From Desulfobacteraceae bacterium (GTDB lineage: Bacteria > Desulfobacterota > Desulfobacteria > Desulfobacterales > Desulfosalsimonadaceae), in NCBI GenBank assembly GCA_011390465.1, contig JAABSH010000012.1, positions 1 through 64,000 on the forward strand: DNA of 64,000 nucleotides. The letters are read 5' to 3'. Shown piece after piece: positions 1 through 64,000 of the stretch. Every line of letters starts with the position of its first letter. Position 1 is the first letter of the stretch. The translations under genes were made by a program, and so were the position numbers. A model generated the notes under the pieces. The model had not been told where the DNA came from. It did not search any database and saw only the letters and a program-made list of their open reading frames with translations.

Positions 1-750
1 CTGGATGAGGATGATGATAAAAACAACGCCATTATGTCCATCAATGCCGGTGCCGGCGGCACGGAAGCCCAGGACTGGGCGGAAATGCTGTTTCGCATGT
101 ATTCCCGGTGGATCGAGCACAAGGGGTTCAAGCTCAACATGATCGATTATCAGGCCGGGGATGAGGCGGGCATCAAAGGGGTGACATTTTCCGTGAGCGG
201 CGATTACGCATACGGATATCTCAAAACCGAATCCGGGGTGCACCGGCTGGTGCGGATTTCGCCGTTTAATGCCAATGGCAAGCGCCATACCTCTTTTGCT
301 TCTGTGTTTGTTTATCCGGAATTAGATGATGATATTGAAGTGGATATTGATGAAAATGATCTTCGCATCGATACCTTCCGGGCCAGCGGGGCCGGGGGCC
401 AGCATGTGAACAAAACCAGCAGCGCCATCCGCATCACCCATTTTCCCACGAACATTGTGGTGCAGTGCCAGCAGGAAAAATCCCAGATCCGGAACCGGGA
501 ACTGGCCATGAAAGTGCTGGCCGCCCGGCTGTATCAGATGGAAAAGGAAAAACAGAAAAAGAAACTTCAGGAAATGCACGACACCAAAGATGAAATCGCC
601 TGGGGCAGCCAGATTCGCTCCTATGTGCTGCATCCCTATCAGATGGTCAAAGACCACCGGATCCACATGGATGTGGGAAATGTGGACGCGGTGCTGGACG
701 GGGATCTGGATCCGTTTATTGAGGGTGTGCTGTTGTCCGGACGATCGTGA
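1..750 (+). CDS. prfB: peptide chain release factor 2, 5'-truncated by window edge
   Basis: Open from base 1; [21 protein letters not shown] and GGQ-containing [20 protein letters not shown] motifs typical of RF2. Confidence 0.96.
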
Positions 751-767
751 CAGCCTGTTTTGCCGGT

Positions 768-1352
768 ATGAATCCTTTTGATATTATTGCCAGATATTAT
801 GACCCGGCATCTGATGCCGGCTCCCGGCTGATCCGGCATTCAGAAGCAGTGGCGGAAAAAGCCCTTTTTATTGCAAAAAATCGGGTTTGCCGCAAACCGG
901 ATCTTCAGTTTATTAAAGACGCCGCGCTTTTGCATGACATCGGTATTTTTTACACCAACGCGCCGTCCATCGGGTGTTTGGGCACCTCCCCCTATGTGTG
1001 CCACGGGTATCTGGGCAGAGCGCTGATGGAGGAATTGGGGTTTCCCCGGCACGCTTTGGTGTGTGAACGGCATGTGGGCGCGGGGCTGAGCGCTGATGAG
1101 ATAAGCACCTATCATCTGCCCCTGCCGGTGCGGGATATGGTGCCGGAAACTCTGGAAGAGGAGATCGTCTGCTATGCAGATAAATTTTTTTCCAAAAACG
1201 GGGAAAACACGGAAAAAGAACTGCCCATGGCCGCGGTGATGGCAAAAATTAAAACCTATGGCCCGGCCCAGCTTGCCCGGTTTAAAACCTGGGCAGAACG
1301 GTTTGAGGCGTCGGTGTTTCACCTCTGGCAGTTGGAAACCAGTGGCGCTTAA
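768..1352 (+). CDS. HD-domain (HDIG-type) hydrolase
   Basis: MNPFDIIARYYDP...RLIRHSEAVAEKAL...DAALLHDIGIFYTNAP; GTG at 747 is an alternative start. Confidence 0.85.
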   Translation: MNPFDIIARYYDPASDAGSRLIRHSEAVAEKALFIAKNRVCRKPDLQFIKDAALLHDIGIFYTNAPSIGCLGTSPYVCHGYLGRALMEELGFPRHALVCERHVGAGLSADEISTYHLPLPVRDMVPETLEEEIVCYADKFFSKNGENTEKELPMAAVMAKIKTYGPAQLARFKTWAERFEASVFHLWQLETSGA

Positions 1353-1389
1353 ATTTTTTTTTGTTAATCGGGATCGGACGCACGCCAAC

Positions 1390-3000
1390 ATGGACATTCA
1401 CCAGATCATACGGTTTTATTTTATTACGGATGAAAATGCCCCGGATCTCTCTATGCTCCAGCAGGTCGAGATTGCTGTGCGTGCCGGCGCCACAGCGGTG
1501 CAGTACCGCAACAAGATTTTTTCGCCGGAAAATTTCACAGAGCTTTCAGCCATCCATGAGTTGTGCGCCCGCCACAGCGTGCCGCTCATTGTAAACGATG
1601 ATATGATTCTTGCAAAAGCCGTGGACGCGGACGGCGTGCACCTGGGCCAGGATGATGAAAATGCCGCGGCTGCCAGACAGATTTTGGGTCCGGACGCCAT
1701 TATCGGTATTTCCGTGTCCACATTGGCAGAGCTGGCAAAAACCGATCTGCGGCATTGTGATTATATCGGCACCGGCCCGGTTTTTGCCACATCCACAAAA
1801 CCCGACGCCCATGCCGTGATCGGTCTTGAGGGGCTTGCAGCAGTGGCAGCCGCCGCTTCCGTGCCCATGGTGGCCATTGGCGGCATTGATGCTTCCCGGG
1901 CCGGGTCCTGTTTTTCCCATGGGGCTGCGGGCGTGTCCGTGATTACCTGTATTTCAAGGGCCCGGGATCCCGCAGCACAGGCGGTAGCGCTGGCAGCGGT
2001 CTGTGGATGTGCGCCGCGCACTTTGCAGCCGCCGTGGAACAGTGAATTCGGCCTGATTGAAAAACTGACAGCCGGGCCTTTCCAGGATGTAAAAAAATCC
2101 CCATCAGTGCTTAAAGTCGGACCCGGCGATGACGCGGCCCTGCTGGAGACCATTGCCCGGCCCGTGGTGACCACGGACACCCAGCAGGAGAATGTGCATT
2201 TCCGGCGGCGGTGGCAACGGTGGGATCAGATCGGTGAAAAAGCAGTGGCCGTCACGTTCAGTGATCTGGCAGCGTCCTATGCCCGGCCCCTGAGCCTTTT
2301 TGTCAACTTGTCCCTGCCGCCGCATATGGCGGATACGGATCTGGAAGCCGTGTATGCCGGCATCCGCCGGGGGCTTAAAAAATATGGCGCGGTGCTGGGA
2401 GGCGGTAATATTTCCAGGGGCCGGGAGTTTTCCCTGGATTTGTTTGCCCTGGGCAGCGGCCACCCGGAGATTTTTCCCCGGCGGTCAAATGCCCGGCCCG
2501 GTTACGGCCTCTATGTAACCGGCCCGCTGGGACTGGCCCGGGCCGGGATGGAATGCCTGAAAAAAAATGACACGGCATATTCCGGGCTAATTGAAAAATT
2601 TATTTGTCCGGTTGCCCGGTTTGATGCGGCGGAAATTCTGGCAAAAAACCGGGTCTGCTGTGTGATGGACATCAGCGACGGCCTGGCAGGCGATGCCGGA
2701 CATCTGGCCCGGGCGTCCCGGATTTCCATCCGGTTTTATCCGGCCGGATTTGTGATCGACCCGGAACTCTCAGAATTTTGCGGAAACTATCACCTGCAAC
2801 CGGAAACCCTGCTCCTGGCCGGCGGGGAAGATTATGAACTGCTGTTTGCCTGTCCGCCGGAAGTATTTGAGCGGATAACACCCGCATTGCCGGCCGCGTT
2901 TCAGGTGGGAACATGCGTGCCGTTTTCCGGTGTTCTGCTTGAAAATTGTCCTGAATCGGTGGTGCCGTTTCAGCATGGTTCCCGGTCAGCACAGTTTTAG
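1390..3000 (+). CDS. ThiE-ThiL fusion: thiamine-phosphate synthase + thiamine-monophosphate kinase
   Basis: N-terminal ThiE motifs (VQYRNK, VNDD, ADGVHLGQDD, YIGTGPVFATSTK); C-terminal ThiL motifs (GPGDDAALL, SDLAASYARP, GGGNISRG, DISDGLAGDAGHL, GGEDYELLFA) in one ORF. Confidence 0.9.
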   Translation: MDIHQIIRFYFITDENAPDLSMLQQVEIAVRAGATAVQYRNKIFSPENFTELSAIHELCARHSVPLIVNDDMILAKAVDADGVHLGQDDENAAAARQILGPDAIIGISVSTLAELAKTDLRHCDYIGTGPVFATSTKPDAHAVIGLEGLAAVAAAASVPMVAIGGIDASRAGSCFSHGAAGVSVITCISRARDPAAQAVALAAVCGCAPRTLQPPWNSEFGLIEKLTAGPFQDVKKSPSVLKVGPGDDAALLETIARPVVTTDTQQENVHFRRRWQRWDQIGEKAVAVTFSDLAASYARPLSLFVNLSLPPHMADTDLEAVYAGIRRGLKKYGAVLGGGNISRGREFSLDLFALGSGHPEIFPRRSNARPGYGLYVTGPLGLARAGMECLKKNDTAYSGLIEKFICPVARFDAAEILAKNRVCCVMDISDGLAGDAGHLARASRISIRFYPAGFVIDPELSEFCGNYHLQPETLLLAGGEDYELLFACPPEVFERITPALPAAFQVGTCVPFSGVLLENCPESVVPFQHGSRSAQF

Positions 3001-3050
3001 GTCAGCATGGTCTTTGGGAACAATAGACTACCAATAAAAGGGGATGAAAA

Positions 3051-3494
3051 GTGAAATACAGTGAAGCCTCCCAGGGCCGGATTTTTGTGATCCGGCTGGA
3101 AGACGGGGATATTGTGCATGAGGCCATCGAAGCGTTTGCCAGAGAAGTATCCTTGCGTGCTGCGGCTTTGATTGCCGTGGGCGGCGCGGACAAAGGAAGC
3201 CGGCTGGTGGTGGGGCCGGCGGATGGACGCGCGGAAACCATTGACCCCATGACCCGGGTGCTTGCCAATGTGCATGAGGTGGCCGGCACCGGCACGATTT
3301 TTCCGGATAGGGCCGGCACCCCCAAGCTGCACATGCACATGGCCTGCGGCCGGAACAATGATACCACCACCGGGTGCGTGAGAGCCGGCGTCCGGGTATG
3401 GCAGGTGCTGGAGGTGGTGGTATTCGAGCTCACCAATACCCGCGCCGGCCGATTTCATGATCCGGTGACCGGATTTGAACTGTTGGTACCCTAA
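3051..3494 (+). CDS. PPC/DUF296-domain DNA-binding-like protein
   Basis: RIFVIRLEDGDIVHEAIEAFAREVSLRAAALIAVGGADKG...LHMHMACGR...VRVWQVLEVVVFEL. Confidence 0.8.
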   Translation: MKYSEASQGRIFVIRLEDGDIVHEAIEAFAREVSLRAAALIAVGGADKGSRLVVGPADGRAETIDPMTRVLANVHEVAGTGTIFPDRAGTPKLHMHMACGRNNDTTTGCVRAGVRVWQVLEVVVFELTNTRAGRFHDPVTGFELLVP

Positions 3495-3524
3495 CAAACC
3501 AGCGATTGAAAAAGGAGAAAATCA

Positions 3525-4985
3525 TTGATTATTCCTGTGATCCTGGCCGGCGGATCCGGCACCCGTCTCTGGCCCCTGTCCCGGCAATTATATCCCAAGC
3601 AGCTGCTGGCCCTGACGGGAACCCATACCATGATTCAAAATACCCTGCTGCGCCTGGCGAATTTTGACCAGACCGGTCCGCCCATGATCATTGGCAATGA
3701 AAATCAGCGGTTTCTGGTGGCCCGGCAGCTGGCGGACATCAATATTCAGCCGTACGCCATTTTTCTTGAGCCGGTGGGCCGAAACACCGCGCCGGCAGTG
3801 GCGGTGGCGGCCCTCAAAGCGGCGGCCTTGGATCCCGGCGCCCTGATTCTGGTGCTGCCGGCGGATCATCTGATTGCGGATGTGGCCGCGTTTCATGAGG
3901 CCCTGGGCCTTGCCGCAAAGTTTGCGGATCGTGAATTTCTGGTCACCTTCGGCATCGTGCCGGACCGGCCGGAAACCGGATATGGATACATTCGCAAAGG
4001 CGATCCCGCAAGCCTTGAAAAAGCCCAAACTGATCTGGAAAGTGAGGCTTACGCGATCCGGGAATTTGTGGAAAAACCGGATGCTGAAACCGCCCGCCAG
4101 TATCTGTCTTCCGGAGAATACTGCTGGAACAGCGGCATGTTCATGTTTAAAGCCGAAACCGTGCTGGCCGAACTCCGGCGCTATGTGCCGGAGATCGTGG
4201 CCGCCTGTGAAAACGCCATGAACATGAACCCGGGACGGCCAAAACAGGATCAACCGGAACAGGCCTTTTTTTATCTGGACCCTGCGGCATTTCAGGTCTG
4301 TCCGTCGGATTCCATTGACTATGCGGTCATGGAAAAAACGGATCGGGGGATTATGGTGCCCCTGGATGCGGGATGGGATGATCTGGGTTCCTGGGAGGCC
4401 TTGTGGAATATCGGTGAAAAAGACGATGCCGGCAATGTGGTGGAAGGCGATGTGGTGTGCGTGGATGTGAAAAATTCCCTGATTCAGTCCCACAGCCGGC
4501 TGGTAACAGTGCTGGGATTGCGGAATCTGGCAGTGGTGGAAACCCCGGATGCTCTCTTGGTGTCATCTTTGTCCGGCACCCAGGGAGTCAAGAAAATTGT
4601 GGATATCCTGAAAGCGGACCGGCGAGCGGAAACCCGGACCTTTCCCCGGGAAGTCCGATCTTGGGGAACTGTGGCGCTCCTGGAAAAAGGCAGGGATTTT
4701 CAGGTCCGCAAAATCACGCTGGACCCTGGACAGCAACTGCGCTCAAGCGCTCATGCCCGCGGCACCGGCGCCTGGACCATTGTCCAGGGTGTTGGCCGGC
4801 TGAGTTCAGCAAATGGCGCCAACACGGGAAATTTATTTCAACCGATTGAATTGTCAGCCCATCAATCCTGTTCTTTATCCCTGGAGCAGGGCCTTGTGCT
4901 GGAAAATACCGGCCAGGCCCCCCTTGTTTTGATCGAAGTGGCCGCCGGCATCCAGCCGGAGCGGGATCACTGGGAGAGTGCCTGA
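3525..4985 (+). CDS. manC: mannose-1-phosphate guanylyltransferase / mannose-6-phosphate isomerase
   Basis: ILAGGSGTRLWPLSRQLYPKQLL, FVEKPD, YCWNSGMFMF, DYAVMEKT; C-terminal cupin-like region; TTG start. Confidence 0.92.
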   Translation: MIIPVILAGGSGTRLWPLSRQLYPKQLLALTGTHTMIQNTLLRLANFDQTGPPMIIGNENQRFLVARQLADINIQPYAIFLEPVGRNTAPAVAVAALKAAALDPGALILVLPADHLIADVAAFHEALGLAAKFADREFLVTFGIVPDRPETGYGYIRKGDPASLEKAQTDLESEAYAIREFVEKPDAETARQYLSSGEYCWNSGMFMFKAETVLAELRRYVPEIVAACENAMNMNPGRPKQDQPEQAFFYLDPAAFQVCPSDSIDYAVMEKTDRGIMVPLDAGWDDLGSWEALWNIGEKDDAGNVVEGDVVCVDVKNSLIQSHSRLVTVLGLRNLAVVETPDALLVSSLSGTQGVKKIVDILKADRRAETRTFPREVRSWGTVALLEKGRDFQVRKITLDPGQQLRSSAHARGTGAWTIVQGVGRLSSANGANTGNLFQPIELSAHQSCSLSLEQGLVLENTGQAPLVLIEVAAGIQPERDHWESA

Positions 4986-5032
4986 CTCGGGCATTTGTCA
5001 GCAATCTGTAAAACAGAGAAAGAAAGATATCT

Positions 5033-5860
5033 ATGGCGCCATTACAAGCGGTCATTCTTGGGGCAATTCAGGGGCTGACCGAATTTTTTCCCGTGAGCAG
5101 TTCCGGGCATCTGGTAATTTTTCAGCAGCTCATGGGGCTCAACGAGCCGGTGCTGCTGTTTGACATCAGTGTGCATGTGGGAACCCTGGCCGCGATTTTA
5201 TGTTATTATGTTAAAGATATTCTGCGGCTGGCAACCGCTTTTTCCCGGGTGTTTCCCTGGGGAGAGCCAAAAAACAGCCAGCCGGTTTCTCCGGAAACCC
5301 TGGCGGACAGCCGAATGGCATGGCTGATTATTGCGGGAACCGTGCCCACGGCCCTTATCGGTTACGGGCTGAACACGGTTTCAGATGTGCTGTTTTCTTC
5401 TCTTGTCCTGGTGGGACTGGCCCTGGTGGCGACCGGCACCATTGTTCTTGCTACCCGGTGGGCCCAGCCGGACCCGGGAAAGGGGTCCGCGGTAACCCTT
5501 AAAACCGCGTTATGGATCGGAACCGTGCAGGGCGTGGCCGTGATACCGGGAATTTCCCGCTCCGGTTCCACCATTGCGGCGGCGTTGTTTTGCGGGATTG
5601 ACCGGGATACAGCGGCCCGGTTTTCGTTTCTGCTGTCCGTTCCCGCGATTCTGGGGGCCCTGGTGCTGGAAATATCAGGCGGTGATGCCGGTACCGGCGG
5701 GGTGTCCGCGGGTGTCATTGCCATTGGGACGGCTGCGGCGTTTGTGGTGGGGTATGCCGCCCTCAGCCTGCTGGTGAAAATGGTAAAAAAAGGGCGGTTG
5801 TATGTGTTTGCGCCGTATTGTTTTTTGCTCGCAGCAGCTGCCCTCATGGCGGGGGGATAA
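5033..5860 (+). CDS. uppP: undecaprenyl-diphosphatase
   Basis: LGAIQGLTEFFPVSSSGHLVI and PGISRSGSTIAAALFCG motifs. Confidence 0.96.
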   Translation: MAPLQAVILGAIQGLTEFFPVSSSGHLVIFQQLMGLNEPVLLFDISVHVGTLAAILCYYVKDILRLATAFSRVFPWGEPKNSQPVSPETLADSRMAWLIIAGTVPTALIGYGLNTVSDVLFSSLVLVGLALVATGTIVLATRWAQPDPGKGSAVTLKTALWIGTVQGVAVIPGISRSGSTIAAALFCGIDRDTAARFSFLLSVPAILGALVLEISGGDAGTGGVSAGVIAIGTAAAFVVGYAALSLLVKMVKKGRLYVFAPYCFLLAAAALMAGG

Positions 5861-5880
5861 CAGGCAGTCTGGTGAGTCTC

Positions 5881-6879
5881 TTAGATGCCGGGATGTTCAA
5901 ACTGCACAACATGATTTTTGCCGTGGCTTTTTGCCATGTACAGGGCTTTGTCCGCCCAGGCGATCATGTTTTCCGGTTTTACGGACGGTTCGGGAACACA
6001 GGATACCACCCCGATGCTCACGGTTACCCAGTTGCTTACCATGGAAGATGAATGCGGGATTTGAAGCCCGAAAATATGCTCCCGGATGTTTTCCGCCAGA
6101 CCCGCTGCAATATCGCTTTCCACGCCAAACAATACAATGGCAAACTCTTCTCCGCCGTAACGGGCGATAAAATCACTTTCCCGTTTGATGGTATCATGGA
6201 TGGCGCCGGAAATAAGTTTTAAACAGTCATCTCCGGCCAGGTGTCCGTAGGTGTCGTTATAGAGTTTGAAATTGTCGATATCCATCATTAACAGGGAAAT
6301 GGGAATGGCCAGCCGGGTGGCGGACGCCATGAGTTTTTTAAACATGTAATCAAAATACCGGCGGTTGGGAATGCCGGTAAGACCGTCGGAATTGGACAGC
6401 CGTTCCAGCAGAACATTGGCCTGCTCCAGTTTTCGGGTGGTCTCTACCAGATGGTGTTCCCGCTCCCGGAGCCGGTCCACCTCGGATTTGAAATGCAGAA
6501 TGGACCGGACCCGCGCGTGCAGTTCCAGTTTGTTGACCGGCTTGGCCAGAAAATCAATGGCGCCGGCTTTAAAAGCCGTTTGAATATGCTCTGATGAAGA
6601 ATAGGCGGTAAGGATTACAATGGGAATGTCGGCACTGCGGCGGTGATTTTTGATCATCCGGCAGGCCTCGATACCGTCAATCCCCTGCAGGACAATATCC
6701 ATGATGATCAGCTCAATCTTTGGCAGCGGTGTTTCACTGTTGTCCGCATACAAGCCGAGAATCCGGAAGGCATCTTCCGCAGATTCCGCCTGAACCGTAT
6801 CTCTGAACCCGCCATCCGCCAGAAAAGACGTGATGATTTTCCGGGTTACCGGTACGTCGTCAATGATCAGGATGCTCAT
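5881..6879 (-). CDS. response regulator with GGDEF domain (diguanylate cyclase)
   Basis: Receiver MSILIIDDVPVTRKII...IIMDIVLQGIDG...LTAYSS...AKPVNK; GGEEF active site. Confidence 0.93.
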   Translation of the reverse strand: MSILIIDDVPVTRKIITSFLADGGFRDTVQAESAEDAFRILGLYADNSETPLPKIELIIMDIVLQGIDGIEACRMIKNHRRSADIPIVILTAYSSSEHIQTAFKAGAIDFLAKPVNKLELHARVRSILHFKSEVDRLREREHHLVETTRKLEQANVLLERLSNSDGLTGIPNRRYFDYMFKKLMASATRLAIPISLLMMDIDNFKLYNDTYGHLAGDDCLKLISGAIHDTIKRESDFIARYGGEEFAIVLFGVESDIAAGLAENIREHIFGLQIPHSSSMVSNWVTVSIGVVSCVPEPSVKPENMIAWADKALYMAKSHGKNHVVQFEHPGI

Positions 6880-7068
6880 GGCCGCTCCGGGTTAAATTTT
6901 TTTTTGCATGTCCTGATTTTGGGCAAAAAACCCGTCAAGTGAAGTGGAATACAGGAAACCGTAGGATATTTTAATGCACTATGGTTAATTTAGATGCGCC
7001 AAAAAAATTTGTCAACGGCTCTTTTTCATCCTTTTTTGTTTTGACTGCCCGCCGGACGAAGGGCCACA

Positions 7069-8613
7069 TCAGGGGGCCGGCTGGTGATGGGGGTCCAGGA
7101 GATCCGTAACTTCCTTGACCGGGTTGAACGTAATTTTCGGAACTTCTACAAATACTGAATTCCAGTATGCCATGGCCCCGTTCCACAGCCCGGGAAGTTC
7201 CAGGGCTTTGAGATCCCGGCCGTTTTGGGATTTGGTGGTGATAAAGACTGCCAGATTGTCCACATAATCCAGAAGGTTGAATTTTTTGCCCTGCCAGTTC
7301 CGGACACCGCATACCAGATCCACGGGATTGAAATGGGCCAGACGGTTTACAATGGCGCGCTGATCCGGCGCGTCAAGGTTGATCTGCGCGGATTCAACAA
7401 TCTGCGGCGCCCTGTAGTCGGTGCGGTTTTTTACCCAGAACGGCCCGCCGCCGGGATCGCCCGTATTTGGCACCATGCCGCAGACCCGCAGGGGCCGGTC
7501 CAGCATCCGGACAAGGGTTTGTTGCTTTTCAGCATTGCTTTGGGAATGAAAATTTTTCGGCAGGGGAAGCTGGAGCTCTTTTTGCAGGAAATCACAGATG
7601 GCAGTTGTCAGGGACGCATCCGCGGTTTTTTCATGCAGCCGGCGCAGGAAATCAAAAATCTGCTGCTGGAGCCGGATAAATTCACCGCACAGAATTTTTT
7701 TCCATTTTGTCAGTTCCCCGCTGAACCGGTCGTGGGCCACGTTGTCGACGTTTTTAATAAAGATAATGTCCGCATCCACTTGGTTGAGATTTTCAATCAA
7801 GGCGCCATGGCCCCCGGGCCGGAACAGGAGACTGCCGTCCGGCAGGCGAAAGGGCTGGTTGTCCATGTCCACGGCAATGGTATCGGTGCCTGGGGACTGG
7901 GTGGAAAAAGAAATATGAAACCGTACTCCGTGGCTGTTTTCGTATGAATCGCGAATGGATTCGGAAAACGACATAAACCGGTCCTTAAATGCTGCCGGCA
8001 CCGTAAAATGGAGCACACACGCCCCTGTTTCAGAGCGCGCATAACCGTCGGCTTCCACCAGATGTTCTTCAAAGGCCGTCCGGTGGCGTTCAGGATAGGA
8101 ATGAAATTTGATCAGTCCTTTGGGCAGGGCCGCATAGCCCAGACCGGCGTCGGTAAGCAGATGGCGGAGCACCGGCGCCATGTTTTTCCCCGCGATCAGG
8201 GCGTCAAGATCCATGCCCCGGTCTGCCAGAGACGCTTTGAGATCCGTGTAAAACGCGAACCGGCGGCAATTGTCCCCCAAAAAGGATAAAAGCGCCGTAT
8301 CCGGCGGGGGCTGGTTTTTGCCGAGGGCGTCATGGGCCTTGATCAGGTTTTTGAACATCCGGGTGGCGGCCCCGGATGCAGGGACAAATTTGACCAGTGT
8401 TTTTTGCGGCGCCGCGGATGCGTAGCGGTCCAGGTTTTTCCGGATTTGATTTTCTTTCAGTATTTTAATGCCATCGCCCGGGGTGCAGGCACGATCCAGC
8501 GCGATAAACGGAGTGCCCCGGGAGAATAACTTCAGCTGGGATTGTATTTTTTCCGGTGTTTGTCCGGTTTTCGTGATCTGATGGAGGTCTTTATCGCTCA
8601 ATGGGCATGTCAT
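7069..8613 (-). CDS. DUF4301-like protein
   Basis: FVPASGAATRMFKNL, VDMDNQPFRLPDGSLLFRPGGHGALIENLN; consistent with DUF4301 as recalled. Confidence 0.7.
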   Translation of the reverse strand: MTCPLSDKDLHQITKTGQTPEKIQSQLKLFSRGTPFIALDRACTPGDGIKILKENQIRKNLDRYASAAPQKTLVKFVPASGAATRMFKNLIKAHDALGKNQPPPDTALLSFLGDNCRRFAFYTDLKASLADRGMDLDALIAGKNMAPVLRHLLTDAGLGYAALPKGLIKFHSYPERHRTAFEEHLVEADGYARSETGACVLHFTVPAAFKDRFMSFSESIRDSYENSHGVRFHISFSTQSPGTDTIAVDMDNQPFRLPDGSLLFRPGGHGALIENLNQVDADIIFIKNVDNVAHDRFSGELTKWKKILCGEFIRLQQQIFDFLRRLHEKTADASLTTAICDFLQKELQLPLPKNFHSQSNAEKQQTLVRMLDRPLRVCGMVPNTGDPGGGPFWVKNRTDYRAPQIVESAQINLDAPDQRAIVNRLAHFNPVDLVCGVRNWQGKKFNLLDYVDNLAVFITTKSQNGRDLKALELPGLWNGAMAYWNSVFVEVPKITFNPVKEVTDLLDPHHQPAP

Positions 8614-8765
8614 GGTTCGCTCCTGATGAAAAGCAGGGTAAAGGGGTCTGTATATTTTTTTTTACTATTGACGAAAACACGCATAAATCACTACGATAAT
8701 CCCGCAGTTTGGAATTCCGTGTCAAGGGAAACCTTTTTATAAAAACCTGAAGAAAGCCGCGGCCG

Positions 8766-9137
8766 ATGACGACATTGACAACCGAAACCGGTAAGGCGCT
8801 GCCGGTATTTGATTATGAGGATTTTCTGAACCGCATTGACGGGGATGAGGAACTGCTGCACGAGGTGATTGAAATTTTTCTGGAAGATACCCCGCGGCTG
8901 ATGCGAATTTTTCATGCCGCGGTTCAAACAGGCGATCCTGTTGCCGTGGAGCGGGCGGCCCATACCCTGAAAGGCGCTGCTGCCAATATTTCCGCCCGCC
9001 GGCTGCATGCCCTTTGCCAGCGGATTCAGCAGGCAATCAAGCAGAATGAACCGGATTTTTTAAGTACCGTCCCCCGGCTGCTTGAAGAAAATTTTGACCT
9101 GCTGGAACAAGCGCTTCGGGCTGCCGTTAAACCATAG
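8766..9137 (+). CDS. Hpt (histidine phosphotransfer) domain protein
   Basis: AAHTLKGAAANISARRL phosphotransfer motif. Confidence 0.9.
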   Translation: MTTLTTETGKALPVFDYEDFLNRIDGDEELLHEVIEIFLEDTPRLMRIFHAAVQTGDPVAVERAAHTLKGAAANISARRLHALCQRIQQAIKQNEPDFLSTVPRLLEENFDLLEQALRAAVKP

Positions 9138-11079
9138 ACGCGCCGGAAGCGCTTTTATACCGGCTGTGGAGGGGATGGTCCCGGTAGGTCCAGAAGGGCC
9201 GGTACATGGCATTCAGCACCCGGTCAAATAAAAACAGCAATAGATCGCTTGCGGGCATGGCGGTTTCAAGTTTTTGGCCGAGCATCTCATGCTGTTCCAG
9301 TTGCTGCTTCAGGCTTTCCATTGTTTTTAAAATCGTGATGATTTTTTCCCTCTGGGCCTTGGAAAGAGATGGGTCACCTTGCCCTTTTTCCCACAGAAGC
9401 CGGTGTTCAGCGGTTTTTTTCGCTGATGCCGGATAGAGTTTCCGGCCGATTTTTTTAAGCACCGGTTTGGAGTTGATCCGGTCTTTTATCATTTTTTTGA
9501 TGACGTTTTTTTCCGTTTCCAGTTCCTGTCTGAGCATTTCAACAATGGGGTCCGGAAGGGTGATGTCGATAAAACGGAATTTATCGGAATGCAGGTTCAG
9601 CTTTTTTTCACATTCCTGGGCTGCCGTGTTCCAGAAGATCCAGGATACGCTTTTCAGGGTATCTGAAAGGGATTGCTGGTCCCGGGCCGCTTTTTTCTTG
9701 ATTTCAAATATTTTCTGCATCAGTTTGGCGGTTTTTAAAAACAGAATTTTTCCTGTCGCCACATTAAACATGATGGCAATGACCGCAAACCAGTCCTGCA
9801 TGTACAGCACCCGGCAGAGCTCTTTGCCGAAAAGTTTGTAAAGATCCCGGTTTCTAAAAAGGTGATGCGGGGTCATGAACGGAAATGTGCCGGCCAGGGC
9901 CGGTTGCCGCATCCCTGAAATATCGTGGGGATGGAGGTGGACGGCGGTTTCCAGATCAATCAGCCCCAGTGAATAGGTATCGGGGTGGCTGAAAAAATAA
10001 TCTGTTCCATCAGCAGGTGCGGCAATATAAATATTATCAGGTTTGAGATCCCGAATGGCCACGTTCTGATTTCTGAGGTGATAAATCAGAAACAGGGTGT
10101 TGACCATCAGGCCTTCAATGTTTTTGCGATTGGTGTCAAAAATTTTTTTGGAGATGTATTTTTCTGAAATGCCCCGGTACTGGATGACGGCGGCTTCGTT
10201 TTCTTCCATCAGAATGTCGATGAGCTGGTTCAGATCCTGGAAAAAAATATCATCCAGCCCTTTTTCGTCTGTTTCAAGAACTTCCTCGCCCAGTTTAAGG
10301 TAAAACCACTGCTGTTTTTTGTAAGCGGGCACTGCATGGTAGTTTTCATGCTGGGGCAGCAGAATATCAATGATTTTCCCGTATTCATGATACATTCTAC
10401 TGAGTTTGAAAAATACATCGTCATACTGATGGCCGTAAAGGGCTTCAAATGCGTAAGGGTCCTCAAAAATACTGGTATTGTTCAGCATTTCCTGCTGGAT
10501 GCGGGTTTTGTCGTGAATTTTTTTGATGACCTGATTGAAAAATTCACTGCGGGTCAGGCTCATGAAAAAAACAAATCCCGGCCCGATTTTGAGATGCTTT
10601 TGAAGGTGGGAATGGGTTTTCAGCAGGTTGCTGTATTTATTTTCAAGATCAGCCGTGTCGGTTTCCGCTGTGCCGGCGGAAAACTGCAAATCCGGGATCA
10701 TGCTTAAAATCGGCGCAAGACCCGGCGACAGGCATTGGATGGCCGGGGTCAGAGAGGCGACAATATGTCGCTCATTATTGATATATTCCAGGTATTTATT
10801 GAAATCCGTAAATGGTTTGGGCGGAATTTTGATGACGAGCTGCTGATCATAGATGACTTTGTAGATGGTGCTTTTGCTTTCCACGGTTTCACCCAGCTGG
10901 CAGATGCTCATGCGCCGGGTTTGCCATTCCGTGCCGCATTGAATCCGGAGTTCATAAATTTCATCCGTATCAGCGCAAAGCAGGCGGTATTCTCCGGATC
11001 TGGCGCCGGGATTGGGATTTTCGCACTGCAGCCTGAAAATATTTAAGAAAAAATCAAGGATTTGTTCTTTTTCAGCCAT
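9127..11079 (-). CDS. divergent protein kinase-like protein
   Basis: VIKIPPK (VAIK-like), IRDLKPDNIYIA (HRDLKxxN-like), LIDLETA (DFG-like position). Confidence 0.75.
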   Translation of the reverse strand: MAEKEQILDFFLNIFRLQCENPNPGARSGEYRLLCADTDEIYELRIQCGTEWQTRRMSICQLGETVESKSTIYKVIYDQQLVIKIPPKPFTDFNKYLEYINNERHIVASLTPAIQCLSPGLAPILSMIPDLQFSAGTAETDTADLENKYSNLLKTHSHLQKHLKIGPGFVFFMSLTRSEFFNQVIKKIHDKTRIQQEMLNNTSIFEDPYAFEALYGHQYDDVFFKLSRMYHEYGKIIDILLPQHENYHAVPAYKKQQWFYLKLGEEVLETDEKGLDDIFFQDLNQLIDILMEENEAAVIQYRGISEKYISKKIFDTNRKNIEGLMVNTLFLIYHLRNQNVAIRDLKPDNIYIAAPADGTDYFFSHPDTYSLGLIDLETAVHLHPHDISGMRQPALAGTFPFMTPHHLFRNRDLYKLFGKELCRVLYMQDWFAVIAIMFNVATGKILFLKTAKLMQKIFEIKKKAARDQQSLSDTLKSVSWIFWNTAAQECEKKLNLHSDKFRFIDITLPDPIVEMLRQELETEKNVIKKMIKDRINSKPVLKKIGRKLYPASAKKTAEHRLLWEKGQGDPSLSKAQREKIITILKTMESLKQQLEQHEMLGQKLETAMPASDLLLFLFDRVLNAMYRPFWTYRDHPLHSRYKSASGASMV

Positions 11080-11176
11080 TTTTTCGTCCTGGAAGTTCTT
11101 TTGCTGTCAAACAGACAAAGCGTTTCAGCCATTTTACTCCTATCGGAATCCGTGATCGTTTGCAAGCAGGTTTGGA

Positions 11177-12181
11177 TTACCCGCCGATGGAAACCATCTG
11201 TTCGGGCTGGGACAGGGGGGTGAGATGCTCGGGATGCTGAAACGGTTTTCGGGCCACTGCTTTCAGAAACACGGCTTTGAGATCCGCATCCAGCAGCCCG
11301 AGCCGCAGCGGGGTTTTGATGTCTTCGGCAATATCGGACAGGAGGCAGGTCAGGATATGGCCGTCCGCGGTGAGCCGCAGGCGGTTGCATTCCCGGCAGA
11401 AATGATTGCTCACCGGACTGATGAAACCGATTTCGCCGGCGGCATTTTCAAATTTATACCTTACTGCCGGGCCATCCCCCGGTGTGTGGCGCACCGGGAT
11501 CAGATTTCCCAGCGTCTGAACCCGGTGTTTGATTTCAGGAATCAGCAGGGGCGGGCCGCCGGGGGCAGCCATTTTGCCGATGGGCATCAGTTCGATAAAC
11601 CGGATGTGCAGGGGATAGGTAAGCGACAGGGCGGCAAGGGCTTCCAGTTCATTGTCATTGACCCCGCGGATGGCCACGCAGTTGATTTTGACCGGGTAAA
11701 AATTTTTTTCAAGGGCCAGTTCAATGCCGCTCCAGACCCGGTCGAATCCAGCGTATCCGGTAATTTGCGCATATTTATCCGGATTCAGGGTATCCAGGCT
11801 GATGTTCAGCCGTTTGACCCCCGCGGCTTTGATGCTGTCAATGTTTTCTTCGAGCAGTATGCCGTTGGTGGTCAGGGAGATATCCCGCAGCCCTTTGATG
11901 GCGGCAAGTTTTTCCAGAAGCCCGCAGCAATCCCTGCGCACCAGCGGCTCCCCGCCGGTGATCCGGATTTTATCAATCCCCAGGGTGATGCCGATGCGGG
12001 CAATTCGCAGAATTTCTTCATACCGCAGCACCTCTTTATGCTTCAGTTTTTTTCCGGGCAGGCGGGGGTTGCAGTAAATGCACCGGAGATTGCACCGGTC
12101 CGTGATGGAAATGCGCAGATAATTGAGGTGCCGCCGGTAGCGGTCGATAAGTTGTTGTTGCTGCAATTTTTTAAGCTCCAA
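11177..12181 (-). CDS. moaA: GTP 3',8-cyclase (molybdenum cofactor biosynthesis protein A)
   Basis: YLRISITDRCNLRCIYCNP radical-SAM motif, RITGGEPLVRRD, C-terminal FCRECNRLRLTADG. Confidence 0.95.
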   Translation of the reverse strand: MELKKLQQQQLIDRYRRHLNYLRISITDRCNLRCIYCNPRLPGKKLKHKEVLRYEEILRIARIGITLGIDKIRITGGEPLVRRDCCGLLEKLAAIKGLRDISLTTNGILLEENIDSIKAAGVKRLNISLDTLNPDKYAQITGYAGFDRVWSGIELALEKNFYPVKINCVAIRGVNDNELEALAALSLTYPLHIRFIELMPIGKMAAPGGPPLLIPEIKHRVQTLGNLIPVRHTPGDGPAVRYKFENAAGEIGFISPVSNHFCRECNRLRLTADGHILTCLLSDIAEDIKTPLRLGLLDADLKAVFLKAVARKPFQHPEHLTPLSQPEQMVSIGG

Positions 12182-12194
12182 AAAGTATCGGGTA

Positions 12195-13205
12195 TCAGGC
12201 AGTCGGCGGTGTTGCTCCTGGATCGCCGGGCCGGTGTGGATAAAATTTTTCCCGGTAATCCGGTAACTGTATCATGGCCGGCCGCTCTGTGCCGGCAAAA
12301 TTAAATTTTTCCGCCTCATAATCCCCGTGGGTGAGTCTGTACTGAATCATTTCATTAAAAAGCGCGGTATTCAGCTTTATTTTTTTTTGTTTTTCAATGC
12401 GTTTTAAAAAGGTCTGGAGAATCACAAATGCCATGCGGCCCAGGGCTTTGGTATCCTGGTTGCGGTGTATCCGGCGGTCCAGATCCACCTGGGCCATGAC
12501 GTTCAATCCCCATTTTTCATAAATATCTAAAATCATGCTGGTTTCAACACCATATCCAATGGGGAAGGCAATATTTTCCAATAGCGACCGGTATCCGGCA
12601 TATTCCCCGGACAGGGGTTGGAGAATCTGGGTCAGTTCCGGAAAAAACAGGGAAAACAGCGGCCGGATCGTGAGTTCCGTGACCCGGCCCCCGCCGGTGG
12701 CCCGTATCTTCTGCTGATCCAGGGTAATGGGCCGGTCGTAAAACGCTTTGGCGTATTTGATGGGCTCATAAAGCAGCAGCGGTCCTATAAGGGCATAGGC
12801 AAATCGATGGTGGATGTTTTTGATGTCCGCATCCAGGTAAATGAGAATATCGCCGCTGGTGACAAACAGGGCTTTCCAGAGGTTTTCGCCTTTGCCGGTA
12901 TAATGGCCCATATGGGGGAGAATATCTTTTGCCGCGTACACGTCGGCCCCGTATTCCGCGGCAATATCTAAGGTGTTATCCGTAGAGCCGGAGTCCACCA
13001 CCACAATTTCATCGATCAGGGGAAATCGGGTCATGAGCTCGGATTTCATGATGATGATTTCCTTGGCAATGGTCTTTTCTTCGTTCAGGGTGGGCAGGCA
13101 CAGGGAAATGGTTACCTGCTGCTGATTTTTGGCGTGCACCAGTGCCTTGATGTCTTTAAATTCAGAATGGTGAAAGGTGTTTGATATCAGCCAGGGCTTA
13201 TTCAT
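12195..13205 (-). CDS. gpgS: glucosyl-3-phosphoglycerate synthase-like GT81/GT2 glycosyltransferase
   Basis: ISLCLPTLNEEKTI, DEIVVVDSGSTDNT, GKGENLWKAL, YLDADIKNI. Confidence 0.8.
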   Translation of the reverse strand: MNKPWLISNTFHHSEFKDIKALVHAKNQQQVTISLCLPTLNEEKTIAKEIIIMKSELMTRFPLIDEIVVVDSGSTDNTLDIAAEYGADVYAAKDILPHMGHYTGKGENLWKALFVTSGDILIYLDADIKNIHHRFAYALIGPLLLYEPIKYAKAFYDRPITLDQQKIRATGGGRVTELTIRPLFSLFFPELTQILQPLSGEYAGYRSLLENIAFPIGYGVETSMILDIYEKWGLNVMAQVDLDRRIHRNQDTKALGRMAFVILQTFLKRIEKQKKIKLNTALFNEMIQYRLTHGDYEAEKFNFAGTERPAMIQLPDYREKFYPHRPGDPGATPPTA

Positions 13206-14358
13206 CGCAGACCCCGCTGTCAATGGCCTTGAGAACCCCCAGAATCTGGGAAATGCCCGTGAACAAAGGCGTGATTTTCATGGAGGCGTTTTCCTTGTGC
13301 ACATTTTTCCCTTCTGTAATGCCCAGGGTGATGGCAGGGATTTTTCGGGCAAGGAAAATGGACAGTTCGGATTCACTGGAATCCGTCACCGGGTGCAGGC
13401 CTAAGGTTTTCATAACCGTTACCGTGGTTTTGACCAGGGGGTGCCGGAAACCCAGGTTGGCCGGGGTCAGGCTGCTGATAATGTCGAGCTTCAGGCTGAC
13501 ATGGTGTTCATGGCCGATGCCGCTTACAATATCCTTGATTTCCGAATGCATCCGACGGACCATGTGTTCACTGTCGCTCTGGATTTCAAAACCCAGCCGG
13601 GCATCATAGGCAATGACCCCGTGTTTGAACCCGCCGTTGATTTTTCCAATGATGATCCGGGAAAGCGGACGCTGGGGCAGCTCCATGGTCAGGATTTCAT
13701 CAATCACCTTGTTTAAAATGATAATGGCGTTGGGTTTGTAGCGGTGTTCCCAGCCGTTGGTTGCCGTGACATTGCAGATGATTTCCCCCCGGATAATGCC
13801 TTCGGAATAATAACTCAGCCGGCCCAGTTCTTCCCCTTCCATGATAACGGCGCCCCGGATGGGGCCATTCCAGGTGTCGATAAGATGCTTGATGCCCTGG
13901 AGGTTGCCTTTGCCGATGGATTGGGGGACGCCGGCCAGCACGATATCGGATTCGAATTTAAGGTTCAGGTGCCGGCAGATGACCGGCAGGGAGGCAAGTA
14001 CGCCCACGCTCACGGAATTGTCCAGAATACCTGGGCCGGTAATGGTATTTTTGGTGATCACATAATTGTGATCAATTTCCGCACTCATAAAGGTGTCCAT
14101 GTGGGCCACCACAAAAATCGGGGGCCGGGTCCCGTCTGAAGTACCCCGGATGATGCCGGTGGGGATATTGAAGTCCGCGGTGGCGCAGTAGTCGGCCTGG
14201 GCGTCTGCCAGACGTTCCAGAAAGATTTCAATCCGGGCGGCTTCATGATGGGTGGGTGCGGGAACCTGACCGATCAGCAGGATATTGGAAATAATCACTT
14301 CCTGAATATCCTTGATCTGATTGACAAATCCGGGCAGTTTTTTCAGGATAGCCTTCAT
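13198..14358 (-). CDS. M20/M42-family metallopeptidase-like protein
   Basis: PIFVVAHMDTF, GPGILDNSVSVGVLASL, EGEELG; C-terminal SESELSIFLARKIPAITLGITEGKNVHKENASM. Confidence 0.75.
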   Translation of the reverse strand: MKAILKKLPGFVNQIKDIQEVIISNILLIGQVPAPTHHEAARIEIFLERLADAQADYCATADFNIPTGIIRGTSDGTRPPIFVVAHMDTFMSAEIDHNYVITKNTITGPGILDNSVSVGVLASLPVICRHLNLKFESDIVLAGVPQSIGKGNLQGIKHLIDTWNGPIRGAVIMEGEELGRLSYYSEGIIRGEIICNVTATNGWEHRYKPNAIIILNKVIDEILTMELPQRPLSRIIIGKINGGFKHGVIAYDARLGFEIQSDSEHMVRRMHSEIKDIVSGIGHEHHVSLKLDIISSLTPANLGFRHPLVKTTVTVMKTLGLHPVTDSSESELSIFLARKIPAITLGITEGKNVHKENASMKITPLFTGISQILGVLKAIDSGVCDE

Positions 14359-14400
14359 GATGCTATCATATCACCAAACCCACTGCATGGGGAATGTTTT

Positions 14401-15915
14401 TTACGCGTAATAGTGTATAATCGCCTCGCACAGCCCGGGAATGGTGTAGGTGGCGGCTTCAACATGCACGGTGAACCCGTTTTTTTGCGCGGTTTCAGTG
14501 GTAATGGGACCGATGGACGCGATGGTCACGTTTTCCAGAAGGGAGTTAAATTTCTCCGGCGGCAGGAGACTTTTGAAGTTCGTGACTGTGGAGGAGCTGG
14601 TAAAGGTAATCAGGTCAATTTTGTTGTCTTCCAGTTCCCGGATCAGCGGGGCCGCGTTGTTTATGTCTTTCACAGTATGATAGGCCGCGATTTCATCAAC
14701 TGCGGCCCCCATTTTGGCAAGTTCAGCCGGCAGGACCGGCCGGGCTTCGGCGGCCCGGGGCAGCAGCACCCGGTTTCCGGCAATGGATTCACTGGCAAAG
14801 GCTTCCACAATGGATTCGGCCCGGAAATTTTTCGGCAGAATATCGGTATTGATTCCGTAAGATTTTAATTTTTCAGCAGTCACCGGCCCGATACACGCGG
14901 TTTTGAGATTTCCCAGGGCCCGGGCGTCTTTTCCCTTTTCCAGCAGCCGGTTGAAAAAAAACAGCACCCCGTTGACGCTGGTGAAAATAATCCAGTCATA
15001 GGTGGATAGATTGTCGATGGCGGCATCTAATTTGGAAAAATCCGTTGGGGCCACGGTTTTGATCACCGGGTATTCCAGGCAGCGGGCCCCCAGATCTGTA
15101 AGCCGGGCAATCATGTCGCTGGCCTGGGCCCGGGCCCGGGTCACCACAATATTTTTCCCGAACAGGGGCCGGTTTTCAAACCATTTCATTTTTTCCCGCA
15201 GCCCGATTACCTCTCCGACAACAATGATGCAGGGAGCTTTTAACCCGGCGGCCCGGACATTTTCCACAATGGTGTCAAGGGTGCCGGTGACGGTCTGCTG
15301 TCGCGTGGTAGTGCCCCAGCGCACCAGCGCGGCCGGGGTTTCTGGGGCCATGTGATTTTCCAGAAGCCGCCCCGCAATATGGGAGAGATTTTTTACCCCC
15401 ATGAGAAAGACCAGCGTGCCGCCGGTGGCTGCAAGCCCTTTCCAGTTGATGGAAGAGTCGGGTTTGCCCGGGTCTTCATGGCCGGTGATAAAGGTCACGG
15501 TGGAGGTAAATTTTCGGTGGGTCAGGGGGATGCCGGCATAGGCCGGCGCGGCAATGGCGGATGTGACGCCGGGCACCACTTCAAAGTCCAGGCCTTCCGC
15601 CACCAGGGCCTCGATTTCCTCGCCGCCCCGGCCGAAAATAAACGGATCGCCGCCTTTGAGCCGGGCCACAACATGTCCCTGGCGCGCTTTTTCCACCAGC
15701 AGAGCATTGATCCGGTCCTGGGTCATGGTATGATCCCCGCCTTTTTTTCCGGCGTAAATCAGTTCCGCATCCGGCCGGGCGTATTGGAGCAGTTCGTCCG
15801 CTGCCAGGTAATCATAGACCACCACATCGGCTGTTTCAATGCAGGTTTTTCCTTTTAAGGTGAGCAGGCCCGTATCACCGGGGCCGGCGCCTACCAGAAA
15901 GACTTTTCCGTTCAT
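14401..15915 (-). CDS. uroporphyrinogen-III C-methyltransferase / uroporphyrinogen-III synthase fusion
   Basis: CobA half: LVGAGPGDTGLLTLKG, LKGGDPFIFGRGGEE, GIPLTHR; HemD half: PLFGKNIVVTRARAQAS, DWIIFTSVNGV, TFTSSSTVTNF. Confidence 0.93.
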   Translation of the reverse strand: MNGKVFLVGAGPGDTGLLTLKGKTCIETADVVVYDYLAADELLQYARPDAELIYAGKKGGDHTMTQDRINALLVEKARQGHVVARLKGGDPFIFGRGGEEIEALVAEGLDFEVVPGVTSAIAAPAYAGIPLTHRKFTSTVTFITGHEDPGKPDSSINWKGLAATGGTLVFLMGVKNLSHIAGRLLENHMAPETPAALVRWGTTTRQQTVTGTLDTIVENVRAAGLKAPCIIVVGEVIGLREKMKWFENRPLFGKNIVVTRARAQASDMIARLTDLGARCLEYPVIKTVAPTDFSKLDAAIDNLSTYDWIIFTSVNGVLFFFNRLLEKGKDARALGNLKTACIGPVTAEKLKSYGINTDILPKNFRAESIVEAFASESIAGNRVLLPRAAEARPVLPAELAKMGAAVDEIAAYHTVKDINNAAPLIRELEDNKIDLITFTSSSTVTNFKSLLPPEKFNSLLENVTIASIGPITTETAQKNGFTVHVEAATYTIPGLCEAIIHYYA

Positions 15916-16146
15916 TTAGACCCCGCACCCGGCACAGTTGGACGCGGTACAGCCGGCGCAGGACGCGGCCCCGGCGGAACTGCTCACGGTTTCACCGCCA
16001 CTGCCTTTGCTGATGAACCCGCACGCGGACATAACCCGCGTTACGGTTGCGCTGTTACAGTCCGGGCAGGCCGGCCGGTCCTTGCCCATGACCAGCATTT
16101 CAAATTTTTTATTGCATTTGTCGCATTTATATTCATAGATCGGCAT
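15916..16146 (-). CDS. FmdB-family zinc ribbon protein
   Basis: MPIYEYKCDKCNKKFE...CPDCNS and Cys-rich SCAGCTASNCAGCGV tail. Confidence 0.9.
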   Translation of the reverse strand: MPIYEYKCDKCNKKFEMLVMGKDRPACPDCNSATVTRVMSACGFISKGSGGETVSSSAGAASCAGCTASNCAGCGV

Positions 16147-16276
16147 TTTAGTGCTCCTCTTTTATAACGCTTCGCCAAATCCCTGTTTAAAAAATGTTAG
16201 TCTTTAGCGTATTTGTGTTGCAATGTAAATAAAATAACGCTTGTGCGCGGTTGGGATCAGGCCTGCGGCGGCGCAA

Positions 16277-17617
16277 TTAATCCGCAGAAGGGGCCGGGGC
16301 GTTCTGGAGCGTTTTAAGCGTGGCCGCGATTTCTTCGTCTGCGTCATACCCCAGTTCTCCTGCTTTTTGAAATTCGGCGAGGGCCTCCTCCAGGCGGTTT
16401 CGCCTGCGGTAGAGCCGGCCAAGCCGGTATCGGAAAAGGCCGTTTTCCGGGGCCATTTCACTTCCCTGAAGGCAGAACATGAGGGCGATGTCCGCGTTTT
16501 TTTCCTGGATTTCGTATAAATATCCCAGCGCGGACAGGGCATGGGCGTCTTCAGGATTTTGTTTCAGCGCGGTTTTATAGGCCGTGACCGCATCGGTGAT
16601 CCGGTCCGTGGCCGTATAAATATCCCCCAGCAGCCGGAACGTGGCCGCGGACTGAGGGTTCAGGGCCGCGGCTTTTTCAAGGCAGTCTCCGGCTTTCTCG
16701 ATCTGGTTGAGTTCCTGATAAATCCTTCCGGTCTGAAACGCCAGTTCAAAAATCGTGTCATCAATTTGTGCTGCTTTTTGAAAATATTCCAGGGCGAGCC
16801 CATATTCTTTTTTCAGAAAATGAACATATCCGGCATTGTAGACGGCCATGTTTTCTTCCGGGGCCAGGCGGATGGCGGTTTTGAATTCAGACAGGGCGTT
16901 TTCCAGGTCTTCCTTGATACCGTAGCACACCCCCAGGCTGTTGTGGACATTGGCATTGGTTTCATCCAGTTTCAGGGCCAGGTAATATTCATTCATGGCC
17001 CCTTCCAGATCGCCGGCCTGATAAAATTTGTCGCCGCTGATGTTGAGGCTGACGGAATCAAATGCCACGCAGCTGTCCGGGCCGAAAAATGCCGCATGAT
17101 CCAGGGCCTTGTGCGCATTTTCAAGGATTTTGTCTTTCCCGTAAGCCAGGGTGGGGTAAAGGGCAATGCCGGTGGATACGGTTTCAGCACATTTTTGCGA
17201 AAACCGGGATTTTATTTTTTTGACAAGTTCAACACAGACGGGTTCATCCGCGCCGGCAAAAAAACCGCCTGCCGTGGCATGATCCAATATCCCCCAGAGG
17301 CCGGAAGTTTCTTTGCAAACCGCGTCAACGGCACCCGCAAGGGCAGCCATGACTTCTGCGGGGTTGATGACATAATGACTCTCGTCCAGCCGGATCAGGA
17401 CGGCGCTGAAAGTTTTTGTGTCCGCCAGAAAATCCATGGCCGCGTCAAGAAAATCATTTTCCACCAGCAGGCCGGGAAATTGTTTTGCAAGCGCTGCGGC
17501 GGCAAGGGCCGGAGACGGGGCTTCCTGCAGGGAAACATCAGCCGTCTCAGCACCGGAAAATAAAAACTGCTGATGGGAAAACCGGCTTCGATGAAGGTTT
17601 TCGGTGAGTTGTGTCAT
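16277..17617 (-). CDS. degenerate GGDEF-like domain fused to TPR repeats
   Basis: C-terminal TPRs (ANVHNSLGVCYGIKEDLENALSEFKTAI etc.); N-terminal half resembles GGDEF with motif changed (ATAGGFFAG) and VSTGIALYP...ENAHKALDHAAFFG. Confidence 0.8.
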   Translation of the reverse strand: MTQLTENLHRSRFSHQQFLFSGAETADVSLQEAPSPALAAAALAKQFPGLLVENDFLDAAMDFLADTKTFSAVLIRLDESHYVINPAEVMAALAGAVDAVCKETSGLWGILDHATAGGFFAGADEPVCVELVKKIKSRFSQKCAETVSTGIALYPTLAYGKDKILENAHKALDHAAFFGPDSCVAFDSVSLNISGDKFYQAGDLEGAMNEYYLALKLDETNANVHNSLGVCYGIKEDLENALSEFKTAIRLAPEENMAVYNAGYVHFLKKEYGLALEYFQKAAQIDDTIFELAFQTGRIYQELNQIEKAGDCLEKAAALNPQSAATFRLLGDIYTATDRITDAVTAYKTALKQNPEDAHALSALGYLYEIQEKNADIALMFCLQGSEMAPENGLFRYRLGRLYRRRNRLEEALAEFQKAGELGYDADEEIAATLKTLQNAPAPSAD

Positions 17618-17619
17618 AA

Positions 17620-19062
17620 TCAGCCTTTTGTTACACAGGTTTCAAGGGCATCGACGATTTCCGTCAGTTCATCGTCCTGAACCGTCCGAAGGTCCAGTAA
17701 AAACAGGTCGTTTTCAATGCGTCCGATCACGGGCGGCGTGTTGTTCCGCATGGCGATTTCAATGGCTGCGGCACTCATGCCGGCAATGCTCACGGCCACA
17801 CATTTTGTGGGCAGTTCAAACAGGGGAAGCGACCCGCCCCCGGCTTTGGACGCGGCATCTTTCAGGCAGACACTGATTTTTTCGCTGCCGCCGGTTTCAA
17901 TGCGGGTTTTCAGGGTTATGGCTTTTTTTTCAATGGTTTCCACCGGATCCGTGAGCATGCGCAGAGTGGGAATGGCGGAGATGGCGGTTTTTTCATCCCG
18001 GTACAGTCTGAGAGTGCTTTCAAGGGCTGCCAGCGTCAGTTTGTCAATGCGCAGGGCCCGGGTCAGGGGATTTTTTCGAATTTTTTCAATAATGGGCCGG
18101 GAACCGACAATGATGCCGGCCTGGGGTCCCCCAAGGAGTTTGTCCCCGCTGAACGTGACAATATCGGCCCCGGTACTGACGGATTCCCGGACCGTGGGTT
18201 CCCGCTGCAGCCCGTATTTTGAAAAATCAACAAACGTGCCGCTGCCCAGATCTTCCATGACCGGCAGCCCGTGGGCGCTGCCCAGATTCACCAGTTCGGT
18301 CAGGGAAATGCTGGCGGTAAATCCCACAATACTGTAGTTGCTGGTGTGGACTTTCAGGAGCAGGCCGGTGTGCTCGCAAATGGCCTGCTGGTAGTCCGGC
18401 AAATGGGTGCGGTTGGTGGTGCCCACTTCTTTTAAAATGGCACCGCTTTTTTCCATTACATCCGGAATCCGAAAGGCGCCCCCGATTTCCACCAGCTCGC
18501 CCCGGGAAACAATCACTTCCCGCCCTCTGGCCACGGTGTCCAGGCTGAGCAGCACGGCCCCGGCATTGTTGTTCACCACCATGGCCGCTTCCGCGCCGGT
18601 GAGTTCACAGAGAATGTCTTCCACGGCCGTGTACCGGAGGCCCCGCCGGCCCGTGGCCAGGTTGTATTCCAGGTTGGAATACCGGCCCGAGATGTCCGTC
18701 ATGTGGGCCAATGCCGCTTTGGCCAGCAGGGACCGGCCGAGATTGGTGTGAACGACTACGCCGGTGGCGTTGATGGCACGCGTCAGGTTCAGGGCCATGG
18801 CGGATTTAAGGATGTTTTTGACCTCGCGGAGAACCGCATTGTCAGAAATATCTGTTTCAGAGACCATCGGCCGGCCGTTGATAATGGTTTTTCGAAGACG
18901 GTCCAGACAGTTGCGAACGCTGTCCGTCAAAAGCCTGCGGGGGACATCAGATAGTTCCGTGGTTTTTCCAGCCAGTTCCAGAATGTGGTCCACTGCAGGG
19001 AGTTTTTTTAATAATGCCTGCTGTTCCGGTGTGATGCCGGGCCGGGGAGTGGGGTGCGTCAT
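17620..19062 (-). CDS. selA: L-seryl-tRNA(Sec) selenium transferase
   Basis: INATGVVVHTNLGRSLL, MVVNNNAGAVLLSL, VTFSGDKLLGGPQAGIIVG, NPLTRALRIDKLTLAALE. Confidence 0.96.
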   Translation of the reverse strand: MTHPTPRPGITPEQQALLKKLPAVDHILELAGKTTELSDVPRRLLTDSVRNCLDRLRKTIINGRPMVSETDISDNAVLREVKNILKSAMALNLTRAINATGVVVHTNLGRSLLAKAALAHMTDISGRYSNLEYNLATGRRGLRYTAVEDILCELTGAEAAMVVNNNAGAVLLSLDTVARGREVIVSRGELVEIGGAFRIPDVMEKSGAILKEVGTTNRTHLPDYQQAICEHTGLLLKVHTSNYSIVGFTASISLTELVNLGSAHGLPVMEDLGSGTFVDFSKYGLQREPTVRESVSTGADIVTFSGDKLLGGPQAGIIVGSRPIIEKIRKNPLTRALRIDKLTLAALESTLRLYRDEKTAISAIPTLRMLTDPVETIEKKAITLKTRIETGGSEKISVCLKDAASKAGGGSLPLFELPTKCVAVSIAGMSAAAIEIAMRNNTPPVIGRIENDLFLLDLRTVQDDELTEIVDALETCVTKG

Positions 19063-19321
19063 ATTGTATTCTTTTTTTTCAGGAAAATCCCATGTGTCTG
19101 CACAGGTTCAGATCATTTTGTTTTTATTAACTATTTGTCTACTTTTGCCTTCATAGCATTTAAAACCCGCAGTTTTCAACAGTTTTTTAGAAAACTCAGG
19201 GATTTATACCGTGGAAAGCGGCGAAAAAAAAGAAGGCCCTCCTATGATGCAAAGATTTTTTTCAGGCCCCGTGGCTTTCAGAAAAAACTTTATACAGCAA
19301 CGGATCTGAGGTATAAAAAAC

Positions 19322-19430
19322 GTAAGCGTTCACAGGGCACCGCATCTGCTTTGTTCCCGGGCACTTGAAGTACGACGGGTACGTCTTCGTGCCCGGCGCC
19401 TCGCATCTGCAGCACCCTGCAAACGCTTAC
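19322..19430. repeat. 109-nt imperfect palindromic element (REP/MITE-like or structured RNA)
   Basis: Terminal arms GTAAGCGTT...AACGCTTAC; inner hairpin CGGGCACTTGAAGTAC/GTACGTCTTCGTGCCCG; CGCATCTGC present in both halves. Confidence 0.75.
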
Positions 19431-19512
19431 AGACCAATAGGTTAAAAAAATTTGAAAATTTTGACTCCGTAAGCGGGTATAAAAAATGGGTCTGATGGAT
19501 GGTATTTTAGTC

Positions 19513-19558
19513 GCTATCAAAATCAAAATCGGGATCGGGATTGGGATCGAAATCGTTC
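19513..19558. repeat. hexanucleotide-period array (ATCNNN)n
   Basis: atcaaaatcaaaatcgggatcgggattgggatcgaaatcg, period 6. Confidence 0.8.
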
Positions 19559-19612
19559 CCAATTCCCACGGTGACGGCTGGACATACGTCAACTGAAAAA
19601 GCAGGAGCAGCA

Positions 19613-20338
19613 ATGAAGACGCCCAAAGATTATATTGTTTTTCCCCTGGATGTGGCCACGGCAACGGAAGCGGCCCGGTATATTGATCTGCTTTCAGACA
19701 AGGTGGGCATGTTTAAAGTGGGGCTGGAACTTTTTATAAATACCGGACCTGAAATTGTCCGGATGATTCAGTTGGCAGGACCAGCGGAAATATTTCTGGA
19801 TCTTAAATTTCATGATATTCCGGCCACTGTGGAGCGGGCCACTGCCCAGGCCGCGGAACTGGGCGTGCGGTTTCTTACGGTGCATTGCGGTGAGACGCCG
19901 CGTATGCTGGCGGCGGCCGTGGCCGGCGGCGGGGACAGGGTCGGGATTCTCGGGGTTACGGTGCTGACCAGCGTTTCTCCGGAAGAGATTGCCGCCGCCG
20001 GATTTAAAGATGCGTTTACTTCCGATATGACCGTGCTGGTCAAAAAACGGGCCCGGATGGCAAAAGCTGCCGGGTGTGCCGGGGTGGTGTGTTCAGGCCG
20101 GGAAGTGAAAATGATCAAAGAAAATTTCGGCAAAAATTTTTACGCGGTGACCCCGGGCATCCGGCCGGCATGGCAGGCGGCAGATGATGACCAGCGCCGG
20201 ATTGTAACGCCTGCAGATGCCATTAAAAACGGATCAGACTATCTGGTCATCGGCCGGCCCATTCGGGATGCGGAGGACCCCCGGGCTGCGGCAAAAAGAA
20301 TTGCCGATGAAATCGACGGGGCACTGAATCAATCTTAG
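19613..20338 (+). CDS. pyrF: orotidine 5'-phosphate decarboxylase
   Basis: FPLDVATATEA, FKVGLELF, FLDLKFHDIPATV, TPGIRP, VIGRPI. Confidence 0.95.
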   Translation: MKTPKDYIVFPLDVATATEAARYIDLLSDKVGMFKVGLELFINTGPEIVRMIQLAGPAEIFLDLKFHDIPATVERATAQAAELGVRFLTVHCGETPRMLAAAVAGGGDRVGILGVTVLTSVSPEEIAAAGFKDAFTSDMTVLVKKRARMAKAAGCAGVVCSGREVKMIKENFGKNFYAVTPGIRPAWQAADDDQRRIVTPADAIKNGSDYLVIGRPIRDAEDPRAAAKRIADEIDGALNQS

Positions 20339-20352
20339 AATAAGTGGAAAAG

Positions 20353-20394
20353 GAAAAAACGCCGGCAGGACAATTCCCTGACCGGCGTTTTTTC
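20353..20394. terminator. intrinsic bidirectional terminator after pyrF
   Basis: Perfect inverted repeat gaaaaaacgccgg / ccggcgttttttc with A/T tails on both sides. Confidence 0.85.
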
Positions 20395-20424
20395 ATCACT
20401 TTTTTAGGGTCGCAACGCTGCCAG

Positions 20425-20480
20425 CCTTCCACCTTCCACCTTCCAGCTTTCAGCTTTCAGCTTTCAGCTTTCAGCTTCTA
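20425..20480. repeat. heptanucleotide tandem repeat, 8 units
   Basis: (CCTTCCA)3 (GCTTTCA)4 GCTTCTA counted directly. Confidence 0.9.
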
Positions 20481-20482
20481 CC

Positions 20483-20581
20483 TCACCCCGCCACCAGCCG
20501 ATACACGGTGAGTGCGATAATCCCCGCGCCGATGACCAGCGCCAGTAAAACCTGATCCGGGCTGAACTGTTTTAAAGGCAT
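20483..20581 (-). CDS. candidate 32-aa single-TM small protein downstream of lysC
   Basis: MPLKQFSPDQVLLALVIGAGIIALTVYRLVAG*; ATG lies 15 nt after lysC stop, same strand; no strong SD. Confidence 0.4.
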   Translation of the reverse strand: MPLKQFSPDQVLLALVIGAGIIALTVYRLVAG

Positions 20582-20596
20582 AAAACGCGCTCTATG

Positions 20597-21814
20597 TTAT
20601 TCCGCATCCAGTCCAAAGGCCGTGTGCAGGCTCTGCACGGCCAGTTCCGCGTATTTTTCTTCAATTACGCAGGAAATCCGGATTTCAGAGGTGCTGATCA
20701 TGAGAATATTGATGTTTTCCGCGGCCAGGGTGGTGAACATTTTGGCGGCAACCCCATAGTGGCTGCGCATGCCCACGCCGGTGACGGAAATTTTGGCGAT
20801 ATTTTCATCCCCCATCACTTCTTCGGCATTGATCTCTTTTGCCGTCTTTTTGGAGATTTCCAAGGCTTCTTTGTAATCCGCCTTGCCCACGGTAAAGGTA
20901 AGATCCGTCATATGGCCGGAACGGGTGTTCTGAATAATCATGTCCACAATAATACCGGCCCCGGACACCGGCGACAGAATGCGGGAGGCAATGCCCGGCG
21001 TGTCCGGGATTTTTTTCAGGGTGATGCGGGCTTCATTTTTATTGTGGGTGACTCCGGAAACCACCACTTTTTCCATATTGGCGTCTTCATTAACCACCAT
21101 TGTTCCTTCCTCCTCATTAAAAGACGATCGCACATGGATCGGGACATTGTATTTCATGGCAAATTCAACAGACCGTATCTGCAAAACCTTGGCGCCAAGA
21201 CTGGCCATTTCAAGCATTTCTTCATAGGAGATCCGGTCCAGCTTGCGGGCTTTGGTGCAGACATTGGGGTCCGCGGTATAGACGCCGTTCACATCCGTGT
21301 AGATTTCGCATTGATCCGCGCCAATGCCGGCTGCCACGGCCACGGCCGAGGTATCGGACCCGCCCCGGCCAAGGGTGGTGATGTCGCCCGCGGCATCGCA
21401 TCCCTGAAATCCGGCCACAATCACAATATGATTGTCCGCCAGCAGTTCTTTGAGCCGGGTGGCTTTGATACTGAGTATCCGGGCGGCGCAGGACTGGCTG
21501 TCCGTGAGAATCTCCGCCTGATATCCCAGCAGGGATTTGGCGTTGTATCCCATGGATTTCAGGGTCATGGCCATGAGCGCCACCGTGGTCTGCTCGCCGG
21601 TGGCAAGGAGCACGTCCATTTCCCGCTTGTCCGGAAAATCCGTGATCTGATGGGCGGATTCAATCAGGGAATCCGTGACCCCGCTCATGGCGGAGAGAAT
21701 AACCACCACCTGATTGCCCTGATCATGGGTGCGGGCGACCCGGGCCGCCACATTCCGGATTCGGTCGATATCCCCCACAGATGTGCCGCCGTATTTTTGT
21801 ACGATAAGTGCCAT
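20597..21814 (-). CDS. lysC: aspartate kinase
   Basis: [37 protein letters not shown], tandem ACT domains. Confidence 0.96.
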
Positions 21815-21870
21815 GTTTACCTCGTTAGGGTGCGCCTGGGCGCGTCAAAAGTTTTTTTCCAGGGTCTTTA

Positions 21871-22377
21871 TTAAACAGGATTTTTATCAGAAAGGACCTT
21901 TACCAGATTTGTATTTTCTCGTCCATATAAAAATAGCGTAATTTTCCGGATGGAATCGTCAACCACGCGGATGGAGACCCCCATGTCCGGAACCGGGGCA
22001 TCCGGCCCCATGCGCTCAGCCCATTCCACCACCAGCACGCCGTGATCAATATCAAGGTCGTCAAATCCCATATCCTCCAGTTCCAGGGCACTGGATATCC
22101 GGTACAGATCCGCGTGAAAAAGTTTCAGGCGGCCGGGGTATTCATTGACCAGGGCATAGGTGGGGCTGGTGATATAATAATCTGCCGGTACGTCCAGCCC
22201 CCTTGCGAGCCCCTGAACAAAAACGGTTTTTCCCGCGCCCAGGTCACCGGAAAGAAAGATAAGGGTTTTTTGGTCAATTTTTCGGCCCACGGATTCTCCG
22301 AACCGCCGGGTTTCTTCCGCGCCATGGGTGGTGATGTTAATGACAGCTGATGCCCGCGGGATCGGATCACGGCTCAT
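21871..22377 (-). CDS. tsaE: tRNA threonylcarbamoyladenosine biosynthesis ATPase
   Basis: LIFLSGDLGAGKTVFVQGLARGL Walker A; SPTYALVNEY; HADLYRI. Confidence 0.93.
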   Translation of the reverse strand: MSRDPIPRASAVINITTHGAEETRRFGESVGRKIDQKTLIFLSGDLGAGKTVFVQGLARGLDVPADYYITSPTYALVNEYPGRLKLFHADLYRISSALELEDMGFDDLDIDHGVLVVEWAERMGPDAPVPDMGVSIRVVDDSIRKITLFLYGRENTNLVKVLSDKNPV

Positions 22378-23990
22378 AAAAGTTCCGTTTGTACCGGTTC
22401 AAAAACATGCGGGGACGCGAATCCGTTCTGCCCGGTCAGGACGCGAACAGCCTGGGGAATGGCGGTTGCGACCTCCGATGCAATGTATCCGTAAGGACCT
22501 TTTGATTCAGCCGCCTGGTCCGCGGCCCGGCCGTGGACATAAACTGCCAGGCGGGCCGCAACTGCCGGCGGATATCCCTGGGCCAGATAACCGGCCACCA
22601 TGCCGGTGAGCACATCCCCCATGCCGCCGGAGGCCATGCCCGGATTTCCCGTGGGGTTGACGAATGTGTGGCCGTCCGGGCCGGCAATCAGGGTGCGGGC
22701 GCCTTTAAGGACAACAAAGACATCATGATCCGCGGCAAACTGCTTGGCCGCATCCAGACGGTTTTCCTGGATCGCGTTTGGGGTGCAGGCCAGCAGCCGG
22801 GCCATTTCACCGGGATGGGGGGTTAAGATGATGTCTGCTTTTTTTTGGTTTAAAATTGCCGGATTATCCGCTAGGCAGTTTATTCCGTCCGCGTCAATGA
22901 CCATGGGCACCGGGCAATGTTGAACCAGAAGCCGGACCAGGGCTTTTGTCGGCGCATCCGTGCCCATTCCCGGACCCAGGGCCAGACATTTTTTGCCTTG
23001 CGCAAGTTCCAGAATGGGTTGAGCAGCAGCCTCCGTGTGGGCTGCGGCGCTGGTTTCCGGCAGCACACAGGTCATGACCTCCGGCACCATGGGTTCCAGC
23101 ATCGGGTTCAATGTCCGCGGGATGCCCAGCGTTACCAGTCCGGCGCCGGACCGCAGGGCCGCCATGCTGGTCAGGGCAGCGGCCCCGGTTTTGCCGGGAG
23201 ATCCGGCAATCACCAGCACATGACCGGTGGCGCCTTTGTGCAGATCCACGGGCCGGGGCCGGATAAGGGTTTTGATTATTTTTTCGGTTGTCAGATGATG
23301 CCGGGGCGGGACGTTTTTCACAATATGGGGCGGGATGCCGATGTCCACCACATGCAGGCGTCCGGTGTATTCCGCGCCGGGCAGCATTAGATGGCCGATT
23401 TTGGGAAACGCAAAGGTAGCGGTGGCCGCGGCCCGGATGCAGGTGCCCCAGGGCATGCCGGTATCCGCATTCAGGCCGGAAGGGATGTCCACGGAAAAAA
23501 CCGGCCGGCCCGTATTCCGGCTCAGTTCATTGATAAAGTCAATGATGGTCCGGAAAACCCCCCGGACATCCGAATTAAGGCCGGTGCCGAGGATGGCGTC
23601 CACAAAAAAAGGATGATGGGCCATTTCGGTTTTTACGTTCTGGAACTGGTTGTCATCTGTGATCTCCCGGATTTTCAACTCACAGGCCTCCAGAAGCCTG
23701 AAATTTTTCAGCGCATTTCCCGTAAGCCGGTCTTTGGCCGACAAAAGGTAAACCGTTACCGGAATACCGGCGTTTGCCAGGTACCGGGCAATGACAAATC
23801 CGTCGCCGCCGTTGTTGCCCCGGCCCGCTATTACCGCTCCCCGGCCGGATGAGAGCTCCGGAAAGGTTCGCATGAGAATCCGGGCAGCTCCCCGGCCCGC
23901 GTTTTCCATCAATACCCTGCCGGGCAGACCAAAGGATTCAATGGTCTGCCGGTCCATTTCCCGCATTTCTTCGGCCGTGACTAAATGCAT
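22374..23990 (-). CDS. nnr: bifunctional NAD(P)H-hydrate epimerase / ADP-dependent (S)-NAD(P)H-hydrate dehydratase
   Basis: GRGNNGGDGFVIARYL, FSVDIPSGLNADTG, KGATGHVLVIAGSPGKTGAA, LTPHPGEMARL, NPGMASGGMGDVLTGMVAGYLAQG. Confidence 0.95.
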   Translation of the reverse strand: MHLVTAEEMREMDRQTIESFGLPGRVLMENAGRGAARILMRTFPELSSGRGAVIAGRGNNGGDGFVIARYLANAGIPVTVYLLSAKDRLTGNALKNFRLLEACELKIREITDDNQFQNVKTEMAHHPFFVDAILGTGLNSDVRGVFRTIIDFINELSRNTGRPVFSVDIPSGLNADTGMPWGTCIRAAATATFAFPKIGHLMLPGAEYTGRLHVVDIGIPPHIVKNVPPRHHLTTEKIIKTLIRPRPVDLHKGATGHVLVIAGSPGKTGAAALTSMAALRSGAGLVTLGIPRTLNPMLEPMVPEVMTCVLPETSAAAHTEAAAQPILELAQGKKCLALGPGMGTDAPTKALVRLLVQHCPVPMVIDADGINCLADNPAILNQKKADIILTPHPGEMARLLACTPNAIQENRLDAAKQFAADHDVFVVLKGARTLIAGPDGHTFVNPTGNPGMASGGMGDVLTGMVAGYLAQGYPPAVAARLAVYVHGRAADQAAESKGPYGYIASEVATAIPQAVRVLTGQNGFASPHVFEPVQTELL

Positions 23991-24020
23991 ATTTTATTTT
24001 ATCCCCAAAAAAGAATTTAT

Positions 24021-24055
24021 TTAACCACAGAGAACTCAGAGATCTCTGTGGTTAA
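24021..24055. repeat. palindromic repeat, ACCACAGAG family
   Basis: Perfect 13-bp inverted repeat TTAACCACAGAGA / TCTCTGTGGTTAA. Confidence 0.85.
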
Positions 24056-24090
24056 TTTTTGTTACAAATTCAACGAACTGAATTTCCTTA

Positions 24091-24130
24091 TTCGACGTTG
24101 GATGTTCAACGTTCGATGTCCAACGTTCAG
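24091..24130. repeat. short palindromic repeat, CGTTGGA-TGTTCAACG family
   Basis: ttcgaCGTTGGAtgttcaacgttcgatgTCCAACGttca. Confidence 0.65.
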
Positions 24131-24135
24131 GCCGT

Positions 24136-24855
24136 CTATAACGCGTTAACTAAATTTAACATGTCCTTCACTGCCTGCTGCATTCCCACCAGGGCGGCCC
24201 GGGCAATGATGCTGTGGCCGATGGAGAATTCATCAATTTCGTTTAATCCGCGAAACCATTTAATGGTGTTGTAGCACAGGCCGTGGCCCGCGTTGACCCC
24301 CAGGTTGAGCCGTGCCGCTGTTTTGGCGGCCTCTATGATGGCGGCAAAGGCCGTGTCTTTTTCCGCCGGCGTACGGGCGTCGCAAAAGGCGCCGGTATGA
24401 ATTTCAATCATGTCCGCATCAATGTCCCGGGCTTTTTGGATTTGATCAGTGGCCGGGTCAATGAACAGGCTGACCTTGATTTTGTGCCGGTGAAGCGTGG
24501 CAATGGCCTTTGCCACGGTGTCTGCGTGGGTGATAACATCAAGGCCGCCTTCAGTGGTGAGCTCTTCTCGTTTTTCCGGCACCAGGGTGACCAGTTCCGG
24601 TTTTACATCCGCGGCAATGGTGAGCATTTTATCGGTGGCCGCCATTTCCAGAATCAGTTTGGATAAAACGGTTTTGCGCAGCAGGTAAACGTCCCGGTCC
24701 TGAATATGCCGCCGGTCTTCCCGAAGATGCACCACAATGCCGTCCGCGCCGGCCAGTTCCGCCAGCACCGCGGCCGCCACCGGGTCCGGATAATTGACAC
24801 CCCGGGCCTGCCGCAGCGTCGCGATATGATCTACATTTACTGCCAGTCCTGCCAT
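24136..24855 (-). CDS. pdxJ: pyridoxine 5'-phosphate synthase
   Basis: MAGLAVNVDHIATLRQARGVNYPDPV, GADGIVVHLREDRRHIQ, NAGHGLCYNT. Confidence 0.96.
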   Translation of the reverse strand: MAGLAVNVDHIATLRQARGVNYPDPVAAAVLAELAGADGIVVHLREDRRHIQDRDVYLLRKTVLSKLILEMAATDKMLTIAADVKPELVTLVPEKREELTTEGGLDVITHADTVAKAIATLHRHKIKVSLFIDPATDQIQKARDIDADMIEIHTGAFCDARTPAEKDTAFAAIIEAAKTAARLNLGVNAGHGLCYNTIKWFRGLNEIDEFSIGHSIIARAALVGMQQAVKDMLNLVNAL

Positions 24856-24859
24856 GGTT

Positions 24860-25300
24860 CTATTCCTTTGATATGATGTTGAATAATGCTTCGGTTTTGC
24901 GGTCCATTTCCGCTTCATCCGCCTTGCTTCGCTCATGGTCATATCCGAAAAGATGCAGAATACCGTGAATCAGAAGAAAGTCAAGGCGCCGGGTGAAGCT
25001 GATATTGAGCACATCGGCTTCCCGGGCCGCGGTTTCCGCGGAAATAACCACATCGCCGAGCAGTTCCGGGGTGAGATCGGCAAATTCCCCTTCTTTCATG
25101 GAAAAGGCCAGCACATTGGTGGGGCCGTTCCGGTGCCGGTACTGCTCGTTGAGCTGTGCGATTTGCCCATCATCCATGATGACAATGGACAGTTCGGCAT
25201 CAGGACTGCCCAAGGCGTTTAAGAGTGCTTGGGCCGTCGTCTGCATCCGGGTCAGGGAGATCCGGTGCCGGTTCTGGAGGTTGTCGATCAGTATGCCCAT
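24860..25300 (-). CDS. ybeY: rRNA maturation endoribonuclease YbeY
   Basis: HGILHLFGYDHERSKADEAEMDRK zinc motif; NVLAFSM. Confidence 0.95.
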   Translation of the reverse strand: MGILIDNLQNRHRISLTRMQTTAQALLNALGSPDAELSIVIMDDGQIAQLNEQYRHRNGPTNVLAFSMKEGEFADLTPELLGDVVISAETAAREADVLNISFTRRLDFLLIHGILHLFGYDHERSKADEAEMDRKTEALFNIISKE

Positions 25301-27611
25301 TTTTTTCCTTTGGTTCACCGGAAGTGATACCGGCGGCGGATTTGGGGGAAAATTTTTCCGGATATTCTACCCGGTGATGATAAATGCCGTTTAATATTTT
25401 ATTAAAACTGCGCGCAATGTTGTGCAGGTCCTTGAGGGTGAGCGGGCATTCATCCAGCTGGTTGTCTGAAAACAGTTTGTTGAAAAGCTGCTGCACCAGC
25501 CCCTGAATGCGCGCCGGCGTGGGATGCTCAAGGGTTCGGGAGGCTGCCTCCACCACATCCGCCAGCATGATAAGAGCGGTTTCCCGGGTCTGGGGCTTGG
25601 GGCCGGGATACCGGAAATTGTCCATATTTACCACCTGGTCTTCTTTGGCCTGCTGTTTGGCTTTGTTGTAAAAAAAACTGATCAGGTTGGTGCCGTGGTG
25701 TTGTTGAATGGCATCCACAATCTGCTGGCCGAGTTTTTTTTCTTTTGCCAGTTCAATACCGTTTTTCACATGGGCGGTCAGGATCAGGCAGGACATGGAC
25801 GGGGCCAGTTTGTTGTGGATGTTTTTGCAGTCCCGTTGATTTTCAATGAAATAGAGAGGGTTTTTCAGCTTGCCGATGTCATGGTAATATCCGCATACTT
25901 TTGCCAGCAGGGGATTGGCCCCGATCTCTGATGCGGCCGCTTCCGCAAGAGATCCCACAATCACGGAATGGTGATAGGTGCCCGGTGCTTCCAGCATGAG
26001 GCGCCGCAGCAGGGGCTGATCCAGATTGGCCAGCTCGTGCAGGGTGCTGTCCGTGGTGTAGCCAAAGGAAAGCTCCATGAGCGGGGTGAGACCGGCAGCG
26101 ATAATGCCGCTGATGATGCCGCCGGAAAAGGCGAATGTCCAGTCCCACATCAGCTTGAAGCCGGAGAAGTCAATGAGGTAAATGTCAATGATCAGGGCCA
26201 GCACCATGTTCAGCAGCCCCACTTTGACCCCGGCCTGAATCAATCCCTTACGTTCCTTGCAGTTCTGGATCCAGAAAGCGCCCATGATGCCGTTGAGCAG
26301 AAAATACAGGCAGAAGGCATAGCTGTTTTCAAAAGTAATGGCGGCAATCAGAGATAATACAATGGCAAAGGGAAAGGCGATGTTGAATCCCAGAAACTGG
26401 CAGATGGTCATGGGCCCGGCGGCCAGGGGAACGCTGTAGTAAATGGAGGACGGGGACAGGGCAAAAGAGGCGTCCGGGGCAATGGACTGGGCCAGGGAGG
26501 TGACAAACTGCAGAATCAGCAGAAACAGGATCACCACGCTGCTGATGAAAAAAAGGTTTTTATTGTGGTAAACCAGGATTTTCCGCTGGTATTTCAAATG
26601 GATCAGATAGGTGATGGTGAGCAGGGCCAGGATGATGAGGGCGGTGCCGATGCCTTTTTCAATGGCCTGTTTTTTCCCGGCCTGTTCTTTCAGGGCCTGG
26701 AGTTTCAAAACATGTAAAGGGGTGACCCGTTCTCCTTCCCGAAGGATCATTTCTCCTTTTTGGATTTTATAATTGATCGTGTTTATCAGGTTTTCGGCAT
26801 TTGTTTTCCGCTGCTCCGTATCGCTGCGGTTCAGGGTGATATTGGGCTGAATCAGGCGCTGGGTGAAATCAACAATCAGGTTGACCACAGTGTAATCCGT
26901 GTTTTTCAGGATGGGTTCTCCCACAATCCGCACCATGGTCTTGGCCTGGTCCAGGCCGTAAAACTGCCGGAGATTTCTTACAATTTTTTCGTCTTTTTCG
27001 CCAATGGTTTTGAGAACAATGCCTTTTTCATTTTCCCGCAGCAGCAGATCCTTGTTGGCAACCACACCGTTTCTCAGGATTTTGGTCAGAATTTCAATGA
27101 TCAGTTCGGAAACCGCCGGGGAAAATTTTTCTTTTTCCAGAATGGAATAGGCCCCGTCATCTACCGGAATGCCCAGGGTTTTTTCAAATTCAGGTTTCAA
27201 CTGTATGATTTTAAGGTGAAGGTCGGTGGCAGCGGCAACATCAGCGGCTGCAGTCGTGCTGTCCTTTGCGGCAGTCTCAAAAACCGACCGGGGCAGGGCA
27301 AAAGCCTTTTCAATCTGCCGCCCAAGGGTGTCGGCAAGGGGTTTGTTGTAATCATAAACCGTCAGCACACTGTTGCGGGCAATTTCCCGCTGCCGGGCCG
27401 TGGCGGCTTCGTCCTCGATAAAAAAATTCGAAGTGGCTTTGACGTTTTTATCCGCAATTTCCCCCAGCTCATAGGTGGTGCTCATGACCACCAGGCGGGG
27501 GGAGAGAATCAGGGTGGAGAGGATGGTCACTGAAAACAGAAGCCCCCACATAATCCAGAAATCGGCGGAAAAGCGTTTTTTGATCGAAATATCGCTGGGT
27601 TTTGTATTCAT
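25200..27611 (-). CDS. 7TM-HD family (PgpH-like) membrane HD phosphohydrolase
   Basis: Multiple TM segments; GTYHHSVIVGSLAEAAA and CGYYHDIGKLKNP HD motif; upstream of ybeY. Confidence 0.92.
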   Translation of the reverse strand: MNTKPSDISIKKRFSADFWIMWGLLFSVTILSTLILSPRLVVMSTTYELGEIADKNVKATSNFFIEDEAATARQREIARNSVLTVYDYNKPLADTLGRQIEKAFALPRSVFETAAKDSTTAAADVAAATDLHLKIIQLKPEFEKTLGIPVDDGAYSILEKEKFSPAVSELIIEILTKILRNGVVANKDLLLRENEKGIVLKTIGEKDEKIVRNLRQFYGLDQAKTMVRIVGEPILKNTDYTVVNLIVDFTQRLIQPNITLNRSDTEQRKTNAENLINTINYKIQKGEMILREGERVTPLHVLKLQALKEQAGKKQAIEKGIGTALIILALLTITYLIHLKYQRKILVYHNKNLFFISSVVILFLLILQFVTSLAQSIAPDASFALSPSSIYYSVPLAAGPMTICQFLGFNIAFPFAIVLSLIAAITFENSYAFCLYFLLNGIMGAFWIQNCKERKGLIQAGVKVGLLNMVLALIIDIYLIDFSGFKLMWDWTFAFSGGIISGIIAAGLTPLMELSFGYTTDSTLHELANLDQPLLRRLMLEAPGTYHHSVIVGSLAEAAASEIGANPLLAKVCGYYHDIGKLKNPLYFIENQRDCKNIHNKLAPSMSCLILTAHVKNGIELAKEKKLGQQIVDAIQQHHGTNLISFFYNKAKQQAKEDQVVNMDNFRYPGPKPQTRETALIMLADVVEAASRTLEHPTPARIQGLVQQLFNKLFSDNQLDECPLTLKDLHNIARSFNKILNGIYHHRVEYPEKFSPKSAAGITSGEPKEKNGHTDRQPPEPAPDLPDPDADDGPSTLKRLGQS

Positions 27612-27710
27612 AGGACCTGTCCGGTTATCTGTCCGGTCATGGGGTTCAAAAAATCATGCAAAAAAATCAGGACCGCCGCATAAAAAAAACTATAGCAGAA
27701 AATTGAAAGA

Positions 27711-28712
27711 TTATGCAACCGTCGCCGGTGCTGCTTTCTGCTTTCGGGCTTCCTGCTGTTCATAAGCATTGATGATTTTCTGGACCAGTTTGTGCCGCAC
27801 CACGTCGTGCCGGGTGAAAAAGACAAATCCAATGCCCTTGATGCCGTAGAGCAGCTCTTTTGCCTCAATCAGTCCGGAGACACGATTGCCCGGCAGATCA
27901 CTCTGGGTGATGTCGCCGGTGATAACGGCCTTGGAGTTAAATCCGATGCGGGTGAGAAACATTTTCATCTGTTCCGAGGTGGCGTTCTGGGCTTCATCAA
28001 GAATGATAAACGAATCGTTCAGGGTCCGGCCCCGCATAAAGGCCAGCGGTGCCACTTCAATGACATCCTGCTGCATCAGGCCGGCGGCTTTTTCAAAACT
28101 CATCATGTCATGCAGGGCGTCATACAGGGGCCGCAGGTAGGGATTGACTTTTTCCGCCAGGTCGCCGGGCAGAAACCCCAGGGCTTCGCCGGCCTCCACC
28201 GCCGGACGGGTGAGAATAATACGGCTGACCTTTTTTTTTGCCAGGGCCGCCACTGCCATGGCCATGGCCAGGTAGGTTTTGCCCGTGCCGGCCGGGCCGA
28301 TGCCAAAGGCAATGTCATGGTGACGGATGGCATCAATATATTCTTTCTGATTGGGATTTTTGGGGGTAATGGTGCGTTTTTTGGCTGTGACATAAACCGT
28401 ATCCATGAAAATGGATTTCAGCGCCACGCGGCTGTCCCGGCGCAGCACATTGATGGCGTATTCCACGTCTTTTTCATAGACCGGATATCCCTCCCGGATC
28501 AGGTTGTACAGCTGATTGAGGATGTTTTCAGCCAGATCAGCGCTGATGGTGTCCCCGGAAATGGAAACCATGTTTCCCCGGGCGGTGATGGTCGTCTCCA
28601 CTGCGTCCGCAATCTGCTTCAGGTGGCTGTTGTGCACGCCAAAAAGCGCGTGGGCCGCGTGGTTGTCGGAAAAAGTGAGTTCCCTGACGGTTTGCTCTTG
28701 ATAATTGTTCAT
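27711..28712 (-). CDS. PhoH-family ATPase
   Basis: FGIGPAGTGKTYLAMAMAVAAL Walker A, RPAVEAGEALGFLPGDL, FIILDEAQNAT. Confidence 0.95.
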   Translation of the reverse strand: MNNYQEQTVRELTFSDNHAAHALFGVHNSHLKQIADAVETTITARGNMVSISGDTISADLAENILNQLYNLIREGYPVYEKDVEYAINVLRRDSRVALKSIFMDTVYVTAKKRTITPKNPNQKEYIDAIRHHDIAFGIGPAGTGKTYLAMAMAVAALAKKKVSRIILTRPAVEAGEALGFLPGDLAEKVNPYLRPLYDALHDMMSFEKAAGLMQQDVIEVAPLAFMRGRTLNDSFIILDEAQNATSEQMKMFLTRIGFNSKAVITGDITQSDLPGNRVSGLIEAKELLYGIKGIGFVFFTRHDVVRHKLVQKIINAYEQQEARKQKAAPATVA

Positions 28713-28814
28713 ATAAACCAGACGGTTGTTTAAATAAGGATCTGGGGTTGCATTTAAATGAAAATTGTATGAGATTCAATTACACCTGAAGATAGTGAAA
28801 AAACAAGAATTTTC

Positions 28815-28843
28815 TTGACCCGAACCACCGGCTTGATTAGGGT
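28815..28843 (+). promoter_or_regulatory. possible sigma70-type promoter upstream of cvpA-like gene
   Basis: TTGACC-N17-TAGGGT. Confidence 0.3.
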
Positions 28844-28894
28844 AACCTGCTGATACAGTTATTTTTTACGGGTTATCCAGCTGCCGGGAGGTCA

Positions 28895-28943
28895 GTTTTC
28901 GATCCCGATCCCGATTTCGATCCCGATCCCGATCTTGATTTTG
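28895..28943. repeat. hexanucleotide-period array (GATCCC/GATTTC)n
   Basis: gttttcgatcccgatcccgatttcgatcccgatcccgatcttgattttg. Confidence 0.85.
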
Positions 28944-29022
28944 CATTTGATCTCAAAAAACAGCATTGTTCAGGGGGTGAACCGCCCCTTGTGCGAACCG
29001 GACACCCCGAAAAAGGAGATTC

Positions 29023-29553
29023 ATGAATCCGTTTGACATGATGATTGTTGTGGTGCTTGTTTACTGTATTGTCCGGGGTATTTTTCGGGGACTGATCCGG
29101 GAAGTGGCGTCTATCGTCGGCCTGGTGGCCGGATTTTATGTAGCATATTCCTATCACAGCGCCCTTGGGCCGCTTTTTGCGAAATGGATTACCACTCCCG
29201 CCTATCTTCATATCACCTGTTTTATCATCTTGTTTTGCAGTGTATTTCTGATGATTGTGCTGGCCGGCATGCTGGTGCGGTTTTTTATCCGGCTGGTGCT
29301 TCTGGGGGTGGTGGACCGGATTTTCGGCGGGGTCTTCGGCGTCCTGAAGGCCGTGCTGATCGTGTCTTTTGCCTATATTCTGCTGGTGACATTTTTGCCG
29401 GCCGGGGGCAGCGCGCTGGTGCGGGAATCCACCCTGGCACCCCAGATCAACCGGATTTCCAGTGGCATGATCCGGCTGGCGCCGGCGGATGTCCGGACAT
29501 CCTGGCAGCAAAAACTCTCTGATCTTAAGCAAAAATGGGACAATCCATCTTGA
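29023..29553 (+). CDS. CvpA-family membrane protein
   Basis: MNPFDMMIVVVLVYCIVRGIFRGLIREVASIVGLVAGFYVAY. Confidence 0.85.
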   Translation: MNPFDMMIVVVLVYCIVRGIFRGLIREVASIVGLVAGFYVAYSYHSALGPLFAKWITTPAYLHITCFIILFCSVFLMIVLAGMLVRFFIRLVLLGVVDRIFGGVFGVLKAVLIVSFAYILLVTFLPAGGSALVRESTLAPQINRISSGMIRLAPADVRTSWQQKLSDLKQKWDNPS

Positions 29554-29671
29554 TCGGTTTTAAAAATTGACAGCCGTCCCGTAATTTGGGTATTTGATGG
29601 TTTTTGAAATTTGAAATTGCATTGCCGGCGCGTAGCCGGGAAATGAAACCAGAACAGGCACAGAGGCAGCA

Positions 29672-30301
29672 ATGATTGCAGTTATTGATTATGACGCAGG
29701 GAACCTGACCAGCGTGTCCCGGGCCCTGACGCATATAGAGGTTGAAAATGCGGTCACCAGTGACCGGGATATTATTGCCGCGGCAGACCGGATTATTTTT
29801 CCCGGGGTGGGGGCTGCCGGGTCGGCCATGAAAAGTCTTGTCCGGCTGGGACTGGATCAGGTGATCCGTCAGGCGGTGGCAGATGGAAAACCCGTGCTGG
29901 GCATTTGTCTCGGTACCCAGATTATTCTGGGGTTCAGCCGGGAAAATCAGACCCCGTGTCTTGGCATCGTAGACGGCACGGTGGCGTCGTTTTCCGAAGT
30001 TTTTGCCGCAAGCGGCATCAAAGGATTGAAAATTCCCCACATGGGATGGAACCGGATTCAGATGAAAATCGCTCATCCGGTGTTTGCCGGGATAGATGAA
30101 AGCGATGAATTTTATTTTGTGCATGGATTTTTTCCGCAGCCAAAGGACGAGGCCCAGGTACTTGCCACAACAGATTACGGCATTGACTTTCCGTCCGTCA
30201 TTGGAAGCGGCAACCTGGTGGCCACCCAGTTTCATCCCGAAAAAAGCGGCCCTCCGGGGTTGATGATGCTTAAAAATTTCAGCAGGTGGCAGCCATGTTA
30301 A
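29672..30301 (+). CDS. hisH: imidazole glycerol phosphate synthase, glutamine amidotransferase subunit
   Basis: [48 protein letters not shown]. Confidence 0.95.
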
Positions 30302-31074
30302 GCAAGCGGATTATTCCCTGTCTGGATGTACACGCGGGCCGCACCACCAAAGGGGTGAAGTTTAAAAACAATGTGGATATCGGCGACCCCGTGGAAATGG
30401 CCCGCATGTATTACGAAGGGGGTGCGGATGAGCTTGTTTTTTATGACATCACGGCCTCCCATGAAAACCGCGACATTATGATTGACGTGGTGCGGCGGGT
30501 GGCGGAAACCATTTTTATTCCGTTTTCCGTGGGCGGCGGCATCCGGACCCTGGAGGACATGCGGCAGGTGCTGCTGGCCGGAGCGGAAAAAGTCAGCGTG
30601 AATTCGGCTGCTGTCCGAAATCCGGATATCATTGCCCGGGGAGCGGCCGCCTTTGGCAGCCAGTGCATTGTGCTGGGCATGGATGTAAAAAAAGTTGAGA
30701 AAAGTGAAAAAATTCCCTCCGGCTATGAAATTGTGATCAACGGTGGCCGTCAATACATGGGCATGGATGCCCTGGCCTGGGCCCTTGAGGCCCAGGCTCT
30801 GGGTGCCGGCGAAATCTGCCTGAATTCCATTGACGCGGACGGCACCAAAGACGGATATGAACTGACGTTGACGGAACTGATTGCTACCCGCGTGAATATT
30901 CCGGTGATCGCCTCCGGTGGGGCCGGAACACCGGTTCATTTAAAAGATGTCCTGACAGCAGGCAAGGCAGACGCGGCCCTGATTGCCTCTATGGTTCATT
31001 ACGGCACTTATACGGTTGCCGGAATTAAGCAATATCTGGCGGATCAGGGGGTGCGGGTGCGGCAGACGTGGTAG
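30295..31074 (+). CDS. hisF: imidazole glycerol phosphate synthase, cyclase subunit
   Basis: [57 protein letters not shown]. Confidence 0.95.
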
Positions 31075-31169
31075 GCGGCAAGGGCCGGGGGGAAGTTATT
31101 GGTTCCGGAGAAATTCTTCAATGCTTATGGAAATGTCTTTCATTCATTGAAACTCCCTCAATGCTTTGT

Positions 31170-31580
31170 TTATGTTTTTTCAGGGTCTTTTTCAGTCTCA
31201 TCCGATTTTCTTAAATTGCGGAGTAAAAAATCAGAATCCTGAATTTTCATGGCAGTGAAAATTTTTTTTCCGGTTGCGGTAATCCTGTTGTACCGGATGG
31301 CTTCCGTTTCCGGGTCGGCTTCCGGGTTGGCTTCCGGGGGATGCGGGGCGGTGGTGATAATGCGCGGCCCAGTCCCGGACCGGGTAATGTTTTCAATGAT
31401 AACCGTGGATATTTTGTCAATGATAACCCGGCGTTTTGCCTGCGCGGAATCGGAAAAGCCTGTGTCGTCGTCTGCATCGTCTGCACCGGCAATATCGCCG
31501 TTGCGGCATGCCTGCTGTTTTGCCAAACCCCGGGTATAGGCATCCAGTACATTATAAATCTGATGGGCGGGTATTTGCAT
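31170..31580 (-). CDS. small acidic protein, possibly DVU0524/FlgM-associated-like
   Basis: MQIPAHQIYNVLDAYTRGLAKQQ...; overlaps the NUDIX gene end by 29 nt; assignment from memory only. Confidence 0.4.
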   Translation of the reverse strand: MQIPAHQIYNVLDAYTRGLAKQQACRNGDIAGADDADDDTGFSDSAQAKRRVIIDKISTVIIENITRSGTGPRIITTAPHPPEANPEADPETEAIRYNRITATGKKIFTAMKIQDSDFLLRNLRKSDETEKDPEKT

Positions 31581-32073
31581 AAGCTGAATAATAGAGTTTG
31601 ATAAATTTCCAGTGGCTGTCAAAGGCAATTTCCGGCAGATCGTCGGCCGTAAACCAGGCAACCGCATCCGCATCGTCTCCGGCAACAAGATTTCCGGAAA
31701 ATGACCGGACCAGAAATCCGGTCATCATCACGGTTTCGTAAAGGGTGCTGTGATTGCTGGTAACCCCTAAAAGCATGTCGATTTTTCCCTTGAGGCCGGT
31801 TTCCTCGGCCAGTTCCCGCAGGCCGCCCTGTTCCGGTGTTTCCCCCAGTTCCATAAATCCGCCTGGAAGACACCACCAGCCTTTTTTGGGATCCACGCTG
31901 CGTTTTACCAAAAGCAGCCGGTCCCGGGCGTCCACCGTGACCATGCAGGTGGCGGGCACGGGATTTTCATAAATCGGCATCTGGCAGGCGTCGCAATACA
32001 GCCGCTGTCTGCCTTCATGATATTTTTTGCTCAGCAGGCCGCCGCAGAAATGGCAGTGGGTTTTTTTCAGCAT
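31552..32073 (-). CDS. NUDIX hydrolase with N-terminal zinc ribbon
   Basis: CHFCGG...CDAC; GGFMELGETPEQGGLRELAEETGL Nudix box. Confidence 0.93.
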   Translation of the reverse strand: MLKKTHCHFCGGLLSKKYHEGRQRLYCDACQMPIYENPVPATCMVTVDARDRLLLVKRSVDPKKGWWCLPGGFMELGETPEQGGLRELAEETGLKGKIDMLLGVTSNHSTLYETVMMTGFLVRSFSGNLVAGDDADAVAWFTADDLPEIAFDSHWKFIKLYYSAYANTRPSDL

Positions 32074-32100
32074 TTCTGAGTCTTTTTATTATGATGCAAT

Positions 32101-32235
32101 CGTAAAAACTTGGAGTTAGGCGGCAAAGTATAAAAGTTCAAATGCAAGGCGCGCAAATCCCCAGCAATGAGGCGTACTTGGCGTACGTTGAAGCAGCTGG
32201 GGATGCAGCGCAACAAAGAATTTGGACTTTTTACG
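32101..32235. repeat. ~135-nt dispersed palindromic element 3' of the aldolase gene
   Basis: Terminal CGTAAAAA / TTTTTACG; inner stem TCCCCAGC / GCTGGGGA around GGCGTACTTGGCGTACG. Confidence 0.75.
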
Positions 32236-32241
32236 AAGCCG

Positions 32242-33531
32242 TCAGTCGTCAAAATTACCTTCCGGCCCCTTGTCGCCGTCAATGGCCCCTGCTTTTTCCG
32301 CGATTTTTGCCGGGGTCCAGTCGTCCGGATTTTCAATACGGCCGGCTTTGGGGCCGGGATCATGGGAGCCCGCCTTGATAATCGCGTCAATGGCCAGATC
32401 CGCCGTATCCTGACTGTTGAACACATTCACCAGCAGGTTATAAACAAAATCTTCCACGCGTTTTGCCATGCGTTCCCGGATATCCGCGGGCTGAGACAGA
32501 AGCAGGTTTTCAAAAGGCAGATTGAGTTTTTTGAAATCCCCTTTTTTGAGTCCCCGCTCAGCCGCGTACGCGGTCATTTTTTTCCAGTTATCCTCGGACA
32601 TGCCTTCGTTTTCAACTTTGATGAAATTGCCGTCATCATCCAGCTGGGCATTGCCGTAATCATTAACCGTCAACCCCCAGGAAATCATCTGAAGGGCCGT
32701 GGCCACGTTGGCTTTGGTGGTGCGGGTGCTGACAGCGATTTTGCGCAGGCGCTCGGAGCTGTTGCCCGAAGTGCCGTGCTGGGCCCCGGAAATATGATAG
32801 GGGGCCAAGGCCTCATGAATTTTGGCGGTAAGTTCCACCTGGATGCCTTCGGCCCCGGCTTCAATGCCGTGGGTGGTGCCGTTGTTCAAGGCGATCCAGT
32901 CCGGAAAAATGTCATGGGCGTTGAGCCCCTGAATCAGAAACAGGGCTTCTTCAACGGTGGAGAGGCCGTGTTTGCCTTTTATTTCACCAACTTCGGTTTC
33001 ATAACCCGCCCAGTTGGGAATATACGAATTCAGGGTGAGATTGGCTTCGAGATTTTCCTTGTCCGGCAGATGGGAGGCGTCAATGGCAATGGAGGTCATG
33101 CCCGCGTCAAACATGGACGGAATTTCAGTTCTGGCGGTTTCAACGTCTTTGGGTCCTTTGATACCGTAATGGTCCGCGTGAATGGCCACGGGAACGGTAA
33201 TGGCGAACTGGTTGCACAGGTCATCCACCAGACGGGCAATATTCCAGTAATTGACCGCGCAATAGGCATTGGTGCCGCCTTCGGACTTGGCGATTTCAAT
33301 CATCAGGGTGGAATTGGCGCGCTGGGCCGCTTTTAACGCGCCCTGAATGACAAACAGATTTCTGCCGTTGGCAGCAATGGAAATGGCATTTCCTTTGGCC
33401 AGCATGGCCCGGTCAATGAATTTCCCGCTCACAATAAGGGCTCTGGAATGGGGAAAAAGGGATACAATATTGGGCGGTCTGCCGATTTCAAGGGCTTTTT
33501 CAAAAGATGCGTGTTTTTTGGATTCATTCAT
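32242..33531 (-). CDS. class II fructose-bisphosphate aldolase-family protein
   Basis: AIHADHYGIKGPKDVE, SIAIDASHLPDKENLEANL, EVGEIKGKHGL, GAQHGTSGNSSERL. Confidence 0.8.
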   Translation of the reverse strand: MNESKKHASFEKALEIGRPPNIVSLFPHSRALIVSGKFIDRAMLAKGNAISIAANGRNLFVIQGALKAAQRANSTLMIEIAKSEGGTNAYCAVNYWNIARLVDDLCNQFAITVPVAIHADHYGIKGPKDVETARTEIPSMFDAGMTSIAIDASHLPDKENLEANLTLNSYIPNWAGYETEVGEIKGKHGLSTVEEALFLIQGLNAHDIFPDWIALNNGTTHGIEAGAEGIQVELTAKIHEALAPYHISGAQHGTSGNSSERLRKIAVSTRTTKANVATALQMISWGLTVNDYGNAQLDDDGNFIKVENEGMSEDNWKKMTAYAAERGLKKGDFKKLNLPFENLLLSQPADIRERMAKRVEDFVYNLLVNVFNSQDTADLAIDAIIKAGSHDPGPKAGRIENPDDWTPAKIAEKAGAIDGDKGPEGNFDD

Positions 33532-33587
33532 GGGGCACCCCTTTTCTGTGTATTTTATAAAAATTAAAGTAAAATAAAATCGGTATA

Positions 33588-33854
33588 TTATTCTAATGTG
33601 GGTTGCTGATCCGTATTTCGTATTTCATCAAGGATTTTTTGGATTGCTGTTTTCCGGCGCTGCGGCCCCTTGATTTCACCCCATCCTTTCTGAAGCTGAT
33701 ACAGACCGTCATAAGCGGTATCGTGATGGGAGATGATCTGGTGAGGGATTTCCTGTTCCGTTAAAATGGAGGAGATGAGCTGCGCTTCAATGGCATTGTC
33801 GATCACATCAATGGTGACAAAAGACGCGTTATGAGCATTGCTTGTTTTCTCCAT
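33588..33854 (-). CDS. small DUF2007-like putative signal-transducing protein
   Basis: VTIDVIDNAIEAQLISSILTEQEIPHQIISHHDTAYDGL. Confidence 0.55.
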   Translation of the reverse strand: MEKTSNAHNASFVTIDVIDNAIEAQLISSILTEQEIPHQIISHHDTAYDGLYQLQKGWGEIKGPQRRKTAIQKILDEIRNTDQQPTLE

Positions 33855-33938
33855 TTTATACCATCCAGCCGGTAGCAGGTTTTTATGTTTTTGGGTGTAC
33901 GGCGCATGGTATTGCGCGCTCCGGTTTTCATTTTTTGC

Positions 33939-33954
33939 AGTTTACAGGTAAACT
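33939..33954. promoter_or_regulatory. candidate operator palindrome between divergent DUF2007-like gene and gspE
   Basis: AGTTTAC-AG-GTAAACT, perfect 7-bp arms. Confidence 0.35.
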
Positions 33955-34202
33955 ATAAATTTAATAAGAGAAAAGAGTCAAGGCAAAAGCAGTTGGACGG
34001 ATTCTGAAACAAAGGTATTGTTTCCCCGGTCCAAGTCATATTAGACTGCCCTTGCTTTCCGGCGGTGGTTGAATATAGTGGCACCTGAATTTGCGCAATT
34101 ATCCAGGTGGCAGCAACGCCGCAAACAAATTTCAGTTAATATGGTATGAAATTTGCTATATAGTAATTGCAATCAAACAACTCCTAAAAAAAACAGACAA
34201 AA

Positions 34203-35720
34203 ATGGAAATTTTAGCTTCAACCGATTATCCCGCAGAACCCGTGGTGCTTGAAAAACTCTCTGCCAAGTTTATGAAGCAGTCCAGATTTGTGCCCCTGTC
34301 CATGGATGGCCGAACCCTGTGTATTGCCATGGTGGATCCGAATGATTTCTGGACCATTGATGCATTAAAGCAGGGGCTTGGGGTGGATGTGGAAGTTGCC
34401 GCCGGAAATGAAGCAGATGTGATCGAAGCAGTGGAACGGCTGTACGGCGCCGGCACCCAGTCCCTTGAAACCATCATAGAGGAAGCGGGCCGGGATATTT
34501 TTGAGATTTCAGGCACCGGCAAGGAGGATGTGGCCCAGCTGCGGGATCTGGCGTCTGAAGCGCCCATCATCCGGCTGGTAAACCGGATTATTTTAAAAGC
34601 CATTGAGTTTCGGGCCAGTGACATCCATTTTGAGCCGTTTGAAGACCAGTTCAAGGTCCGGTTCCGGGTGGACGGGGTGCTTCATGAAATTGAATCTCCA
34701 CCCAAACGGCTCCAGGCCGCCATTATTTCCAGAATTAAAATCATGGCGGATCTGGACATTGCCGAACGCCGCCTGCCCCAGGACGGCCGCATCAAACTCA
34801 AAATTGCGTCCCGGGACGTTGATTTCCGGATTTCCACCATTCCCACCCTGTTTGGGGAAAGTCTGGTTATGCGCGTGCTGGACCGGGACATGCTGATTCT
34901 GGATCTTGAAAAGATCGGATTCCCGCGCCGTCTGCTGGAGCGGTATATGACCCTGATTCATCAGCCCTACGGCATGATTCTGGTGACCGGTCCCACGGGC
35001 AGCGGCAAGACCTCCACCCTGTATACGTCTCTTGCCAAAATCAATGCGCCGGAAAATAAAATTATTACGCTGGAAGACCCGGTGGAATATTATCTTTCCG
35101 GGGTGAACCAGATTCAGGTGAACCGCAAAATCGGCATGACGTTTGCCAGCGGTTTGCGGGCCATTGTACGGCAGGACCCGGATATTATTCTGGTAGGGGA
35201 AATCCGGGACCGCGAAACCGCGGAAATCGCCATCCAGTCGGCCCTTACCGGGCATCTGCTCTTTTCCACCCTGCATACCAATGACGCGGTGGGCGCCATC
35301 AGCCGGCTTTTGGACATGGGAGTGGAAGGCTTTCTTTTGAGTTCCACCCTGCTGGGAGTTCTGGCCCAGCGGCTGGTGCGGGTGATCTGCGAGAACTGCA
35401 AACAGCCGGTGGCGCCGGATGAAAAGCATCTGAGCGCAATGGGGCTTTCGGAAAAGGATATTGAAGGGGTCACTTTTTACAGCGGCAAAGGGTGCGAAAG
35501 CTGTCGCCACACCGGGTTTTCCGGCCGGACCGCGCTTTTTGAATATCTTGCCATTGACGCGGACATTCGCAATGAAATTTCCAAAAAATCCGATTCGGAA
35601 ACAATTAAAAAAATTGCCCTGGAAAAAGGGCTTAAAACCCTGCGCCAGAACGGGTGGGAAAAAATAAAAGACGGGGTGACCACCTTGTCCGAAGTTCTGC
35701 GGGTGACATTAGAGAAATAA
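34203..35720 (+). CDS. gspE: type II secretion ATPase GspE
   Basis: GPTGSGKTSTLYTSL Walker A, EDPVEYYLSGVNQIQVN, GEIRDRETAEIAIQSALTGHLLFSTLHTNDA, CENCKQ...CESCRHTG. Confidence 0.96.
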   Translation: MEILASTDYPAEPVVLEKLSAKFMKQSRFVPLSMDGRTLCIAMVDPNDFWTIDALKQGLGVDVEVAAGNEADVIEAVERLYGAGTQSLETIIEEAGRDIFEISGTGKEDVAQLRDLASEAPIIRLVNRIILKAIEFRASDIHFEPFEDQFKVRFRVDGVLHEIESPPKRLQAAIISRIKIMADLDIAERRLPQDGRIKLKIASRDVDFRISTIPTLFGESLVMRVLDRDMLILDLEKIGFPRRLLERYMTLIHQPYGMILVTGPTGSGKTSTLYTSLAKINAPENKIITLEDPVEYYLSGVNQIQVNRKIGMTFASGLRAIVRQDPDIILVGEIRDRETAEIAIQSALTGHLLFSTLHTNDAVGAISRLLDMGVEGFLLSSTLLGVLAQRLVRVICENCKQPVAPDEKHLSAMGLSEKDIEGVTFYSGKGCESCRHTGFSGRTALFEYLAIDADIRNEISKKSDSETIKKIALEKGLKTLRQNGWEKIKDGVTTLSEVLRVTLEK

Positions 35721-35721
35721 T

Positions 35722-36951
35722 ATGCCGGTATTTTCCTATAAAGCCAGTGACGCGTCTGGCAACGTGGTAACAGGGGCCCTTGAGGCGGCCGAAGAAAAGG
35801 ATGCCGCAGTTAAACTCCAGGCCATGGATTACATTCCTATCCGGATTCAGGCTGATAGCGGCAGAAGCAGGGGGGTATCGCTGAACCGCTCGATTGATAT
35901 TTCCGCCCTGTTCCAGCGGGTGACAACAAAAGACGTGATGATGTTCACCCTGGATTTGCACGCGCTTCTGCATGCGGGCCTGCCTGTGGACAAGGCGCTG
36001 TCGCTTTTGATCAACGTGGCGGAAAAAGCAAAATTTAAAACGGTCATTGCCGGTATATTGAAAAATGTGCAGTCCGGGAATTCTCTTTCCGAGGCCCTGG
36101 CAAAATACCCGAAAATTTTTCCCACGCTTTATATTAATATGGTGAAAGCCGGGGAAACCGGCGGGGTGCTGCCCGCCGTGCTGGAGCGGCTGGGCAGTTT
36201 TCTGGAAAATTCACAGGACTTGAAAGATTATATCACGTCTGCCATGGTGTATCCCCTGTTTCTGGTGTTTGTGGGCGGGATTTCCATTGTGGTCATGCTG
36301 GCTTTTGTGGTGCCCCGGTTTGCCATTATTTTTGAGGATATGGGGCAGGCAATGCCCGCGTCGACCCAGATGCTGCTGGGAATCAGCCACGGGATCAGGA
36401 ATTACTGGTGGCTGATTTTACTGGTAATCGGCGGCATCGTTTATATTGTGAAAAGATATGTGCGCACGCCGGATGGCCGGTTGCGGACGGATCGCGCCAA
36501 GGTTGCCGCGCCGGTGGTAGGGAATCTGGTAAAATCCGTGGAAGCGGCCCGTTTTACCCGGACCCTGGGCACGCTGATGAACAGCGGGGTGCCCATTCTC
36601 CAGGCCCTGCGGCTGGTACAGGAAATTATAACCAACCACATGATCGCAAATGAATTGGAAAAGGTCTATCACCGGGTCAAGGAAGGGGACAATCTGTCCG
36701 GCCCCCTTGCGCAGGCGGATGTGTTCCCGCCCCTGGCCGTGCAGATGATTTCCGTGGGAGAGGAAACCGGCAAGCTGGACCAGATGCTCTTGCGGGTGGC
36801 GGAAAATTATGAAAAAACCGTGCGCAACATGATCAAGCGGTTTGTCAATCTCCTGGAGCCGGTAATGATTCTGGCCATGGGGCTGATGGTGGGCTTTATC
36901 GTGATTTCCATGCTCATGGCCGTGTTCAGCATGAACGAGGTTCCGTTTTGA
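35722..36951 (+). CDS. gspF: type II secretion inner membrane protein GspF
   Basis: MPVFSYKASDASGNVVTGALEA; GspF/PilC organization; directly after gspE. Confidence 0.95.
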   Translation: MPVFSYKASDASGNVVTGALEAAEEKDAAVKLQAMDYIPIRIQADSGRSRGVSLNRSIDISALFQRVTTKDVMMFTLDLHALLHAGLPVDKALSLLINVAEKAKFKTVIAGILKNVQSGNSLSEALAKYPKIFPTLYINMVKAGETGGVLPAVLERLGSFLENSQDLKDYITSAMVYPLFLVFVGGISIVVMLAFVVPRFAIIFEDMGQAMPASTQMLLGISHGIRNYWWLILLVIGGIVYIVKRYVRTPDGRLRTDRAKVAAPVVGNLVKSVEAARFTRTLGTLMNSGVPILQALRLVQEIITNHMIANELEKVYHRVKEGDNLSGPLAQADVFPPLAVQMISVGEETGKLDQMLLRVAENYEKTVRNMIKRFVNLLEPVMILAMGLMVGFIVISMLMAVFSMNEVPF

Positions 36952-36984
36952 TGGCTGCGGAAAACAGCTGTGCTGGGCAATTCC

Positions 36985-37015
36985 AATCGAAATCAAAATC
37001 GTTATCGAAATCTGA
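36985..37015. repeat. hexanucleotide-period array (ATCNNN)n between gspF and gspG
   Basis: atcgaaatcaaaatcgttatcgaaatctga, period 6. Confidence 0.7.
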
Positions 37016-37072
37016 TTTTTTACGGTTTTGTATATTGAAACTATATATAAGGATAAAGGAGTATCAGGGATA

Positions 37073-37519
37073 ATGCATCGTCATCTCAGAGACAGAGACA
37101 GAGACAGAGACAGAGGGTTTACTTTAATTGAGTTGTTAATCGTAATGATTATTCTGGGGCTCCTGGCAGCCCTGGTGGGACCGCGGATGTTCGGCAAGGT
37201 GGGAAAATCCCAGCAGAAAGCGGCCAAATCCCAGATATCGCTTTTTGAAACCGCCATTGATACTTACCGGCTGGATGTGGGACGCTTCCCAACGGCCCAG
37301 CAAGGACTGTCCGCGCTCCGGGAAAAGCCTGATGACGCGGATAACTGGGACGGGCCGTACTTGTCCAAGGAATTGCCCTTGGATCCCTGGGGAGAGCCTT
37401 ATGTATATAAATATCCGTCCGAGCACAGCGATTATGAAATCATTTCCTATGGCGCGGACAAACAGCCCGGCGGGGACGGGGATGATGCGGATATATACAG
37501 CTGGAAAAGCCTTGAGTGA
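37073..37519 (+). CDS. gspG: type II secretion major pseudopilin GspG
   Basis: RGFTLIELLIVMIILGLLAALVGPRMFG prepilin motif, FETAIDTYRLDVGRFPTAQQGL, DPWGEPYVYKYP. Confidence 0.95.
   Translation: MHRHLRDRDRDRDRGFTLIELLIVMIILGLLAALVGPRMFGKVGKSQQKAAKSQISLFETAIDTYRLDVGRFPTAQQGLSALREKPDDADNWDGPYLSKELPLDPWGEPYVYKYPSEHSDYEIISYGADKQPGGDGDDADIYSWKSLE
37087..37115 (+). repeat. CAGAGA hexanucleotide tandem repeat inside gspG leader
   Basis: Four CAGAGA-register units plus partial, encoding (RD)n just before the GFTLIE cleavage site. Confidence 0.9.
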
Positions 37520-38022
37520 TGAAAAACGGGTTTACCCTGATTGAACTGCTGGTGGTGCTGGTGATTATATCGCTGGTGTCGGCTTTTGTGGCACCGCGGT
37601 TTATTTCGCCCATGGGTAATCTGCAGCTGAAAACCGCGTCCAAAAAAATTGCCGGTGCCATGCGGTACAGCCGGAGTCTGGCGGTGGCTGAAAAACAGGC
37701 CCGCGTATGTGTGTTTGATTTTGACATTCAGCAATTGTCCATATTTGCGGGCATCATGCCGGACAACGGAGATGCGGCGGCAGAAGGTTCAGGCACACCT
37801 CCGGAAATCCGATATGATCTGCCGGAAAAGGTTTTTTTAAAAAAAGCCATGACCGGAGATGCAGTGTTTGAAAACGGAAAATTCCGGGTGATTTTTTTTG
37901 CCAATGGCAGCGCCAGCGGCGGTGAGATTGTGCTTACCAATGACCGGGACCGGTCCGCGACGATTCGCATTGATTTTATCACCGGCATGGTGTCTCTGCC
38001 GGCAGCGGAAGCGGCCGGGTGA
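37519..38022 (+). CDS. gspH: type II secretion minor pseudopilin GspH
   Basis: MKNGFTLIELLVVLVIISLVSAFVAPRF; position in operon. Confidence 0.85.
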   Translation: MKNGFTLIELLVVLVIISLVSAFVAPRFISPMGNLQLKTASKKIAGAMRYSRSLAVAEKQARVCVFDFDIQQLSIFAGIMPDNGDAAAEGSGTPPEIRYDLPEKVFLKKAMTGDAVFENGKFRVIFFANGSASGGEIVLTNDRDRSATIRIDFITGMVSLPAAEAAG

Positions 38023-38230
38023 AAAGCGCGGGATCAGGATAAAGGTATTACCAAGGGAGACTGAATTTTTTAATGCACGGTTTTTGATTCTCTGATCATA
38101 GACTGCAGGCTGAAGGAATTTAGGCTGAAGAACCAAAGGATTTGATTCTTTTTTATTCCTTCCCTTGAGTCTTTAGCCTATTGATAAATATTTGTATTTT
38201 AAAATTTTCCCGGCCTCCAACACAAATTTT

Positions 38231-38287
38231 CCCGCAGAGACGCAGAGTCGCTGAGATTTTACTCTGCGAGCTCTGCGTCTCTGCGGG
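38231..38287. repeat. palindromic CGCAGAGACGCAGAG-family repeat between gspH and gspI
   Basis: Perfect 17-bp arms CCCGCAGAGACGCAGAG / CTCTGCGTCTCTGCGGG. Confidence 0.9.
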
Positions 38288-38359
38288 GAATAATGGTTTT
38301 TGAACCGAATTGAGTTAAAAGCGTTCCATTGCGGTCATTTTAGGTAAGTAGCAGTTTTT

Positions 38360-38833
38360 ATGAGATTTTTTTTATTTCAGCCGAAAAATTTAATTTCCCC
38401 GGAAAAAGGGTTTACCCTCATCGAAACCCTGGTCGCCATTATGATTCTGAGCATTTCCCTGGTGGTGATCATGCAGCTTTTTTCCGGTGGGCTCAAGGCC
38501 GGCAAGATCTCAGATGATTATTTACATGGCATATTTCATGCAAGAGAGAAGATGGAAGAATTGCTGATATCCGATGATCTGCTTCCCGGCAATTACAGCG
38601 GCACATTTGAAGACGGCTATCAGTGGGCGGCAGCGGTTGATATTGTTGAAAATCCGGTGGAAACCGAAGAACAGGCGGAAATTTCAGAAAAAATGCCGGT
38701 GGTGCTTCTGCAGATTGATTTGGCGATCACCTGGACGACCGGCCTCCGGGAAAAGCATTACCGGCTTTCCACCACACAGCTCATTGACAAAAAATTGGTT
38801 TCAGAAGATCCCCAGGACAACAGAAATTCATGA
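38360..38833 (+). CDS. gspI: type II secretion minor pseudopilin GspI
   Basis: EKGFTLIETLVAIMILSISLVVIMQLFSGGLKAG. Confidence 0.85.
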   Translation: MRFFLFQPKNLISPEKGFTLIETLVAIMILSISLVVIMQLFSGGLKAGKISDDYLHGIFHAREKMEELLISDDLLPGNYSGTFEDGYQWAAAVDIVENPVETEEQAEISEKMPVVLLQIDLAITWTTGLREKHYRLSTTQLIDKKLVSEDPQDNRNS

Positions 38834-39489
38834 GACCGGCCCGGAACAGCAGGGGATTTACCCTGATTGAGCTGTTGATCTCCATGACCATTACGGGAAT
38901 GATTCTGGTGGTCATCATGGGGGCTTTTCGTATTGGCATCCGGGCATGGGAAAAAGGAGAACAGGACATTGAACAGTCCCAGCGTCAGCAGATCGTGCTT
39001 TCCCTGCTGAAACGCCAGCTGGCATCGGCCTGCCTGCATCCTGTTCCCATAGAAGACGACGATCCGTTTGTTTTTTCCGGGGACGGTCAAACTGTGGATT
39101 TTATTTCCAGCATGCCGGTGGTGCCGGGGCCGGATACCGGCCGGGTGCGGGCCACCTACCGGGTGCGCCGGGAGCGGAGTCCGGAGCGTGGTAGCGATGT
39201 ATATGTCCTGGAAATCGCGGAACGGGGATTTCTCTCCGGCGGCCTTGGTCAGCCAATCGACGAATTGGATGAGGACCGGATTTACACGCTGATACCCCAT
39301 GCGCACGCGGTAAAATTTGAGTTTTTGACGCCGGCTTCAGAAGAATCGCCCGGCGAGTGGCAGCCGGAATGGGAAAACAATCCGGCCACGGGGCTGCCGG
39401 CAGCCGTAAAGTGTGTTCTTCAGATGGATGAAAGCGCTGCACCGGTTACCATGATTGCGCGGATTTTTTCCCGGGAGGATGTATTATAG
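38830..39489 (+). CDS. gspJ: type II secretion minor pseudopilin GspJ
   Basis: SRGFTLIELLISMTITGMILVVIMGAFRIGIRAWEKGE. Confidence 0.87.
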   Translation: MRPARNSRGFTLIELLISMTITGMILVVIMGAFRIGIRAWEKGEQDIEQSQRQQIVLSLLKRQLASACLHPVPIEDDDPFVFSGDGQTVDFISSMPVVPGPDTGRVRATYRVRRERSPERGSDVYVLEIAERGFLSGGLGQPIDELDEDRIYTLIPHAHAVKFEFLTPASEESPGEWQPEWENNPATGLPAAVKCVLQMDESAAPVTMIARIFSREDVL

Positions 39490-39492
39490 CTG

Positions 39493-40566
39493 ATGATGTT
39501 GTGCGGCAACAAAAAAGGCGTGGTCCTGCTGATGGTGCTGTGGGTATTGATGCTGCTGACGGTGATTGTCGGTGAATTCTGTTACGCCATGCGGACCCGG
39601 GTGAATATTACCCGGAATTTCAAGGAATCCACGGAAGCTTATTACATTGCCGTGGCCGGTCTGAACAAGGCCATTGAGCAGATGATCCGGCAGGAGATCG
39701 TTCCGCCCAAACGGGTTTCGGTCGACCCCAAAACCGGTGAACCGCTTGAGGGAGTGGAAGAAACGCCGGTCTGGCGCACCGGCACGGACCTGCCGCCCAT
39801 GGATTTCGGCGGCGGCACCTTTAGGGTCCGTATGCGCAATGAAAGCGGCCGGGTGAATATCAATCAGGCCAATGACGTCATGCTGAAAACCCTTTTGGAA
39901 GGATTTGATCTGGACCCGTCAGAAAAGAGCGTGATCGTGGATTCGATCCAGGACTGGCGGGATACGGACCGGAATCACCGGTTAAACGGGGCGGAAGATG
40001 ATTATTATCAGTCTCTTGACACTCCCTATGCGTGCAAGGACGCTCCCTTTGACACCCCGGAGGAACTGTTTTTTGTCCGGGGGATAACCCGTGAAATCTA
40101 CAACCGCTTGAAAGACCGGGTGACGGTGTTCCCCAAAGAATCAACATTGGCGGAAAAAACCCTGGGTAGCCGGTCCCGGCAAAAGAATAAGAAAAAAGGG
40201 TTTAATTTTGATCAGTTGAATGTAAATTCGCTGTCTGCTGCCATGTGGGCGGCGCTTCCCGGGATGACCGAAGATCTGGCCGCAGATATTATGGCGTTTC
40301 GGGCGGAGCAGGATTTTCAATCTTTGACTGAAGTCCAGGATATTATCGGCATGGAAGTTTTCCGGGGGTTTGCCCGGCATCTGACCCTGGAAACCATTCC
40401 CTATTACACCATCAGTGTGGCAGGGAATGTTGCCGGCACCCTGACCATGGACGGGGTCACTGCGGTGGTCCGGTTGGATCGGCAGCATCAGGAAAATTTT
40501 CAGATTGTGGAGTGGATTGACGCAGCGGAACACCGGCCGGGGCAAATTCATGGGCCGGCGTTATGA
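39493..40566 (+). CDS. gspK: type II secretion minor pseudopilin GspK
   Basis: KKGVVLLMVLWVLMLLTVIVGEF; GRVNINQAND; C-terminal helix-hairpin-helix region. Confidence 0.9.
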   Translation: MMLCGNKKGVVLLMVLWVLMLLTVIVGEFCYAMRTRVNITRNFKESTEAYYIAVAGLNKAIEQMIRQEIVPPKRVSVDPKTGEPLEGVEETPVWRTGTDLPPMDFGGGTFRVRMRNESGRVNINQANDVMLKTLLEGFDLDPSEKSVIVDSIQDWRDTDRNHRLNGAEDDYYQSLDTPYACKDAPFDTPEELFFVRGITREIYNRLKDRVTVFPKESTLAEKTLGSRSRQKNKKKGFNFDQLNVNSLSAAMWAALPGMTEDLAADIMAFRAEQDFQSLTEVQDIIGMEVFRGFARHLTLETIPYYTISVAGNVAGTLTMDGVTAVVRLDRQHQENFQIVEWIDAAEHRPGQIHGPAL

Positions 40567-40632
40567 TTTTATGCCGGTTTGCGGATTTCAGTGCATTATT
40601 AAACACAGCCAGCGGTTGAGAGGATAAAACTT

Positions 40633-42027
40633 TTGCTTTTTAATTCAAGCATCGGCATCGATATAAATGACCATCAGGTGAGCATTGTTTACCTGAAGGG
40701 GTCTTTTAAGGGCATGCATCTGGCGGCAGAGACGGATTTTCATCCGGCGCGCGGCATGTCACAACCTGATACGTCCAAAAAGGATATTCAGAAAGAAACC
40801 ATAGATTTTATAAATAATTTTGTCAAAACCGAAAAAATAGCCGCCGCAGATATGTTTATGGGGATTTCCGGAGATCAGGTGATGCTGCGGGAAATTGAAT
40901 TTCCCCTGGCAGTCCGGGAAAATCTCAGGACGACCCTGAGTTATGAAATCGAAAAGTATTTTCCCCTGCCGGCGGATGATGTTTATTTTGATTTTCATAT
41001 CATTTCAGACGACAAGGAAACTGAAAAACTCCGGCTGCTGCTTGCAGCGGTAAAAAAAGATGTTTTTGCGCCTTATCTGGAAATTGCGGAACAGATTGAA
41101 AACGGGATTTCCGGAATCAGCATCATGCCGGCGGCCCTGGTTAATTATTTTTTAAATGGCTGGCCAAAGCTTGAAAAACCGGTGTTGCTGTTTTACTGGA
41201 CAGGGTCGCGCTGTGAAATCGCGGTCGTCAAAAACAAGGCCCTGATTTACGGGAAATCAATGTCTGTGGCCGATATTCCCGTTGCGCCAGGTGAATGGAC
41301 CAAACAACAGGCCTTGAGCCTTCAGGAAATTTTCTGCGCAGATGAAACTGCCGGCATTGCGGTGTACGGTCTTCCCGCATCGGAACGGCCTGTTGAAGCT
41401 CTGCTGCCGGAATTAGAAATGATGTCTCCGGACCCGGCGACGCTTCAGAACGACCAGTTTATTCCTGCCTACGGGCTGGCCCTGAACGGCATCGGCGATG
41501 TTCCGGTGGAAATTAACCTGCTGCCGCCGGTGCTGCGCAAAAAACCGGATAAAACCGGTTTTTACACGATGATGGGGCTGATGGTTTTGGTGGTGCTGGT
41601 CTGCGGCATCTGGGCGGGCAGCCATATCGTGCGGCAACGGCAGGCACTGGCGCTGCTGGATGCGGACCTGGCCCGGTTGCGGTCCAGTGCGTCGGAAATC
41701 CAGCAGATTCAGACTGAAACCCTTGAAATGCAAAAAAATCTTGATTATATCCGTTCCCTGCGGCCGGGTAACGCTTTTGCCGTGGAACTTCTTAACGAGG
41801 TCAGTTCGATTCTGCCGCTGGATGCATGGCTTACGGATTTTAAACTATCCGGCAACAAGATCAGCATTTATGGGGTGGCGGCGTCGGCCACGGAACTTAT
41901 CGCACTGCTGGAGGCATCGCCTTATCTTGCCAGGGCTGAATTTATTTCCACTATCCGCAAAGACCGGGACGGCCGGGAAGTGTTTCGCATCGGATGTGTC
42001 GTACAGAATGGAGGGCATAAAAAATGA
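40633..42027 (+). CDS. gspL: type II secretion GspL (PilM-like actin-fold + PilN-like)
   Basis: SIGIDINDHQVSIVYLKGSF, LSYEIEKYFPLPADDVYFDF; single TM then LNEVSSILPLDAWLTDF. Confidence 0.85.
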   Translation: MLFNSSIGIDINDHQVSIVYLKGSFKGMHLAAETDFHPARGMSQPDTSKKDIQKETIDFINNFVKTEKIAAADMFMGISGDQVMLREIEFPLAVRENLRTTLSYEIEKYFPLPADDVYFDFHIISDDKETEKLRLLLAAVKKDVFAPYLEIAEQIENGISGISIMPAALVNYFLNGWPKLEKPVLLFYWTGSRCEIAVVKNKALIYGKSMSVADIPVAPGEWTKQQALSLQEIFCADETAGIAVYGLPASERPVEALLPELEMMSPDPATLQNDQFIPAYGLALNGIGDVPVEINLLPPVLRKKPDKTGFYTMMGLMVLVVLVCGIWAGSHIVRQRQALALLDADLARLRSSASEIQQIQTETLEMQKNLDYIRSLRPGNAFAVELLNEVSSILPLDAWLTDFKLSGNKISIYGVAASATELIALLEASPYLARAEFISTIRKDRDGREVFRIGCVVQNGGHKK

Positions 42028-42605
42028 TGTTTGACAATGTGGAAATGACCCGGGAACGAAAATTTATTCTGATTGCAGGGGCGGTTTTGCTGGTACTGGG
42101 CGTGATTTACCGGTTCTGGCCGGCCATTGCATCTACGGTGTCGGTTGCCGATGAAATTGCCCTGAAAACGGAACATGTGGAAAAGTACCAACGGATTGCG
42201 GCGCGCAAGGATCAGGTGGTAAAAGAAAACGCGGCTGTCCGTAAACAGTTCCGGCAAATGGAAAATCGCCTGCTCTCCGGATCCACCCCGAGTCTGGCTG
42301 CCGTGGAAATTCAGAACACCCTGAATACCATTGCTGAAAATGTTAACGTAAAGTTTTCCACCATGCGGGTGATGAAGCCGCCGGAAGATGAAATCGCCGA
42401 TTATATGCGGGTGCCGGTGCAGTTTTCCGTGGATCTGGATATTGTTCAGTTTAAGGATATGATTTACCAGATTGAAACCAGTTCCCGGCTGCTGCTGGTG
42501 GTGAGTGAGCTGGATATCCGCCAGCTGCGGTCCCGGGACGGATATCGCATCCGGTCTGTGGTCACGGTGGAGGGGGTAATGAAAGCCCCGGCGGTTGCCG
42601 GATAA
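42024..42605 (+). CDS. gspM: type II secretion GspM-like
   Basis: N-terminal TM, small periplasmic domain, position between gspL and gspN/C-like. Confidence 0.75.
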   Translation: MMFDNVEMTRERKFILIAGAVLLVLGVIYRFWPAIASTVSVADEIALKTEHVEKYQRIAARKDQVVKENAAVRKQFRQMENRLLSGSTPSLAAVEIQNTLNTIAENVNVKFSTMRVMKPPEDEIADYMRVPVQFSVDLDIVQFKDMIYQIETSSRLLLVVSELDIRQLRSRDGYRIRSVVTVEGVMKAPAVAG

Positions 42606-42632
42606 AGCGCTGCGGCGGGGAAAGGACAAAAA

Positions 42633-43367
42633 ATGTTTTTAAATTCAAAAATCTGGCTGGTCAACGGGCTGCTGCTTCTTGCCCTGGGGATTGGCTGTGT
42701 AAAGATATGGGACGTGTGGCAGACACCATCAACGGTTTTGGCCGGCAGTAGTCCGGCCGCCAATGAAAAAACCGGCCGGGCGGTAAAATCAACGCCGGAG
42801 AAGCGTCTGGCCATTGACGCCCGTTACGCGGAGATTGTGGACCAGAATCTCTTTTCACCGGATCGTGCCCCGGCGCCGCCGCCACCGCCGGAATCGGTGG
42901 AAGCGACACCGGAGCCTGAAGAAGTTAAAGCGGAAGTTCGGATTTCCGGTGAAAAAGTAGAACTCTATGGGGTTGTTATGCTGGATGAGTATAAAAAAGC
43001 CCTGACCAATGACCCGGCCGACCGGACGGTCCAGACCCGTTGGGTCAGTGAAGGCGATAAAATCGGAAATCTGGTGGTCCGGGAAATCTCCCAGGATACT
43101 GTTTTGCTCTCAGATGCGGAAAAGACCTACCGGGTGTTGTTGTATGATCCGAAAAAAATTGCAAAGTCCGGTTCGAAAACACCACACAGATCTCCGGAAA
43201 GCGGCAGTCCGCAAATTGTCAGTGCAGGAAGCGCTCCCCGGCAGGCCACATCCGGATCGCCAGCTGCAAAGACAGATAATGTTTCAAAACCAGCGGCATC
43301 AAATGATCAGGATGAATACGAAACGATTGTAACCCCGTTCGGTACAATTAAAAGAAAGAAGAGATGA
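42633..43367 (+). CDS. type II secretion GspN/GspC-like (XpsN-type) protein
   Basis: N-terminal TM; YAEIVDQNLFSPDR and VELYGVVMLDEYKKALTNDP HR-domain-like region; precedes gspD. Confidence 0.75.
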   Translation: MFLNSKIWLVNGLLLLALGIGCVKIWDVWQTPSTVLAGSSPAANEKTGRAVKSTPEKRLAIDARYAEIVDQNLFSPDRAPAPPPPPESVEATPEPEEVKAEVRISGEKVELYGVVMLDEYKKALTNDPADRTVQTRWVSEGDKIGNLVVREISQDTVLLSDAEKTYRVLLYDPKKIAKSGSKTPHRSPESGSPQIVSAGSAPRQATSGSPAAKTDNVSKPAASNDQDEYETIVTPFGTIKRKKR

Positions 43368-45394
43368 TAGTGAAAAAAAATAAAATCAAGCAATTACTGG
43401 TTGGTGTGGGATGTGCGCTCATGGTGACGGCCCTCAGTGTTGGCGGGTTTTTGCAGCCGGCATTTGCGGCGCCCGAGGAAGTTGGGGAATCAGGTGATGC
43501 CGCTGGCCAGGCAGATGCGTCAGTGCTGAGCGAAAACGGAAAGCTCGTGCTGAATTTTGACAATGCCGATTTGGTGGAGGTCATCCGGACCCTGGCGGAT
43601 CTTCTGGGGATCAATTACATGGTGGATACCGGGGTGGGCGGCAAGGTGACCATTCATACAGCCGGTGAATTGACCCGGGAGGATCTCTTTCCTGTTTTTT
43701 ACCAGGTATTGGAGATCAACGGGATGACAGCGGTAAAAGACAAGGATATTTATAAAATAGTTCCCCTGAAAGACGCCTCCCGGCGACCGGTTATCATGTC
43801 CCGGATCGGGGCCAAAGAAAGCATCCCCCCTGATGAACGGGTGATTATCCAGGTGATTCCCCTGGCCTCTCTGGCGGCGCCTGAAATGACCAAGCTGCTC
43901 ACGCCTTTTCTTTCAGCGGAAGGAACAATCGTATCTCAGGACAGCCGCAACCTTCTGGTGGTGGTGGACCGGGCCGAAAATATCGACAAGATTCTGCGGC
44001 TGGTGCGGGTGTTTGACACGGATGTGTTTGAAAAAGTGGATTATCGTTTTTATCCCCTGTCCTACAGCGATGTGGAAGAGATGGTAAAAATCATCAATGA
44101 CTTTTTTGTGCCGTTTGGGGATGCCGTGAAAACCACCACCAGCCTGATTCCTATCATTCGGTTGAATACGCTTCTGGTGGTCAGCAGCAATGAAAAAGTG
44201 TTCGATATGGTGACGGCTTTTTTAGATGATTATGATGTCCCGAGCCTGAACACGGAACCCAGTGTTTATGTTTATCCCCTTGTGAACGGCAGAGCCGAAG
44301 ATATCGCCGATATTCTGGGACAGGTGTTTTCCGGAAAAAACGCCGATGATAAAAATCAGTGGAATTCCCAGGTTTCGGCCGCCACCCGAAATCCTCTGGG
44401 AAAAGCGGCAAAAGCCGAAAAATCCGCGGCTGCTCCGGCTTCAGCCGAATCTGCGCCGATGGCAGCAGGAGCAGACAGCTCCATCGGCTCTGGCACCTTG
44501 CGGGGTGAAATCAATATTACGGAAGATAAAAGCAGAAATGCCCTTATTATCGAGGCAACGCCGGGGGATTATCAGATAGTAAAAAAATTACTGCAAAAAT
44601 TGGATGTTATGCCCCGCCAGGTGCTTATTGAAGTGACATTTGCGGAAATTACCCTGGATGAATCCACTGCCATGGGCGTGGAATGGGCGTATAATAAGGG
44701 CGATGCCAATTTAAGCACCAGCCTCATGAAAGCCACCATGGGAGATTCCGGGCTGAATTTCACCATTGGCAATCCAGACCGGTGGACCGCGGCCCTGTCC
44801 GCCCTGGCCACGGAAAACAAGGTCAATATTTTATCCAATCCTTCGGTTATGGCATCCAACAGCCTGCCGGCCAATATTGATATTTCCCAGGAAATTCCCA
44901 TTGCCAGTTCCCAGTATCAGTACACCACCGGAGATGATGCGCTTCTGGAAACCGATATTCAATACCGGGACACCGGAATCATGCTGTCGGTAACGCCCAA
45001 TATCAATGAAAACGGGCTGGTGACCATGGAAATCGATCAGGAAATCAGCGAGCAGGCATCCAATGTGTCTGTGGGGGGAAAAGATTACCCCTCATTTTTT
45101 AAACGCAGCACCGCCACAACCCTCACGGTGCAAAGCGGCCAGACCATTGCCATCGGCGGCCTGATTCGGGAGACCGTATCTGACGGGTCCTCCGGTACTC
45201 CCTGGTTTGTCAGAATCCCGATCATCGGTTTTTTGTTCGGCCAGACATCGGATTCCATTTCAAAAACAGAACTGGTAATTTTAATTTCACCTTATGTCAT
45301 TGCCACTCCGGATGACGTGGACGTGGTAACCCGGGAGTTCCAGGCCAGAATTACGGGCCTGTCAACGGACGTGAAAGAATCGGGCCAGCGGTAA
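43364..45394 (+). CDS. gspD: type II secretion secretin GspD
   Basis: N-domains LVEVIRTLADLLGINYMVD; secretin core RQVLIEVTFAEITLDE, NPSVMASNSLPANI, TTLTVQSGQTIAIGGLI. Confidence 0.96.
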   Translation: MIVKKNKIKQLLVGVGCALMVTALSVGGFLQPAFAAPEEVGESGDAAGQADASVLSENGKLVLNFDNADLVEVIRTLADLLGINYMVDTGVGGKVTIHTAGELTREDLFPVFYQVLEINGMTAVKDKDIYKIVPLKDASRRPVIMSRIGAKESIPPDERVIIQVIPLASLAAPEMTKLLTPFLSAEGTIVSQDSRNLLVVVDRAENIDKILRLVRVFDTDVFEKVDYRFYPLSYSDVEEMVKIINDFFVPFGDAVKTTTSLIPIIRLNTLLVVSSNEKVFDMVTAFLDDYDVPSLNTEPSVYVYPLVNGRAEDIADILGQVFSGKNADDKNQWNSQVSAATRNPLGKAAKAEKSAAAPASAESAPMAAGADSSIGSGTLRGEINITEDKSRNALIIEATPGDYQIVKKLLQKLDVMPRQVLIEVTFAEITLDESTAMGVEWAYNKGDANLSTSLMKATMGDSGLNFTIGNPDRWTAALSALATENKVNILSNPSVMASNSLPANIDISQEIPIASSQYQYTTGDDALLETDIQYRDTGIMLSVTPNINENGLVTMEIDQEISEQASNVSVGGKDYPSFFKRSTATTLTVQSGQTIAIGGLIRETVSDGSSGTPWFVRIPIIGFLFGQTSDSISKTELVILISPYVIATPDDVDVVTREFQARITGLSTDVKESGQR

Positions 45395-45435
45395 CGGCAT
45401 GGGATGTCTGATAAAGATTTAGCTGAACCGGCCTT

Positions 45436-46404
45436 ATGAAATTTTCCTGCACGGCAAATAAACGGCTCCTTTATTTTGTGGCAGTGTTCGTGCTGATGTG
45501 GAGTTTTGCCGGCTTTGCCCATTGCCGGGAACCTGAAACCCACCGGATTTTCCTTTTTGTTTCAAAAAATATCAAACCCTATGTGGAAGCGGTGGACGGC
45601 TTTCGCAGCGGACTTGAAGCTCCTGCTATCGCATTGCCAGATGTAAATCTCGAAGTCATCATGCTGGATCGCTACACTGAGGCATCTTTGGTGGATCTGG
45701 CAGGCCGAATGGCCAATCAGGCAGATATCCGGCTTGCGGCAGCCGTAGGACCTGAGGCGGCGGCTTTTGTCTGGGAAACATTTCCCGGGCCAAGCGTTGA
45801 AAAAATGTATTTTCTGATTCTAAATCCGGAAAAAGTCATCCCGGGCATCTCCCCGGCCGCCGGCGTTTCCCTGAATATCCCGCCACCTGATCAATTGCGG
45901 CTGATTCATAAAAGCCTTTCCCCTGTGTCCCGGGTGGGGCTTTTTTATGATCCTGCCCATAACACGGATTTTTTTACAGCAGCGGCCGCTGCCTCTCTGG
46001 AACTGGACATCACTCTGGTGCCGCTGGCGGTAGGTTCCAAAAAGGATATACCCTTTCTGCTGGAAGAATGCTGGGATTCTATTGATTGTGTCTGGTTGAT
46101 ACCGGATCGCACGGTCATATCGGAAAGCATTGCCCAGTATATTATCAAACAGGCGGTATTGAAAAAAGTGCCGGTTGTGGGATACAACCGGTTTTTTTAT
46201 GATTCCGGCGCGGCCGCAGCCTTTGTTTTTGACTATGCGGATCTCGGCCGCCAGGCCGCGGGCCTGGCAATGGATATGTTGCGGGGCCGGGCCAGGGGGA
46301 AGGTGTCTCCGATGTTCCATGTCTGGTTGAACGCATCGGTTTTTCAAAAAACAGGCATTCCCCTGCCGGAACCCGTAGAACTGCCGCTGAAGGTGGGCCC
46401 GTGA
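45436..46404 (+). CDS. ABC-type (PF04392-like) periplasmic substrate-binding protein
   Basis: Signal peptide; VGLFYDPAHN, CVWLIPDRTVISE, VPVVGYNRFFYDSGAAAAFVFDYADLGRQAAGLA. Confidence 0.8.
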   Translation: MKFSCTANKRLLYFVAVFVLMWSFAGFAHCREPETHRIFLFVSKNIKPYVEAVDGFRSGLEAPAIALPDVNLEVIMLDRYTEASLVDLAGRMANQADIRLAAAVGPEAAAFVWETFPGPSVEKMYFLILNPEKVIPGISPAAGVSLNIPPPDQLRLIHKSLSPVSRVGLFYDPAHNTDFFTAAAAASLELDITLVPLAVGSKKDIPFLLEECWDSIDCVWLIPDRTVISESIAQYIIKQAVLKKVPVVGYNRFFYDSGAAAAFVFDYADLGRQAAGLAMDMLRGRARGKVSPMFHVWLNASVFQKTGIPLPEPVELPLKVGP

Positions 46405-47837
46405 AACGGCCCGGCATCCACGCAAGACTTCTGGTCACGGCGTTTCTGGTGATCAGCCTGACGGCCTTTGCGTTGGGCACCCTTGGGGTGAAAATGTTTC
46501 ATGATTTTGCCCAGGACCGGTTTGTGGACCGGTTTGAATTTCTGGCCCGGTATCTGGCGCTTAATTCAGAACTGGGCATTTTGATTGACCAGCGGACCAT
46601 GCTGGTCCAATTGGCCGAAAACCTGCTGGCGGAAGCAGATGTGGCCCGGGTGGAGATACAAAACAATGCCGGGGATATGCTGGCCCAGGCTGCCAGGGAT
46701 CTTCCCCGGCCCCATGGATCGGTGACGGCCGCGGTTCGTCTGAAGGCAACCAGCGAGGAAGGCCAGGCATTTGGATGGTCGTTTCCCTCTGCTGTGAACG
46801 GGGGGGCTTCGGATGTGATCGGTAATGTCCGGATTGTTTACAGCACCTACCAGATCAACCGTCTGCTGAAAGCCCTGACGGTCCGGTATCTGTGGCTGAC
46901 CGCGGGACTGGCCGGATTATGTCTGGTGATTTTTTATGTTATTTCCCGGTCCCTGGTGGCGCCGCTCACCCGGTTGGCCCAGACCGCCCGGAAAGTCGGG
47001 GAAGGGGAGCTTCAGCGGCGGATGATGCCGGGCAATGTTCCGGAAACCCGGGAAGTGTCCCTGGCGTTCAATGCCATGCTGGATTCCCTGGAGCGGGGCC
47101 GGCGGGCAGTGGAAGAAGCCCAGCAGGAAATGGCCCGGCAGAATCTGCTGGCCGAGATGGGAAAATTTTCCATGATGATCGCCCATGAACTTAAAAATCC
47201 CTTAGGGATTATTAAAAGTTCTTTTGATCTTTTGAAAAAAGATCCCGCTGATCCTGCCAATGCCATCCTTGTGGCGTACATTGACGAGGAGATCCTCCGG
47301 ATCAACGGCCTGATTGAGGACTTTCTGTCTTTTGCCAAACCGTCCAAACCGTCTTTCCGGGTGGTGGATGCCAACAGCATGCTGCGGGACTGTGTTGAGC
47401 GGTTTGGAAGGATGGACACGGCCCGGGAGATTATGTTTAAAGAAAATGTGCCGGATGTATCGTGCCTGTCGTATCTGGATCCGGATTTATTCCGGCGGGC
47501 CATTGATAATATTTTAAAAAATGCGGTAGAAGCCTGCGAAGAGCGGGGCACGATTTTTGTGGATGCAGTGTGCGGGGAAGAATCGTGGCGGGTGGAAATC
47601 AGCGATGACGGATGCGGCATACCGGAAGAGGTAATGGAAAAAATTTTCAATCCGTTTGTTACCACCCGGACCAAAGGCACGGGGCTGGGGCTGGCGTACA
47701 CCGCCCAGGTGATTCAGGCCCACAACGGCACCATCCAGGTGCGGAACCGGAAGGCAAAAGGCGCCTGTTTTACCGTTGAAATCCCCAGAGAGCCCAAAAT
47801 GATTGATTTGTTTGAGCAAGATGACGTAAGAAGGTAG
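46401..47837 (+). CDS. sensor histidine kinase (HAMP, HisKA, HATPase)
   Basis: MIAHELKNPLGIIKSSFDLL H-box; NILKNAVEACEE N-box; TTRTKGTGLGLAYTAQVIQAHNG. Confidence 0.95.
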   Translation: MKRPGIHARLLVTAFLVISLTAFALGTLGVKMFHDFAQDRFVDRFEFLARYLALNSELGILIDQRTMLVQLAENLLAEADVARVEIQNNAGDMLAQAARDLPRPHGSVTAAVRLKATSEEGQAFGWSFPSAVNGGASDVIGNVRIVYSTYQINRLLKALTVRYLWLTAGLAGLCLVIFYVISRSLVAPLTRLAQTARKVGEGELQRRMMPGNVPETREVSLAFNAMLDSLERGRRAVEEAQQEMARQNLLAEMGKFSMMIAHELKNPLGIIKSSFDLLKKDPADPANAILVAYIDEEILRINGLIEDFLSFAKPSKPSFRVVDANSMLRDCVERFGRMDTAREIMFKENVPDVSCLSYLDPDLFRRAIDNILKNAVEACEERGTIFVDAVCGEESWRVEISDDGCGIPEEVMEKIFNPFVTTRTKGTGLGLAYTAQVIQAHNGTIQVRNRKAKGACFTVEIPREPKMIDLFEQDDVRR

Positions 47838-47858
47838 GGCAGGCCCACCGTGCCTGCC
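47838..47858. repeat. intercistronic hairpin between kinase and regulator
   Basis: GGCAGGC-ccaccgt-GCCTGCC. Confidence 0.6.
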
Positions 47859-47931
47859 TGAAAAACAGGATGAAGTTACGGTGCTGTAAAGCACATATTG
47901 GTTTGATACAGATGACGTGGGTGAGTCAGTC

Positions 47932-49287
47932 ATGGCATATATTTTAGTTGTTGATGATGAAGAAAAAATGCAGCACCTGCTGTCCATTATGCTGGGCCGG
48001 CAGGGGTACAGTGTGGACCGGGCCGGGGATGGTGTTAAAGCCCTTGAAATGATAAAGGAAAATCCCTATGATCTCGTGATATCCGATATCCGGATGCCCA
48101 AAATGGACGGCATGACCCTTCTCTCTGAGATGAAAACGGCGGATATTTGCTGCCCCGTGGTGTTCATCACCGCGTTTGCCACGGTTGATTCCGCGGTGGA
48201 CGCCATGCGGCAGGGGGTGGCCGATTATATCACCAAGCCTTTTGACGAGGAGCGGATTCTGCTGACCGTGGAGCGCACCCTGGGCATTTCCCGGATAATT
48301 GCGGAAAACAGAGAATTAAAACAGCAGTTGCTGGATGTTTCCGGGGGCCGGGAAATTGTGTATGTATCCAAAGAAATGGCCCGGGTTATGGAAAACGCCG
48401 CAAAGGTGGCGGCCGCGGAAACGGCAGTGCTTATCACCGGCGAATCCGGCACTGGAAAAGAAGTGGTGGCGGCGTATATCCACCAGTCCAGCCACCGGGC
48501 GAAAAGCCGGTTTGTACCGGTCAATTGCGCGGCCATCTCCCCCAATCTTGTGGAATCGGAACTTTTCGGGTATGAAAAAGGGGCGTTTACCGGCGCGGAT
48601 CGCCGCACCAAGGGAAAATTTGAGTATGCCAACGGCGGCACATTGTTTCTGGATGAAATCGGGGATCTGCCCCTGGAAGCCCAGGCAAAACTTTTGCGGG
48701 CGCTTCAGGAAAAAAAGGTCCAGCGAGTCGGGGGGAATGAGGAAATTCCCCTGGATGTCCGTATCCTTTGCGCCACCAATCAAGATCTGGCCGGTCTGGT
48801 CAAAAAAGGGACCTTTCGCCAGGATTTGTATTACCGAATCAATGTGTTTCCCATTGAAACGCCGCCACTGCGGGATCGTATTGATGATATCGTTCCCCTG
48901 GCGGAATATTTCTTAGGTCAGCTCTCAGAGGGCCGGGAGATCGGGTTTACCGACGGTGCGGTCCGGACCCTGCAGTCCTACAACTGGCCGGGAAACGTGC
49001 GGGAGCTGGCCAATGCCATGGAGCGGGTGATGATTCTTGCCGGCAGTGACGGCCGGGTGACCGCTGAAACCCTGTCATTTTTGCGGGCCGGGGCAAACGG
49101 GTGCGGGGCCTTTGAAGACCTGGCCCTGCCGCCGGAAGGGATTTCCCTGGAAAAACTCCAGTATAACCTGGCGCGAAGGGCCATGGAACAGACGGGCAAT
49201 AACCAGTCCGCCGCCGCCACTCTTTTGGGGTTGACCCGGGCAAAGTTCCGGGTGCTGTTAAGGCAGGCGGAGGAGAATGATGAATAA
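47932..49287 (+). CDS. sigma54-dependent NtrC-family response regulator
   Basis: Receiver; GESGTGKEVVAAYIHQSS; ELFGYEKGAFTGADRR (GAFTGA); C-terminal HTH. Confidence 0.96.
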   Translation: MAYILVVDDEEKMQHLLSIMLGRQGYSVDRAGDGVKALEMIKENPYDLVISDIRMPKMDGMTLLSEMKTADICCPVVFITAFATVDSAVDAMRQGVADYITKPFDEERILLTVERTLGISRIIAENRELKQQLLDVSGGREIVYVSKEMARVMENAAKVAAAETAVLITGESGTGKEVVAAYIHQSSHRAKSRFVPVNCAAISPNLVESELFGYEKGAFTGADRRTKGKFEYANGGTLFLDEIGDLPLEAQAKLLRALQEKKVQRVGGNEEIPLDVRILCATNQDLAGLVKKGTFRQDLYYRINVFPIETPPLRDRIDDIVPLAEYFLGQLSEGREIGFTDGAVRTLQSYNWPGNVRELANAMERVMILAGSDGRVTAETLSFLRAGANGCGAFEDLALPPEGISLEKLQYNLARRAMEQTGNNQSAAATLLGLTRAKFRVLLRQAEENDE

Positions 49288-49391
49288 TGAATTACGAATA
49301 TCGAACAAGGAATGATGAATGTTGAAGTGGAGTCATAGGCCAGGCAGTGTAAACTTCGTCATTCGACATTCGGTGTTCAAAATTCGATATT
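49262..49391. repeat. imperfect long inverted repeat upstream of TonB receptor
   Basis: gaattacgaatatcgaacaaggaatgatgaatgttgaag ... cttcgtcattcgacattcggtgttcaaaattcgatatt. Confidence 0.6.
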
Positions 49392-51482
49392 ATGTTTTTT
49401 GAAGCCAATTATTTGCAAGGTACTGTAAGAGTGTGTCATCAGGCTTTTAAAATATTGTCAGTCTCTGTGGTCATTGCCTGTTTTCTGTGGCCAAAAGCAA
49501 CTCTTGCGTCTGAGATGGAAGACACCATGCTCATGTTTGTGGGCGAGGAACTGGATGTGCTGTCTATTGCCTCCCGCCGGGAGGAAAGCGCGCGCCAGGC
49601 GCCGGCCGTGGCAAGCGTCATCACCCGGGACATGATGGAAACCCGGGGAATGTACACTGTCAGTCAGGCCCTTGCCCAGATGCCCGGGTTTTACCTGGCG
49701 CAAAAAGAATGGGGCTCCCGGCCGTATTTGCGGGGGATTCCGGATTCTGTCCTGTTTTTGTATGATACTGTTCCCATGCAATCGGATACTTCCAAGTCCG
49801 TGCATCCCCTGGATGATGAGCTGTCTCTTGCGCCGGTCAAGCGCATTGAAATTGTCCGGGGGCCCGGGTCCGTACTCTGGGGCGCGGACGCATTTGCCGG
49901 TATTGTCAATATTGTGCCCATGACCGGAAAGGACCTGAACGGCGTAGAAACCGGTATCTCCTATGGTGATCCGGGTGACTTTAAGGGGTATCACATCAAT
50001 GCCGGGCATGACGGCGGCGCATGGGATGGATTTATTTCCCTGATCGGGCGGGAAGGCGCGGCTGATGACCGGACGGCCAATGTTGTGCGTTTTCAGGGAA
50101 ATCAACAGCAAGATCCCACCGGCATACCCGTACCGCCGGATGAGCGGTATGGATACGAACGGGCTGACCGGCCCCAATTTATCGAACTGGTAGGCAACTT
50201 CAATGTCCGGGACTGGCTCACCGTGTCCGGCCGGTATTCGGACTATACCCGGCCCTATTCCATGGCGGACCGGGACCAGGAACGGGTGTGGCTGGAAAAG
50301 CGCAGCAATCCCATGAACTATCTCAAGCTGGAAGGCAAAAAAAATGTGGGCGTGAATTCCGCCCTGCGGTTTACGGGGTATTATTCAGCCATTGATTCAT
50401 CTTATAAAGTCATCGACATGGGCTTTGAGCCCAGTGAATACACAACCTATGGGGAGCTGATTTATGATCATGATTTCCTGTCCGGCAAAGGCCTGCTCAC
50501 CGCGGGCACGGCCTGGCGAAATAAAAGTGTGTCGGACGCGCCCATCTGGGACAGTTATCTGCCGGACTTTCTGGGTCCTGAAAATACCACGTTTCTGCCG
50601 GGCATCACACAAGAAGATTACCGGACCGAGCTGTGGTCCTTTTTTGGCCAGTATTCCCATAAAATCGGCAAATTGGATGTGTCCGCGGGCCTCCGTCATG
50701 ACGCCCACGATGCATATGAGAACAGTTTGAGTTATAATCTGGGGGTTGTCTGGTCTCCGGCCGCTGCCTGGACATTAAAGGCGCTGTATGGCACCGGATA
50801 CCGCACGCCTTTTGCCAGTCAGCTCCTGGAAGCCGAAAAGCCGGATCTTGAAGAAATCAACACGGCAAATCTGGAAGTGTCCTGGCAGCCGGACCATTGC
50901 TGGGGATTGACCCTTGGCGGATTTGTCAATCATATCTCGGATCATATCATGGAAGACCCCTATGCCGGGCTGTCGGATTCCAATCACCAGAAGATTTACG
51001 GCGTGGAAATGGAAGGCCGGATTCAACCAGTCGATTCGCTGGAACTTGCCGCCAATATCACGGTGATGAACAATTCCGGGCCGGATGAGGCTTATTTTTA
51101 CAATGATTATACCTTCCTGCGGCCGGACGGCACCCTGGAGAAGCATTATGTCGAGATCAATTATCCCTTTGACACCGGGCCGGACACTCTGCTGAACTTT
51201 ACGGCTGAATGGACGCCCATGGACCGGATTTCCCTGTTCTGCCGGACCGGTTATGTGTCGTCTCAGGATGTTATCTGTTCCACCTGCGACACCTGTGACA
51301 AGGTTTCCGGAGAGTGGATTGCGGATGCCGCCGCAACCGTCCGGGATATCCTGTTGCCCGGTCTGGACCTGCGTCTGTATATGAAAAATATCACAGACAG
51401 GGAATACAATCTTCCCGGCACCAACAGCACCATTGAAGGAGAACCGTTTTCCCTGCAGTTGATGCTTATCAAAAAGTGGTAA
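49392..51482 (+). CDS. TonB-dependent outer membrane receptor
   Basis: Plug domain (ESARQAPAVASVITRDMMETRGMYTVSQALAQMPGFYL, IEIVRGPGSVLWGADAFAGIVNIV); beta-barrel; C-terminal ...LQLMLIKKW. Confidence 0.93.
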   Translation: MFFEANYLQGTVRVCHQAFKILSVSVVIACFLWPKATLASEMEDTMLMFVGEELDVLSIASRREESARQAPAVASVITRDMMETRGMYTVSQALAQMPGFYLAQKEWGSRPYLRGIPDSVLFLYDTVPMQSDTSKSVHPLDDELSLAPVKRIEIVRGPGSVLWGADAFAGIVNIVPMTGKDLNGVETGISYGDPGDFKGYHINAGHDGGAWDGFISLIGREGAADDRTANVVRFQGNQQQDPTGIPVPPDERYGYERADRPQFIELVGNFNVRDWLTVSGRYSDYTRPYSMADRDQERVWLEKRSNPMNYLKLEGKKNVGVNSALRFTGYYSAIDSSYKVIDMGFEPSEYTTYGELIYDHDFLSGKGLLTAGTAWRNKSVSDAPIWDSYLPDFLGPENTTFLPGITQEDYRTELWSFFGQYSHKIGKLDVSAGLRHDAHDAYENSLSYNLGVVWSPAAAWTLKALYGTGYRTPFASQLLEAEKPDLEEINTANLEVSWQPDHCWGLTLGGFVNHISDHIMEDPYAGLSDSNHQKIYGVEMEGRIQPVDSLELAANITVMNNSGPDEAYFYNDYTFLRPDGTLEKHYVEINYPFDTGPDTLLNFTAEWTPMDRISLFCRTGYVSSQDVICSTCDTCDKVSGEWIADAAATVRDILLPGLDLRLYMKNITDREYNLPGTNSTIEGEPFSLQLMLIKKW

Positions 51483-51580
51483 TTTTATTTTATTGGCCAA
51501 ACCTGACCATGTCTGGCTAAATATAGCCAGCTTCTCAACCTGGGTGTGTGCCTGAAAAATGCAGCAAAAAAAACTATTAC

Positions 51581-51644
51581 ACCACAGAGGACACCGAGAA
51601 CACGGAGAAAAAAATCCCTCTGTGATCTCTGGATCCTCTGTGGT
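51581..51644. repeat. palindromic repeat, ACCACAGAG family (second copy)
   Basis: ACCACAGAGGA...TCCTCTGTGGT 11-bp arms. Confidence 0.8.
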
Positions 51645-51758
51645 TTAAAATCATTCTGCATAATTTTTTTCAAATTTTCAGATCTTTTCCGTATATTTTC
51701 AGGTGAAATGCACTGGGCCAGTGATTATGGCACCATGATTGCAAGGTATAAAAACAAT

Positions 51759-53303
51759 ATGAAAACACGATTCCGACATATTGTTTTAATTATAACCATT
51801 GCGGTGATCACCCTGGCATTTCCGGCAGTCACTGTTGCGGACGATTCAGCCGCAGAGGAAACAGCAACGTATGAAACAGCAGTTCAGGATGCCCAGCCGG
51901 GGATGGATGAAAATGAGACCGCGCTTTTCACCCTCATCAACGCGGCCCGGCGGGATCCGTTGGGCATGGCTGAATCTCTGGGGATGAATCGCGATGAAGT
52001 TTTAAGCAGCTTGCCGGAATTATGCGATATTCTGATCAACGGGCTTCCTGAACTCTGTTTTAACAAGGCGCTTTACCGGTCAGCGGGTGCGCATAACCGG
52101 GATATGCTGGATCAAAATTATTACGCGTATGCATCTATTGACGGAAAAACACCAGAGCAGCGGATGATGGAAGCCGGATATGTGCCGGCTGTTGCCGGAG
52201 AAGTCCTTGGAATGATGTTTTTCAATAATTTTATCGATCCGAATTTGGCGGTTTCCCGGATATTTGAAAACATCTTCAAAGATGAGCTGTCCCCTGAACG
52301 GACAGCCCCGCGTCGCATTCTTAACCCGGATTTCAGTGATATCGGCGTGAGTATCGGCGGTGGTATCTACCAGATGAATAATTTCACAAGTAATGTTTAT
52401 CTGGGGGTTTTTGATTTCGGCGCTTCGGTAAAACCTCATGAAATTCAGCTTCTGGCGCTGATCAATCAATTACGAAGCAAACCTGGAGCAGTGACCCGGA
52501 ATTTTGGCATAGAAGTGGAGGAAATACTTGATTTGTTTCCTGAATACACACAGTTTTATTCGGAAGGCCTTCCTCCGCTGACTTTTAACGGTTTGCTGTA
52601 TACTGCCGCAGATGTTCAGATTTCGGATATGCTGGAAAACAGCTATTGGGGGCATATTTCACCTGATGGCACCACTCCTCTCATGCGGATTCGTGCTCAG
52701 GGGTATGCACCGACGTGGGTAGCAGAATCAAAATACCGGCTTTCCACATGCAATAGAGTTATTTCTCCAACCAATACAATTCATGTTATTTTCAAAAATA
52801 TGTTTTTAAATGCATTCAAGAGCGGAACGTATCGGGACCGCAATATGCTGTCCGAAAAAGCCAGGGAAGCTGGATTTCGCATTGTGGCCACTGAATGGGA
52901 ATTAATTGAAAGTCTGTGCGGTAATCAAATGCATATAACACTTTGTGATTATGGTGCTTCAAACGTGTTTGAGGGTTTTAATGGTGAAAATAAAATTATA
53001 CCAGCTTTAACCGGTGTCGTGTATGCAGACGGAAATGACAACGGACTTTATGATGCAGGAGAAGGCGCACAAAATTTTGCGGTAAAAATAGAAAGCCAGG
53101 AAACCAATGAACAAATAAAAATCGTTTTCAGCGGGGAAACAGGTTTTTATTCAGCGTATCTTTATCCGGGTAAATATGAGGTATCTGTGAGTTCAACGAG
53201 AACAGGCAAAGAAATAAACAGCCAGCAGGTTGCTGTTGAAGTGGAAAATACCTGTAACACATGGCTTCCGTTTTTAGTAAATTCAATCCCTTCTGATTTT
53301 TAG
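51759..53303 (+). CDS. secreted protein with two tandem CAP/SCP-like domains and C-terminal SdrD-B-like domain
   Basis: Signal peptide MKTRFRHIVLIITIAVITLAFPAVTVA; two copies of LxLIN..R..P..........L....F..; VYADGNDNGLYDAGEGAQNFAVKIES; ORF-track start 51546 lies in repeat DNA. Confidence 0.8.
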   Translation: MKTRFRHIVLIITIAVITLAFPAVTVADDSAAEETATYETAVQDAQPGMDENETALFTLINAARRDPLGMAESLGMNRDEVLSSLPELCDILINGLPELCFNKALYRSAGAHNRDMLDQNYYAYASIDGKTPEQRMMEAGYVPAVAGEVLGMMFFNNFIDPNLAVSRIFENIFKDELSPERTAPRRILNPDFSDIGVSIGGGIYQMNNFTSNVYLGVFDFGASVKPHEIQLLALINQLRSKPGAVTRNFGIEVEEILDLFPEYTQFYSEGLPPLTFNGLLYTAADVQISDMLENSYWGHISPDGTTPLMRIRAQGYAPTWVAESKYRLSTCNRVISPTNTIHVIFKNMFLNAFKSGTYRDRNMLSEKAREAGFRIVATEWELIESLCGNQMHITLCDYGASNVFEGFNGENKIIPALTGVVYADGNDNGLYDAGEGAQNFAVKIESQETNEQIKIVFSGETGFYSAYLYPGKYEVSVSSTRTGKEINSQQVAVEVENTCNTWLPFLVNSIPSDF

Positions 53304-53426
53304 CAAACAGATGGTTGGTCAAATAGAAAGACGAAAGGGTTGACGAAACTTGTTTTTTTGTTTATATATCAAATTTAATTATATTATTGTGAATTATATA
53401 AAATTAAAGGGGGTGGTTGGGTTTTT

Positions 53427-53442
53427 TGGCATGTTTTTTGAA
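53427..53442 (+). promoter_or_regulatory. sigma54-like promoter element with imperfect -12
   Basis: TGGCATGTTTTTTGAA vs TGGCAYGNNNNTTGCW, correct spacing, -12 GC replaced by GA. Confidence 0.3.
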
Positions 53443-53554
53443 TATTATTATATTGCAAGGTAAAGAGATTTTTTGAATGTTGAAATAGTATTTATTTTAT
53501 ATTGTTATTTTTTTTAGCACCTAATAATGTTAATCTACAAAATGGAGGAAACAA

Positions 53555-54781
53555 ATGAAAAAAGTAATTACTGTGTTAATGGCATTGACCATGGTATTTG
53601 GTATTGCCGGAATCGTGTCTGCTGAGGCAATTGATGCGACGAACTGTGCCGGTGATGGTGGCAATCTTATCGTTCCGGGATGCGGCTTTCAACCAACAGA
53701 ACAAGGGCCGCCCATGGATTGTGGACCTTTTGATTTTGAAGCAGACCGATGCACCGGCAAACAGGAAAATCGTGCCCTTTTCCCGGTTTGTGAGTGCGTT
53801 GAAGAAGGTTATTATGACGAATTATTGACAGATACGGAATATGGGATTCGCATGACCATTCTGGTGGACAAACATGACGGCCAGGGTCCCGTGGAAGGTG
53901 ACAATTTTGTTTACTGGGCTGGAGAAGGCGATGCCGGCGGTGATGGCATAGCAGATCTTAACGATGGTATTGATGTGATGATTTTTGACCGGGAAGGTCA
54001 GGCTTGTGAAACAGACTCTTTAGGTAATTACACAGGCGCACCGCTTGCTTCTCCTGTTGAACCTAACGCCTTTGGGGCTTCCTTTGATGATTTTGATTTC
54101 AGACTGGCCAATGGCAATGCCGGTACACCGGATGCCTGTGCGAAACCGAATGATGATTGCGGAAACTGCGCTGATTTGTGGCGGGTGGTTGAACTTGAAC
54201 TTAAGGACACGGTTGAAGGGTTTTTGACCGAATCCGGCGACAGCAGCAACTGGGTCATTGACATTCCGGATATGTGGGCTGATTTACCGAACGCCCAGGC
54301 AGGTTGGACCGTGTACGTTGAAGTTTGCCTGAATCAGAGAGGCGATGCTGGTCAGGGCAGAGAAAATATGTGTGTTGACTGCAACTGTTGCTTCATGCTT
54401 GAAGTGGGGACCCTGTGCTGTGACTCAGCTCCTTCAAGCTGCGAAGATATTCTGACCTTCCCCTACTTTCCGAGCAAAGATAATTTCTGGCTGGGAATGG
54501 CCATTACCAACACGGGCAGCGAGGAAGGCACGGCTACGATCACTATTTATGAAACTAATGGTGAAACAGCAACTATTACAGAAACAGTTGCCGCAAATTC
54601 AACAAAAATTATAACGGATTTCGCTGCCAACACAAGCGGTGGTGCTGTTCAGGCCTATGCGAAAGCGGTTTGTGAGTTCCCGGCATCCGGATTTGCCATG
54701 TTTGGCCAGGTGGGTGCAGGAGATGAATCGCTGGGCTACCTTGCTGAAAGATGCGGTACCTGCTCTTCATGTGATCACTAA
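53555..54781 (+). CDS. Cys-rich secreted protein of unknown function
   Basis: Strong SD GGAGG; signal peptide MKKVITVLMALTMVFGIAGIVSAEA; many Cys in clusters (CVDCNCCF, LCCDS, RCGTCSSCDH). Confidence 0.85.
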   Translation: MKKVITVLMALTMVFGIAGIVSAEAIDATNCAGDGGNLIVPGCGFQPTEQGPPMDCGPFDFEADRCTGKQENRALFPVCECVEEGYYDELLTDTEYGIRMTILVDKHDGQGPVEGDNFVYWAGEGDAGGDGIADLNDGIDVMIFDREGQACETDSLGNYTGAPLASPVEPNAFGASFDDFDFRLANGNAGTPDACAKPNDDCGNCADLWRVVELELKDTVEGFLTESGDSSNWVIDIPDMWADLPNAQAGWTVYVEVCLNQRGDAGQGRENMCVDCNCCFMLEVGTLCCDSAPSSCEDILTFPYFPSKDNFWLGMAITNTGSEEGTATITIYETNGETATITETVAANSTKIITDFAANTSGGAVQAYAKAVCEFPASGFAMFGQVGAGDESLGYLAERCGTCSSCDH

Positions 54782-54832
54782 TCGATTAAATGAAGTAAAC
54801 TGATAATTAAAATAATTTCAGTAAAACAAAAC

Positions 54833-54869
54833 CGGGGAAAGGGGGCAACTCCTTTCCCCGTTGTTTTTT
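54833..54869 (+). terminator. intrinsic terminator after Cys-rich secreted gene
   Basis: CGGGGAAAGG / CCTTTCCCCG stem followed by TTGTTTTTT. Confidence 0.85.
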
Positions 54870-54899
54870 ATGGTTGGCACCTTCAATTGGGGGCAAATA

Positions 54900-55562
54900 T
54901 TGAAAACCTTATACCTGTTTATTATTATTTGCGGATTGGTTGTGGGAAGCGTATGGCCCTGCAGTGTTTCTGCCCACCGCCCATATGCGCCGGAATTACC
55001 CATCGCGGTTAAGACCGAATTGATAGTCACCGATACCCATCACCACACTCAATTCTTCCGTACCATGATTCGCGTCACGCAAAAAACCGAAACCAATTTT
55101 AAAATCGGATTTTTCCCCTCGGACCAGGACGATGCTGCAGGCATGTTGGATTTCGATTTTTTAGGGACGATTTCCTGGAGTGGTGTCGGTCAGACAGCGC
55201 CCACTTTCCATGCGAAAAATCTTTTTATTGTCTCTGGTGTAACCCTGCCCATTGATGTGCTTCCTGTCCAAATGATTATCAACGCAGGTACACCGCTTGA
55301 ATATGAATTTACACAGATTGCCGGTGGGCGGAAGTTTTTCCGCAGAATTCAGATGACCGCAAGTCCTGTTAGTCGTGACGAAGCCCGTCAGGTCGGGTGG
55401 ATTCTTTGTGACGACTGCTTTTGTGATGCTGTTGAGCTTCAAATGATCGTGGTGACGGATTTGCAGACTGGCGACCTGATCGTTAAGCAGCTTTGGGCTG
55501 CTGATGGTTGCTGGTGGCTTTACGAGCAGACCCCTTTGCGCCGTTCCTGGCGCGTTCAATAA
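54900..55562 (+). CDS. secreted hypothetical protein
   Basis: Signal peptide (TTG start: MKTLYLFIIICGLVVGSVWPCSVSA); ATG 54870 is an alternative start. Confidence 0.7.
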   Translation: MKTLYLFIIICGLVVGSVWPCSVSAHRPYAPELPIAVKTELIVTDTHHHTQFFRTMIRVTQKTETNFKIGFFPSDQDDAAGMLDFDFLGTISWSGVGQTAPTFHAKNLFIVSGVTLPIDVLPVQMIINAGTPLEYEFTQIAGGRKFFRRIQMTASPVSRDEARQVGWILCDDCFCDAVELQMIVVTDLQTGDLIVKQLWAADGCWWLYEQTPLRRSWRVQ

Positions 55563-55597
55563 ATTCAGTGACCCAATTTATCAAGGGAAATTTTATC

Positions 55598-58093
55598 GTG
55601 TTTATGCGTTTTCTATTTCTTTTCCTGTTTATTGTGGGGCAGCTTTTTTTTGCACAGCATAATTTTTGTTCAGCCCAACAATTTGTCAGCGCTGACCCCG
55701 TGCCCTGGTCCGGCCACTGGTGGCCTTTTAGTCAAGGAAGTATTGGTACCGGTATTGGATACCGCGGTCATCCGTCCCCATTGGAAAAATATTTGCTTTT
55801 AACGACCGGGACAGAATCCGGCCCGGCACTCGACTGGTATCTGGAATATTATTATGATCCATTTGCTGATGACTGGTGGGGTCTGTGCCCGGCCTATGCC
55901 CGGTCCGCGGTAAAAGAAACATATTCTATATTACCGTCTGTTCATGACAATATCGTTTTTCGGGTGGGAGACAAAAAAGGACTGCTCGCTCTCTGCCACG
56001 ATTCCAGGGGCGGTGTCATCTATACCACAGGCAATCCGGTGAATTTCCATTTTTGGCTTCTGGATTATATTCATGACCAGAAAAAAGCCTTTGCCGCGGA
56101 TTTGATATTAGGAGAGGAAGTCTGGTATTTTCCGGTGTATGCCTATGAAATGACATCCGTTAGAAGCGGCCTTACGGAAAATGTTAATGTTGCTATTTTG
56201 TATGCCGCCCACATGGGACCGGATTATATGGGAACCCAGGCGATGGAGGCAGGGCCGTATACTTACAGCCTTGATCTGGATGCTCAGGGTAATATTGTCG
56301 GTGGCAGATGGACCGGGGACAGTGTTTTTAACCATCCTGAAACACTTTCTTATCCTGAATCCCCCGGATCGGAAAACCCTTACCTGAGCGCACACGATTG
56401 TACCAAAATCAAACAAATTGCGCGGGCCAAAGATGATGAACTGGAATTGGCCGGGGAATCAATTGCCAGACTTCTGCCGGGCGCTTATCATCTGGTATTG
56501 CTGGACGAGGATGTTTACAGCATTGAGGGTGAGGCGGGCGATATTGTAAATCTTGATATTTTTCGGGAAAATGGATCCAATCAGGCAATGGATGTTGTCC
56601 TTGCGGATTCAGATGAGGTATTGATCTGGGAACACCTTTTTGAGAAAAGTGATGATCCTGAAGTTTTTGAATTTACGCTTGCCAACCCGCCTTATACACT
56701 GAGGGTAACTCAGGAAAATTATGTGACGGATCCTAATATTTATTGTCTGACAATGGATTATCGCGGCGCCTATGACTGTATTATCCCCTATATCCCCAAA
56801 AACGGCCCCTGGTCCGGTTTTGCCGTGACCAACGCTTCGGTGCAAGAAACAGCTGAAGTGATGCTGGTGACACAGGATATGAATGGGATTCCTCTCCAGA
56901 CCGTGTTTGGTCCTGATGTTCTTAAACCGGGCAAAAAGAATTTGTTTCACCTTTCAAGTCTACCAATACGGGAACATGAATTTTCCGGGACCGGCGGACT
57001 GAAACTGATTTCCAATCAACCTGTCAGCATGGTGAATCTGTTTGCGGATGACCAGGGGCCCATGGCCGGGTTTAACGTTGCCGGACTCACCGGAAACCGG
57101 ATTATCATACCGGATATTTATGACAATGACCCTTGGGATCCGCAGTATATGACCGGTGCGGTGGTCAATGAAACATCCGGAAATATGGAAACGACCTGGA
57201 ATTTTTATTCGGAACAGGGCGATTTAATTGATTCGTTTTCTGAAAATCTGTCGCCTTACAAAAAAATTTATATTGAGCCTGGAAGTGCTCCTTTTTTTAA
57301 CGTCCCGGATGGCGGCTGGATGGAGGTTCTTGCCTCTGATGTTTCGGCAGCACTTAGCGGATACTTTTATATCAGCAGCCAGAAAAATCAGCAAAAGATT
57401 CTTGAAACCAGCCATGCACTGCTGGTTTCAGATGAAACACTGTACATCCAGCATGTCACACTCCCTTCCGGCCCATGGCAGACCACATTGACCCTTATTA
57501 ATCCGAATCCTTATAAAAACAGGGTGGTTGTGCATCCTTTAAGAACAGAGGGGATCAAGCCGGCGGATATGATTATGCTTTTGAATCCCTATGAAAAGCG
57601 GTTGATCTCTCTTAGTTTGGACTTTGGAACGGATATCAATCGTTCTGTTCTGGAAATTTCCGGCAGTGCCGCGCTGTGCGGGCATGTTTCTTATGAGGGC
57701 AAAAGGGGGGATGCAGCTTTTTTGGAGATGCTTACAGATGATGATTTTAAGCCTGAACTCGTTTTGCCCCATACAGCATCCAACACGGATCGCTGGTGGA
57801 CCGGGGTCGGGGTTTGCAATCCCAATTTCTATCCCGTGACCGCGTTGGTGATACCCTCTGACAAAAGCGGCGATCCCCTTATGTCAGAGGAGACAGAACT
57901 GGTCCTTGCGCCTGGTGGTTATGAAATTTTTACAATTAAACAGATGTTTGGACCCATGGCTCAGGATATTGCGTTTTTGAAAATTTTTACGGACCCGCTG
58001 GATTCAGGAAATATTGGCGGATTTTATCTTTATGGAAACAGGGAAACGCAGGATCTTAAGGCACAGAGCCAGGTGACCGGCGGGAATATGTAA
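55598..58093 (+). CDS. secreted transglutaminase, Phytophthora-elicitor type (PF16683-like), with C-terminal repeat domains
   Basis: Signal peptide; WSGHWWPFSQGS, SPLEKY, WWGLCPAYA (putative catalytic Cys), VNFHFWLLDYI, VWYFPVYAYE, YTYSLDLDAQGNIVGGRW; about four C-terminal W-x-G-x-x-x-x-N-like repeats. Confidence 0.75.
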   Translation: MFMRFLFLFLFIVGQLFFAQHNFCSAQQFVSADPVPWSGHWWPFSQGSIGTGIGYRGHPSPLEKYLLLTTGTESGPALDWYLEYYYDPFADDWWGLCPAYARSAVKETYSILPSVHDNIVFRVGDKKGLLALCHDSRGGVIYTTGNPVNFHFWLLDYIHDQKKAFAADLILGEEVWYFPVYAYEMTSVRSGLTENVNVAILYAAHMGPDYMGTQAMEAGPYTYSLDLDAQGNIVGGRWTGDSVFNHPETLSYPESPGSENPYLSAHDCTKIKQIARAKDDELELAGESIARLLPGAYHLVLLDEDVYSIEGEAGDIVNLDIFRENGSNQAMDVVLADSDEVLIWEHLFEKSDDPEVFEFTLANPPYTLRVTQENYVTDPNIYCLTMDYRGAYDCIIPYIPKNGPWSGFAVTNASVQETAEVMLVTQDMNGIPLQTVFGPDVLKPGKKNLFHLSSLPIREHEFSGTGGLKLISNQPVSMVNLFADDQGPMAGFNVAGLTGNRIIIPDIYDNDPWDPQYMTGAVVNETSGNMETTWNFYSEQGDLIDSFSENLSPYKKIYIEPGSAPFFNVPDGGWMEVLASDVSAALSGYFYISSQKNQQKILETSHALLVSDETLYIQHVTLPSGPWQTTLTLINPNPYKNRVVVHPLRTEGIKPADMIMLLNPYEKRLISLSLDFGTDINRSVLEISGSAALCGHVSYEGKRGDAAFLEMLTDDDFKPELVLPHTASNTDRWWTGVGVCNPNFYPVTALVIPSDKSGDPLMSEETELVLAPGGYEIFTIKQMFGPMAQDIAFLKIFTDPLDSGNIGGFYLYGNRETQDLKAQSQVTGGNM

Positions 58094-58127
58094 TATTTAC
58101 AAATAAAACAAAGGAAATTAGAAGAAG

Positions 58128-58565
58128 ATGAATCAGGTTGTTTCAAAATCGAATTTGTTTGCATTATTCATTGCGGTATTATTCATGACAGGTGGCTGTC
58201 AATCCTTTTTGTTTCAGCCAATTTCCGCGGAAGAGGCGATTGAAAATCGGGTCGTGGAAATGATGAGTGCGCGTGTGAATGGCGATTGGGGCAGAGTATA
58301 TAAATATTTGTGCCCGGAATACAAAAATGCCGTTTCCAAAGAAAGTTTTATGGCCAAGCCAAGAAATATGTTATTCCGCAATTTTAATGTGGAGTCTGTC
58401 GAAATGGATTCTTCGGCTGAAAAAGCAACTGTCATTGTTTCGTATGACATGACGGTGATGAGTTATGAGGTTCCGGACCAGCGCGAGACTCAAAAATGGA
58501 TAAGAAAAGGTGGAAACTGGTACTTTGTGATAAAGAATGTGTCACCTTTTGGGGGTGTTGATTAA
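58128..58565 (+). CDS. small lipoprotein
   Basis: Signal peptide with lipobox FMTGGC; EEAIENRVVEMMSARVNGDWGRVYKYLCPEYK suggests an NTF2-like fold. Confidence 0.75.
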   Translation: MNQVVSKSNLFALFIAVLFMTGGCQSFLFQPISAEEAIENRVVEMMSARVNGDWGRVYKYLCPEYKNAVSKESFMAKPRNMLFRNFNVESVEMDSSAEKATVIVSYDMTVMSYEVPDQRETQKWIRKGGNWYFVIKNVSPFGGVD

Positions 58566-58623
58566 AATCAGCACAGTAGTAAGACGGGAGACCAAGCAGT
58601 CCTTATTGCAACTGGTTTTTAGG

Positions 58624-58661
58624 AAATAAAAAGAGCCGCCGAATGGCGGCTCTTTTTATTT
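58624..58661. terminator. strong bidirectional intrinsic terminator
   Basis: Perfect 17-bp arms AAATAAAAAGAGCCGCC / GGCGGCTCTTTTTATTT, loop GAAT, between convergent genes. Confidence 0.95.
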
Positions 58662-58687
58662 CTGGTGTGTTTAATGTTATAAAGAAA

Positions 58688-61264
58688 TTAATGCAAAGAA
58701 GAGATAAAGCATCCACTGCTGCCTCCGCCGCCTGTCCGTACACGGACATCTACTTCATCTGTATCTGTTTTTCCACTGTAGTCTGTGACGGTGAGAGAAA
58801 AAGAGAGGATGTCTTTATCGTTTATCTGGTCTGGGACGGTAAATTCAGGTTGTTTTGCCGAAGCATCTGACAGGGACACCGGCTCTCCCTGGGTCTGTTG
58901 CCAGAAATAATTTGCAATCCCGTCATCCGGATCAGAAGAACCGGAACCATCCAGAACAACTGTTCCCCCTTTTTTAACTTCCTGATCAATTCCCGCATTA
59001 GCGGTGGGTGCGATTTCTGATTTTCGGACCACAATTTTTACCTGGTCTGATCCGTAGAGACCTGTTGCATCAATGACTGTCAGTTCAAATATCAGCTGGG
59101 CGGTTTCTTCAGTAATAACCGGTGCGGTAAACCTGGGAGAAAAACTGGCTGCCCGTGATAATGTGACATCTGGACCACTGACCTGAATCCAATGGTATGA
59201 TTGAACTTGGCCATCCGCATCAAAAGAAGCAGACCCGTCTAAAATAATTTTCCAGCCCTCGTAAACAGGGTTTTGATCCGTTCCGGCATCAGCCGTTGGC
59301 GGATCACCTGCATCATTCACGGTGACAGTCATTGTATCCACGCTCTGGGATCCGGAAGGATCTGTGACCGTCAATCGAAATTCAAGTGTCATGTTACCGG
59401 AAACAACTTCCGGGGCAGTAAAAGAGGGTTTTTTTTCTGTCGGGCTTGAAAGACGAACGTTAGCGCTTCCACCCACCTGGGTCCAGGCAAAATTGATGCT
59501 TTCCCTATCCGGATCATGAGAGCCGGATCCGTCTAGTTGAACCGGTTGGGTCTCAAGAACGGTCTGGTCAGGTCCAGCGTTTGCTACCGGCGGTGTGTTG
59601 TTTTGAGTGACAAGGATGGTAACCTCGGCAGAATCCGAAAGTCCGCCTTTATCTGTCACGGTCAGCCGGAAAATCAGTTCAGCCTCCGGTGTGTCAATAT
59701 CCGGCGCAGAGAAACGGGCGATTTGAAATGTTGCGTCTTTTATGGTCACTGCCGGGCCGGAAGTCTGTTCCCACAACCAGGAATTGATACCGTCATCCCG
59801 GTCCCAGGAGGCAGAGCCGTCTAAAGTAACAGTGGCTTTTTCCGGCGCGGATTGAAACGTACCCGCATCCGCCACCGGTTCCGAATTTGCCCAGGTGACG
59901 TTTATTTTGACGCTGTCTGTATCCTGATTGCCCTGGGTATCCGTTACCGTAAGGTAAATCATCAGGTCTTCACCGCCAGGATTTACGTAAGGAGTTGTTA
60001 AGAAAGGTTTTTGAGCATCAGAATTGTCAAATCTTACATCTTTATCACCGTCATAGAACCAGTTATAGGTCAGTGCGTCCTCTTTTGCCGTCTTGGAACC
60101 GGAGCCGTCCAACTGAACCTGAATGCTTTCCGCAGCCGTTGTATCGTCCCCAGCCAAGGCCATGGGCGGTAAGGAACATTCACAACTAAATTTGTCGTTT
60201 ACTGTCTCATATCCGTTTTTGATCCAGGCATCAAGCCCGCCGGCCATGTGGTGGACGGCGGAGAATCCATTCTCGGCCATGAGAACAGCAGCATAGCCGC
60301 TATTTTTTTCATCCTGGTCATAGAGGATAATCGAAAAATCTTCAAAACCGAGAAATCGTTCTATGTTTATGGTGCTGAAGACACCCTCCCACTCCGTATT
60401 TTCAGCACATAAAATGTGGCTGGCATTAAAATCAAGAGGATCACTGACATCCACCACAATAATGGCCGGATTTTCATCCAGCATTTTTTTGGCTTCTGCC
60501 GGGGTGATATCTGTCGGCTCATAAAGCGGCGGCGGCGGAACATCCACATGTGCATAACCGGAATCCGGGGCGCTGAAAGGACTGTCGCCATACTGGTTTT
60601 CAGCCCTGACCCAATAATAATAAACATTATCGCCATAAGTACGCGTGTCTGTGTATGTGGTGGCCGATGTGTTTGCAAGCCAGCTTTTTTCGCCCTGCCT
60701 TGAATCCGCCCAGTACACTGAATAAGAAGCTGCGCCTCCCGCAATATCCCATGTTATGAGGACTTTTTCTGTTTCCGTGCCGTCTGTTGCCAAAACATTT
60801 TCCGGGGCTTGCGGAGGAGCTGCCACGGCTTCAAAATAAGCGGTTATTTCTCGTGGGTCATCGTAAGTCACATCATCATGTCCGTCATAAAGCAAAAATG
60901 TATTTGCGAAGGATATAAGACTGGATGTTTTATCCGTTCTCTCATCGAGATCTGATGGCCAGTAATTAAAATCCCAGTATCGGAATTGAAAGCCGTTTTT
61001 GGGTATGGCCGTCAGTGTAACAATTTCATTGCTGTGAAAGCAGGTATATGTTTCAGAAGGATAGGAGGTCGGTGTCTTGTAATCGCCTGACGAGCCCTGC
61101 AAGGTAATATTTCCGGCATTTTTAGGGCTGACATTCACGGTCAGCGGTGGGCCGCCTCAGGCTCCTTTTGCCGGCAGAGGATGGATAAGAATACTTCCCA
61201 AAAGCATTAATGCTGCAAGAAAAAGAGGTAACACACGAGAAAAATTGTATAATTGGTTTTTCAT
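58688..61264 (-). CDS. large secreted PKD-repeat protein with InlB-B-like repeat, Fn3 and rhodanese-like domains; contains in-frame TGA (candidate Sec or nonsense codon)
   Basis: ATG at 61264-61262 with GGAG SD; MKNQLYNFSRVLPLFLAALMLLGSILIHPLPAKGA-TGA-GGPPLTVNVSPKNAGNITLQG...; repeated ANAGxDQ.....LDGSGSxDPD motifs. Confidence 0.8.
61127..61145 (-). promoter_or_regulatory. SECIS-like hairpin candidate downstream of in-frame TGA
   Basis: GCTGAC-CGTGAAT-GTCAGC, apical loop begins 18 nt after the TGA. Confidence 0.4.
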
Positions 61265-61351
61265 TAAAATCTCCATTTTTATGTTTTATTTGAGGATAAG
61301 TATTTGATTTTTTATCGTATAGGGTATTAACTTCTTTTTTCAGTATATTGA

Positions 61352-61439
61352 TTCACATTGTGTCGCGTGCTGAAGTTTGTAAAGAAAGGCTTATGTCTGT
61401 CACGCATAAAATTATCGAAAACCTATCACAATGTGACAG
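61352..61439. promoter_or_regulatory. pair of TCACATTGTG-type palindromic boxes upstream of the PKD protein gene
   Basis: TTCACATTGTGTC (61352-61364) and ATCACAATGTGACAG (61425-61439), centres about 74 bp apart. Confidence 0.35.
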
Positions 61440-61514
61440 TTAGTCAATAAAAAAATGTTTGCCATTGAGCGATGACAGAATTGTGTCCACTGAGCCGTTC
61501 CAAAGAGATGCGTA

Positions 61515-63413
61515 TCAATAAAATTTAGAGAGGTTAAGGAGGACATCCGATCGGCAGGATGCAAACCGTGGATCTTTTTCAATAAATTCCATTGCTTTGT
61601 CAAACCCTTTCTGCTGTGCCCGATAAATCCATCGGGCTGCGTTTTTTGGTTTGCTTTTCATCGCCCAGATAGCCCCGATAAGGTAATCGACGTTCGGATA
61701 AATATCCGGTTTGATGGTAACTGCCAGCATTAAATGATCCATTGCCTTGTCAGGCTGGTTTAAATCCAGGTATGCCTTACCCAAATTATAATGCGTGTCA
61801 GGTTGTTCATTGTCGATCTGCACAGCCTTTTCAAAATATCGAATTCCTTTTTCGATTTGGTTTTGTTTCATATAGACCACCGCAAGGTTGTTATGCGCCT
61901 CGGCAAATCGCGGAAGCCGTTCAATGCTTTGAAGAAAAAGGGCTTCCGCCTTCTTGAAGCTGCCTCTCTGGACATAAATTTTTCCCAGATTGCAATAAGG
62001 CCATGCGTAAGATGGAGAGGCTGCAATGGCATTTTTAAATGCGGCAAAGGCAGCCTGCTGGTTGCCGTTTAAGAAAAGCGCATCACCGTAATTATTCCAG
62101 GCTCTTGCATTGTGAGGCGCTTTTTTTGCTGCATCCTGCCACAACAAAAATTCACTTTGCCAGATCTGTGTTCTTATGAAAATACTGATGGCGAAAATTA
62201 AAAATACTCCGATTGAAATAAAAAGAGCTAATACTTTCTGGCTTTGCGCGAATTTGAGCATTAAAAAAGCGAAAATCATACAGATCCCTGGCAATGCCAG
62301 GTACACCCGGTGTTCAAACATGGCGTCCCGGATCGGCAGAATGCTTGATTCCACGGAAAGGGCGATAAAAAACCAGAAGATCCCAAAAGAGATAATTTTG
62401 AATTTTCTGGCATATATTACAGACAGGATCAACAGAATAAGAAGAATTAAGCATGCGTAGGGTGTGAAGCCATGAAAAAATTCATTTTTCATGGGATAGC
62501 CATGGTCAATATTCAATCCGTTGGGAAATGCGATCAGGCGCATATATAAAAGGATAACGGTGAACTGTGTCATTAGATACTGCCAGCGGGAGACTTCCGT
62601 GGTTTCACGGGTCAGGCGGTCGATACGCTGCAAAACACCGGTAAGGTTACCCCCGAACGTTCCCGCAAGCCAGGCAAAGCAAAGAACCAGGAAACTGATT
62701 ATTATGAGCAGAATTGCAATTTTTTTTATCTCTCTGGAACGAAAATCCGTAAAAATCATTAATTCTATCATTAAAATCATTAATGGCAGACTGGCGGCGT
62801 TTTTTTTGGATAAAAAAGCCATCATTGCAAACAGGATACATAAGACAAAAAATAAAAAGGATTTGATGTTTTGAAGGTTTTCTTTTTGCAGCATGCGGGC
62901 CTGGATATAGAAAATTGTGGACAGCAAATAAAAAAAGCAGGCCATCAGGGCCGCTCGCTGGGAAATATAGATGACAGCCTGGGACTGGATCGGGTGAAGG
63001 GCAAACAGACTCGCCGCGAAAAAAGGAGCCAGTCGCGCTACGGAAGCAAAAGTTTTGTCTGTTTTTTCTGTTTTCAGGGAAAGAGAGAAAATCTGGCGCG
63101 TCAGAAAAAAAACCAAAAATGTGTTCAAGAGATGAAAGAGCAGATTGGTGGCATGATAGATGCCGACATCCAGTCCGGCAATCTGATAGTTGAGCGCAAA
63201 ACTGAGATTTACGAGCGGACGTGCGCTGAAAATTTCCCGAGCATCCAGAAAATTGGAAATATCCCTTATCTTGAGGCTTCTTTCCACCACCCGGGGATCG
63301 TCAAGAACAAACGGCGCATCCATGGCGTCAATGTAGGCGGCGATGACAACTGTCATGAGCAGCAGCAAAAAGACAGATTGACGAAAAAACTGATGAATTT
63401 TAAAGGATACCAT
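61515..63413 (-). CDS. TMTC-like multi-TM protein with C-terminal TPR repeats
   Basis: FVLDDPRVVERS...LVNLSFALNYQIAGLDVGIYHATNLLFHLLNTFLVF; C-terminal TPRs (AWNNYGDALFLNGNQQAAFAAFKNAI etc.). Confidence 0.85.
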   Translation of the reverse strand: MVSFKIHQFFRQSVFLLLLMTVVIAAYIDAMDAPFVLDDPRVVERSLKIRDISNFLDAREIFSARPLVNLSFALNYQIAGLDVGIYHATNLLFHLLNTFLVFFLTRQIFSLSLKTEKTDKTFASVARLAPFFAASLFALHPIQSQAVIYISQRAALMACFFYLLSTIFYIQARMLQKENLQNIKSFLFFVLCILFAMMAFLSKKNAASLPLMILMIELMIFTDFRSREIKKIAILLIIISFLVLCFAWLAGTFGGNLTGVLQRIDRLTRETTEVSRWQYLMTQFTVILLYMRLIAFPNGLNIDHGYPMKNEFFHGFTPYACLILLILLILSVIYARKFKIISFGIFWFFIALSVESSILPIRDAMFEHRVYLALPGICMIFAFLMLKFAQSQKVLALFISIGVFLIFAISIFIRTQIWQSEFLLWQDAAKKAPHNARAWNNYGDALFLNGNQQAAFAAFKNAIAASPSYAWPYCNLGKIYVQRGSFKKAEALFLQSIERLPRFAEAHNNLAVVYMKQNQIEKGIRYFEKAVQIDNEQPDTHYNLGKAYLDLNQPDKAMDHLMLAVTIKPDIYPNVDYLIGAIWAMKSKPKNAARWIYRAQQKGFDKAMEFIEKDPRFASCRSDVLLNLSKFY

Positions 63414-63667
63414 TGGAAGTTATTACTGCTCAATTGTGTGGGGGTTAATAAATTTTGATTAAATTATTGAGGATTACGCGAAATATCAAGTATTTTTATT
63501 GAAACATGCCGAAGGTTATGCCATAAGGGAAAGCTGATAAATTGAAGGATTTTATGTGTCAGAGGTCTCTATGCTTTCGACATGCGCCAGCCCGTCATTT
63601 TTGTCTTTAGGACTTGGAAGGTTTCCAATCAACTGGACGCAGATTGTCCTTGAAACGTTTTTTTGGA

Positions 63668-64000
63668 ATGGAAATGCAAACTTTTCCCACAGTTTTTCAT
63701 ATTACCCATCATAAAGCCGGATCCCAGTGGGTGGCGGAGATTCTAAAATATTGTGCTTTGGATCGATTCCAGCGTCCGGATGTTGATTTGTCTTTTTTTT
63801 ACAATGTGCCGATCAAGCTGGAAACGGTTTATTTGACGGTTTATGTCCCCAAAAAAGATTTTAATCATATTACAGCAGCTCAGCCCTTGTTTTCAAGATC
63901 GGGGATAAAGTATGCGATAGTCCACCCGTCCGTTTATCTGAAAAACTGGATTAATTTTCGCAGAAAAGAAATGCCTTGCAGACATTTCGTGGTGATTCGT
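63668..64000 (+). CDS. sulfotransferase-family protein, 3'-truncated by window edge
   Basis: Manual translation MEMQTFPTVFHITHHKAGSQWVAEILKYC...RHFVVIR; HHKAGSQW resembles 5'-PSB loop; not in ORF track. Confidence 0.7.
   Translation, partial: MEMQTFPTVFHITHHKAGSQWVAEILKYCALDRFQRPDVDLSFFYNVPIKLETVYLTVYVPKKDFNHITAAQPLFSRSGIKYAIVHPSVYLKNWINFRRKEMPCRHFVVIR

Follow-up and report, generated by a model that had tools for sequence, protein, structure and literature searches.

The window, that is, the whole 64,000-nucleotide stretch of DNA analysed here, carries on its forward strand a gene for a secreted protein of the TGase_elicitor family (TGase), which is preceded by a type II secretion system (T2SS) operon and by genes for a TonB-dependent receptor and three further secreted proteins, and followed by a gene for a small lipoprotein-like protein (Table 1). 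The T2SS genes end about 10 kb upstream of the TGase gene, so that the first-pass annotation, which had placed a complete T2SS a few kb away, was loosely worded but right as to vicinity. As for completeness, E, F, G, H, K, L, M, and D are present together with two pseudopilin-like ORFs, and GspC has no Pfam match in the operon, its usual place being occupied by a 244-aa ORF; the system is likely complete. Between the T2SS and the TonB-dependent receptor, positions 45436-49287 hold genes for an ABC-type binding protein, a histidine kinase, and a sigma-54 response regulator, which are retained in relatives and may control the TGase locus. Beyond the cluster, a gene on the reverse strand (58688-61138), convergent to it and retained in two relatives, encodes a PKD-repeat protein with a rhodanese domain.

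Table 1. Features of the TGase locus, in coordinates of the window.
Feature	Position	Strand	Remarks
Type II secretion operon	34203..45394	+	GspE, F, G, H, two pseudopilin-like ORFs, K, L/PilM-PilN-like, M, ORF in the C position, D
TonB-dependent receptor	49392..51482	+	PF00593, E 2e-25; conserved upstream neighbour
Secreted protein with two CAP-domain stretches	51546..53303	+	PF00188, E 1.4e-9; conserved neighbour
Cys-rich secreted protein	53555..54781	+	408 aa; C-terminal domain resembles last TGase repeat
Intrinsic-terminator-like hairpin	54833..54860	+	Gap between Cys-rich and small secreted genes; 12-pair stem and T run
Small secreted protein, proposed dedicated TGase partner	54861..55562	+	233 aa by listed TTG start, true start unsure
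TGase_elicitor-family protein	55604..58093	+	829 aa; ATG start, full reading frame
PF16683 TGase_elicitor domain	55682..56383	+	Residues 27-260; catalytic-type domain
WSGHWWP motif	55706-55726	+	
SPLEKY motif	55775-55792	+	
DDWWGLCPAYA motif	55868-55900	+	
Cys95, predicted nucleophile (WWGLCPAYA)	55886..55888	+	Invariant in 20/20 homologues
Pro96	55889..55891	+	At position of GP42 catalytic "CH" His
VNFHFWLLDYI motif	56039-56071	+	
His149 (FH), candidate alternative catalytic or structural His	56048..56050	+	In 19/20 homologues and GP42
EVWYFPVYAYE motif	56117-56149	+	
Pep-13-like segment VWYFPVYAYEMTS	56120..56158	+	Residues 173-185
YTYSLDLDAQGNIVGGRW motif	56258-56311	+	
Small lipoprotein-like protein	58128..58565	+	Conserved neighbour, orientation varies
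Strong terminator-like hairpin	58622..58663	+	3' of lipoprotein gene; 19-pair stem

The TGase gene had earlier been delimited as 55598-56800; its reading frame is real, but it starts at the ATG at 55604 and ends at 58093, the former interval covering about the first half only. The six motifs quoted at that time are all present in the plus-strand ORF and in the same order, VWYFPVYAYE lying exactly at 56120-56149. By eye, the hydrophobic N-terminus MRFLFLFLFIVGQLFFAQHNFCSAQQ reads as a signal peptide of about residues 1-25, which bears out the proposed secretion signal. Downstream of the PF16683 domain, the C-terminal region (residues 376-829) seems by eye to consist of about four beta-sandwich-like repeats, weakly backed by self-comparison. 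The last of these repeats and the C-terminal domain of the Cys-rich neighbour are similar to each other (hhalign 89%, E 2.3e-6). Full-length homologues have a common layout and about 800-880 aa. A PPC domain at residues 301-369 fell below the cut-off (E 0.12) and is not claimed.

The first-pass annotation had named PF16683 as the family to search for, and the whole protein matches this Pfam HMM with E 8.4e-15 and 54.9 bits against a gathering cut-off of 25 bits; with the TGase domain alone as the query, the E-value is 4.3e-17. Each of 20 bacterial homologues tested individually matches it as well. Among solved structures, the crystal chain of Phytophthora GP42 (3tw5) is the sole significant match, with E 6.5e-9 by phmmer and E 1.1e-24 with a profile of the 20 homologues. 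On these sequence grounds, membership of the GP42 family is established.

Across species, the arrangement is conserved: the T2SS is followed by the genes for the TonB receptor, the CAP protein, the Cys-rich and the small secreted proteins, TGase, and the lipoprotein, an order that is kept in the same genus and, in part, in the families f10, f90, f63, f71, and f38. TGase lies near T2SS genes in the window, in four genomes of its own family (G004, G006, G008, and G012), in G355 of f90, and in f71 members, T2SS genes being close to TGase in f1, f71, and f90, and both are on the same contig in G044 of f10. The GspD type of the window is present in all 8 TGase-bearing relatives, and the same T2SS type also occurs in genomes with no detected TGase. 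The genes for TGase and the small secreted protein are separated in f71 and f38 by one for a multihaem cytochrome c554-type protein (L041:6704-7921, also L040, L043, L046, and L037), whose N-terminus looks phosphoesterase-like by eye.

The Cys-rich secreted protein is a candidate TGase substrate or surface protein; it resembles Slr4 of the S-layer with E 0.005, which fails the cut-off, and an S-layer identity is not claimed. Elsewhere in the same genome (G000:C38:43733-45739, within L101), a 3869-aa open frame contains two domains like this protein (E 5.8e-55 and 2.0e-51) and might encode a giant protein of the cell surface that is one more substrate for crosslinking. A terminator-like hairpin is found between the Cys-rich and small secreted genes at the equivalent place in 7/7 loci examined and suggests that TGase is expressed below the level of the Cys-rich protein. 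The hairpin behind the lipoprotein gene possibly marks the end of the transcription unit.

The small secreted protein just upstream of TGase has no Pfam match, the other members of its family have no convincing one, and no convincing PDB match was obtained for the family (E 0.02). Genome-wide, 8 of 60 relatives carry the family, and these are exactly the genomes with the TGase N-terminal domain. In a sample of 395 genomes of the phylum, 15 carry TGase; 12 of these also have the small secreted family, and outside the 15 there is a single marginal match (E 5.7e-4). Of the three TGase genomes with no partner match, two have TGase on short contigs and the third, G092, has a divergent copy immediately 5' of TGase (E 6e-5). 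The chance figures for this co-occurrence, 4e-10 and 2e-20, ignore relatedness, and the partner profile was seeded from TGase neighbours; the weight, therefore, rests on the near absence of copies elsewhere. A dedicated TGase partner is proposed here, which could act as a chaperone, an inhibitor, or a substrate.

By PF16683 search, TGase is detected in 6/60 relatives and 13/395 phylum genomes, and by more sensitive profiles in 8/60 relatives, with the N-terminal domain covered, and 15/395 phylum genomes; all of these counts are lower bounds, as contigs of the same-genus drafts G007, G001, and G002, which gave no match, end before the expected place, which renders absences of TGase uncertain. 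Two of the relatives are named Desulfobacterales MAGs, a sulfate-reducing group to which the source bacterium is related, and the TGase tree follows the bacterial families mentioned above. No TGase relatives were found in the plasmids, phages, and viral contigs searched, so a mobile-element origin finds no support.

Regarding the active site, Cys95 in the W-x-G-x-C block stands opposite the Ser of ISHAW in 3tw5 as deposited, which fits the crystallized protein being a Cys-to-Ser mutant. All 20 homologues keep C95, D123, W174, P177, and D207, while H132 is found in 18 of them and H149 and D166 in 19 each. According to PMC10318531, GP42 is an enzyme without His at the canonical place, in which the base is the His directly after the Cys, in a "CH" motif. 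This His is absent from the window TGase, and since Pro96 stands at its position, another base may serve. The residue after the Cys is H in 7, P in 6, N in 4, D in 2, and F in 1 of the 20 homologues, with Pro in all six rows of the alignment from the same family, and the non-His states are spread over several branches of the tree with the remaining site kept. The "CH" His belongs to the GP42 mechanism as described and is no requirement of the PF16683 HMM, which all 20 homologues pass. Either the TGase relatives would use another base, or the published His assignment might not hold family-wide. Of the papain-like Cys-His site expected at first, the nucleophile is kept, but the GP42 His beside it is not. 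An AlphaFold model built from three sequences (pLDDT 35.2, pTM 0.30) is too poor to reveal an alternative Cys-His site; Cys95 lies at a helix start in this poor model only (pLDDT 35).

The missing His could also be understood if TGase were a papain-like protease, amidase, or glutamine deamidase acting on extracellular polymers or foreign proteins, with no crosslinking function, and the GP42 core indeed belongs to a papain-like superfamily with many hydrolases (PMC10318531). However, the nearest solved relative is a transglutaminase (3tw5), and the gene goes together with a constant set of secreted proteins that belong to the cell itself, so that a hydrolase of this kind, although worth serious consideration, is a minority possibility. 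The domain may also have lost its activity, leaving TGase as a surface protein with a structural role or with weak catalysis, as the Pro of the same-family rows and the long C-terminal beta region could suggest. Dead enzymes seldom keep such invariant site residues as the five listed above, accompanied by three nearly invariant ones, and the His has been replaced in several separate branches while the remaining site was kept; loss of activity is, thus, rather improbable.

The Pep-13-like segment VWYFPVYAYEMTS aligns in register with VWNQPVRGFKVYE of GP42, its counterpart in the 3tw5 chain being VWNQPVRGFKVY, and V-W-x-x-P-V is kept as the first-pass annotation had noticed. Nevertheless, the identity to Pep-13 amounts to 4/13 only (V, W, P, and V), and W174 and P177 are invariant in all 20 bacterial homologues, whatever their lineage. 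The resemblance to Pep-13 is, therefore, a trait of the fold and family from which an elicitor function does not follow, and the motif loses its value as a sign of an elicitor. That TGase is a secreted effector directed against plants or other eukaryotes and equipped with a functional Pep-13 elicitor is highly improbable. The retained V-W-x-x-P-V and the secretion-system neighbourhood might speak for it, but the identities are few, W and P are invariant in every lineage, and the cluster is made up of surface- or matrix-type proteins with nothing recognisably host-directed.

The preferred reading, to which we give a probability of roughly 0.55, is that TGase is a transglutaminase of the GP42/PF16683 family, exported by Sec and then by the T2SS, that is held at the surface and crosslinks the products of its own cluster, with the small secreted protein as its dedicated partner. 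After Sec export, passage through the T2SS would follow, a dependence suggested by gene neighbourhood only. The enzyme would be papain-like, with Cys95 as the nucleophile and the Pep-13-like W-x-x-P strand as a fixed part of the fold. The C-terminal beta-domain region would hold TGase on the cell surface or matrix, and Gln-Lys isopeptide bonds would be formed in the cluster's products, the substrate and anchoring roles being deduced from a single remote domain match. The most likely role, with route, activity, and substrates inferred, is that TGase depends on the T2SS and crosslinks proteins on the surface of its own cell; it would probably make that surface tougher and have no action on plants. 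More tentatively, the locus might constitute a T2SS-linked surface-crosslinking module, in which a GP42-type transglutaminase works with a base other than the "CH" His, the small secreted protein is an obligate partner representing a new family, and the substrates are surface proteins encoded alongside. Of the original interpretation, the family, the secretion signal, the T2SS vicinity, and the Pep-13 alignment stand, and crosslinking is plausible; the Pep-13-like stretch is better taken as a mark of the fold, and the expected Cys-His site lacks the His that GP42 has beside the Cys.

The invariance of Trp and Pro suggests that plants recognise Pep-13 because those positions are hard to change, and as the residue that follows the catalytic Cys varies, the GP42 mechanism as published can be tested across the family. 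The 2011 description of the GP42 family, as cited in PMC4915311, limited it to oomycetes and marine Vibrio, whereas here a GP42-type gene belongs to a secretion locus that is conserved among several families of a different phylum; this spread and the family-following tree bear on the source of the oomycete gene.

With GP42 of Phytophthora sojae (3tw5; PF16683), the window TGase has in common the aligned W-x-G-x-C, D-x-K, F-H, A-D, and E-V-W-x-x-P blocks, and also a Y-x-L-x-L-D...G-G-x-W block. It differs in the Pro that follows the Cys where GP42 has His, in its C-terminal repeats, which lie outside the coverage of 3tw5, and in its position in a bacterial T2SS locus with partner genes. The GP42 homologues of marine Vibrio, described in PMC4915311 as bacterial members of the family and known here by this literature description only, share the family with the window TGase, but the present TGases come from the window's own phylum, the named members being Desulfobacterales. 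With the microbial transglutaminases of Streptomyces and Bacillus, the window TGase would share the papain-like superfamily and the use of non-standard catalytic residues (PMC10318531). The sequence families differ, and the profile of 20 homologues gave no PDB match to those enzymes.
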